Shown: in pieces, positions 1-64,000 of the stretch
Layout of the letters: every line of letters starts with the position of its first letter
How positions within the stretch are numbered: position 1 is the stretch's first letter
Assembly (NCBI RefSeq): GCF_020921035.1
Contig: NC_063154.1
Location: 1,426,001 to 1,490,000, forward strand
Direction: 5' to 3'
DNA from: Rhodamnia argentea
Taxonomy: Eukaryota; Streptophyta; Magnoliopsida; Myrtales; Myrtaceae
DNA: 64,000 nucleotides
Notes under the pieces: generated by a model
Seen by the model: only the letters and a program-made list of their open reading frames with translations
Told to the model about the DNA's origin: nothing
The model's database searches: none
Position numbers and translations under genes: made by a program

Positions 1-748
1 CATGGATCTTCTTCTTAGTTCAGCTGCAGTTGCTCCGTGTTAGATTAAGGTATGGTCCATCTTTGCCTACACAAAGGCGTGATCCTCAAAGTTATGCACC
101 TGGCAAAGCGTACTTTGTTTTTTTCATGGGTCGTCCTTTGATTTGGCTTCTGCTTCTTGTCGAGCCGCCTCAATTTTCTCTGTATATGTGTTTCGAAATA
201 CTTTGTGATGAGATTATCATTTATTCACATGATGTGGGAGCTTGTATCCTATTTCCTTAACCTCGTCTATGAAGTCCCAACCGGACTCTTTTAAGCCCTA
301 GGGTCTTGGGTTGTGGCTGTGAGTTGTCTCAGAGAGAGATTTCCGATGAATTACATGTTAGTGCTCTGCAATTGTGATGGAAATACATATCACTCGCGAC
401 TTGTTTGAAGTGTAAAGATGTCTATCAAAACAATGTAATACATGTGGGGACTACTTGTGCTCTAGTTGTTTGTCGGCTATCAGTTACTGTTGACATATTT
501 GAATCAGGCGCCATGAAATTTTATAAAAGAGTTCCTGTTTTATGTCGTTGTAATGGATGGTTGGTGTGTATGTTTATTCTCGGAGAATTTTCTCTTGAGA
601 TGTGTGCTTAAATTGGCATCTGCTCTGGTGCTGACAAGTCTATTATCTATTTGTTCTTTTATGTATCTAATCGCAATAGGTTTTTGTTTCATAAAATGTC
701 CTTATTTGTCACCCTTCTGATCATTAAATTCTCATTTGCTTGAAGCAG

Positions 749-861
749 TTAAAGAAGGGCACAGCTCCACAGTGAAAGAATCGGCTCGCAATTTTGAAGT
801 TGTTGTGAGGCAAATTTTGGGTCCTCTCCATAATAAGAATCCTGACCTCACATTGAGCTGA
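749..861 (+). CDS. Possible terminal exon of an unidentified upstream gene
   Basis: After an acceptor-like TTGAAGCAG (ending at 748) there is an open frame of about 36 codons, from AAA at 751 to TGA at 859-861. It reads like protein (KESARNFEVVVRQILGP near its middle). I cannot name the family. A preceding exon may end near position 48 before GTATGG, but the phases do not join, so further exons would be needed. It could equally be untranslated leader of the TGA gene. Confidence 0.2.
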
Positions 862-1136
862 TAAATTTTACATTATTCCGAGCAATGAGAAAGTGACATA
901 AAATCGGGGGTTGTGAAACATCGAAGTTCGGTGAAGCGAATGAGAATGCCTGAAGTGAGTGGGATGCTGACCTTGATCTGCAATCAGTGATCTAGAATCC
1001 ATCTCGATTTTTGCGTTTCTCTTATTGGTGAGTCGGCTGTTCACGTATTGGTGAATTTACGAGCATATTTTGATCTCCTCACGTAGATGTCCCTTATATG
1101 CCAAATATCTTGTGTCCTGATCTATAGCGCTGGAAT

Positions 1137-1183
1137 ACTCTCTCTCTCTGTCTCTCTCTGTCTCTCTCTGTCTCTGTCTCTCT
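1137..1183. repeat. CT-rich minisatellite
   Basis: Imperfect tandem copies of the 10-base unit TCTCTCTCTG, about four and a half copies, in the leader of the TGA gene. The pyrimidine strand is the sense strand of that gene. Confidence 0.85.
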
Positions 1184-1449
1184 AATTTTGCCATAACTGC
1201 AGTGTGATGCAACCTTTGAAGTGTCAAGACCTTAATTCAAACCAAAGGCGATAAGAAAGTATCATGTTGATTCCTTTATTTCTCCTAATATATGCTGTTA
1301 TGGTGTAAACAGTCAGACATCCATTAACAATAGGCGTGCAAGGACTCTGTTGACATCTTGGAGGATACCGCTCAAAAAGGATTGGCCCCTAAATCTTGCG
1401 TGGAGACCAGTATTAGTGTAGAGTATTCAGAACAATCATAAAAATCCAA

Positions 1450-4400
1450 ATGGCTGATGCAAGTCCGAGAACCGACATCTCAACCGACGACACAGATGAG
1501 AAGAATGAGAGGGTGACTCTCTTTTCACTCTCTGCATCATTTCTTCTTCGTACAAGTTTAATTGTAAAAAATTGGCTGTTCTGATTGTAAAGAAACTATA
1601 CATAGTTCTTATATGTTTCCAGTCTATGCTTGTGTATATTTAACATGTCTCATGAAGAGTGCTCATTGCTTTGGAGATGGTCCTGGTGTTGTCCAGTATA
1701 TACGGAGATATAACATGTAACTGTCCATAGTGCAGTTTGACAGGGGTAAATCTACAGCTATGGTTGCCTATGATTCCAGTGATAGATCAAAGGACAAGAC
1801 CGATCAAAAGGTCATACGGCATAATTTGGTTTGAGCATATGAGATTAATTTGTTGTTTTAGCCAGCTAATGAAGTCTTTGATTCTTGGACCAAATCGACA
1901 TGCAGACTCTTCGCAGGCTTGCTCAAAACCGCGAGGCGGCAAGAAAAAGCCGATTAAGGAAAAAAGTATGTTCGCAGATTATCATCCATCATGGTATGTG
2001 TCTGTCTGTTTACACCTCTTCTATTTGTTCACCAAAGGCTTTTCTTTTACCTATCTCTTAGGCATATGTCCAACAACTGGAGAGTAGCCGCTTGAAGCTA
2101 ACTCAATTAGAGCAAGAACTCCAGCGAGCAAGACAACAGGTAACATTTGCTTGCTTTCCAAGTTAGCAGATATCTTCAGTTCAGACACTTCCGTAAAAGT
2201 CATCTGTACATTTGAAATGTGACTTAATATTTCTTCCTCTAGGGGATATTCATATCAAGCTCAGGAGACCAAGCTCACTCAGCCGGTGGAAATGGTATTC
2301 TTCTATCCACGTGTCATTTAGATGCAGTTTTTCCATAGCTAGCTTATGGATACTAGTTAACAAGCACCGTTCTGCTTTGCAAGCTAATTGAGAACAGTAT
2401 GCAGATCAGATACATTTGGGTTACTCTGAGTTGCTAATGCCTGTAAAACCTAATACTGGTCAATTCCTCCTATGAACGTTAGTGAATATGGCAGGACCAA
2501 CAACTTTTTTGCCTTGATATGAGACTGTCGCGTCCTTCCAACAATTTCAAGTAGTAAAAGTATGCATTTAGCAACAGAGGAACAGTGAAGGGATGATGTA
2601 AGACAGAAAAGGATAACATATAGTTGAAATATCCTCGGTGGATTACACTTAGAAGTTGGATGTAATGCTTATGCACCGTGTCAAATGATTTGTTCGACTG
2701 ATTTAATGGTATGAGAATTTTAAGGAAAAGTCATGGTCAGAGTTCACGAGACCTTATGCCATTCTATTTGGTGGAAAGGGCAGTGGATCAGTTATTCGCT
2801 GGTAATAGTGGTCGGTGGGTGGATGCCGAAGAGATGATTGTGTAGGTATCAGGTTTGCAGCAACAAGGATTTTGCTATGCAAAGTGGTTGGTAGTAGTGG
2901 TGGGTGGGTGGGCGCCGAAGAGTTGCAAAGGTAACGAACAGCTTTGTGAACATTGGTTGGTAAGTGGGGAGTATATGTTGAAGGCTTCTCTTCTGATGAT
3001 CTGAGGAGAAGGTCGAGTTGTTCTACAGAAATTTGAGAAAAATGTACTAACCTTTTCTAGATGTTGCATTTTGGTCATTTGCATGCTTTGTCTCTGTCAC
3101 TTGAATTGACCTCCTTATGAGTTGTCAAATTGCTCCAGCCATAAAACAGGTGCATGTTCCATAACAGTTCCAAATTGGAATGCTTTTAGTTTGGGTTAGT
3201 GTATACCTTTTATATTAGTTAAGTTAATCTATAATTCGTGATCTTTTTTTTTTTTCTGCATTGTTTGCAGGGGCCATGACATTTGACGTAGAATATGCGC
3301 GGTGGTTAGAAGAGCAAAACCGGCAAATCAATGAGCTGAGGTCAGCGGTGACTGCCCATGCAGGTGATGGGGAGCTCCGTATCATTGTTGATGGTATCAT
3401 GGCACATTATGATGAAATCTTCAGGCTGAAGAGTAATGCAGCCAAGAATGATGTTTTCCATCTCTTGTCGGGAATGTGGAAAACACCAGCTGAGAGATGT
3501 TTTATGTGGCTTGGTGGTTTTCGTCCATCAGAGCTCCTCAAGGTAAGGGCCTTTTCTTTTCCTCATTGGGGTGATTCTAAAATATATTCTGGTTACTCAG
3601 TTTGTAAATGCTCGAAGTTGTGACGTTTTCAGACACGGCACTCCAGCATAATGCCCATTCCATTGCCCTTTTGTGATCAAATTATGACATCATTAGTTTT
3701 GATATCGTTGTTTTGCGGGGAAATCGGTTCCTTGCTGATAATGCCAACTCTTTTCTGACCACTCACAGCCAAATATACAACTATTAAGTGGAGAACCATA
3801 GTTAGGATATAGTTGAGAGTCGTCAAGTTGACAGGAATAAGAGGTCCCACATGTGGTAAATTTTCTGCTTGTATATTGCTCGAGATGAAATTAAAGATAG
3901 TCAATCTGTCTTGAGTAACTTCCATGGTGGGAAATCACCACCCTATATTAATTCGTTCACTACTCCACTCACACATGACGTGACTTGCCCTTGTCTCACC
4001 TTTCTCACTCTTGGAATACAATAACCACGCATCTGCAAACTTGGTAAAAGAGACAATTGTCTATCTGTTGTGAATGAAGCGCATCTGCCAATCACACCCT
4101 CAGTGCTTTATACACCTATGCACGCTACGCTATTCTCCCTCAAGTGAAAGCAAGACTAGAACTTAAGCTGCCTTGTGCAGTAACTTTTTTGTTTCCTTGG
4201 TCAGACAATAGTTTGTTAACTTCCAGCATGTGGGTTGATATGAATAATGCAATTGCATGTTCTTGCATAATTGTTTTGCATGTTCAACCTTTGCCCCCCA
4301 AAACCCCCACCCCAACCCCAACAACACCGCATAATTATCTTGATGGCTTTGTTTGCGCAGCTTCTTGTGAACCAGTTGGAGCCACTGACAGAGCAGCAGC

Positions 4401-5486
4401 TGACGGGTATCGGAAACTTGCAGCAATCGTCCCAGCAGGCAGAAGATGCGTTGTCTCAAGGGATGGAAGCATTGCAACAATCTCTTGCTGAGACATTGTG
4501 CAGCGGTTCTCTGGGCTCTTCAGGTTCATCTGGCAATGTGGCAAATTACATGGGTCAAATGGCCATGGCTATGGGAAAGCTAGGGACGCTTGATGGGTTT
4601 ATCCGCCAGGTAGTATAACATCAATCTACTGATCTCTTTGGATACTAGTATTGAATTTCAACAAACGTGGATTGGGTTTTTCTTTTGGGTGCTAGGGCTG
4701 TGTCTATAAACATTCCCTCTGGTGACAAACTCGAGAAAATATTATTCCTGGCTTTTCAAAATTAATTTTCCATCGATCGACGGAAAGAACATTTCATCTT
4801 TGACCGCATGTCAATTTCCAATGTCTAGCATTTCTAGGTAGCTTGCTGTCTAATTGATGTCTAAACATTTTGGGGATGTTCATATAGCTCATAATAGATG
4901 TCAAACCGAATTTTCTGAATTTTTCTCTAATAGCAGTATGATCTGATAAGGGCTGCTTATAAGACATATGAGCACTTTTTTAGTAGAGCCAGCCATTAGA
5001 TCCTGCTGTAGATATCTAGAGGGAATCAACTGTTAACCGTATCTCATGTTTCCTGCTAGCAAAGCATGCAAAAATTGATTGTAATGACAAACCTCGTAAA
5101 CTTGTTGTATAACTTTGCCTTTTTATGATACATACTATTCAATTAAATTGCGGGCTATTATGATCCTTAGAATGAGCGGGTGACAAGGTCTAAGGTAACA
5201 TCCTGGGAGCCCCTGAAACTGATTATAGTATCTCGTGCTGCCAAGTATTTCCTGCAACATTGTCATCGGGTTATTGTTTGTCTGTGCTTTGTGCTTTATT
5301 CTGAATCGGAACTTAATTCTTTCCGATTGCCGCCACCAGGCTGATAACCTGCGACAACAGACGCTACAACAAATGAATCGCTTATTAACGACTCGTCAGT
5401 CAGCTCGCGCGCTCCTCGCAATTCATGATTATTTCTCCCGACTTCGGGCCCTTAGTTCCCTCTGGCTTGCCCGTCCAAGAGAATGA
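1450..5486 (+). CDS. TGA6: Clade II TGA bZIP transcription factor (TGA2/5/6 type)
   Basis: Eight coding exons: 1450-1512, 1736-1810, 1906-1965, 2062-2139, 2243-2294, 3271-3542, 4361-4609, 5340-5486. All have GT-AG introns and one open frame of 331 residues, the usual length. The start MADASPRTDISTDD is typical of the clade. The basic region (47-66) contains NREAARKSRLRKK and is followed by a leucine zipper (67-92) and a DOG1-type domain to the C-terminus, which ends SSLWLARPRE. Known family role: nuclear factors that bind TGACG (as-1) elements and recruit NPR1 in salicylic acid and detoxification responses. The family name is secure from direct reading. Choosing TGA6 over TGA2/5 rests mainly on the neighbours (B14, PRMT3, RBR, CFAP20), which match the TGA6 locus of Arabidopsis as I recall it. 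The gene looks intact. Confidence 0.96.
4294..4319 (-). other. G-quadruplex-capable tract in TGA intron 6
   Basis: Four C-runs of 6, 5, 4 and 4 bases on the plus strand (4294-4299, 4304-4308, 4310-4313, 4316-4319) separated by 4, 1 and 2 bases. The minus strand can form a short-loop G-quadruplex; the transcript carries the C-rich version. It lies 41-66 bases upstream of the acceptor of exon 7. Confidence 0.6.
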
Positions 5487-7436
5487 AGAGCTCACGGTCT
5501 ATGCAGGCTGACATGTACATTGGTGATCTGTAGGAAGCTATCAGTTTTGATGTAGTTTCGGATCTAGAACTGGCTGATTTCTACTTTGCTTCAGTATCTA
5601 TTTTTCTTTCTTTTGGTTATAATTGTTTTTTTTTTCTTTCTTAGACACGAAATCACAGAGGATTGGTTGATGGTATGTTAAGCTATCATAGGTTGGGATT
5701 GGATTGTTATCATTGAGGATACTGCTAATGGAGTAGGCACTCCTGTTCATTAGTCATCTAATAATTGGTGCAACTACTGTTGAAGTTTCTGGAGTGAATT
5801 GGTAAGATTGTTAGAGGAAGCACTTGGAATGATTCTGTTGATCCGAAACTAGTTTCTAATCATCACAAATTTGTTGATGAGGACTTGTGGGTACCCGGCA
5901 AGGCGCGATATGTGGAATACACTCTTCTGGACCGATCAGTATGGCTCGGAGAACATAGAATAAAGCAGCAAGTTTTCCTGATGTGTCGAGCATGACCTGT
6001 TTTCCTCCTAGCCACCTATCCAGGGCGCCTTGCAATTTTAGAGAAGCACCAAATATCCTCTTTAATTTTCTAGTCTGCTCCTCGTAAAAACTTCAGGTTC
6101 TCATTTTTCAAAAATAAATAAAAAATGAAAAGAAAGTAAAAAGGTAATTATAAAAAAAGAAAATATGAAAGAGAGGAAGAAAGAAAAATAAGGAAAATAT
6201 TTTTCTCTTCTCAAAAAGAGGAAAACATTTTTTCCACTTTTGAAGGGATTTTTTCTATGGGTGAAAAATGTTTTCTTATACTATCTTATTTTTCACGAAT
6301 CAAATGCGAAAATAATTCGAAAATAATTTTTCTAAAAATTATTTTCTGCGAAATCAACGGAACATAAAATTGCCATTTTTCTTTTGGAATGCTCTCGCCA
6401 CTATTCCACTCTGTGTAAGATGCGAACGAGGGTTTTGTAACTTTTGTTTATGTAAGAGTTTTAAGGACAGATTGAAGGACACAAAGTGGCGTGTGGGTGC
6501 AACGCGAAGGGGATATTGGGAATTTTCTCTAAACCTTTTGAACATGACTTTTACTTGTAATTAGCAAATTGTTAACCCCGTAATTTCACAACTATTCTCA
6601 TCGTATTTCATATTAAATTTCACTCAAAAAGCGAACCCCCCCGCAGAAGTTGGAGAGGAGCTAACCTCTACTTTAGGATTTTTGCTTTTACGCGTTATGC
6701 TCATCCAAAATTGAAGATGGATGTTGACGGTTTTCAGGAAGAAAATAGGGATACGACTGTTAAAAATGAGTATGCGCTACAAGAAAAGAAAATAGAAGAT
6801 TTATTAAGCAACCACTCAAAAATATCGAGTTTTTCATTAACAACAATCAATTTGCTCTTCACTTTACATTCTATGTATGACGTAGAAAGACAAGATTATT
6901 TCGTAAGTTTTGGCTACTAAAGGGCAAGTTCGATGAGAAGTCATCCGAAAGTAGAAACCGCGGGAGAAAGCATCTAGGACTACGGCTCTAAGAAGATCCT
7001 TCAATGCTCAAACAATTACTCGATGTATCGATTTGTACGTGTCAAACAAATCCACTGACAGTCCCGTTCCCAGAGACTTAAAGCAGAATTGCCTCATTTC
7101 CCTGATTTTCCTAATTCAAGACTCAGAAAACAATTTTTGATCGGTAATATTGAGCTCTAATTGACAAGCTTCTCCTAGCAAAACTGCAACACATAAATAT
7201 GCCAGAATGCCCTACTCGGTTGTAGTCCAGCATGTCTGGAGTTGATATGATTCCCATATTCAAGCAACTGACTAAGAATAGAACTGAAAGAATAAAGTAC
7301 ACATGAAGGCAAACGAGTTTTCAGCTGAAAAGAGGGATTACCCCCAAGGTAGAAGAGCAACTGCAAGTACAAGTTTTATTCGAAAAGTTTGCACCTGAAA
7401 TCACAATCTTTGGCGAGACATACCCATGATGAAAGC
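5487..7436. other. Spacer between TGA and the B14 gene
   Basis: Downstream sequence of the plus-strand TGA gene and of the minus-strand B14 gene, which face each other. The part at 6090-6370 is strongly purine/AT-biased with many AAAATATTTT-like blocks and ends in a string resembling plant DNA-transposon termini (about 6330-6370). It may be a decayed non-autonomous element. The short open frames here (for example 6711-6920) have no coding character that I recognise. Confidence 0.4.
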
Positions 7437-9107
7437 TCAGAAGTAGTTGCTTTTATAAAAACTTTTCAGGAAATCTGACAAGCCCTTCTCCTTTGTGCCT
7501 GAATCCTGCACAAGCCCTTGACGTCCCACCACATACTGGCCAATGATGTGGTGCCTCTGCTTAGCATGCTCTGTAACGTTATTGAGTTCTTCCATCCCCT
7601 TGAAGAGAAGCATATCAATCACCTGCAGCTTATTACTATCAGAAAGCTAGCGACTCTGTCACCACTATGCAATATGAGGTATTTCATATGCAACCTGCTC
7701 AACCAGAAGCTTAAATCCAGCTTTGACATTGCTATTCCAAAACATGCACCATTTTTCTTAGCCAATTATTGTAGCTGAATTGGAAGCAACAGGTAAAAAT
7801 GATCGACTTTTATATCAAGAGGTAAAAGTCGACATTGATCTTTTTTTTCAGTCTACTGGTTTTATTGCTAGCGCTGTTAGTCTGCGAGCAATAAAGTCCA
7901 TTCTTGATCTACTCTCAAAAAGACAATACTTTTGGTTTTCTAATTTGCAGCCTAAGTCCTCATGAATCAACCGTCATCCAAAATCATTTGATACACATAA
8001 GAAGGGTGAGCATCAACGGCATCATCGAAGATGAAAAATCAGAATGAACAAATTAGTGAATAGCCAACTATATGTCTACTCAGCAAGCAGCACTTAATTT
8101 GCATGCTACCTTAATTTACAGCATCAGTCACTTCCTGTCTTGATGTAGATTTTTCACAAAAATAATGCTGTGAACAAGTATACTTCGTTTAAAAGTATTG
8201 AAGACTAAGAATTCTCCTCCTTCCTATAACTTCATTAGAAGCCAAGAAAGGACTGGATGCACTTCGTAATACAATTCCTAAGAGTGATTAGACAATAAAG
8301 AAGCATCCATTCACCACATGCTTCACATCAACAGGCACCGAAGTAATCAGCTGAAAAGACTTGTTCATGACAGCCATTTTCTGGAAATTCGAAATTATGG
8401 CTTCAACATTCACCATTAAATCTGATATGTGCTCCTAATTGACACTTCAAAATTAATTTCTACATTCATCCAATCAGGAACGACCAGAATCACATGAAGA
8501 GGTACCATTGCCCGCTATATATCATACCCATCCATGCATAAGGTAACTATACCAGCTAATTAGATACGTACACCTGACCAATTATACAACACCATACCAT
8601 AATCACTAAGATAAATGAAATACTTGCAAGGCGCAGGATTCTGCAACAGCATTTAGGCTGAAATTGGAACAGGGGCTTGTACATGTAGAACGGTATCATA
8701 TATCGACAAAATCCCTGTGAGAGGCAGACTCTACATGCCTTAATAGGAAAAAATGAGCAAAAGCTTATTAAACTACTAGCAACTCGAAATTCAATATCAT
8801 CCGTGCTTGAAAAACACAGGATCTATGAGCAATTGGACTAGCGGCAGAGAGTTGAAACGCAACTGGACACCAGTGCCAAATGGTAAAGGTAGGAATGAAA
8901 CTAACGCCACCAAAAATAATTTACGAAAGCCCATTTCAACAGGTTCCAGAACACACCCCTAACTCTATTCTTCGCCGTAACCTATGCCCAATTAACCGAA
9001 ACAACACATACGCGACATTTCAATTCACCATTCACCACCCCGACCTAGTGACCGCAAACACAATGGAGCCACATACGAGCAACGAGAGGGCGATGAGAAT
9101 TCACGAT

Positions 9108-9143
<36 letters not shown>

Positions 9144-9356
9144 CTTAGGGTTAGTGACGTGAGAGTTCTTGCGAATCTGGGCGGAGATGGCGGAACGAAG
9201 ATCGGATTTATTGACGACGTCGTCGAGGTTGTAGATGTCCATGATGGTGGGGATGGATCGGCAGGCCGCCCTGAAGAAATCGAACACACGTTGCTTCGCC
9301 TCCTCCAGGCTCGCCGAATTTGGCGGGACCTTCACGCTCCTCAACGTAAAAGCCAT
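7437..9356 (-). CDS. Complex I subunit B14 (NDUFA6), LYR family
   Basis: Two exons on the minus strand: 9356-9144 (71 codons) and 7622-7437 (61 codons plus stop), giving 132 residues. The start MAFTLRSVKVPPNSASLEEA and the end FLKSFYKSNYF match plant NADH dehydrogenase 1 alpha subcomplex subunit 6 over its whole length. The LYR-type core is in RVFDFFRAACRSIP (about 23-36), and KQRHHIIGQYVVG marks the conserved middle. Known role: an accessory subunit of mitochondrial complex I in the matrix/peripheral arm that binds the acyl carrier protein. The single intron (7623-9143) opens with GTT followed at once by (CT)15. The Arabidopsis counterpart, At3g12260 as I recall, is next to TGA6, as here. 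The gene looks intact. Confidence 0.95.
9111..9140. repeat. (AG)15 microsatellite at the 5' end of the B14 intron
   Basis: A perfect dinucleotide tract. In the transcript it is (CU)15 and begins at intron position +4, directly behind the splice donor. Confidence 0.95.
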
Positions 9357-10485
9357 ACCTGAGTAGGCTCTCCTGCAACTTTCTCCTCTCTCCGCCGAGC
9401 TCACTGAGTCGAAATCTGGCTCGCTCTAATCAACCTGACAGCTTCAGTTTCTTCCCCAAGCAGCAGAAGACAACAGATGGAGGCGCCACCACTTACCCGA
9501 CTGCCGACTTGGCTTAGTCCTCGGATCGAACCGGGTTTGGACTAGCGTTATGGCTAGGCATTTTGAATCGGATGTTTTGGGTTCGACCGGCATCGGACTT
9601 TTTAATAGAGGGAGTTCTATCTTCTATACTATGAAGCACTAGCGCTCTTTGTTGATCTACGTATCTTGCCCACACCGATACTCTTCGACATAGGATTAAC
9701 TTGTAGTCAGCGCTCCAAATACATTAGCACGAATCTAGCATCTTGACACGCCATTTTGACATGCACGGATCAATTTTAAACATTTTTAATCAATTTGAAA
9801 TCAAAATGTAAATATATAAAAAATATATATACTTGTCATATACTCAGCCACCTCAAAATTAATATACTCAACAAGCAAAAAAAAAAAAAAAATCGTGATA
9901 TAACAGAAAAATAAAACACTCACCATCGATATAATTTATCATTTATATATAAAAATATACATTTAATATTCAACGCGTCCCAACATGTCAAAATTCTTTA
10001 TTTTTTTAAGAATGACGTATCATCATGTCGTGTGCCGGTACTATATAGGGTCTATCCCTATCCACCTAATTACATAATCTTAAAATCTACTCTCTCTATT
10101 TTTTTTTCATATTCAAAGGTAAATCACATTTTGCACTATCTGAAACTTCAAATTCTTCAAATATAAATATGGTTTACGTTCCTTATAGTATTGTATAGCG
10201 AAAAATTGGAAACTTCAATTGTATTTTGGTCGTGGCTCTCCACTAAAGCGGCCTAACAGCGGCTCGACCCAATATTCAACCCAGGAGAGAGAGTAGTCTC
10301 ATTCTTTAAGTCACCTCCTGCTTACCTCTCCATTCATCTTTCGCTATTTTTAAGCATCATGTCTTCCTTAGTGCGGCTAATATTTCTTACAAACTCCATA
10401 GGAAAACTAAGTTTGTAGGCCTTTTAAAGGGTAGTATTCTTTCCTTAGCCTTTTATAGTCTTAACCAGTCACTCAATGGAGAGAG

Positions 10486-10526
<41 letters not shown>

Positions 10527-10703
10527 CGCGGGGGGTGAAGGTAAGGATGAAATCTTCAGTCCATTCTTAAATCCACCAGGATTCCAGGAATATCACAGAG
10601 GAAAACAAGCATTCTGCTCCAAAGGCAAGTGCGGAATACGATAAAGAGACCCTTCTTTTAAATAGGTAATAATGCACAATGGACCATACTGAATCTGGGA
10701 GAT
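9357..10703. other. Spacer with no gene seen, upstream of B14
   Basis: Holds the promoter of the B14 gene and the downstream region of CYP22. Much of 9760-10150 is AT-rich. A (GA)n tract lies at 10479-10523. No coding region, RNA gene or clear transposon was recognised. Confidence 0.5.
10479..10523. repeat. (GA)n microsatellite
   Basis: About 22 GA units with one GC interruption near 10487, lying roughly 180 bases downstream of the CYP22 stop codon. Confidence 0.95.
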
Positions 10704-13431
10704 TCACATTTCCCCACATTCAGCAATAACGCAGGCCAGTTTAGGCCTGTTGTTGGGTCCTGTAGCTACATTCTCGATCTTCCTCACTACCAAAAGACCA
10801 TCGCCGAGCACTCTCTACATGACCAAAGACATTTATGATTCAGAATCCTTCCAACAAAAGCATCCTCTTTGCATAACTCAAAAGTTGGCAAGGAAAAGAA
10901 ATAAAAGAGAACTAAGGCTGGTTTTTGCGGTCATACCCCAAAGACGACGTGCTTGTTATCGAGCCAATCACACTTTGCACAGGTTATGAAAAACTGCAGC
11001 AACACGTAAATGTCAAAGATGATTTCCAGTGCACACAAAGCTAAGATAAGCTGAAGCTGCTATCGTAAATTATCTAATGCCCTGATAACCATTGAAAACG
11101 CGTGCAAATTGATACGACACAGACCAGTAATATAGACTACCAAGAGAGGTTGTCCAAGTTGGCATGTGCACTCGAGAGAGAGAGAGAGAGAGAGAGAGAG
11201 GAGGTTTACCTGACATCCATTAGTGTTGGGTCCGCTGTTGGCCTGAGAAAGAAGTAAATTTGCTGTTACCACCATGTCAAAGGACTACCGAATTTACTGA
11301 CACAGAACTTGAGAACCTAATGTATGGATTACGAAAGAGACTCATATTGAAAGAAGATCACTGCAACTCAAAGAGACACCACCACAATTCTCAAAATGTT
11401 AGATCTAGATGTTAAGCTGTAACAGATAATTAGCTCGCAACTTAATGAGCTGAACTTCTCAGATTAGGCAGCAGAAGAAAAAGTTTCAGGGATATCCAAC
11501 AAGATTGAAATTCCAAACACATAATCTGCTTAAAATGGCAAAACACCTAAAACTAAATAGAAATGCATGGGATCTTTTATTAAAAAAAAAATCAATAACA
11601 CAACTTGACAATTGTTAAAGCCATGGATATACCATTGATAATAAACCAGGACCGGTGTGCTTGGCGATAAAATTTTCGTCATCAAACTTGTGCCCATATA
11701 TGGAAACGCATCCGCTTCCATCACCCTGCAAAGTAACACATTGGCTTTCAAAGGATTATACAGGAAAGAAAATTTCCACCCTCGTTGCAAATGGTAAAGA
11801 GGTTTATGTTTCATTATCACAGGTTAGAAGAAATACATTCAAATATAACAAGGATCCTCTGAAGCTCAAAATGGCAGTAAGGGACTACTCCAAAGTGATA
11901 ACTAATATAAATTTAAACATCGTTCTACATGTAGCAATTACAGGAATATATCAAAAGAAGAATTTGAGGATACTCTCTCTTCTGCCATCTCCTTGATGCT
12001 CAGAGTAATATGCCTATGCATGTCCACACACACAAATGCACCCAAATACCATACCATGCTGCTGGTCTTTATTAGTGATCTTGAGCTGGGAATATTAAAA
12101 GGAAGCTAAGGAAAAAAGGCGATCCAGGAACAAGTCTCATAAATCTTGGCAAAGCAGTTCAATCGGTCAAACCGAAGGTTGAAGATTAAAACATATTTTC
12201 AGGACTTATCAGGTCTACCTTCAAAAAGTCACCGGCTTGAATCATGAAATCCTTGATAACCCTATGGAATTGGCACCCCTTATACCCAACAGGAAGACCA
12301 GCTTTTCTGCCAATTTTAAACCACAAGACACGGAGATAACCAATAAGTACAAGGCCAGTTGCACAAATACATGATCCTTCCATCAGCAAATAAATAAACC
12401 ACCAACAAACTGTACATGTGCCCTAAACACAGCACTTTCAAGTTTGCCATCCAAAGAAACACACAGATGATTCGCAAAGATCTTGAGCCAGTGCTGAAAA
12501 AGATGACCATCGAATGACGATATTGAACTAGCAGTCAAATAATACAAAATTATAAGACAAACATGGTCTGGCAAGTACAACAATAAAGTCACATGAGACA
12601 GATGATAATCGGCTGACCCATAATGATCAAGACAATGCATCTCCACCTAACTAAAACCGATAATGGCGCCTACCAGAGCAATACATTAGGGGAACGGGTC
12701 ACTAGACCTGGCCAAGACACCAAATTCATAAGGCTTTGAGCTAATAAAAAAACGTGTGCCCAGAAATAAGGGGCTAATTTGCAAAAGAAGTTGATTCACT
12801 TTGCGTCACGGGTCGCAAGCCAGAAGAATGAAGAACCCAGGACAAGTTAACGACCACCCAATCCAGGAAGCCAACTGAGGACACGCATAGCATGCAGTAA
12901 GACTTGTCAACTGCGGGAGACTAAAGCCTAAAGAAAACTTGCGCACTCTGGCTCTCATAATGGACCAAAATGGACAACCCGAAACTCTTCTAAGGCCGAT
13001 TCAATATATGGAACGCGAACTACGTACAAGGCATCGGCAAACTACACCATTGCTTATGATTTTCTTCTATCGTAAGAAAGTGATGAATTAGTTCGAGTTT
13101 GTCCAATTACCTGTACTCCCCGGTGCAGAATTGCCTGGAAAAATCACAACACCAACTCGTTTAATCAACCAAACCTAGAGTTTGAAAAGGGAAAGTAAAA
13201 AAAAAAAGAAGAAGAAGAAGTAGAAGAAGAAGAAACATCAAATATAGAGAGCGAGAGAGAGAGCGACCTGAAGTTTTCGGCAGTTTTGGGGGCGATATCG
13301 GCGAAGAGCTCCATCTTGATTCGACCGGCGGGGATGGTGCCGATGGTTATGTCGAAGAACACGACCGGATTCTTCGGGTTCGGAGGCCGCAAGTGCCACT
13401 CCACTCCCCCTCCGTTCCCTCCCATCGCCAT
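10704..13431 (-). CDS. CYP22: Cyclophilin-type peptidyl-prolyl isomerase CYP22 (PPIH type)
   Basis: Seven exons on the minus strand: 13431-13268, 13134-13111, 12306-12219, 11725-11633, 11242-11210, 10993-10937, 10814-10704, encoding 189 residues in one frame. The start [20 protein letters not shown], with its short extension before the cyclophilin fold, is typical of the CYP22/PPIH (USA-CyP) subgroup. Catalytic-pocket strings are [31 protein letters not shown] and [10 protein letters not shown]; the protein ends VIAECGEM. Known role of the family: prolyl isomerase associated with the U4/U6.U5 tri-snRNP through PRPF4, so nuclear pre-mRNA splicing. Exon 2 is only 24 bases and completes [12 protein letters not shown]. 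Introns 1 and 5 begin with CT-rich tracts. Another in-frame Met lies two codons inside the chosen start. The gene looks intact. Confidence 0.96.
11174..11201. repeat. (GA)14 microsatellite in CYP22 intron 5
   Basis: A dinucleotide tract that is (CU)n in the transcript, starting at intron position +9 after the donor of exon 5 (11210). Confidence 0.95.
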
Positions 13432-13438
13432 TCTGTCG

Positions 13439-13474
<36 letters not shown>

Positions 13475-14679
13475 GTTCGAGTTCTCCTCGCTCTGCCTCA
13501 GCTGATACTTCACTTCTCTCTCTGTTTCGAATGGCGTAATCACAAATCAGGCAGAAATCGACCCTCGAGAAAGATCTGTTAAGCGGTCCATTGTAATGAA
13601 CCGGGCACTGAACCGCCGGCCCGGATATTCATTTCAGGATAAATGACACGTATGGCCTCTGAACGTAGGCCTAACGTGGGCTGATCCTGAATTTTAGCTC
13701 AATATATAATATTTTTAATTTATTCGATGTAATTCTTAAATTTTTTATACATTTTTAATTTAATGCCTAGATTATATGAAAATGTTCAATGTTATCTTTG
13801 AGCTTGAATTATCATAATGACAACATAAAACGTTTTCATACAGTACATAAACTAAATTGAATATGTACCACAAGTCCATAGACCATATCAAATAGATTAT
13901 AAGTTCTTGAACGGCATTACATATTGGGTTAGAATTCAAGGACCCCATTAAATAAAGTTAAAGTTATCACATTGTATATTAAGCTAAAGTTCGATGACTA
14001 TTTACGTTATTGTCCCTTCATTTTATTGATCCCACTCAATCGGACTAAACGGCCGAGTCCTTTTTCAGAAATGTAAGGTGGCAGACCGGAAGTTTAGCTT
14101 AATTATAATGAGATTATTGACATCATCATGAGTTTTAATCGACTATGTTCTAAATGAGACAAACTTATATATGACCAATAAATTGAAAGATTTCGCGTAA
14201 AATTCTGCACTCGATTAGTTTCACCGCAAAGTTTCCAGCTTACTCTTGGATTAATCAATGTCTACTTCACCGTGGATTTGACAAATAACCGCCAAAATTT
14301 ATCAGGATTGCCAATATCAAGCTACTGAAAATATCCACAAAATCATAAAATCACACACTATTTTACAAATATATAGTTTTACTAATAAGTTAACAACCCA
14401 TATTTGTGGTTAAGCGACCAATATTAACCGGAATGATTAACATCGAGTCAATATAAGCTGGTAAAATTTAAAATTTCCATATTGACAAGGTCTCTTATGC
14501 CCGTGTATAGAAAGGCGTTCACATTTTTCCAATGAACAACTCTCTTTTCAGCCAATTAGCATAAGAACAAAAATAATCTTAGAGTTTCATAATATAAAGA
14601 CAAAATTTTAAGCTGCCCGGGCTTCAAGAAGAGAGGACACCGGCTAGCGAATCATGGACATCATCAGCACATTCAATTG
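13432..14679. other. Spacer between CYP22 and PRMT3
   Basis: Contains the CYP22 promoter and the PRMT3 3' flank. 13700-14000 is AT-rich with phrases such as TTAAATTGAATATG that recur in plant non-autonomous elements, but no terminal repeats were resolved. No gene was seen. Confidence 0.4.
13442..13470. repeat. (TC)n microsatellite in the CYP22 5' leader
   Basis: About 14 TC units on the plus strand, starting ten bases upstream of the CYP22 start codon. In the transcript this is (GA)n, the opposite orientation from the intronic tracts. Confidence 0.95.
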
Positions 14680-18770
<4,091 letters not shown>

Positions 18771-18829
18771 GTCGTTGCGGTGGAACGAAGAGGGAGTGGT
18801 CTGAACTCTAAAACCCTCTTCTATGCGTA

Positions 18830-18838
18830 AAACCCTAA
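18830..18838 (+). promoter_or_regulatory. Telo-box upstream of PRMT3
   Basis: AAACCCTAA, 60 bases upstream of the PRMT3 start codon. Telo-boxes are known from promoters of translation and ribosome-biogenesis genes in plants, which suits PRMT3. Confidence 0.55.
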
Positions 18839-20059
18839 AAAACCGTTATAAATGTTTTGAATATTTAAATGCACCCCACTTCCACTAAAAGACCAGGCTA
18901 AATCCATTCAATTACAATTTAAGGTGAGGGTGTCATTCTTCTTTTTGTTTTTATTTTTTAGCGTATTAATGGTTTTTTTTTTCACAAAATTCTTAAATAT
19001 TCTTACATCATTTTTATATTACGGATGAAAGTATCTCGCGAAAACTAAGGAACAAAAGAAAAATTCTTTGTGCCTCTTGTCTCAAAAGCTATTTATTTTT
19101 TGTAATTTGATTAGTCTAGGATATTATATCGAACAAATTGTCTTTTTCAATTTGTTTTTTTCCTTAATATCGGGGAGATATTTTTACACATAACATGTAA
19201 AACGTTTTAAAAATACAATAAAAACATTATACACACTGAAACATTTTGATATTGTTTCGTGAACACTTTAGGGATTAAATTCAATTTTGTCGATTCAAAA
19301 TGAGATTTCACTAGCATTTTAAGGAAAAAAAATTCTTATTTCTATGCAATGTTTTGTTTTGATTAAATTTGATCTTTTAAAGTTTCGCGATGGATAGTGT
19401 AATTTATGATTTGATTTTGGAAAATCTTCAAGAGGGTTTTATTGATTGCTTCATCTAATCATCTCATCGTATATATAAGCATGTTAAAAAAAACTAATAA
19501 GAAGGGGATTGATGGGGATATGCACAACAAAAGTGAATTTTTTTCTATAAATGACTCTGTTAAAAACTGTCTATGTTAAATTATTTCTAGATTATGCCAG
19601 ATAATTTATTTATAAATTTGCTCAATAACGTAGAAAAGAACTAAGCCCCGTGAAAATTTCTCTTTTCAATAGACTAATTTTTATAGAAAATAAAATATAA
19701 CAATGAAAGAAAATAATGCTTTTATTGTACATGAAATACGCACTATAAACAAGAACTAAATATGGGAAATTCTCATTTACAATGAGTAGATCCTACACAT
19801 AAGTAGAAAAACTTAAAAAAAAAAGGGAAAGTAAATAGATTTGGGGCATAACTTTAAATTTTTCCAAGAAATTTATGATGACATTTATGTCTTTTTGGTG
19901 AAAATGGAGTGGATTTAGTCGCATAGATAGTGAAAATAGCATGCTCTTTAGAATATTCTGAATATCTTCTAGATGGATTGTGATTGATATTTATATAGTC
20001 ATCTTAATGCAAATAAAATTTTTGCATTATTTTTATCTAAAACTCTAACTTTATATTTA

Positions 20060-20660
20060 GGAGGAAATTACCAATAAAGTTTTAAATCAATTACAACTAT
20101 GTCAATTCAGTCTCAAATTATTATTTTTTACTAATTGAGTCCTAAACTTTTTTTGTTTGTGCAAATTTTGGCTGAAAATTGCTGGTGTGGACTCCAATTA
20201 TCCTACGTGGCATGATCGGTGTTGACGTAAATAGTTTTTAATAATGTTTTAGAATTTTTTTAAATTTGTTTTCTTTTTTGGCTAGGGGCCGACTATGGTC
20301 GCCGGTCAACTCTTGTTGGCCAAAGCAAGGGCGCCTCGGCCTTGGGTTGCACTTGGCAAGGGCGTTGTGGCCCTCTCCGAGTTTGGGTGAGGGTCATGAC
20401 GCCCATAGCAGGCACGGACATCGCGGCCCTCACCCTAGGCGGGAGAGCTAGGCCGGCCCTTAGCCAAAAAACAAAAACAAAAGAAATAAAATAAAAAAAT
20501 TATTAGAAATTGGCCACATTAGCACCGGTCGGCATCCACGTTAGCAATTTTCGACCAAAATCAATCGAATGAACTGAATTGACACAAATTTAAATGTTTA
20601 GGATTCAATTGATAAAAAAAGATTTAGAATTGAATTAATACTTATAATAATTTTCCATTT
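20060..20660. mobile_element. Non-autonomous foldback DNA transposon with GC-rich core
   Basis: The two ends are imperfect inverted copies of each other for about 200 bases. The left arm has AATTGAGTCCTAAAC and GCTGAAAATTGCT; the right arm, read inverted, has AATTGAATCCTAAAC and GTCGAAAATTGCT in the same order. They flank a GC-rich core at about 20280-20460. No transposase frame is present. Arms are well diverged, suggesting an old copy. No convincing target duplication was found, so the superfamily is open; a Mutator-type foldback element is my best guess. Confidence 0.6.
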
Positions 20661-21444
20661 ATTTGGGATAATAATACGGACAGATGGTGAAATTCGATTC
20701 AATATTCAATGCAGTACAAATACTTTTAACTTAATCAATTCTTCAACTTTGGCCTAATATACAAATATGGTTCATCTCCACATAATCTAGAGGCTAAATT
20801 TAACAATCTGTCAAATCTTTTCACAATATCGTATGGACCTCCATGCGTTTTTCACACGTGAACCCATTTCATCATAGCCGTTGTTCAAATATTTGTGAAA
20901 CGATTTTTCACAAAGAAATACTAATTTCTCTTTTCGATTTTTGGTTGAGTCGCACCTGACGTTCTACGCAAGCTTTGGTCGGTCGCGATTTATGAGAGGC
21001 GACAAATAAGACATGTTAAATTGGATTGCGAAATTCTATTGCAAAACCCAACTCCTCTGCCAGAAATTACAAAGAACAGTAAACCATAAAATGAAGACTT
21101 GCTACTTGAGAGGATCGCTCGCGAATGTCTTTCTCTATGAGGCAAGCTTTCACAACGATAACAACAAATCACTGGCAGACCCTAGAAAGTTCATTCTTAC
21201 ATTAATAACGAGTTATATTCCGCCTCCACTTTCGACTGTTCTCCGTGGAGGCTGTTGTGCTGATAGATTTAGGCTCGCCGTGCTCCTGTTGTTGACGAGA
21301 GAGATCATTTCGTCCATTGAATCAAATGGATGCGAACGGAACCCGCTCAACCATCATGGCACCAGCCTCCTATGATACCCATGACGCACACTCTTCACCC
21401 TAGTTCAAAAATGGGTGGACGCCTTGAAAGGATGGCCACAGGAA

Positions 21445-24400
21445 TCAGGCTCCTGCTCCATTGCTTAAATGCAAGGTCATTTTGATGCTCATAGCTGCTA
21501 GCTCAGCAGCCAAATATCTGAAAACATAAGGCATCGCGACGGTTTCCATTCCTCTGCTTGTCTGGCACGAGTGACAGGTGACCTTTTTAGGAGCCCTAAG
21601 AGGCGGGAGCCCTCCAATCTCCCTGCCCACACGTCTTTGCGGCTGCACAAACTCCGTAGTGAGCATGCTCCCACAAAGGGAGCATACGTCAGCAATATGG
21701 TAATCAGAACACGTGTGTAACCTATCGTGCAATAAATACGCTGCCCCGTGTGCAAGCATGGAATCTCGTTCCATCTCCCCAAATCGGATGCCTCCACCTC
21801 GCTTTCTTCCTTTGATGGGCTGACGTGTGATCTGGTCTACCGTTCCAGTGGAGCGAACCTACAAATTAAGAGTAGAAATCCTTTCATTTAGCCCCAAAAG
21901 GGGAAAAAAGAAACATTAGTAGTAATCCTTGCTATCACAGTTGCGCATGGATATGAATGGCAGCTCTAGATGATAACATGATGATTGGACTTAAATTCTG
22001 ATTTAGCGACTCTTTCAAACAGATTTGTGCTCCAAATAAGCACATTCATGGATCAAGAGTTGCATTTCATGGATCCAAAGTACAAAGTTTTTGGTAATCT
22101 AAATGCACACTATTTCATGTCATGGTCAACAAGACGTTTTCCTTAACATATCAATGAGGATTTTCAAAAATTTGGATGCACTTCTTCTCTCATCCCCAAC
22201 CCCCCACCTAACACCCCCCAAAAAAAAAAAAAAGATAGAAAAAAAGGCGGTGAGCAAAAGATGTGCTGTCTTCAGAGCCGTGGTTCTAAAAGGTTAACAT
22301 GAATTGGTTATGCCTTACATATTTAATTGGGAAAAAATCCTAATTTCACGTGCGTACGCCAATATGGATGAAAAATTTATTCTGTAACGCAACTATGCGA
22401 GTAACTTCTCCCCCCCCGCCTCCCCCTTTTTTTCCCTCCGAAAACCCGACTCTCCTCCAAAATATAAAAACGAAAAGGAAAAGAAAGGTTTTGGGGGAAA
22501 TTTTACAGGTTTCCATGTCAGCGTCCTTCAATAAAGTAATTGTGTCAAGAAATCACCCATGACACGGAAGGAACAGAAAGAGATACTTACCTGAAACTTG
22601 TCCGAGACCATGTGCCTTAGTCGTTGATAATACACAGGCCCAATAAATATCTCACACGTGAGTTCCGTTCCATAGACACCACTGTATAGCACTTCCAGCC
22701 CATGGTAATTGAACCCTTTCTTCCTTAATCTGGTCCCAATTTGATCAACAAGATTTTCAGATTCAGATTTCTCTTCTCCATTAGTTTTCTTAGCAGAGCT
22801 AGCAAATGGAGTTGCATCGACAAATTCACCATCTAAGCTGCCCACCTGCCAGACAAATTACTGAATTCTCTAAGTTGTGTAGGTATATTTATACATATCT
22901 CGAACCTTAACCCTACTACTAAGCAATAAAATATAGCAACAAAGCGACTACTTCAGTTCAACCATGAAGGCAAAATATTGAATTCATTATAAAGTCCATC
23001 TAAGCTGTTCTACCATTAGTGGTACCTTGGCAGCAATCGACTCTAGAAGCATAGCAATTGTCATCCTGGAAGGAAATGCATGGGGGTTGATTATCAAGTC
23101 TGGACGCATTCCTGTTATTCCTGAAAAAGGCATATCCACATCTGGCCACAACTGTGAGCAAACACCTTTCTGCCCGTGCCTACTGCTAAATTTGTCACCA
23201 ATTACAGGATTCCTTGGATGCCGAAAACGTATATTTGCCTGCTCAGAAGGGGATAAGAAGAAAAGGTAAAATGAAAGACCATCCCACGCTTCACATCCAA
23301 AAGTTTGTTAAGGGGAAAAAGGGGAGAAACAGAGATAACAAGCAACCACAATTCATGCTGCATTGCAAAAGCATTATCAGGGGATGCAGCTAAATGTAAA
23401 GATGTCAATGCACAAAGAAGAACCTTCAAAAGGACTAGCTATTTCACAACAAGCCTATTCACTGGCATACACCATATGCGTGCGCAACTCTACCCTGCGA
23501 AAAAACCAATCCGACTCCAAATATCAAATGAAAATTTTAAAATCCAAGTAGGCCTCAATATCCACGAAATACCAACATAAACATGAGAGCCCGTAACAAA
23601 AGAGAACAGTTCCAAAACTCCTGGACGCTCTATCTCTAATTGAAATATAAGGTACACACTCAGTACTCAGACAGCCATCTTTCAGAATATCAAACAAAAT
23701 CACATTAAAAGTCCTCTTTTCCTTTATTTGAATTTTTGTAGTCCCCTATCTTTATCTCCACAATGACCTGTAATGTTTAAAAACAATCACAACATATTCT
23801 CCAATTCTAAAACCAACTTCGCGTTAAGTCAGAACCTGCCACAGACTAATGTATAACAGGAACTGGCGTGTGTCTGCTGACATTTTGTGCGGTAATGGTC
23901 ATAACTCCTTCAAGTCAGTCAGCAAGCAAAAGACATGGTTACACATTTCAGGTAGGTAGAAAGATTATGCACACTGCTACACCAAGAGAACTACACATGG
24001 CAGCAATAATAAGAACCGCTAATCTACACTGATAGGGCTCTCTCCAGATAGAGACTGAATTCCCAGATCTACGAGGTTGGGATAGAGAGAAAAGGAAATT
24101 GAAATATTCCAATATCTTGGGCACCCCTCATGGGATCTCTAGCACTACCTCCAGCGCCTTCCAAAAGATCAACTCCAGTAGAAAGTATGACAGTTCATCT
24201 GTTTAGCCGGGGAAATCAACGGGGAAGAAAATACTCAAAAAATTTGTTCATGTCCACTGACCTTTTGAAGACTTTTCTTGTTTTTCACATCAACAGCCAC
24301 ATAATCGACTATCACAGATTCCGACCCCTTGTGCAGTTGGTTTTTGGTAGTATTTGTGACCTCATTATATATACTGCAATATGGCTCGTTTGGATGTATC

Positions 24401-27400
24401 ATCTAAAAGAGAAATGTCAAAGAGTTTATCACTATGTAAGAAACAGAATTCGGTGGAGGAAAAGAGTAACGACAGCGTGAAATAGATAGTCAACCTGACC
24501 GATGTGTGGAAGTCCATCGGAATCAATCCAATGGTGAACTGATTTATCAGTGTTACTTCGCCTAAAAATCCTCTGTGCTCGATCAGATTTGCTGCTTTGC
24601 TCAGATAAGTCGATGGTCTCTGTCTGTAGCAAAATCACAATCAGTTCAAACAACAACCAGCCCATAAAGTCCCAAAAAAAAATATGAAATGCTTAAATCC
24701 AGTTGAAGAGATTGTAACAAATTGCATGCATTTAGCAATGTCTCAAACATGACCATCCTAAAAAAGGAAGAAACAAATCCATGGGACCACTCATATACAG
24801 AAGTAGAGAAAAAGACCAAAACCCGGCACGTTTATAAGGCAACTTATCCAGCTACCACCAGCAAAATTAAACACTTTAAAGTATTTCAAAATAACCAAGT
24901 GCTTCATCAACATTAAAATACTTCAAACACAGTAATCACATGCAATCGCACCAATAACCTGATATTTTAGATGGAAAGGGTGTCCAAGAACTGTTTAGGT
25001 TACTAGATTATACTTGACCATGTCTTACATGTTACTCTACCATGACTTCCATCTAATTACTCTTGTGTACTTTCAAATCTGCTGTGATGGGAACTAATTC
25101 AGTGGCCATGGCTATCAAAGGTCTGATGACTTGCTTTTTTACAAGATACCATGGAATTGATTTTGACATCTTTTAGATGTTGTGAAAGAGTAGTACAGCA
25201 TTTCAGGGGATTGAGTCATTTGATGCTGACGGCCAGCTAACCATTTAGTAAAGTTTTAGATGAGTTTACTCTTTGGATCTTTTGCATCAACGGTTAACAT
25301 GAATTGAGACATTTTGCTTAATTTGACACACATGCTGATGAGCTTTCATAGACGTGTTTCCTTCACAGGTCAAACCAACTAACAAACTTGCCCACATATA
25401 ACAAAGGTTGAATGGACCCACTCCACATGGAAAAGCTTTTCTCCATCTCAAAAGCTCGTGGAGAAAGAAAATTTGCCAACTGTTATACAGGGTATATACA
25501 TGTGCTCACATGCTAAACAGGGGAGAAGCAGCAAGAGCAATCGCAGGAGCCTGTTCTTCTGAAAATGGCTCAAGCAGAAAGAGAAAAACCTGGTATATTT
25601 GTCCATGGAACATTCCACGTTCTACAGATGACTTGTTAAGAATCATAGCATCCTCCATATCATACCTGATAGTATCACATAGTTAATATTCAAGGGCGAA
25701 AAAAAAAGTAGCAGATATATCTATCACCTTGAATTTTACAGAGTTAATTCCAAGCATTACCCTGAATAAGCCAGCACAGCAACAATTGCATTTGTCCCAG
25801 TTGGATACTCGTCTATGCAATACTTTGTATATGCACCTGTTCGTACTATGGGCGTTTGAGGAGTCTGCAGAGTCCCAAGGTACAGGTTGAGAAACTATAC
25901 TAAGAGAAATAACACAAGCAGCACCCACAGATGCAAACTAAAATTTTATTGATTGATTATAACAACAAATTAGCTGCACGTGCTGACTTCCAGATCAGAC
26001 TCAAACAAGTTCATGCACTCAATAAGTATAAAAGGCAATGGCCGTTGGTCATGGATGCCAATCAACAACTTAGCATGCAGAAATTCTGAACAGATGAGCC
26101 ATTTACCAAGTTCAGTACAAACAACCATTGAAAAAATTTGAAGAATCAGATATATACCTGAAGATGATACAATTTTTGGTCCGCACGGAAGTGAATGGCT
26201 TATGAAGAGAAAGCCATTGTTTGTTTTGCCATCTTAGATTACAATCAACAAAAGAAACAATGGAATATGAGCAAGATTTACTTAAGGGTCCCACTGACCA
26301 TCTTCGGGTCTTGAGAGAATTTAAAGAAACTTCTGAAAATAAGTGGAGAAATAATAAAAACCTGACACTGGTACATGTTTCGTGGGCTCTGATTATGATC
26401 TGACCATGGTGTGAGGTTAGCGACCACACTGAGCATTCCAGTTGGATGAATCTCTTCATGAGTAGCAGGAAATTCCTTTCTTCTTCCCCCATCTCCACCA
26501 TCAGGGCATCTAATTTCCATAAACACCTAAAAATTGCATAAACTGATTAAATACGACCACCTAAGAAAATCCAACAAAAGATTCATCCTGAAATAACCTG
26601 CTCAAATGGACCAATGAGTTCAATGTTTTGGCCTTCATCTACAGGAGCAGATATATTTCTAACTGGGCGCACAAATCTTGAAGGGTTTGTGAATAGATAA
26701 AGACCAGGATAGGCGCCACCAAAGCTCAAAGGAACATATCCTACCTCCAGATCATCGGGAATCTGCAATTTCGTGCACAACAATGAGGACAAACAAAAAA
26801 CTGGAACAGTGATGCAGTTGGAAACTACAAAAGCAGAAAGATTTGATGAAACACGAACCCCTGAAGTAGTTGACAGCTTTAATCTACGCAAATAAGAAAC
26901 AGCCTTTTCAACTTCAGCAGAGGGAATAGAGCCCACAACCCGCCCATCTAGTAGGACAGAGAGAACTTCAGGAGGGCCAGCTTGAAAGATTTTGGGGAGT
27001 GAAGGTGTCATTCCAACTTTAATCAGAACATTTAGAATTGAAGTTCCTATCTTGAAAAAATCTCGAACTTCTCCTTTTGAATCAAAAAACGATGTGATCC
27101 CTGAAAAAAGGAAGATACAATGCTTGTTGCCATCATATGAAAAATAAATTAGTCAAAGAAAACAGTTACAGAACTATATGGAACTCGGCCCTTTATATGC
27201 TAGTTGGAAGCGTACAAAAGCACTTCTTTTGTTTTAAAAGCGAAAAAAACAGAAATGTAGGCTCTCAGCAACTTCTTTTTTCTTTTTAAGATTTTACAAG
27301 TAAGATGGGGAAGGAGGAACTAATAAATTGAACCCAATACGTCTTGGAAATTGGTCAAAGGTGGACCACTATGGGGCCGCACCACGTTCCTGGTGATGAC

Positions 27401-30176
27401 TGTGGTTGCTAAAGGCACTTGTTTGAAAAACTGGTTAATGTCAATTTGTTAAGAAAACCGAATATTAATAACTTGTTCTGAAAGCTAGTCTTCCAGACAC
27501 TATAACAGCTTTCAAAACACAAGGCCAGAAAATTTTGTCATAAGAAATGATAAAATTCAAACCATTTATGGAATAATGAAATTCTTAATAGCAATCTGAA
27601 AAGGTATGTTAACTTACTACAGGTGCAAGTCATATGGTTAAGCAAACCACAAGGTTCCCCATCAGGAGTGTGTACAGGGCAAAGAAAACCCCAAGATCTG
27701 CAAAATGCCAAAAGATGAAGAGGGGGAAAGGGAGAGGGCATGGCAAGAGCAGTCAGAATCAGGAAGAAGAGCATAAAGTTAAGACACGGTCAAACTGATT
27801 ACCAAACAACACATACTCAGGTAACAACTTTCGAACACTCGTTGTCCGCAACCCCGCAAAGGATGCACCCCTATGTACAGCCCGAAAATGTGAAAGAAAA
27901 CGCAGGAAGTTTAGCCTCTCCGCTTGAACTGTATAGCCGGCCCTCTAATAAAGCAGATCCAGGATACAAACATTAGTCAAGCTCCACTATGACATAGCTA
28001 AAACATCACAAGAATATTAGACAAGGTTAAGTAAATTGACGTTGGAAATAAAGTGATAAGGTTAGTAACAAGATGCCGATCAAGGACAAATCCTTATATT
28101 ATTTCTTACCTATTTTCACATTTTACAACCTTAAGATAATAACAAATTGCCCCATGCTAGAAATTTCTGCAGAAGGTAATCGCCTCCAAATTCTCAGACT
28201 AGTAAGAGAGCACATACAACGAAAGCTAAAAAATATGTCAACATCTAGAAACAGTTCTTAAGGACTAAAAGGAAAAGAAAATTAATCCCCCCAAGTACGG
28301 AAAAAGGAGTGTGTTAGTTGGATGTGTGAGATGGATAGTCACTTACATAAGATGACTAGAGTAAACATATATGTTTAATCGGCCTAGAACTCATTATTTA
28401 AGCTTTAGATCAAACCGAATTCAATAAGTATGTTACCAGGGTTGTGTTTGGGCACTCTCTTGGGTTTTCAATGAAGTGTTGAGTTAACAATGATATCAAA
28501 GCCAATAGTTTGCCTAACCAGTCCCCAGCACTTATCAACATTTGAAGAAACCTAAGCAAGTGTCTTGCAAATCCTCACAGTTTCTCTTCAGAGGAGGAGA
28601 TACTCAAGCAAGGCGTGCACTGCAACGTGCAACAGATTCCTAGATTTGGTTTGCAGTCAAGAAGCCCATGTTGGATTATAGTCGAAGGCAGTTTCCTTGA
28701 TTGGTATTGCAACCCCTAGCAATGACTGGAAGATTCAGGTAGGTTGCCAAGCGCAGAAACAAAAGAAAAAAATCATTGTCAAGTAGAAACCGAGACTTCT
28801 GACAGCTCGTGTTATCTCCTACAAAATGGTAACATGTCCTAAGCAAAAAGAGACCCTTTCAGGTATGAAGAGTCAAATGAAAAACATTTTCCAAAATAAA
28901 CATGTTCTCTCTTTAATGATGAGGTTGACAACTTCTCTTCTGGAAACCTAAGAAGAATGAAGTCTTATCATATCTAAAAGGTTAAGAGGCAGAAGCTGGA
29001 GTAGCCCCCAAACATGCTTTTCCAGCTTAACACATTGAATTAGATGCTCTTCATTCTCACACTTTCTTCACTTCAGTTAGCTTCCGACTGGCTAGCTTGC
29101 CCAAGTACGAAGGGTATCGTACCCTCATGGTTGTGGAAGATCAATTTTCAAATAATGGGGGTCTTCATGCCAAAGCTTACTTTCCTTTGTGACTAATCGT
29201 TAAGATAGAACTCGGAAGTCAGCTTTCCTATTTCTAATCAGCCATAGTGAACCTATTATGCTTCCAGTGTATTCACGGGAACCATCATAGAACTCTAGAA
29301 GCAGTAGCACCCATCCTTAAAAACAACAAGGAACATGCAATAAGTTCTCACTCTAGTTAAAAGAAGACAATACACAAAAAGACCATGAAATTACTGCTGT
29401 TCCATCTCACCCAACAGTAAGAAGCACAAAAATATGGAAGGAAAGGCACTCATTTAAAGAGCAGAAAGAAGTTGAAAGTCTCATGTAGCTTCCGATTGAT
29501 TCAAGTCCATACCAAGACACGAGTCATAAAAAGTGCTTCAACAATTAACCCCGTAGTTTGATAAGAAGATACACTTCACCTCCCTCAGTATTTTGCTTGC
29601 ATGAAATATCATCAAAGAGAAGGCACTGACGAGAACTGTGAGATCATTTGTATTACAAGAATGCACTGTAGTGCTAGAAGTTATACACACCTGCTGCAAA
29701 TCCAGACCTGATTGTGTAACGAGCCTTCCAGTTTTTAACATATTTTCTATGGCTGAACCAATCTGCCTTCCGGGATTTTTGTCCATGACCTTCTTAACAT
29801 GTGCCACTACATGATCACATGTCAAAAAGCACTCATCAAAAACTCTAAAATAAACCAAAGAGGTAGGATAAACAAGCCAGACATAACAAACTTTAGCATG
29901 TTAACGGCAGTTATGAACCAGAAAAATCTCTCTTTCTTAGATACTGAAGCCAGAAAAGATCAACCAACACATGATTCCATCAGTCATTACAACAATAACT
30001 CCAACCCAGTTGAATAGCAGGGGGAGGGGCTAACATCTTGAGAAAAGATTAAAAGTAACAACTGAAGGTAATAATAACTTTTTCAACAATTAACACAATC
30101 AATAGCGCTCTGAAGAGAATATTCCCAGGGAAAATTGGTTCATTCCAACAACAGTAAGGGCCTTGGAAGAAACACA

Positions 30177-30222
<46 letters not shown>

Positions 30223-33200
30223 GAGTACAATAACATACAGCTAGAGAAATCAAAGTTTTTGCCTTTGTTCTTCATCTCGTCTTGAAGAAGCCTTTTTGCC
30301 TTTTGTAGCCAATCTTCTAGTTTGTCCTGGAGAAGTGACAAACAAGCAATGAAATGTATTGAGCTTCAGCTGCGTTGAGAAAGCACATTAAGTACTGAGA
30401 TATTATAATCAGTCCAATCATATATCCAGAGTGGAGGCTAAAAAATTCTACATTTAGCAAGATTTTAAGTGGATCAGGGGGCCGAAATGCAGATCAATAA
30501 TTCGACCACTAAAATGCTACATAGCACCTTACTTTTGTTAAAACAGCCACCTGTTGGTTTCTTGCTTCGCATACACGCTAAAGACCAAAAGGCCGCAATT
30601 TCAAAACCTCTTAGCAGCAAGCTGATTAACCTTTTTTTTTTCATGAAATAGCAAACACGACAAGGGTCACTGTAAAGTGACACTAGGCCCAAACCCTGAA
30701 AGCAGGGGACATATTGGGCCAAAGATAGTCGGAACCCTTAACTGAGCTGAGAGTTGAGCTGAGAGTTCACAGGTCTACCCATAGTCAAAACCTATTGAAA
30801 GTGGGTTTTGACCAAGGTGATCTGCATCAATGACCAGACTGGTATTAAGCTCGCTTATGGCAGAAACCATGATCCACAATCCCCGTTCATAAAAAATTAA
30901 CATTAAGTAGAACATAAACATATGTAATTTCCCATTTATCTGGTCCAAGTTTTAATCATCCTTCGGTAATGTGTATTAAAGTAACAAAAAGGAAAAAATA
31001 TCAAGAAGATACAATTCTTGTACCTTCAAATAAATTGTAATCAGGTGACCAGGCAGTAAAACTTCCTGATTTTGCAAAGAATCTGGGTTATCTGGAACTG
31101 AAGTCTGGTCGATGAGAGAAAAAAGTTTCTGCACCATAAAGCTGGATGAAGAATACAGACAATCAGAGGATAGCTATTAGAATGAATATCATGCTGCCAC
31201 TTCTTTACAACGAGGTAAGTTGGAAGGAAGCTAACATGAGAAGATTGAACTTGTCATAGTTGTTTTTAAGGTGGACAAAAATGTAGTCCCAAAGAACAGC
31301 ATCTGCAACCTGTGAAGGAAGAGAGAAATGAAGGCAAGAACTCCATCATTAAAGACACAAAAAGAATAACAATTTAATAAAGCAATGCATGCGATAAAAC
31401 TTACAGAGATGTAACTTTCATTCTCTAGACCCTCCATAACAGGTTGGAAATGCTCTCCTATATAAGGAAAAAACTTTGTTAGTCATACAAGAGATACTTA
31501 AGCAAAAGGAACAGTGAAAAATGTTAAAGAGTACCGATATGTTGCAGACATTGGTGTCGTGTAAAAAGAGCCAGATCTCGAAGTTCGTCAACTATAATCT
31601 TAGCCCTTTCACTCACAAGTTGAGTACCCACAACACCCCTCCCCCTCTCATATTTCTCACTATAGCAACTTGTCAAACTAGCATAAATTTCATGATCATT
31701 GGTGTCAATAAGTGCCTGTTGATAATAGTCAAGATCTCAATTAGCAATAACATGAGGAGAAGTACAGCAAAGATAGAGGAAAGGACATAGATGAACATAT
31801 ATAGCAGGCCAGCCAGAGTGGAGGCAAAAGTATTAATTTGCATAATATCTTCTTTAAAGCAGAAAAATGACCTCCACTACAGCATTGTCCTACAGTCTCC
31901 AAACCCTTGTTCCACAACCATCAAATAAGGGCAAAGAGAGACGGGTTAATAAAAACTTGATGGCAGAAGAAACCATCCATGGCTCTGATCCAAGACCTAA
32001 TGATTCATGACGGGGGAAATTTCTGGCAACCAGTGATCACTCCACAAGTTCATAGCAGATACAGGTATTCAAAGAGAATTTGAGGCGGCTAAATAAGATC
32101 TGTTATAAGTTATTGGAAGCATTGAGAAAGTACACAGGAGGAACCGTGCAAGAAAATCTTCCATCAAACTTCAACCAGATTTTTTAGGCACTGAACAAGA
32201 TTCGCTATAATTAAATGAAAGGCAATAACGTAAACAGGAGGAAGTAAATGAAAACTCCTTCCATGAAATTAGACAGACAAGGGAAGGAAGGAAGCTGAGC
32301 ACCTGACTGCCGCCTAAATAAGAATCTAAAAGTGAAAGGCTATCAACTAAGTTGTAAGGTCCATACAAATGTTCACTCTTCATGCAGCAGATAAGGAGGA
32401 AAAGCTTCTAACATCCAGAGTGAAGAGGAATTGCACTCATTGGAATTCCTACATATAAGACATGCACACAACGATCGTGCAAGGAGTAACACTTCCTTGT
32501 TTAGATGCATCTGGATTGCAGAATTTCCAGAGGAGGTGCCAACACTCATAAACAAGACGAAAGATCTAGGACAAAGCTTGACAGGTCAATTCACCATCGC
32601 ACATGATATGAATGAGACTGCCACTGTATATATAAATCATTTGCAACTAACAATAAAGAGATAAATTTCATGAACCAACGAGGAAGTAAAGAAGCATCAG
32701 CTATCCATTTGCAACATCCCACAAACAACAAAGATGATAAAACGGGGAAAAAACATTCTTATTGGAAGTTAACAATTACAGCACCTTCAAAACAACGCCA
32801 ACAGGAAGCAAATACTCTCTAGACTGAATCCTGCAAAAAGTCATTTAGAGCAACCAGTTAAAATCTCATATCAAAAGCAAAGGTTTAATTCACCAGTTAA
32901 AGAATCAGAATATCTTACCAAAATCCAATTCTCGCACTACCATTTTGAAGGTAATATAGTTTAACTGTCACAGAAGACTGGTCCTCTCTCACACACCTGA
33001 AAAGGGATTAAATCAGAATTGGAAACACCACAATCACCTGGGTGAATTAATCCTAGACAGCTGCAAGATCACAATAGAAGACAGAATTTGCAAACGCAAA
33101 ACCACTTTCGACTACACAAATTTTGCTAATGATTAAACAAAAGACTTAGTTTTCTCAACTCAAATTTGGGCATAAATTCAACAGGCAAAAAATTGTGCTA

Positions 33201-36200
33201 AGTAGTCATTCACACAACCCTCCTCTAACATCACTTTTCCACAATAGTCCCAAATCATAGCGATATTCCTAAAATAGCCACCATATTTGAGAGAGAAAGC
33301 AAAAGGTTTACGAAATCGGACCCTACATAAAGTCGTAATATATTTGCTTACAGCACGCTGGCCAATATAGCAAACCAAGTTACATTTTTAATCGCCATAT
33401 GAAAGATCACACTTGATCAATGGGACAAGAGAACTAGGCTTTCTAGAACATTAGAGAAGTCAGAACTTATGGCATCTTCAATTCCATAGGAAAAACAATA
33501 AGAATCTTGACTTGCCAACACGAGTTACAGGTAATCTGCTTATAAAATTTACTAAGAACATACGTGATTTAAACAACACTTATTCGGCAAAATGGTTAAT
33601 CATTGCCTAAAAACCTGTAAAGGCATTTAACAGCGATTCTCCAACATAACAGCCTATTGCACTGATAGTTACCAATTGCCATGCCATGGCATCCCGTATT
33701 ATTGTTAAACCCTTGCTTTTAGAGTCAAACAGCAGAAAATTTGTATGCAATTCTGTACAACTAAATGTACTACTTTAATGACTAATAGCAACTTCATGCA
33801 CGGTGTACAAAAATGAAACCTTATTACTACTGCTTTGTCTGTATATCCTTCACGTCGGTCACGAAATGAATTCCGCACCATGCTCATCGGCTGAAATATA
33901 AATTGGACTCAGATATTATCACAATAAAATAAACAGTCAATGGAAATGAAAAATTTTGAGTTTATAAGTAGACCGAAAGCTAAAAGATGGGTAAAACGAA
34001 CTTTACGAAAAGAAAAAGGTAAACAATGAAAGCTTGCAGAGTTCCATTTGTGTCCAATCCCCAACCAAAATATAGTATGTAATAAGGAGTGCTAGTGCAG
34101 ATGAACAGCAATTGGCAAAGGAACGTGCTTACATAGTTCCGCTTTGGCAATATCAGAAGACGAACCACTCTCTCTAGCCCATTCAAGATGAAATAGCTTC
34201 AAAAGAATAAATTTGTCAAAATTTGATAGAATGACTAAGCATAAGCATCTCGACAATACTTGCTGCTTTCGACAAGGAGAATTTCTTATTTCAGTCTGTG
34301 CTAAATTAGTTATTCAATGATGAATATAAATGATTCTGCTCGAGAAGACCATGCATAATCACAAGCACAATATTAAAGAAATGGCGGCACACCCACTATA
34401 CAAAACAACTAAAGAGATGTGCAGCTTCTACAATCACACTAAATAACGACAGTTACTTCAGGTGTGCATGTGTGTAGAGACGCCTTTCCAATAAAAAGCA
34501 AAAGAAGAGCTTGTCAAGGGGAAGAAAAAGAAGAGCTTGTCAATAAATGATAATTAATCTCTGTTTTAAATAAAGCAAAAGACAGTAGCATAAACAAATG
34601 AATCTCCATTTTCAATAAAGCAAAAGAAAATAGCATAAAATCTATCCAGTGGATATGCAATGCTCCAAACCTATACAGCAAATATTGATGCTCCATATCA
34701 TTAGTTAAAAAGATACAGAAAGAAAATAACTTACCCACCCATCTCAGAAGACTCCTCTTTGCAAGAAACCAACTTTTGCGGATCAGCGCCTCTCAAGTGG
34801 CACCTCTTTGACTGCAGCAAAATTGAATAATGAATCTTTGACCATTACTTAGCAACCATGGCAGTATGGATCTTTCGTAATCATTTCGAAATCAGAAGCC
34901 ACTTCAATCAACTCGAAGAAAGGCAGATTAATTCAATCACCATCTACCGATGCCGATCTTCTTCATCTCCCTTAACATGTATATAGTCTGTTACTTTTTC
35001 AGAATGGAAAGTATACATGTTGAAGTATTATCCCACATCGCTTGACAGTGGGTCCTAAGTGCCCTTTATATTTAAGTGGTCTCCCTCCACCTATAAGCTT
35101 AAACTTATGGGTTGGACTTTATATGATATCAGAGCCCGTGCTATCCCTTTCACGAATGTGCGTAGTCAAAATTCTACGTGCCGCTCGTAATTCGGCTTGC
35201 ACGTGAGTGGGGATGTTGAAATATTATCCCACATCGCTTGACAATGGATCCTAAGTGCTTTTTATATTAACGTGATCTTCCCCCACATGTAAGCTTAAGC
35301 CGTTGGATTGGATTTTATAACAATACACCTATTTATCCATAATTCAAAGCATTCTCACTGAGATTCAAAATAAAAGCAAGATTGTACAAGCTAAAGAAAA
35401 ATAACATCCAATATACAACAGACACAGCAACATGACAAGTGCCAATTTGAACGGTAGCATTGGAGATACTTAGATTAAGAACAACATGTTGGCATAATGG
35501 CTATAAGACATATCTAAAGAGATTGTACAGTCATTATTACACTGAGTAGTGTTCACCATACACTGGTATATCCTAGATTACATTGCATGGTAACGCGGAT
35601 AAGTTGAACCATTGCCTGCCTCTAATACAACACCGGAGGGTCAAAAGTCACAAAAGCAGGATAAAAGACATGAAAAATAGGAAATTATGGCACAACTTCA
35701 ATGTGGAGCTTAGCATGAAGCAAGATTAGGGAAATGCTGGTTCACCAATTTATTAGATAGAATTCTATAAGGGAAAAATTGCATGCAAGCCGCCTCACAA
35801 TTTAGAGAGGAGAAAAATATCAATCACTTAATCACAATATTAAGGACACATATTGAAATAATCTAGACTGTGCAAGAAAAGTAAGTGCAAGCCCAAATAA
35901 GCAAAAAAGGTAATTCAGACTGTCGTTGCTGAATTAGCTTCAAATCATCTAACTGTGAAACCTCCATTCATATAGAGAGCAGACTCTCTGGTTCAACAAC
36001 TGCTCTTAAGTAAGGCAGAATCGTATAAAGAAGGAAACTTAACTTTGGGAGATTTAATCTGTCTGGTGGCGGAAACAAAGTGCTACTGGATGAGTAAAAT
36101 CCCATTGTTATAGCAGCAGGTGGCATAATTGCCACTTAATTTCTTGTGTTGGAAATCTTATTTCAGCAAAGTAGCACCAGGAAGAAATTAACAGAGGAAA

Positions 36201-37377
36201 GCCCTTCTGAAATCGTGTTACCTTTAGAGAACTATTCATGGCTTTGAAACAATGTTGGGAGTATAAAAAGGACTCCAGTCAGTGAAAAAAGAAAAAGAAA
36301 AATGAAGGAAGCTTAGGATAAGAAGAATCTTGATAGGACCAGGATGACAAACTGACGCAACAGAAAACCCAAAACAGACCCACTACTAAATACTAATAAG
36401 AAACCAATAAATTCACTCTGCAAAAGTCGACCGAAATATGCGGCATAAACAGCTCGTGAACATAAAGGAAAAGACTATAGTGAACCGAACAACCAAATAA
36501 TGGTATTGGGAACGAAATAAAGACTAACCTTTAACATTATCGGAAGATGCCCGAAATTAAATTTCTCGCGTACGGCAGGTCCATTGTCGTATTGAAAACA
36601 GAGGTCAACCATGAACTTCCCTGAGTAGGAAATTTTAGCTTGCCTACACTATTTGAGATGCGAAACAAATAAGCCTAAGTCGACCCAACCATTGGCACAA
36701 GGATAAAATCAAATCAAGCGGGACTCGAATCAACTGCAGCAGTCTTACTTCGTACGGTAACAGATTATCGCGATTCGTCCTCAAAATGCCCTCCTTTTTA
36801 GGTTGATATACCTCATGACGCTCAAACGAGAGTGATTAACTTGTCAAGGATGAAACTTCTATGCTTTGTATAACATAATTGAATTGGATGCGCGCACCAA
36901 TTGCAGGCGAGAGAAAAAGGGATTGCCTTACCGTTCCAAAACTTGAACAAGAGACAGAAAACTTAAAAAATGGGACGAAGAATTGCTCCCACAGAGGTCA
37001 AAATAGGATATCAATTCCATGCAGCAAGAACGATATTCTAAGCTAATAACAACAATAAATGGGTGAAGAAAACAAAAAAAGAGCACTTTCAATTTCTATC
37101 GTGATTTCGTAAGAACTGGTGAGGCAAAAGGCCATCTTTTCCAGATTTTTCTCTGCCTCCAGGGTTACCCGAACGAAGCGAGGCAGCAATTCGAACAGAT
37201 AATAAGGATATTTCTAAGCGTCTTCTTGGAGAAGGGATCGACAATTTGGACGGGCTTGATGTTAGAAAGCATAGTCCCCAAACCGTGCTCCACGAGGTGG
37301 TCGAACGACTCTATGTGGTGCCTGACCAGCTCTCGCAACGCCTCGTACTCGGCCGCATCGGGCTTCGTCGCTCCCAT
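21445..37377 (-). CDS. NRPA2: RNA polymerase I second-largest subunit, with a nonsense codon in exon 20
   Basis: 27 exons (minus): 37377-37212, 36831-36749, 36648-36529, 34811-34735, 34196-34133, 33890-33820, 32996-32919, 32830-32785, 31715-31535, 31457-31405, 31309-31236, 31141-31024, 30326-30239, 29806-29691, 27944-27817, 27697-27618, 27100-26859, 26762-26598, 26526-26362, 26232-26158, 25864-25761, 25665-25590, 24623-24495, 24402-24262, 23238-23026, 22845-22591, 21858-21445. They join in one frame of 1,174 codons, close to Arabidopsis NRPA2. Family marks: [20 protein letters not shown], catalytic acidic pair in [14 protein letters not shown] (E769, D770), [20 protein letters not shown], and zinc ligands C1095, C1098, C1131, C1134. 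Known role: core of Pol I, transcribing 45S rDNA in the nucleolus. Two oddities: intron 1 is AT-AC, and codon 716 is TAA where relatives have Gln, ahead of the catalytic residues. The second could be an assembly error, a null allele or a decaying copy. Confidence 0.95.
26158..26232 (-). other. NRPA2: NRPA2 exon 20 carrying an in-frame TAA
   Basis: A 75-base exon with normal splice sites that encodes [10 protein letters not shown], then TAA (plus-strand 26200-26202), then [14 protein letters not shown]. Related proteins have Gln at the stop position (CAA to TAA would be one change). The exon is exactly 25 codons, so skipping it would keep the frame but remove conserved core residues, including the MAKQTM lysine. 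Confidence 0.9.
28312..28503 (+). mobile_element. LTR-like fragment with primer-binding-like site (fossil)
   Basis: A stretch of about 178 bases starting TGTTAG and ending TTAACA (28312-28489) is followed directly by ATGATATCAAAGCC, which resembles the tRNA-Met primer site of plant LTR retrotransposons. No second LTR or coding part was found, so this is at best an incomplete old remnant inside NRPA2 intron 14. Confidence 0.35.
30182..30217. repeat. (GA)n microsatellite in NRPA2 intron 13
   Basis: About 18 GA units; (CU)n in the transcript, starting at intron position +22 after the donor of exon 13 (30239). Confidence 0.95.
34556..34640. repeat. Imperfect tandem duplication in NRPA2 intron 3
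   Basis: Two units of about 40-45 bases (34556-34600 and 34601-34640) share AATAAAGCAAAAGA and TAGCATAAA. A shorter duplication of AAGAAGAGCTTGTCAA lies just upstream (34503-34542). Confidence 0.6.
35018..35322 (+). mobile_element. TRIM-type miniature LTR retrotransposon (fossil)
   Basis: Two LTR-like copies, 35018 to about 35124 and 35214-35322, both start with TGTTGAA and share ATTATCCCACATCGCTTGACA and a TAAGCTTAA block. Right after the first is TGATATCAGAGCCC, a primer-binding-like site; a purine-rich GAGTGGGGA precedes the second. The five-base direct repeat ATACA flanks the element (35013-35017 and 35323-35327). No protein is encoded, as expected for TRIMs. The LTRs differ at perhaps a tenth of positions, suggesting an old insertion. 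It lies in NRPA2 intron 3. Confidence 0.85.
36832..37211 (-). other. NRPA2: U12-type AT-AC intron (NRPA2 intron 1)
   Basis: Read on the minus strand, the 380-base intron begins ATATCCTTAT (first base 37211) and ends in AC (36833-36832). A perfect U12 branch element TCCTTGAC lies at 36850-36843, about 12 bases from the 3' end. No GT-AG pair joins exon 1 to exon 2 in frame, whereas the AT-AC pair gives [16 protein letters not shown], matching the family. Confidence 0.88.
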
Positions 37378-37443
37378 GCTCGCTCGCTCGCTCTGTGTCG
37401 CGCTGAGAAGCAAGAACGTGTTTCTGTCTGGGGAGTTGTATTG

Positions 37444-37500
37444 TAGGGTTTATGGGAGGTTTTTGCAGGAGATGTCCAAAGGGCGTCGTTTTCCTGGGCT
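37444..37500 (-). promoter_or_regulatory. Telo-box and site II motif upstream of NRPA2
   Basis: TAGGGTTT at 37444-37451 (telo-box, AAACCCTA on the minus strand) and TGGGCT at 37495-37500 (site II), 67 to 123 bases upstream of the NRPA2 start codon. The pair is a known signature of growth-linked plant promoters recognised by Pur-alpha/TRB and TCP factors. Confidence 0.55.
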
Positions 37501-37577
37501 CGGACTATAATTCGGGTCGGGTCGGGTCGAAAAAGTTGTCGTCCCTTTGCAACCCCTAAAGAGACTTTAAATTGCAG

Positions 37578-38180
37578 GGCCTGTGTGTTTCGGCTTTTGA
37601 GAGATGTATTTAGAAAAATATAAATATTTTTAGGTTAAAAAAGATTTTTGAAATATAAATAGTATTTGGTAAAGTGTATTTTAAAAATACATTGAAAAGC
37701 AATTTTGACGTAAAAGTCATTTGGTAAAAACTACACTTTGTAAATGACTTTTACTATTTTTTTTTTCAAAAAATAAAATAAAATCATTGGCACCGACCAA
37801 CCGCCGACAACCAAATATAGCCTTCGGCCAATTGCTATCAGTCATATCTAGGTGCCGGCCGACCTCGCCCGAGGTTGGGTGGCACCCAAGCTTGACACCA
37901 CCGAGGTCGCTTGCCAAGAACCTAGACGACACTACCTATGGTCGCGCGCGACTTCAAGCAATGCTAGTGGCTGCTCATTGGCTGCTCGCAAAGCCTTCAC
38001 CACGTATCCTTTGCCGACAAATTTAAGATTTTCAAATTATGAAAGTTGAGTGAGGGCAAAATCGAAAGGAAAAAAAAATTACAGTTGCCTTATGAAATGT
38101 AGCTTTCTAAAGTACCTCTGGAGCTACTTTGGAAATACAATTGCATTTCCCAAAAGTTGAACAAAAAAACAAACTGAACG
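37578..38180. mobile_element. Likely non-autonomous DNA transposon, hAT-like ends
   Basis: The left end GGCCTGTGTGTTTCGGCTTT and the right end, read inverted (CGTTCAGTTTGTTTTTTTG), are similar, and both continue into CTTTTG-G/A-GA-ATG. AT-rich arms flank a GC-rich core at about 37790-37990. No transposase frame. Target duplications were not resolved, so boundaries are approximate. Confidence 0.42.
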
Positions 38181-39211
38181 TTATTTGCATTTGGCCTATA
38201 AACTTTAGAGTCTCGAAGTTTCTTCCAAATCTTGAACTAGACAGGTTCAAAGACCGTCATTTAGTCTTAGCCGACCTTGTGTTTAGCATACAAATAAATC
38301 ATGAAAAATAATTGAAACAAAATATTTCAATTGAAAATAAATCATGAAAAAAGAAAAGAAAAGATTCCTTTTAAATTTGTAGCTCGCATTTGAGGGGTAT
38401 TTTTAAATGTCAATTCTTTGCACATGCAACTCAAGCTTGGTAGCAAAGTTTTGAATGAAGAACAAGTTTGCAACTCATAGGTAAACTAAATTCCTCTTAA
38501 GTCACGATTGACTGAATCTTGATGTATGTTTAAAATTTAATATTCTCTCTTTTCTTGGTAAGCTAAATCCATCTTATATTAAACGAGCTTAATTTTTTCC
38601 CTTATAATCTATGCATAAATACTTATCATTTTTAATTTACGTTGTCTATCTCACTATCATACCACACGATTACACACTTTGATAAGTCATTAATACTTGA
38701 GAAAATTTCAAATAAAAAATTGAAATAGAGCTATTTCCTTTATAAAAAAGAATAACCCAAAAGACGATCCACACAAGTCATACGATGGGTTAAACTTTAT
38801 TCCCTCAAAAGGAAGAGGGGAACCAAATCAGAGCTATTCAAAAGTATTCACTTATTTATTAGTAACGAAATCTAACCTTCGTTTTTTTCAAAAAGAGGAA
38901 GGAAAATCATCAGAGAATCACATCTTACGATTTATTTCCTATTTTGTCATGTTCAAAGATCTTTTCGACAAAAGAAAAAAATCTTTAGAGATTTTAAAAT
39001 AATTATCAAGCACTTAATTAAAATTTAAAAAAATATATGCAAAGAAAAAGGAAAACAAGGATCAACATCGCCACCAATAAAAAAGAGAAAAAAAAAATCT
39101 CGAGCCGGCGGCTACATCCAGCCAAGGACCGCCGCACATTACACAAAAAAGAATCAGAAAACAACAAACGAAGAGAGCCACTCCACGTTGAACACGTGTC
39201 CACCAAATAGA

Positions 39212-40633
39212 GGGTTTTTTTCAAAATTAATTTTTTTTAAAAAAATATTTACGAAATTATTTTTAAAAAAAAAGTATTTACGAGTTTGGGCCTCGCTCGG
39301 CGGTTGAGCTGCCGAGCAGGCTGTGCTGGGCCCGCCCGCCCCATCCGCCGAGCGGGGTTTTTTTTTAATTATAAATTTCATTTTTTTAAGTGTTTTAATT
39401 CTTTATATTTATAATATTTAGTTTATTTCGTATTTTTTTAACATGTTTATATTTATTTTATTTATAAATTTTTTCTTGTGAAGCTTATCTTTATAACATA
39501 ATTAGCAATAATTAATGTAAAAATTTATTAAGATCTATAATTAATAAATAATGTTGTAATTATGTAATTAATTTAAAATATTCATAAAATAAAATTCGTA
39601 AGATATATAAAAAAAATGACATTTTCATGATATATTCATATATTGAACAGACAGAAATCCATTCGGAAGGCGAAATGGTGATGTGTCAAGAACCGGCGGA
39701 TCGGGTCGATGACATTGGATCGGGCTCAAATTCGGTCGATTGAAGTGAAACGGCGTCCTAAATAATATTCATCTCCGTTGGCGAGGGTGAACGATGGATT
39801 TTTGCGATTTGAGATCGTCTAGACGGGTTTTCCTATTTTTTAAATATTTTCGAGATTTATTAAAGAGAAAAATCTCAAAATTCAATAATAATCATCGTCC
39901 TCAAAAATGTTATAATAACACATTTTATAGGGTGTTAACCCAAAACCTAGCCCTAGTAGGATTTTAAATATCAAAATCCAAAATTACAAACATTTCTCTT
40001 TAATAAATCCCGAAAATACTAAAAAAATAGGAAAACCCATCTAGACGATCTCGAATCGCAAAAATTCATTGTTCATTCCATTAGCGGTGAATATTGATTA
40101 GGATGCCGTTTCGCTTCAACCGACCGAATTTGAGCCCGATCCAATGTTGTCGACCCGATCCGTCGATTCTTGACACATCACCATTTCGCCTTCCGATTGG
40201 ATTTGTCATCGTCAAATATATGAATATATCATGAAAATCTCATTTTTTTTCATATATCTTACAAATTTTATTTTATAAATATTTTAAAATTAATTACATA
40301 ATTACAACATTATTTATTAATTATAGATCTTAATAAATTTTTACATTAATTATTACTAATTATGTTATAAAGATAAGCTTCACAAGAAAAAATTTATAAA
40401 TAAAATAAATATAAACATGTTAAAAAAATACGAAATAAACTAAATATTATAAATATAAATAATTAAAACACTTAAAAAAATAAATTAAAGAAAAAACCTC
40501 GCTTGGCAGCAGGGGGTGGACCCAAACGGGCTGCTCGGCAGCCCAACTGCCGAGCGAAGTCCAAACTCGTAAATACTTTTTTTTAAAAAATGATTTCGTA
40601 AATATTTAAAAAAAATTAAATTGGAAAAAAACC
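39212..40633. mobile_element. Foldback Mutator-like element with about 650-base inverted arms
   Basis: Left arm 39212-39870 and right arm 39993-40633 are inverted copies along nearly their full length, joined by a 122-base loop. Shared blocks, in mirrored order, include TATTTACGAGTTTGG, CTCGGCGG/CTCGGCAG, and GATCGTCTAGACGGG (left) with its complement CCCATCTAGACGATC (right). The element is flanked by the exact 9-base direct repeat CCAAATAGA (39203-39211 and 40634-40642). Nine-base duplications with long terminal inverted repeats are typical of Mutator-like elements. No transposase is encoded. The arms still pair well, so the insertion is fairly young compared with others here. Confidence 0.88.
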
Positions 40634-40723
40634 CCAAATAGACAAAACCAGACACAACTCTCTCTCACTTGCTTGCCGTGGGCCCCAATCTTTCTCTCTC
40701 TACTTTCCTCTCTCGCGACAGCA

Positions 40724-40731
40724 GCGCCAAA
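40724..40731 (+). promoter_or_regulatory. E2F-type site upstream of the ERI1-like gene
   Basis: GCGCCAAA, the complement of the exact E2F consensus TTTGGCGC, about 320 bases upstream of the start codon and 74 bases upstream of the TATA box. Confidence 0.45.
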
Positions 40732-40804
40732 AAGGAAACAAATTTGCTCTCGTTCATTCTCTGCGAGCGGGTCGCCGTTTCTGCGTGTCAACGATGTAAT
40801 CATC

Positions 40805-40812
40805 TATATAAA
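40805..40812 (+). promoter_or_regulatory. TATA box of the ERI1-like gene
   Basis: TATATAAA followed by a CT-rich leader, about 240 bases upstream of the start codon at 41046. It lies only about 170 bases from the end of the foldback element. Confidence 0.6.
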
Positions 40813-41045
40813 ACCCACTCTCTCTCTCTAATTCGCTCACCTTTTCAATCCTTGAATCGCAGTCGCACCAGGTTAAAGTTCGAAGCTTTCGCGCGTTAAT
40901 CATCGGTGGAATTGACGTACGAGTGAGAGAGAATAGAGCGATTTGAGCAGAGACTGTTTGATTTGCAGGAGCAGGTTGGAACAGTCTTCGGAGGAAGATC
41001 TAATGTATTTGGTTGTGGACCACAACAATCAAGCACGAGACCGCG

Positions 41046-44000
41046 ATGGACTTTGATTACAGAGGTGCGCTCTCTCTCTCTCTCTCTGCAAGATCCTTAA
41101 TTTTTCTTCTCAGAACTTTGAGTGGCGATCGAACGGCATTGTTTTTTGTTCGGCGCGAGTTGACGTTCACGTGCCAACTGGGGAAGTTTAGCGGGATGGA
41201 GGAATGTGATTGATTTAAAGTCATTGCTGGCTTTGCTTGTAGTCATGATATCCAGTGTTGTGTTGGGGAACTGTTTTATTCATTAAAACCGAGCGCTTTG
41301 CTGGGAAACAAAGTTGGGATTGATGTGAATAATTCTGACGAGTTGATTTGATATCGAGGACAGGTCAATGCGATGTTTACTGGGCAACGTGCCTGATTTT
41401 CTTGGACTGGGTGATAATTTAAGTATTGTCGATAACCTCATTCTTGCTTATAGGCAGCGATGAAATTGCTTGGTTTGGTGCTGTCTTGTCTGGAATTGTG
41501 AAATTCATCAACACTTGAATCATCACCCGGTCCAAGAAAGAGCAGTGCAAGTGTTGCTTACAGTGACAAAAGTGCAGTGCCAATCAAGATGTGCTTGTTT
41601 TTGTTATATTAGACATCTTAGGGAGTCTGGTACCTAGTTTTCTGCGCTTTAGGAGGTTTCCTTCTATTCTTCCACTCAAGAATTCCTTTCTACACAGTAA
41701 CATCATTTGACACAACTCTTTCGTAACTACAAACATATAGATCTGTTTTGTTGGTAAGTAAAAAAGGAACCATGTGCAATTTTCTGATTTATTTTGCCTT
41801 TTCATTTGGGTTTACAGAAGATGCTCAAAGGAATTTCGTGGCCTCGTCTGGACGTTTTTCTAGCAATGAATTCCTTTACAACCTTCAGGACAATGGCAAC
41901 ACACTCTCCAGTGTATCCAAGCTTAAGGATGGAATTAGTGGTCTGTTCGATGGGGATGTTGCAAAGAAAGTTTTGTCAATTAGCAGAAGTGAACATCCCA
42001 ATGGACCTAATTATCCTCACTATTTTGGCTGGCGGTATCCCAACTCTCATCAGATGGTGCCGTACCAAATGAATTCTTTTGAGGGTCGCTTTTTCTCTTT
42101 CCATGAGGGGAATGGCTTTCATGGTGGTCCACCAGATATGCTTGCTCAAGGTTACTTCCCTGAGTACCAGTTCCAAGGCTTTCGGTATTTTGTGGTCATA
42201 GATTTCGAGGCAACCTGTGACAAGGAAAAGAATCCCCATCCTCAGGAGATTATTGAATTCCCGTCTGTTATAGTGAGTAGCATGACTGGTAAATTGGAAG
42301 CATGCTTCCAAACCTATGTTCGACCAACATGCAATCAGCATCTGAGTGATTTTTGCAAAGATTTGACTGGTATCCAGCAATCTCAGGTTTGTGTCAATCT
42401 AATTTCATTTTCCCGATTATTTTATGCCCATTCTTATCGTAGTACAATGTTAATGGTTTTAAAATGGTATAGATGAGGACATAGGTTATTCTTCCATTGC
42501 TGCAGACCAGATTTTGTCAATTCCATATTCCAATTTTTGTCCTCTTTCTTCCTTTTGTCTGGGAAAGCTGGATTTTCTGCTGTTCATTGTTCATATTTTC
42601 TACCATGTTAGCTCAGGTTATAGAGAAACTTAATTTATATTCTCGAGTGTGAAGATCTTATAACCCCGTGATTGCCTAGTGAAAAAGGAAAGACTGTTCT
42701 TCGAACTCTTCTGCAGCTTCCCATGATCAGTCTTATAGAGGGAGTAGGAAAGGTCATCTTTCTCTTATGCATTACTTGTGAAATTGGAGCAGAGGCAAAA
42801 TGTCGGAGAGTTGTGAGGATTGATGTTAGTATTGACTAACTTTGCTTCTAAATACTGTCTTAGTGCGAGATAAGGATTCAGCTCTCAGTGCAGGCTCTTC
42901 TCATCTTGTTTTTGCGTTGACTCACCTTCTCCTTGGCATGGAAGAAATTTTTTCGATTCTGATTATGCGACAGTTTGTATGGCAAAAAAGTATTACCATG
43001 AGGGGTGTCATCTGTTTCCAGATACCCTGACCTTTTCGTTCTAATTTAGCAGGGAGGCTTCTGTTGGTTGATCTTGGAACCTGTCAAGACTGACTGTGTT
43101 TTAACTCTACCCAGTAGATATTAGTATGGTTCACCAGGAGTAGCTTCTTTTTTACGAGCTTTTAAATTTTCCTGTAGGAGAATCATTTGAAGTTTTTATT
43201 TTCAGTTGGCTGTGGATGTCTTTTTACGTACTTTCAACTCTAATAGCAATTAAGAGGAAGGTTACTATGCATGCCTTATATGGGGGAACATGTATCAGAT
43301 TATGATGCGATGGACAAAGTGCTGCAATGATGGATGAAACTGTGTTGCCTTTCTCCATGTCTATTTGCACCAATATTCAAAGAGCTTGGAGTTAGTCTTG
43401 CTACTTAGTCAAGAAGAGCATTCACCACTTTGTCTTCTGTATGTCTCCGTCTTAATATATCGTAAGCATGTAGAATTTCTGCTGTTGCAAATAGGAAATA
43501 GGACGTAGAGTTCTCTATCTGCTATATTCTTGGTTGGTTAGTGCATGGATGTTCTGCAAATTGTACTTCTGAGAAGAGCATCTAATGGTAGGTATTTTCT
43601 GATGATTGGCACATAGTGTGTTGGAGCTTATACATTTTCATGAGGAAGATTGATCTATTCAGTATGAGCTGGTTATGGGGGATGCCGCCAGTTCTGGATT
43701 CTTGTGCAAGTTGATGGGTGTTGTCTGATGCCACATAGATTTTAGTTTATTTATTTGTCTCATGAAATGGATTGGTCTGTAAGGGAGCATTTTAGATCAA
43801 ATTAATACTTGATAGTGGAGCTGAAAGTATCAAGAGTTGCCAGTGCATGTCTGGCTGTCATATCTTCTGCTATAAGATGTTGGAAAAAGTGTAAAGACAG
43901 GGTACGTAGGATGATGAAGGATTTTTTTTTTTTTGGGTCGAAAATGATGAAGGATTTCAAGCTACTCCGTCTATACTTAGATAATTAGATAAAGCTAAAA

Positions 44001-44951
44001 TTTAATGGGCAGTGTAGAACCTTACATATAGTTTTGATGATTCATCAAATCCATGCCAAAGTGGCGAGTGAATTGTCTTTCGGTGCTTGCCATGCACATT
44101 TACCAAAACAGCCCATGTTTGCAGAGAGTTCCCTCATTCCAGTCATCCTTATGGATTATGGCTTCTTCTTTCTCATATCAATTTCCTGTTTATTATAATG
44201 GCCTCTAAATTCATTTTGTTTTCTTTCGTGAGTTTTCTTTCGTGATTCTAGGTAGATCGAGGTGTTACCCTGAGTGAGGCTCTTCTTAGTCATGACAAAT
44301 GGCTTGAAAAGAAGGGAATAAAGAACACAAATTTTGCTGTTGTTACCTGGTCCAACTGGGATTGCCGTGTGATGTTGGAGTCTGAGTGTCGGTACAAGAA
44401 AATTCGAAAGCCTTCTTATTTCAACAGGTGAGGTGATGATATGTAGCTAGGTGTGCAGACTTAGATCCTTCGATGCTTGACTCTGACCTTTTCTTTCTCT
44501 TCCTTCCACTAGATGGATTAACCTAAAAGTCCCATTCCGTGAAGTTTTCGGAGGTCTAAGATGTAATCTTAGGGAAGCAGTTGAGGTGGCTGGCTTGACC
44601 TGGCACGGTCGTGCTCATTGTGGTTTAGATGATGCAAAAAACACAGCTAGCTTGCTCATTGTTCTTTTGCGCAGGGGAACCAGACTTTCCATCACCAACT
44701 CGCTGACATTGTATGACAATGACTGTACTCTGATATCGCAGCACTCGATGCCTCCCCATCAGCCACACACAAAGAAGAATCTGCGGGAACCTCAATCGCA
44801 GTATAATCCTTGTTGTTTCTGTGGAATCAAGAGCGGTGTAGGCTTTGTTCAGAACCCAAGTACAAAGCGCAGGAGCTTCTTCTTTTGGTGTGGCAATTGG
44901 GCTGCTGCGAGAGGTTGCGGATGCTGTTATTTTCAATGGGTCGCTACTTGA
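41046..44951 (+). CDS. ERI1-like DEDDh 3'-5' exonuclease with GRF zinc finger
   Basis: Four exons: 41046-41064, 41818-42386, 44252-44427, 44513-44951, encoding 400 residues. The exonuclease core has ExoI VVIDFEATCDK (D135, E137), ExoII TWSNWDCRVML (D233) and ExoIII HCGLDDAKNTA (H290 with D295 by spacing), a complete DEDDh set with the EATCD signature of the ERI1/3'hExo family. The C-terminal 45 residues carry a GRF-type zinc finger (CCFCG, then FFWCGNWAAARGCGCCYFQW), which binds nucleic acid in other proteins. Known roles of ERI1 relatives: trimming of small RNAs, histone mRNA ends and 5.8S rRNA; the substrate of this plant form is not evident. Exon 1 codes for only six residues plus one base, and its donor is followed by (CT)n. 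The gene looks intact. Confidence 0.92.
41070..41087. repeat. (CT)9 tract at the start of ERI1-like intron 1
   Basis: Begins at intron position +6, directly behind the donor GTGCG; sense-strand (CT)n. Confidence 0.9.
42387..44251 (+). other. Long intron 2 of the ERI1-like gene
   Basis: An 1,865-base intron with no recognised exon, repeat or RNA gene. It separates the ExoI half of the catalytic domain from the ExoII and ExoIII halves. Confidence 0.6.
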
Positions 44952-46113
44952 CTGGATGTAACTTTCCTGATTGACATCTTCAGCTTTCTTAGGTGCTCCA
45001 TATAACATTAGGTAGGAACTGCATTGGGAGCTTCCATTTAAATTAGTTGGATGACTTTATGATAGTTTCTTTTTTCTTTTAAAACTTGATTGAAAGAAAA
45101 TCTAATTGAGTTCGTTGGCACACTGCAATTGTAAGACTGCCATCTGTAAAGCTGACATCTTGTTGACTTATGAAATCCATAAAGTTCTTCGAGCAGCTGA
45201 TTTAATTATTTCGTCACTAGCATGATGGAGATTGGAAATATTTTGCTGCCGGTCCTCTTTGCTCTGTTACATTGCTTGGCAGATATCTAGAGCGACGTAT
45301 GTAGGTGAGGGCTTAACTTCCTTTGTCTTGTGCAGTCTTTTTAAATCAAGATCTGCCACATACATCTTCACGTCGAATATGAAAGAATGCAAAGCTTTTT
45401 TAACAAGAGATTTTTACGCCCGGCAATATTACCTAGAGAACTCAAATCGCTGTCGTACCCTCAAAAGGCCCGATACGACACATCGCATGTGCACCATTAA
45501 ACTAACTAATCTAAAACTTATAAGGGGTCCGTAAACTGTCCAAGTTAATTCTCTTTGGCAAACTGATCATTTTCTGACAGCAATTCTAGAAATGAACAAG
45601 TGATCTCCAGGTACTCGAAATTTAATGACAATTATCCTGCATAGCAGAGCTAGTAAATCTGCAGGCTCTTCAGCCTCGGGATCGTTCACTTCAATGTCCA
45701 GAAAACAATCCATTGCTCCTCAAAGATAGAATCAATTCAGTGCCAAAGTTAAATGATGAAACTGCACCATGTTCCTAATTGGCCCATCCAAGTTTTATAT
45801 GCCATCTACTCTAAATCACGAAGCATCAAACACAATAGCTGTGATTTTTAACAAGAAAAAGTACCACGGGAAAATAGATTGATCTGTTATGAGTAAGAAA
45901 AGATAGGCTATAATTTTACCCTGTGAAGGTTATGAGATTTTATTAAACTAAACTACTAAAGTAACTTTCTAGCAGCAATCTCATGGACAGAAGTTGAGGA
46001 AAGGGCAGCTATTATACATATAACACACTGCACGCTTCCACTTCCTGATTAAGCTAGTTGAGGGGAACGAGAGAACTGGAATTTACATGCATGGGAATGG
46101 GACTAGGAATCAT
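44952..46113. other. Convergent spacer between the ERI1-like gene and RBR
   Basis: 3' flanks of two genes that face each other. No coding region or repeat was recognised. Confidence 0.6.
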
Positions 46114-49100
46114 TTAGCTTTGAGATTCTGGTTTCTCAGATAACTTAGCAGTTGATGAAGACATACTGCTCCCATTCTGAAGGTAGAGGCTGTTAGCCAC
46201 CATAGAGTCACTAACAAGGCCAGCATCAACGTCATCGAAATTAAGTGTGCCTCTCACTTTTCGGGTACTGCAATAGGGTGAAAAGTAGGCAAGTTAACCA
46301 CCCAAACAAATATACCGGGGCTCACAATGGAATCGGAACCTACCCATTCAGGCGGCTGTTGATGGCAACAAGATCTTTGGAAGGGCTTTGATAGGCATGG
46401 GTGCTCTCTCCTACACAAGCATAATAGCTTTTCGAGCTATGAGAAATTGAAGCATCCATCTGCACACAATCAAGACAAAGCAGACCAATTAGAAGAAAAA
46501 AATACAACCGCAGTACCTGTCCATGTAAAAATGTTAAATCAAATCATGCATAACGATGTCAGCAATGTATATTACATAAGGAATTTCATGGTAAAATTTT
46601 TGAAAAAAACAGAAGAAGAGTTGTGGCAAAGAAGAAAAAGAAACTGCAAGAGAGAAGATGAGCACCTTAGATGATCTCAGTGGAGATACGTAGACATTGT
46701 GGGATGCAGATACTTTCTTAGGGGACATATCCGGGAGTGTTGGAAAAGGAGATATCTTAGGTGACCCGGGGCATTGAGCTGATTAGTAAGAGTTATAGCA
46801 ACAGAGAATCAGACTAAGGCTTGTGTGAAGACTGATTTACAAGTAATATGTAAGTCAAAAGCATACCATCATTTTTATTGCCAACTTCAGAAGCCCAGTT
46901 TGTTCTATTATTTGCTCCAGCAGGCCCAAGTTCAACGAGCAGTGGCTTCACAGAAGGAATGAATATTTCATTGTAGAAAGTGATAATATCCACATGCTCA
47001 TTCCCCGTTTTCTGTTGGCAAAATATTCAACACGTTAAGGCAATGTCTAGAAAACTGATGCCTAAGAGAGTAATATTTATTCAACATACCCCATTACGCC
47101 GGGCTGATGACCAATCAACAAACACACTGCGGAACACTTGGGGCTTGCACTGGGGTTGCTTCCTATAGTTGTGAATGATCTCCCTAAAGGTCAGGTTTGT
47201 TTGAGAGATCTTCAGGCCAAAAAGGGAAAGAGAAAAAAAGGGGCATGAATTAGTAACAAGGAAGAGAAAATTTAAATGCTCTGAATTGTCGCAGGAAACC
47301 AGACAAAATTCCTGAGTCCAAACCTTTGCAACACCGTAGAAACAGCAGAGTATTATTTGATCAATATGCCGATTAAAGAAGAGATTAGTTCGCTGACTGA
47401 GTATTTGCTGAAATAAGCAGTAAACGCTTTCCTTTATCTGCTGAGAGAGTTGTAGCCTTTCAAGCATGGCATTAATTCTGACAGCGGCGAGCTTAGTAAT
47501 CTGGACAATCCCACAAGTATGGAAAAAAAATTAAAAACACAATAAATGACAGTAACTGTAAAAGCCAAACTAGGACATATCTTTATTATTGCAACACAAC
47601 CAGACATGGAACTAACTAAAATTAATCTCTTGAGATGAGATCCCTCAGTATAGTCTTTGCGTTCAGAATTAGGATGATTGGAAAGACGTTGTCACGTTGC
47701 GTTGCTCTATTAATATCTCACATGGCATAAAAACTCTTAGTGAAGCCCCGATATGCCGTGTCGCTAGAAAATATAAATCCAAGCAGAGAAGGAAAAGGAA
47801 GGAAAGAGAAACAAGGGTGCAAGATCCATTATATTCACTTATAAACAAGTTTTCCTTTTCATGTAGAAGGATAGTTGCAATGACTTTTCAGATTCTCTAG
47901 GAGCCATTTGGAAAGCGGGTCCATTCTAGACGCTTTCCAGTACCTTGCTAAAGAATATGTTGATCCCGGTTTCCGCACAAGTTTCCCCTCCACCTCCTGG
48001 ATGTGGTCGAGTTGGACTGCAATATAGTGAAACACAGAGAACTTTTAGAACAGAAAAGATGTAATGTAGAGCAAAACCAAGCTTTAATTATGTACAGCCC
48101 CGTGATTCTACATTGAGAGTACCTGGCAAACGCAGACTGAAGTGGAGGTGGTGGTAACTTTGACTTGATATTGCTTAAGGCTAAAAGTCGATCTTTTACT
48201 GGTGAAGTGAATGAGTTTCTTTCAACTAATACGCTCCGGTAGTCTGTACAAACTCTCTTGGGAGACCTGATATCCCCGTTCTGACCTGAACAACAACGTG
48301 TGATATTGAGTTGGGCGAATCATGAACATCATTGCATCTAAACATTCAAAGCGAAGCAAATACGAAGAATCCATATATTGTATTGGTGACAGTTGGTGGA
48401 TTCTGATACACCCATAAAATCAGGAAAGTTCACACATTCAAACTGATGCTTAAAAGACAAGTGTAGAATTCATAAAGGTAAGGGAACCCTAAAAAGAAAG
48501 ACTTACCAGGAGAAGTCTCATGCTTTTGCAGCGGTGACTGAGGCAACCCACTGGAAGAAAAGTTAATATGCATGGCAATGGCATCCAAAGATGGCATTGG
48601 TTCTGGTAACAAGCCTAGCCGATTTATCTCTGGAGAGAAAGCCGGTCTTGCCACTACCAAGGAATTGTACATTGAGGAACCTCTCTCCCACACCATGCTC
48701 TCTAGAAGTCGCTCTTCTAATGTATTTAGATGCCTTCTTAATTCTCTTGGAAGAGTTTCCTCATGTCTAATAAAACTCTCTATCACCTTACTAAGATCAA
48801 AAGCTGTAATACCAGTTCGCTCTAGCACTGCAGGAAACAACATCGTCACAGTCTTATGCGTTGCAAGAACCAACTCAGCGGAACATGCAAGCATACATCT
48901 ATGAAACCTCTCATTTGTTAATAAAGAGGTCAAATTATTCGAATGTAAAACTTGTGCCTCTGCTCTACACATAGCTTCTAGAACCCGATAGTACAGCTTA
49001 AGGGCTTCCAGCCTTCGTTGCTCAGCCCACATATTGTCCATGAGATTAGCACTTTGCAGGCCTCCAGTTACAGTGCGCTCGCCGATAGCACTGTTTGGAA

Positions 49101-52020
49101 AGATAGCCTCCAAAATTATAAGGGCCCTACGTATCACGTCACTGCTCACATCCCTATCGCATGATGCTAGAAATCTCTGTAGGTCCATTGAAGGTTTTGA
49201 TGGGAGTGGAGACACAAAAGTCCGAAGCCACTTGGCAGTTGTCATAGCAGTGCTCACCGGAGTAGCAGTGAGCCTCAAATTACCACCACCAATTATACCA
49301 TTGACGTGAGATGCAGGAGAGCGGCTGGGAGAGAGTGGTCTTGTAATAGTCTTTGCAGGGGAGGCAAATGAGTCATATTTCCTCTACATGAAAATAGACA
49401 ATATGGTTACACGATTGCTAGAAGTGTTAATCAACTAGATAGCATGAAAAGGCAAACCTTGGCACCAGGCAGATTAATGGCGCCCCCAGACAAGCTTCCT
49501 GATCCAAGCAAGCTGTCCTCGTCATTTATAAACACCCTCTCGTCCAATTCATTCTTGTTACGAGTTGCATCTTCATAATCTTTTTCTAAAGCACTTAAAA
49601 CGGATGACAACGATGCTTCCTCCATGAGATCCTCAAAGTAGATCAGACCATCTGCATTTAAGAGGAAGAGAATCTCAACAACCAATGTACATGCGCTGTT
49701 ACATTATTATGCGCATTTACACTGAGTTCAGCATTTATATACAAGACATCATTTGACCTGTGTCAATATTCTCCAGATTCTCCGCTTTGCACTCTGAAGC
49801 TGGGCGCGGAGTTCTCCCCAAAATTTTTGCTATCACGTTATTGGTTTTTTCCAGTGTTCTCTTGATCTCATCTTCTGAGGTGTCATAAATATGACAGAGT
49901 GATCCAATTAGGTCAACCCCCTTCTCACTTCTCTTAACTGAATGACAGTGAAATTGATCAATCAGGACAAAAGCCAGGTTCGAGTTAGCAGGGAAAAGAA
50001 GGACCAGCTGAAAGAAATATGAGGATAAACGTTCTCAAAGCCCGACTGTGGACGAGTTTTCAAGAATTGATAATCAAAAGAGCAAGATGATCACCTAATC
50101 GTGACGAGTCAGAAATACTGAAATTTCTGAAGCGGGTAGGAAGATGTATTATCAGAATAGCCTGTAAAAAAATCATTTGAAAACTGATCATTATATATTC
50201 ATAGTACCAAAAATAAGTCTTAAAAACCAATACAACATGCCAAAAGTGCATATCCGTTCTTTTTGTCCTTTTAATAGCCATGTTTCAGAGGAGAAAACCG
50301 CACGTTTGACATGGTTATTGAGTGACTGCAAACACCTTAGGAAAATTGTTAAGTTCAACAAAGTAGTCCAGGAATGTAACTGACCAGTATAGAGACCAAA
50401 CCATTTGTGCTAGAAACAAGGTCCTTAAATCGGCTAAAGGCATGTATTCGAAGCGCCAAAAACAGCAACCAACCAAAACGTTGGTACATAGTCACTGGGT
50501 TAGAAGTGCTTGAAACGGCGGACTTCGTATTATCATTTCCATCTTTTATAAGGAAGAATTCGCCATATACACGTTTGTAGTACCTTGCAAAACAAAGATG
50601 AAGAAAACACTTGTCTATAAAACATGTCCACAATAGAAAAGCAGATGCGTTGAAGCATCATTTAAGAAACACAATGCAACTGCCACTACATTAAGGCGTT
50701 TGCACGCTCGATACTTGTAACTTTTGATGGAACATGTACACTGGATAATCAAATGCTATAATCGATCTAAATAATAGAAGAGGACAGGAAGTGGCGCTGG
50801 GTTTACATCAGATGATACGCATTTGATTGATTGAAGTAAAAAGAAGAGAAGGGGATGGAGGGAAATTTCTTTTCCTTGCACCCCTACCTAGAATATCATT
50901 TGAATCCCACTTTATAAACAAAACATTACCCATGGTTTAGTCAATTTCCCTTCATTTCATTCTCGACAAACAAACAGCAAGGAAAGTTTAATATGCTCTC
51001 CTCGCTTTATTTCTTCACTAGTCTTTAGTAACATGAGAGATACTCCTTTTTCCAATCACTAGTGACGTAAAAGGTACTCACTTGCTCAAAATGCATAAAT
51101 GCACAAAGTTTGTCTGCATCTCTCTGGCCTGATAGACAAAAGAATCAAAAATTGAAGCTTAGTCCGTCAAGGAGGCTAGGGGAAAATCGACACAAGAAAA
51201 AAAAATCGTCTGTCCAGGGCTCTAACTCTTAAAAAAGCCTTTCCATACAAGCATGCCATAAATGATAATCATTACCTCTAGCCTGCTCTCCCAGTTAGCA
51301 CCGTATATGCCACTTACGATTGGCCCAGCCTTGATAACAAATTGCGGAAGCTCTTTGAAAAAATCGATGATGCTGGTAAACCCACAGATAATTAGGAGAG
51401 GCAAAAAGTACACCACCCAAGAAAATGACATAACAAACTCTTTGGACCAGCCAAAATAAATGGTCCAGGTATAACATACTTAAGTTCCGTAACTCTCAAT
51501 ATCTGGCCCAAAGTGAACTCGTTCTCGTCAGATCCTTTTTGCTCATCCTCTGCTTTTCTCTCACTTAACCTTCTAACAGTGTACAATACAAAAGCGAACC
51601 AATAACGTTCTGCTTCTTCCACCTGATAACGAGATCACAGATCACCACAAGCTGGGACTTTGGACAATGAAAAGAAACTCAAGTTATCTGGGAAACGGTG
51701 ATGCATACCGTTCCACTACCAATAATGGACGCATTCGTCAGCAGCAAATGTTTGGTTTTTTTCAGCAGCTTCAAAGATTCTGCGCAATTTCTCTCATCCG
51801 AACCCAATTTACTCTGCTACAAAATCACAGTTAGCCCACAGAGCAATTCCGACGACACCTACAATTTTAATCGCAGCGAAAGAAAGCCAGATAAAGGACT
51901 AGGGTTCCGTCGCACGAGGACCTTGCAAAATTCCAAAAAGCGCATTTCGGCGGAATCGGTTTGAGCGCCATCGTTGCAGGGAGTGACGGGAGCTGGAATA
52001 TCAGGCTTCGTCTCCTCCAT
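46114..52020 (-). CDS. RBR1: Retinoblastoma-related protein (RBR)
   Basis: 18 exons (minus): 52020-51922, 51813-51709, 51622-51480, 51372-51276, 51128-51082, 50583-50385, 50161-50095, 49937-49758, 49651-49458, 49383-48507, 48285-48123, 48016-47944, 47500-47324, 47209-47090, 47011-46867, 46778-46666, 46459-46344, 46267-46114, giving 1,022 residues, the normal length. The N-terminal domain contains [20 protein letters not shown]. Pocket A (about 424-625) includes [17 protein letters not shown] and [20 protein letters not shown]. Pocket B (about 740-865) includes [16 protein letters not shown] and [19 protein letters not shown]. The tail has several S/T-P sites ([16 protein letters not shown]) expected to be CDK targets. 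Known role: represses E2F-DP factors at the G1/S transition and controls stem-cell divisions. The chosen start gives MEETKPD, like MEEVQPP in Arabidopsis; an in-frame ATG also lies at 52044. Intact. Confidence 0.97.
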
Positions 52021-54783
52021 AGTGTTTGAGGCGACTGGACTCATCCAAACCCTAGGAGATTGCACGGGCCGGCGTTACCTTTGCAAATCAAACTCGAAAA
52101 CTACAATCTCAATAGAACAAAATCCACACACGCACGCACGCACTCACTAGAAAAAGGGAGATCTGTCTGCGGATCTGACCAGCCAAAAACCCTAATCGAG
52201 CCGAGCTGCCACTGCCAGCCGAATCAATCCACCAAATGCGAAGCAAATAGAAGATTTCACGAAGAAGCTCAATCGTCTTATCTGCGTTTCCCTCACTCCG
52301 AAACGAGTAATCTCCTCTCCTTTTTTTCCTTTTTCAGCTGACTCCCTTTAGCGGAAACTTAAAGGAAAAAAGAAGAAAAAAACCCCTCTTTTGCGTCCTT
52401 ATGCGCGGGAAAAAAGAAACAGCAGGCAATGCATGCATGCATGGCCATACATGGGTGTCATGCCCACATACATGGGCCAGCCAATGGGGCGGGGACGCGT
52501 CGTCACGGTTAGGTTGTTTTACCGCCAAAATCCTCGGCGTTACTGGATTCGCTTCGGAGGGGGAATCTGCCGTTACGGTAGCTAGACGGCGTCGCCCCAT
52601 CCGTGACGGCGGGCTGTCAAAGAGGGTCCTCGCCTGGATGTGGGGCCCGGAATAGCGGGGTTATCCGGGCCGTGGGCGTGTGGCCCGTTTTAGGCTTTTA
52701 GCTAGGTTTCCGCCTCTTCTAAACTCGCTTCAGGATTTGACCAAATAAAAAAAAATAACTCGCTCGAGAGCAGAAAAATATTTGCAAGAGTTATTTTGAA
52801 TTAATTTATCCAAATCAATGTGGTAAAAATATCTCGCGTGAGAATAAAATATTGAGCAAGAAATGTACCATTTTAACTTTCGTAGTTACCACAATTCTAT
52901 GTAAATCATGATTCGGATAGAAGAGAGAGGGAGTATGTCGTTAGGACTTCAGAGTGGTCTTTTAGGCTAGATCCGGACCTGGCCCGTTTAGTCCCAAGCT
53001 CTTGGTTTTATTATCAGAGTGGACACAATAGCCTGGATCTAGCCCAAAACCTTACCGCTCGGTTCGGCGCATGAATAATCACACTCCTCGATAGAAAGTT
53101 GGTTGATTAGGATATATAATTTGTATTCCTCCAAGGGCGGAATGCAATAGGGTCTTCAAGCCTCCCGCTTAATTCTCAAAATTCATGGACAGTTTGGTAG
53201 GATTCTTCACATAACTATGTGGTATGACTAGGACATTGGGCTATCGAGAGATCTAAAATCTTGTGTCCAAGTTACTCGCAGCATGGTAAGATTCGGGATA
53301 TCGCACGAGGAACCTCCTTCTGATCGGGGTTAATCGGTTCCAGTCCCAAGCGTTTCAAATATTGGACGAGTCACATTATTTTTTTTTTTTGGTGATCCGT
53401 CGTTAAACTTTTCTCGTTAATGACATATTCACCGGACCACCGCTCATTGATTGCATCGTCTTGTCGCTAAACCTAGAAGTCATACTAATCATCATAAGCA
53501 TCTTAGATTTAGGTTTACATTTAGAATTTTTTTAACAAAATTATATTATTCGATCCGGTCTCCCTTGGAACCGAGGACCGATGGACCGTAACAAGTTCAA
53601 ATTTTATAAAACCAGGAACCGAGACCAAACAAGCAAGTCAAGTCCCATTTGATCCGGGCGGTTCTCGATTTGGTCAGTCCATAATGCTCAGTCCCACTTC
53701 TGGTCCTAAGGCGCAAAAGCCAAAGCTCAATGTTTGGAGTGTGATATTGCCAATGATGGTCATACAAACACCTCGAGTTTGATTGGTCAGCAATAGGGTG
53801 GTTGTGTTTCGAGTAAATTCCACAGTTCTTTTGACTATGCAATGTACTCTGGGAAGCTTGGTAGGGGTGCAATTATGGCGACCCAAGTATAATTCCCAAC
53901 CAAGAGCGCAAGTAGACAAGACAAGAGCGAGGCCTTGACCTAACATCACTTTGAATCGTATTAGTGGACTCCTGTCCAGAATCGGATTCAAACGAGTAAA
54001 AAGTTTTTGGCAGTACAAGCTACCTTTTACAATTCTGAACAAGAATCTGTTAAGATGCTCAATGAAGTACGAGTACCCACAATTGGTTGAAACCCTTTGA
54101 CACAGTGCTGCTCCATATCAGGTACAATTTCCTGTTGACAAATAACACACAGATTCATTCCAAGAGTTTTGCTATCTGGTAGGATAGGAATCCACTCCAA
54201 TCAGGGTTTTGCAGTAAGAAATTTAGTGGCGAGGGACCTCGCAACCGGCGAGCAGCATATGCATTTAGAGCTCATTACATAGCATTCTAATGTAATATTA
54301 GCAAACCAATCAACAAAGTGTTCTAAGAAAATTACCAAAGCAAACCGATCTCTCAGGTCCTCAAGAAGCAAATCCAATGTAGCAGCATCTTTTTTAAGTC
54401 TAAGAGATGATTAGACCGGTAGATCTTTGCTATATCAACAATCGGAGACCTCAATGCGAACTTAACACCAAAGTGGCATGATGCCTGCGGAAAATATCAA
54501 GAGCATAGGCCAGAGAGTCTGGTAGGAGCACTCTATATCATCATCATATATTGGTGCAAAATAACTGCTCCAATAAGCCTAAACATAAGAATGAAAATCC
54601 ATAATCCTAACTGTTGGCAGGAGGGAAAAAGACATCCGTAACTACTACATTGAATACGCTTATAGAAGCTCAAGCTTTTGACCACATCCCATCAAGCTAA
54701 AACCCATATCTCTAGTGACATGATTTGAGGGGTCTCTGCCTGTGTCATGAGTAATTGATCTGGAATTTTTCTCCCAAAGTTCC
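52021..54783. other. Spacer between RBR and CFAP20
   Basis: The first 700 bases are the RBR leader and promoter, with AAACCCTA-like strings near 52046 and 52188 and E2F-like sites. 52740-53900 looks like diverged repeat DNA (phrases such as GGAACCGAGGACCGATGGACC near 53570) but no termini were resolved. 53900-54783 is the CFAP20 3' flank. No gene was seen. Confidence 0.4.
52405..52412 (+). promoter_or_regulatory. E2F-type site upstream of RBR
   Basis: GCGGGAAA, the complement of the consensus TTTCCCGC, 385 bases upstream of the RBR start codon. A weaker match, CCGCCAAA, lies at 52522-52529. RBR genes are known E2F targets, which would make a feedback loop. Confidence 0.5.
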
Positions 54784-56560
54784 TCAACTTTTCTGCAACA
54801 GGAAAGAGTACTAAGAATTAACCAATGAGATAACAGGGAAATAGAAGGCATTCAAGTGTCAGGTATGTTAGACCAAGGCGATCTCACCTGCATGGGAAGA
54901 TAGAGTTTAAATTCCGGTGGAAGTTCCTCTTCAGAGTAAAGGCGGTCCGAGAAATAGATTCTTCTTATACGGCAGTTTGCATGTACCTGCACTCTCAATG
55001 TCTCAACATAGTTGGTTCCGTATGCTCTTCTGGTGAGATCAGCAAGATTCAACTGGATCTGATTCCATCCTTCATCCATCTTCAATGGCATGGTACAAAT
55101 ATATGGCTTTACTCGAGTCACAGCCTGCAATTCAAGAACAAAAGGTCACATGCAGCGCCGATCCTCTAGCGCACATAACTGATACAAAACTCAATGGAGG
55201 AGAGCAGGTTATTGCATACAATGCCAATTCTTCAAGTGCATATAACTATCAGCTCAATGCAGGAAAGAGGGTTACTGAATGACGAGCAACAAATTATCAG
55301 GTAGGGTTTTAATTAATGAGTACATACTGCGAGTATCAATGACTGCATCTGAAAGATAAGTACATCAACATCAATAGAAGGATACAATCAGAAACCAAAG
55401 GTACAGTGCACCTAGAATACCATCAAGGTGAAAAAAAATCTGCATCTATTTTAATACATGACTAGCGTCAGGTTTCTTCACAATTTCCAATTAGCGTGGG
55501 GACAATGGGCTTCAGGCCACAACAGCTCAGTCAGCCACTTCTTGTTCAGCTGATTCAGTAGATAAATGAATATCAAATCAACTTCCCCGATCTCAACTGA
55601 TAATATATCGACAAAATCCCTCAGTTTCAGAAATCAAAAGGCATCAAGCCAACCATGGGTTCTAGAGCTCATATGATACACGATCCTGAACAGGAGGCTC
55701 AAAACTACTGACAACTTAGAGATCCCTCACCACATGTGCATAACAACACAACCTAAGGTTTTAGGATACATGATTATGTTTTTGCAAGACCCTTTTCCTC
55801 GAGTATTGTGATTAGAACTATTGTGGAACCAATTCAAACAGCAGAACCATTAATTTTTAGATTCCAGATATGGCATCTCTCTCAAAACCAAAGGACTGCT
55901 ATGACCCTATCGCCTGATGTGCCTAACTATTCCACTTATAGGGCCACTAAAATCAATCAACAACTTGTGCAAACCAAAGTATCAGCATAGCAATATGGGC
56001 AAACTTACACACTTGAAAATTAGAAGCACGGAAGCGCCGCCTGACGTTCTTGTCGTCCAGCACTTGAATCTCAAAGGTAAAGTACTTCTTCAGATTCTTC
56101 ACAATCACCACCAAGAATGGCAGTTTAATACCAAGTGTTGCAGCTGGATCTGGAGGGCATGTGATGTACGCGGATTGAATATTCGAGCCGACAATCTCAA
56201 GGACATTTGACTGAATGTCTTCATCTTGTAGTCGTTTTACATGACCATTAACAACTGCAAAAATTGGCATAATAGAATCATCCATGATCTACCCAAGAAA
56301 GGACATGCCAAGACACAAACTGAACATACAAGCAGCATCAGAACACTATCCGCTTAGCAAAGCAGAAACCACTTTACCTTCTTTGTCCCAAATCTGTAAG
56401 GGCTTGCTCCTGCAGAAACCAAAGATTGGGAACAGCTTAAGTACAGGAGCAAGAAAAAATGCAACGAAAGACTGAGAAATCAAGACGCCAAAGCCGAAAA
56501 AAAGTACCCGAGGCTGTATAATATGGATAAGAACCCGGATTGGAAAGTGTTCTTGAACAT
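54784..56560 (-). CDS. CFAP20 / BUG22 family protein
   Basis: Five exons (minus): 56560-56508, 56409-56378, 56254-56013, 55124-54888, 54792-54784, encoding 190 residues. The start [56 protein letters not shown] and [20 protein letters not shown] are almost identical to animal and green-algal CFAP20. The last exon adds only Lys-Ser and the stop. Known role: in ciliated organisms a microtubule inner protein of axonemes and basal bodies; flowering plants have no cilia but keep the gene, with a non-ciliary role that is not settled. It shares a divergent promoter region with the PPR gene. The gene looks intact. Confidence 0.96.
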
Positions 56561-57225
56561 TTCGCGGTGAGAATTGCAAGAACCTGTCAACACATTGGAC
56601 AAACACGACACAATCAGAATCCGAAAGACAAGTTCCCGAGGTTAGGGCAAGAAATTCAAGCTGGCGTCGTCTTCTGATCTCAACGACGCATGAAGCGAAG
56701 AATCGACGGACTTCTCACGAGAAAACTGTTTCGTCAAAGAAAATTGCAAGCTTTGTCGTGGGATTTGCCAGTACAGATCGCTATCAAATCGGAATATCCA
56801 GTTGAACGGTAGCTGATTTGGGCGAGATTGCCTCGCTACGAGCACCGACTACGGAACCGGAACACAAAAGCTTAATCGCAGTTGAGCTTCGTATACCACA
56901 CGTACCTGTTTCTTCTTCCTCTGCCCAGAAATCTCACGAACTCGCAGGCGGAAGTAACCTGTGAAGCTCGCGAGCTCTATTGGGCTAGGTTCAATGGAAG
57001 TTCAGCCCAAATTGACTGGAAAAATGCTCGTGTGGACCTGTCCAATGGAGGAATTCTCAGGCCCAGAAATCAGCACGGCCCAAGACTCTTCTTCTTCTTC
57101 TTCCTCTGCACTTGGTTTTTCCATCTGTTCCGACCTCCTTCAGGAATTCTATATGAATACTCCGCCCTCAACAGCACAGTGACCTTCATTCCGTGCGTCA
57201 ACCAAACTACTATATACTTCATGCA
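56561..57225. promoter_or_regulatory. Bidirectional promoter of CFAP20 and the PPR gene
   Basis: 665 bases separate the two start codons. Four site II motifs (TGGGCY or complement) cluster at 56981-56986, 57004-57009, 57060-57065 and 57077-57082. Such clusters are recognised by TCP factors and are common in promoters of mitochondrial and ribosomal protein genes. No TATA box was seen. Confidence 0.6.
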
Positions 57226-59397
57226 ATGACCACATCACTTTCTACTTCTCCGTTCAGACTCAACCATCAATCTGAGCTCGGGCGCGTTTGTTGGAGGCTC
57301 TTCTCGTCGGCGCCGCCAATTGCTCCTCAAAACGACATAGAACCTCAATTGAGATCACTCTGCGAGAGTCCCAATGCCCGATTTGCGGAGGCCGCCTCGC
57401 TCCTCCACCACGCAATCGATTCAGGTTCGCCTCCTTCCAGCTCGACCTGCAGCTACCTCGTCGATGCCCTGGTAAAGTCCAAGAACTACGATTTAGTGTT
57501 GGCGGTGTACGCGAAGATGGCGAATTTTAATATTTCTCCATATTTTAAGACGCTGAGAGGTGTGGTAGAGTCTTTTGTAGATGCAGGTAGGTTGGGGCTT
57601 GCGTGCGGGGTGGTGGGGTTGGTTCTGAAGCGTGGGTATAACATGAATGTGTTTGTTATGAATGTTATATTGAATGGACTGTGTAAAAAAGGCGAGGTCC
57701 AGGACGCAGTGGAGTTGTTTCGCAGAATGGAAAGGAATGGTGTGAAGCTGGATGCTTACAGTTATAATACACTTGTGAATGGACTGTGCAAGGCCAAGAA
57801 AGTTGAAGAAGCTCGGTTTTTGTTGGTTGAGATGAAGAGGTTGAACTGTTGCCCGAATGCGGTGACGTACGCCACTCTGATGGATGGTCTTTGCAAGGAA
57901 GGTAGACCGGAAGAGGCATTGAAGATAATGGTGGATATGAGGGAGAATGGCCTGGATGCAGATGTTTTTGTATATGGAGCTCTTATGAATGGATTCATTC
58001 AAGTGGGGAAGTTTGATCGAGGAAGTGAACTTTTCTACGAGATGTTGGAAAAAGGGATTTCTCCAAATGTCGTCACTTTCGGTTGTTTAGTGCACGGTCT
58101 TTCTAAGATGGGTAAGTGGGAAGAAGCCATAAATGTATTAGATGCTATGGCAGAACGTGGGAATTTTCCTGATGTTTTTGTTTATACCAGTTTGATTGAT
58201 GGCCTTTTCAAAGAAGGGAAAGTGAAAAAGGCTTTGGAGATGTTTGATTTAATGGTGAAAAAAGGTCAACAACCTAGTTCCGTTACATATAATGTCGTAA
58301 TTTATGGAATGTGCAAGGAAGGTCTGATTAGAGAGGCTTTTGAAGTTTTTGAAACTATGAGAATGAAAGGTGAAAAGCCCGATGTGCATACCTATAATTC
58401 GCTGCTGATGGGACTTTGCAATAAGGGCAGGGTTGATGAGGCATTGCATCTTTTCAATCTTATGGTGAAAGACAAGGACTATGCCAAGCCGGATATCATG
58501 ACATTCAACATGTTAATGCACGGACTTTGCAAAGAAAGACGTGTAGCTGAGGCCGAGAACATTTATAAGAAGATGGTTGCAAGGGGGGGTTTTGGTAATA
58601 TAATTACTCTTAACACTTTGCTCGGTGGGTATCTAAGTAAAGGAAATATAAAGCAGGCTATGGAAGTCTGGAAAAGAATCATTGAGTTGGGACTTGTGCC
58701 AAATCCAAGCACTTATAGCATCATGATAAATGCATTTTGCAAAGGAGGCATGGTGAGCATGGCAAAGGGGCTATTCAACAAAATGAGAGCTGGCAAGCCT
58801 GGTCCTACCTTGTCTGACTGTAATACCTTGCTGGGTCTTCTGTGCAAAGAGGATCAGTTGGAGCAAGCGAGGGCTTTATTTAAAGAAATAATAGAAAATG
58901 GTGAACCAGATCTGGTCACATTCAATACTATGATCAATGGAACCTTCAAAGCAAGAGACTTTCAAGCTGCCAAAGATTTACTCAAAGAAATGCTTAACCT
59001 GGGCTTGGCTCCTGATATCTTCACCTTTTCTACGCTGATAAACAGGTTGTCAAAAGCTGGACTGTTGGATGAAGCGAAAGATATCTATGATAGGATGATC
59101 TCTGTAGGCTATGCACCTGATTGTGTTGTGTATGATTCCTTGTTGAAAGGCTTTAGTTCAAATGGTGACGCCAAAGGAGTCATAAGTTTGCTGCATCAGA
59201 TGTCTGATCGGGATGTTGTTCTTGACAAAAAAATTATAGCTACCATTGTTTCTTGCCTATGTCAGAATTCCGGTGATCTTGACATCCTTGATCTACCAGA
59301 TTTTTCCGAATCAAAATCAAGTGCGGGCATGACATGCACAGAACTTTTGTCCAAATTTGGCAAGTCTCACCCTGATCTTCAAATAAGCATTGTATAA
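57226..59397 (+). CDS. P-class pentatricopeptide repeat protein, probably mitochondrial
   Basis: A single exon of 723 codons plus stop. The first ATG (57226) opens a Ser/Arg-rich, acid-poor N-terminus with CWRLFSSAPPI, which looks like a mitochondrial presequence with an Arg-X-Phe/Ser cleavage context. About 17 P-type repeats of 35 residues follow, from about residue 73 to 660 (typical units begin YSYNTLVNGLCK, VTYATLMDGLCKEG, HTYNSLLMGLCNKG). There is no E, DYW or SMR domain. Known family role: sequence-specific RNA binding in organelles, guiding processing, stability or translation. The closest protein I can recall is Arabidopsis At4g28010 (RPF5-type), but orthology is not shown. The long minus-strand open frame inside it (57493-58002) is a shadow of the repeats. 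It shares its upstream region with CFAP20. The gene looks intact. Confidence 0.93.
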   Translation: MTTSLSTSPFRLNHQSELGRVCWRLFSSAPPIAPQNDIEPQLRSLCESPNARFAEAASLLHHAIDSGSPPSSSTCSYLVDALVKSKNYDLVLAVYAKMANFNISPYFKTLRGVVESFVDAGRLGLACGVVGLVLKRGYNMNVFVMNVILNGLCKKGEVQDAVELFRRMERNGVKLDAYSYNTLVNGLCKAKKVEEARFLLVEMKRLNCCPNAVTYATLMDGLCKEGRPEEALKIMVDMRENGLDADVFVYGALMNGFIQVGKFDRGSELFYEMLEKGISPNVVTFGCLVHGLSKMGKWEEAINVLDAMAERGNFPDVFVYTSLIDGLFKEGKVKKALEMFDLMVKKGQQPSSVTYNVVIYGMCKEGLIREAFEVFETMRMKGEKPDVHTYNSLLMGLCNKGRVDEALHLFNLMVKDKDYAKPDIMTFNMLMHGLCKERRVAEAENIYKKMVARGGFGNIITLNTLLGGYLSKGNIKQAMEVWKRIIELGLVPNPSTYSIMINAFCKGGMVSMAKGLFNKMRAGKPGPTLSDCNTLLGLLCKEDQLEQARALFKEIIENGEPDLVTFNTMINGTFKARDFQAAKDLLKEMLNLGLAPDIFTFSTLINRLSKAGLLDEAKDIYDRMISVGYAPDCVVYDSLLKGFSSNGDAKGVISLLHQMSDRDVVLDKKIIATIVSCLCQNSGDLDILDLPDFSESKSSAGMTCTELLSKFGKSHPDLQISIV

Positions 59398-61781
59398 CTC
59401 TTTGGCTCACTCATTCTGTAAGTCGCTCCCATATTCTCTCCTACGTAATTTTTTTTTTAAAGGTTCTTATAAGCTTTTTTATGCATTATAGTAATTAAGA
59501 GGAATGCCTCTTTCGTCTCTCACCTCTTTTGTAAGGATAAAGAATTTCTTAATCTGAATTTGAAGACACTCATCAAATTAACTGAAATTTTATTGGAGAT
59601 CAATGATTTGAATTTAGTTCCGCATCATGTTTGTCAGTTATCAAAATCCATTACATCTCCTGCATGTCTGTCATAAGCTTTTTTCAATACAATGCAAAGT
59701 CTTTTTATTTTCTTTTCTACCAGAGCAGTTTTATTTTTTCAATAGTTGAGAAAGAAAAGGCAATGGCACATGGCCTGCATGTCTGCCATTGTGGGCACAC
59801 GAGCACCTTCCATACATCTCTATGAGCTGATAACATGTTTTATACTTGGCCAGGAGAATCTTTGTTGTTCATGAAGAGGAAGCCTAAAGCACATATGGGT
59901 TGATCAATCTTGATATGATGGAGTTCATGAAGAGGAGGCCTAAAGCACATATGGGTTGATCAATATTGATATGATGGAGCAGGTTTGAAAAAGGTTCTCA
60001 GGTGAGGTTCTGGTTGGGATATTTAGATCAAGGTCATGTGGGTTTTTAGGACATTCTTCACTCTCCCATGATCATAGGAATTGGTGCTATAGAAAAATAT
60101 ATAAATAACTATAGTAAAGAAAATGAATTGTTGCTTGCCTTTTCGTTCATTCACCTTTGCCACAAGTTAATAGGAGTTAATGCCATCAGTTAGTGTGAAG
60201 AACATATCTACTATGGTTGGCCCAGGCTGGTGTCTCTTTTTCACCTCATTGAATCATTGTTATGTCGAAATATTGTCTGCTTTTAAAAGATAAAATAGAT
60301 TCCCACTGACAATTATGGAATTCTTATTCCAAGAGAGTTTAGTAAGATTGTGCACATTCATATTGCATTGTGAGGATCTTAATGACATGTGTTGTATGCT
60401 TCTGGCTTTCTTCTAACTATTGGTGGGCAATTTCTTCTGCAGAACTGTTTTGAGAATAGCTTTCATCTTGCTGCATCCGCTGCTAAATTCTTCTGGAAAG
60501 GGATTCTAATTGGCCATAGTATCCCTGCATATTGAAGAGGTCCCAGTCTTTGGTCGTATTCTCAGTGGGGGCTGTACGGGACAGTTGAAACGCTTGTCCG
60601 GATTTCTTGGATAAGTGTCAGATTGTATAGTCATGAATCCCATACACACTTCAAGATTGGTCCTTTAGATTGTTCTTGATAAATGTCTTAATGTTAGTAC
60701 ACCCTCCAGAAAGTCCCAACTGGGATGGACTTCATCCTCATTTATGTACATGCCTATGTGCCAACGCACTAATTCATCGACTTAAGCTGGACGGGGCAGC
60801 ATGCTAGCTTTAGGGTTCTGGAAATCTGCGCCTTTCAGTTCTTTTAGCAGAACTTGAACAAGAGCATTGTGACAGGTATGTTGTGATTTTAGAATGTTGA
60901 TAATAGGAAGTTGTGCTTTGTTATGTGTTTTTATGGGATGTTACCTGTTGGATGTTTGGATAGTCCTATATCCCATAGATGTGCGGCAACAACAAACGTC
61001 CAAGTGTAGGTGCTGTGCTTTGATATCTTCTGTATACTCTCAAATTGACCTTGTTGAGATGGTTGGAGACTTAATTGATGCAGCTGGTAAAGCTGAAATC
61101 ATTTGGACATTGATTGGTGCACAAGCAGGTCCCAGAATGAAAAGATTTAGGAGGATCCGGCTGCGCTTCTGCTTCATCTTCCGTGTTTCATGGATAGAGT
61201 CACAGGCTTATTGTATAGAACGAAACTCCCGGATATCTTTGCGCTTCTCGTCGAGAATGTTGGGCCCACCAGAGAGTAGAGCTAGGCTGACACACCTCCT
61301 CATGTATGAATTTGTCTCTCTTGAACGGTCATCACTCATAATTGCTTTATGCTTCTTTCTTTGATGTAATATACCCAGAAGTACTCTTTTAAGATTCATT
61401 GCACTGGATGTTCACCTACCTATGCCAATCTCTCTCTTTCTCCTCATTGCGGATGCTTGTGCATCTGGTAATGCACTGAAGTATGCACTTTTATCATGGG
61501 CAGACAGAAAAGGGTGTTAAAACCTGTTATTTGTTTTTTTCATCTAGTAAGATTTAAGGAATCAAAGTGATAAAAGTGAATAAGTTCTCATAGGCAATAT
61601 TTTGGGTTCCCAAAAAGTGTCAGCAACTAAAGTCCTGGATACAAGTCAACGGTGAACAACAAACTGACATCCCCTCCATGAAACCAAGCAACGTGTCTTC
61701 CCAAGTTCAGACGTGCGTCCCACACTCTTCGCTCTTCATATACTCCATCCAGCCAACTCATACAAACCTCCAAGAGCCACA
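59398..61781. other. Spacer between the PPR gene and the MIZ1-like gene
   Basis: 3' flank of the PPR gene and promoter of the MIZ1-like gene. A 156-codon open frame at 60894-61364 has no recognised domain and a basic, Cys/Phe-rich composition unlike a conserved protein. Candidate splice sites around 60895 and 61007 suggest the area could be transcribed as untranslated sequence. Nothing firmer can be said. Confidence 0.4.
59868..59979 (+). repeat. Tandem duplication of 56 bases
   Basis: Two near-identical copies, 59868-59923 and 59924-59979, each beginning TTCATGAAGAGGA and ending GATATGATGGAG, with only a few differences. Recent local duplication in the 3' flank of the PPR gene. Confidence 0.9.
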
Positions 61782-62627
61782 ATGGCAATCGGAACCGCCC
61801 GCCCGTCTGCCCTGTCTCCTAATACAAGAAATCCCATTATCGAATCACCGCAACCACAATCCCCCGAACCATTATCTATGCCGTCGCCACCACCGACTCG
61901 CTCACCACGAATGGTCCCTGCTGCGCCTCGAATAGTCTCACCCTTTTCTGACCACATATCACCCATTAGATCACCTCCTATATCCCTTGAGCAACCATCA
62001 AACAAGAAAAGCCGCTCAAAATCTTCCAAGATCTTCCGCCGCTTGCGTTCGGTGTTCAAGTCATTTCCAATCATCAACCCCACGTGTAAAATCCCAGTTT
62101 CTCTTCACGGAAGCCGTGCACCTGAGGCACACGTCAATGGAGGGACACGCATGACTGGTACCCTTTTCGGGCACCGGAAGACGCGGATTAATCTTGCCAT
62201 CCAAGATAACCCAAGGAGCATTCCAATCCTCGTACTCGAGCTTGCAATACCAACAGGGAAGCTTCTTCAGGATATGGGAACGGGTCTCACGAGGATAGCA
62301 TTAGAGTGCGAAAAACAACCATCTGGTAAGACAAAGCTAATCCACGAGCCAATATGGACAATGTATTGCAACGGCCGGAAGGTAGGTTATGCTGTGAAGA
62401 GGGAGCCATCCGAAGATGATCTAAGCGTCATGCAGACATTGCATGCGGTTTCAATGGGAGCTGGGGTGCTTCCGACCGAGGTCTCGGATCCCCCAGATGG
62501 CGATCTGACCTACATGAGAGCACAATTTGAGCGAGTGGTCGGTTCTAAGGATTCTGAAACATTTTACATGATGAACCCGGATGGCAATAATGGACCAGAA
62601 CTTAGCATCTTCTTTGTCAGGATATAA
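61782..62627 (+). CDS. MIZU-KUSSEI1-like protein (DUF617)
   Basis: A single exon of 281 codons plus stop. The Pro/Ser-rich N-terminus (1-70) is followed by a basic stretch (74-95) and the MIZ1 domain (about 103-281): VNGGTRMTGTLFGHRKTRI, EPIWTMYCNGRKVGYAVKRE, MQTLHAVSMGAGVLP, VVGSKDSETFYMMNPDGNN and the C-terminus GPELSIFFVRI. Lack of introns and length are normal for the family. Known role: MIZ1 itself is needed for root hydrotropism and sits on the cytosolic face of the ER; paralogues are mostly uncharacterised. Because the N-terminus is variable, I cannot say which paralogue this is. The first ATG in frame was chosen. The gene looks intact. Confidence 0.95.
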   Translation: MAIGTARPSALSPNTRNPIIESPQPQSPEPLSMPSPPPTRSPRMVPAAPRIVSPFSDHISPIRSPPISLEQPSNKKSRSKSSKIFRRLRSVFKSFPIINPTCKIPVSLHGSRAPEAHVNGGTRMTGTLFGHRKTRINLAIQDNPRSIPILVLELAIPTGKLLQDMGTGLTRIALECEKQPSGKTKLIHEPIWTMYCNGRKVGYAVKREPSEDDLSVMQTLHAVSMGAGVLPTEVSDPPDGDLTYMRAQFERVVGSKDSETFYMMNPDGNNGPELSIFFVRI

Positions 62628-63548
62628 GTACTCGCCAGAGACTATGGACCTTGAAATAGATGGAAAGTCTTCTTCTTCTTCTTTTTTTTGTCAGTTTGGT
62701 GTAAGTCGTGATAGATACATGGCCAACATTAATTGTATAGAGCAAAGGGGAGGCAGAAGTAACTGCAAAGCATCGTGTAGTTTTTTACTGTTCTATCATT
62801 TCCAGTCCGATACGTCTGCTTGTGAAATTTATATAAGATTTGAGCCAGTCTCTACGTTCCGAAGCCTGACTAGCCATTTTGATGAAACTAAAAATTTATC
62901 AACAAACATACATTACTCGACTAGTAGGTTGCTCAATCATTGTTAATTGCCTCCCATTTATTTTCAATTCTCTGTATAATTATCGGATAAGAACTAACTC
63001 GTTTACATGAGAGACGTGTCACTTATTGCTAGCAATGTAAAGCCAAACGAATAGTTAGTTTGGGTCATCTTCCAGAATTACAAGCGGCTGAGTATTCGAG
63101 TTATTCTATTCCAGAATCAGAAAGAGTAGTGATCCAGTGAACATCCCTTAGCCGTTTCTTTTCAGAAGGTGCTTGAACGAGCGGAAGAGCATCGCGGTGA
63201 AAAAGGACCTGCAATTGTTCCTCTTTTTCAAACATGAACAGGAGTCCAACCCCGCTAATGCTTAGGACTGAATGGCTAAGCCTCTCATCAATAGAAAGTG
63301 ATCCACACCATCTGGTAGATTACACGTACGATCTGCAGTATCTGCGTTTCATCGAAGAGCAATTAGCGGCAAAACACCAACTCATTCGATGTCAGTCGCA
63401 ACCATGTTTTGCGCATCTGACTATGTCACTATTAACGAAGTACCCAGTGCTCCGCTGGATTCACATATAGCTGAATTCAAGAACCCAAAGCAATTGGCAG
63501 AGGGAAAAGTTTGAACCAGTTCATACTTCGAGTGGTTTGAAAAGTAAT
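62628..63548. other. 3' flank of the MIZ1-like gene
   Basis: No gene recognised. Small open frames (62581-62946, 63234-63470) lack coding signs; the first overlaps the MIZ1-like 3' end in another frame. Probably the 3' untranslated regions of two facing genes. Confidence 0.4.
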
Positions 63549-63645
63549 TTACCAACAAAAGTCACCGGGTTGGATGGAAATACCATGCAAGCACGAGGGG
63601 AACTTTGTAAAGTCTGGATCAGTCTTGTGCCGGTATGCAATCCAT
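63549..63645 (-). CDS. Possible last exon of an unidentified minus-strand gene
   Basis: Read on the minus strand, an acceptor TTCATTTGCAG (ending at 63646) is followed by an open frame of 32 codons from TGG to TAA (63551-63549): WIAYRHKTDPDFTKFPSC, then LHGISIQPGDFCW. It reads like real protein but I do not recognise the family. Any upstream exons would be beyond 64000, as 63646-64000 shows no further exon. Confidence 0.3.
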
Positions 63646-64000
63646 CTGCAAATGAACCAATAACATATAAAGATGCCTTCAAATGGTATTGAAAAACAAA
63701 TAGGAGATAAATAATTGCACCCTCAACAGAAAATGATCTTTAGCTCCAGAATATTATATCAACATTTATTTCCCAAGAGAAAGCACACTGGCAACTCTGG
63801 CTTGAGCATTTCATTTATAACTGTCGCATATTGCAACCACAGAAGCCACTAGCTTCTTTAAGAAGCTAAATTTTATGAAAGGACATGACATTTTATAACT
63901 TCACACAAAACTCACTCTTCTATTTACACCACACTGTAAACAACTGAAAGAAGCATGAGATGGAACATGTAATAACTTTAAGTGTCAAAAGATTAGGACC
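63646..64000. other. Right edge, no gene seen
   Basis: AT-rich sequence without a recognised exon or repeat; possibly an intron of a minus-strand gene whose last exon is at 63549-63645. Confidence 0.3.

Follow-up and report, generated by a model that had tools for sequence, protein, structure and literature searches.

Does the gene for the second-largest subunit of RNA polymerase I in Rhodamnia argentea end in the middle of its reading frame in the living plant, or only in the assembled sequence? The question is raised by NRPA2, which our gene model and the best PDB matches place at 21445..37377 on the minus strand of the window, by which we mean the whole stretch of 64,000 nucleotides that was analysed (C5:1426001-1490000). 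The gene has 27 exons and a coding sequence of 3,522 nt. Exon ends were placed by eye, guided by splice signals, the reading frame and the Arabidopsis protein, giving a model predicted from sequence. The single frame of 27 exons and 1,174 codons described in the initial annotation could be rebuilt, and since that count includes the terminal TGA, the protein would have 1,173 residues. The splice sites had been called good, which holds for the 25 of 26 introns that are GT-AG and needs qualifying for intron 1 (36832..37211, minus strand, 380 nt), which is AT-AC. Its donor, ATATCCTT, is of the U12 type, and a branch-like TCCTTGAC ends 11 nt before the intron end, both read against the U12 consensus; in literature on U12 introns, NRPA2 appears in no title among the matches listed.

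To place the gene among the RNA polymerase subunits, two segments were searched against the PDB. The segment encoded by exons 19-22 retrieved RPA2 (7ob9, 6.5e-49), RPA2 (7aoc, 2.9e-47) and RPA135 (4c2m, 3.3e-45), the next chain following at 1.8e-29, and the C-terminal segment likewise placed three RPA2/RPA135 chains on top (E 7.5e-89 to 1.6e-84; next 4.4e-62). We take 7ob9 to be the human, 7aoc the fission yeast and 4c2m the budding yeast subunit. In both segments searched the window gene is nearer to the Pol I subunits than to those of Pol II, III and IV/V, which supports the name NRPA2 at the level of sequence similarity. Similar to plant NRPA2 and to eukaryotic RPA2 (RPA135), it aligns gaplessly over exon 20 and the region of the acidic pair, but it differs from them by an internal TAA at codon 716.

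This TAA, reported in the initial annotation, is confirmed on the minus strand at 26202-26200 (feature 26200..26202). It lies in exon 20 (26158..26232, minus strand; 75 nt, codons 706-730, phase 0/0), and it is the sole internal stop of the frame, which owing to it is not open over its full length, and the only lesion among the 1,173 codons ahead of the terminal stop and the 26 introns. That the frame stays open through the remaining 1,172 codons of the 27 exons exceeds chance, and a single stop in one gene among many would be unsurprising by itself. The acidic pair E769/D770, within the motif MEDAM, and the motifs CSLC and CHSC near the C-terminus, whose Cys pairs would bind zinc, are all encoded downstream of the stop, so the rebuilt gene bears out its earlier placement ahead of these features. 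The sequence has no homopolymer run at the TAA site, and the repeat listing has no tandem repeat there. Plant NRPA2 probably has Gln at codon 716, as the initial annotation states for relatives, and the equivalent residues in three aligned non-plant Pol I subunits are Leu, Thr and Val, making this a variable position. The exon as a whole aligns gaplessly to five homologues, the three Pol I subunits together with 36rp and 5x4z, which are presumably an archaeal and a Pol II subunit. Six residues (Met706, Lys708, Gln709, Arg721, Asp723 and Leu729) are invariant in all five, and 12 of the 25 are invariant in the Pol I rows alone.

We searched 346.66 Mb in 74 contigs with the NRPA2 protein, scoring 39 of the 46 first-look candidates and leaving 7 unscored, and 40 matches were listed. 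Those in the window span every exon but the short exon 8, which has no match of its own. Outside the window, identities of 60-74% occur among the matches listed only at C2:26660653-26662653, and elsewhere they reach at most 58% (C10). Neither this protein search (39 of 46 candidates scored) nor a DNA search with a 541-base stretch revealed a second complete NRPA2 in the 346.66 Mb; the stretch (26000-26540) occurs once in the genome, by a search that may overlook copies in which common words abound. The description of NRPA2 as usually single copy thus fits this assembly. No spare exon 20 was found either, codons 704-731 being touched, among the 40 matches listed, only by the gene itself and by a Pol IV/V-like paralogue on C3, which covers NRPA2 codons 666-836 at 29% identity. 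An alternative exon 20 was therefore rejected, the DNA stretch being found once and matching codons occurring only in the gene and in that paralogue. Passages of a study on Silene (PMC3704521) describe NRPA2 as a low-copy gene, present as one copy in two Silene transcriptomes, and also report that some Silene carry two divergent copies acquired via introgression.

The portion of the window gene running from within intron 24 to exon 27 (21466..23459, minus strand) is also present as a decayed copy within C2:26646767-26662647. This copy comprises only exons 25-27 and their introns, shares 206 of 292 residues with the window protein, and has an internal stop and a frameshift in exon 26. A 110-bp match to intron 24 sits ~13.7 kb upstream of the main part of the copy, against a spacing of 77 bp in the window, and by this comparison a later insertion of ~13.7 kb of DNA apparently divided the C2 copy. 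Since it has no exon 20, it gives no information on codon 716. It does permit a comparison of constraint: at the 86 residues that differ between the two, the outgroup residue is kept by the window copy at 28, by the C2 copy at 5 and by neither at 16, with 37 undecided, and the outgroup alignments, having been queried with the window protein, lean slightly towards the window copy, hardly enough to account for 28 versus 5. Past about codon 1100 the outgroup consists of the 7ob9 row alone, and such sites were counted as undecided. Where all three outgroup rows agree, the window copy keeps the outgroup residue at 23 sites and the C2 copy at 2. The window NRPA2 therefore appears, from these substitutions, to be the working copy and to have been under constraint in the past. 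The traits of a pseudogene, several lesions and lost constraint, are not seen in it, as it has one lesion and the 28 versus 5 sites in its favour.

More distant relatives were found at C10 (7.01 Mb), C3 (10.02 and 27.86 Mb) and C4 (17.95 Mb), which match NRPA2 piecewise at 24-64% identity, the value of 64% belonging to one 44-codon piece on C10. Judging from motifs, these places probably hold the second subunits of Pol III, Pol II and Pol IV/V, and with this piecewise identity and this reading we rejected them as paralogues standing in for NRPA2. The genome has 25 Rpb2_6 matches, of which 17 fall within the window, the C2 copy or one of these four places; the remaining 8 are absent from the 40 listed NRPA2 matches. 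By eye, C4:17948001-17958000 and C3:27855001-27865000 are alike, both looking NRPD2-like (Pol IV/V) in their motifs, and one of the two may be an additional NRPD2-like gene or else a pseudogene. An altered code or a generally poor sequence was also considered as a source of the stop and rejected, since the Pol II-like paralogue at C3:10.02 Mb has two apparent stops that both fall, as read by eye, at intron ends. As a small control, 10 ORFs of the window were scanned; Pfam domains were matched in 6, and three of those run uninterrupted between stops for 746, 319 and 317 codons. Among the neighbours of NRPA2 in the window we observed a retinoblastoma-related gene, with ORFs carrying RB_A and RB_B domains (47081-49383, minus strand), an open 746-codon ORF with PPR repeats (57157-59397, plus strand) and a 319-codon ORF with a DUF617 domain (61668-62627, plus strand).

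A gene released from constraint would not keep a single lesion for long. About 3.3% of the possible substitutions in the coding sequence yield a stop when transitions are weighted 2:1, and if indels occur at 1/10 the rate of substitutions, 9/10 of them are harmful and four splice bases count in each intron, an NRPA2 without constraint acquires on average one lesion per 0.0019 substitutions per site, and by 0.0088 the probability that it has more than one is 95%. Because lesions accumulate this quickly and the window NRPA2 has one, any real loss of function must be young. The conclusion of the initial annotation, that the stop is either an error or a change made very recently, is supported by the lack of any further lesion, the past constraint on this copy and the quick build-up that would be expected otherwise.

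Between these two options we lean, at somewhat better than even confidence, to the TAA being a consensus error in a gene that is otherwise single and working, and this is our leading explanation. Under it the window would hold the plant's single working NRPA2 gene, the TAA would be a one-base error in the consensus sequence, and the living plant would encode an ordinary full-length subunit at the codon 716 locus. Every cell needs this Pol I subunit, and a fixed null in its only copy is not viable; an error is favoured because this is the sole full copy found, it has one lesion, it was constrained in the past and Pol I is needed in every cell. A natural allele would equally appear as a single substitution, and this counts against the error reading, as does the lack of a homopolymer run or listed tandem repeat at the site. 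The sequenced plant could instead be heterozygous for a recessive null, with an intact and a nonsense allele of which the collapsed assembly displays the latter, and this we hold to be possible, at a probability clearly short of even. Its single clean lesion and the finding of only one haplotype for the stretch 26000-26540 agree with such heterozygosity, but Arabidopsis nrpa2 nulls reportedly fail through the female gametophyte, and such a failure would hold these alleles very rare; no literature was found on nrpa2 transmission via the female gametophyte. Since seven exon junctions lie downstream of the stop, a mutant mRNA would, by established knowledge, be a target of nonsense-mediated decay. 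By a hand estimate that draws on general mutation rates and the Arabidopsis nrpa2 gametophytic phenotype, the target for stops is ~116 site-equivalents (3.3% of 3,516 bases), giving a chance of an error stop in this gene of ~1e-3 at an assumed consensus substitution error of 1e-5. For a stop allele that segregates, the frequency expected at mutation-selection balance is ~1e-6 to 1e-3, depending on the degree to which heterozygotes and gametophytes expose it to selection, and under strong selection such a null should be rarer than an error. These estimates favour an error unless the quality of the assembly is very high. For the heterozygous null, a passage of a study on Ostrya (PMC6303402) reports that loss-of-function heterozygotes occur in tree populations. 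Similar to other premature stops in reference gene models, whether from consensus error or from heterozygous nonsense, the window NRPA2 has one lesion, and no other full copy of it was found.

The initial annotation had offered two further options, a freshly dead duplicate and a stop that the plant bypasses, and both have lost ground. If the window copy were freshly dead, its intact twin would have to be missing from the assembly or collapsed in it; one duplication of NRPA2 did happen, as the partial copy on C2 attests, and with 7 of the 46 first-look candidates unscored the search was short of exhaustive. The intact parent elsewhere that a pseudogene would need was not found, however, as no further full copy appeared in the 346.66 Mb (39 of 46 candidates scored), and the decayed member of the pair is the C2 copy, whereas the window copy retains the marks of past constraint; a dead duplicate is thus disfavoured in this assembly, and we consider it improbable. 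Alternatively, the stop could be real and fixed, and be bypassed by skipping of exon 20 or by translational read-through, which we regard as very improbable. Skipping would keep the frame, as was noted initially, removing 25 codons from an exon in phase 0/0, but as a rescue it is doubtful and disfavoured, since it would delete the six residues that are invariant in the five homologues compared, and the skipped product would, judging from the alignment, very probably be inactive; nor was another exon 20 found to replace it, only the 29% C3 paralogue spanning these codons. Read-through would gain from the variability of codon 716 (Leu, Thr and Val in the three non-plant Pol I rows), where many residues are perhaps tolerated, but the mRNA past the stop folds no better than shuffled sequence, and the read-through option is left without a supporting downstream structure: no stimulating stem was detected in the 117 nt starting at the stop (-15.7 versus a shuffle mean of -18.95 kcal/mol, z 0.99), with 168 of 200 shuffles folding at least as well. 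Some read-through genes have no stimulating structure. That the stop is fixed at a variable position, with a full-length enzyme made by read-through and rRNA synthesis reliant on translational recoding, we consider extremely unlikely.

Genome assemblies commonly include some genes with one such stop, and the window NRPA2 stood out owing to the easy recognition of the gene. The stop is ordinary in kind and most probably reflects a mistake in sequencing or a rare defective allele, not a new biological mechanism. It would be of general interest only if it were fixed and bypassed, for which we find no support here. If the stop is an error, as we favour, it would be a matter of annotation only, with a gene model that is shortened or flagged; if the plant is heterozygous for a null, it would contribute in a small way to genetic load, in a gene that is essential.
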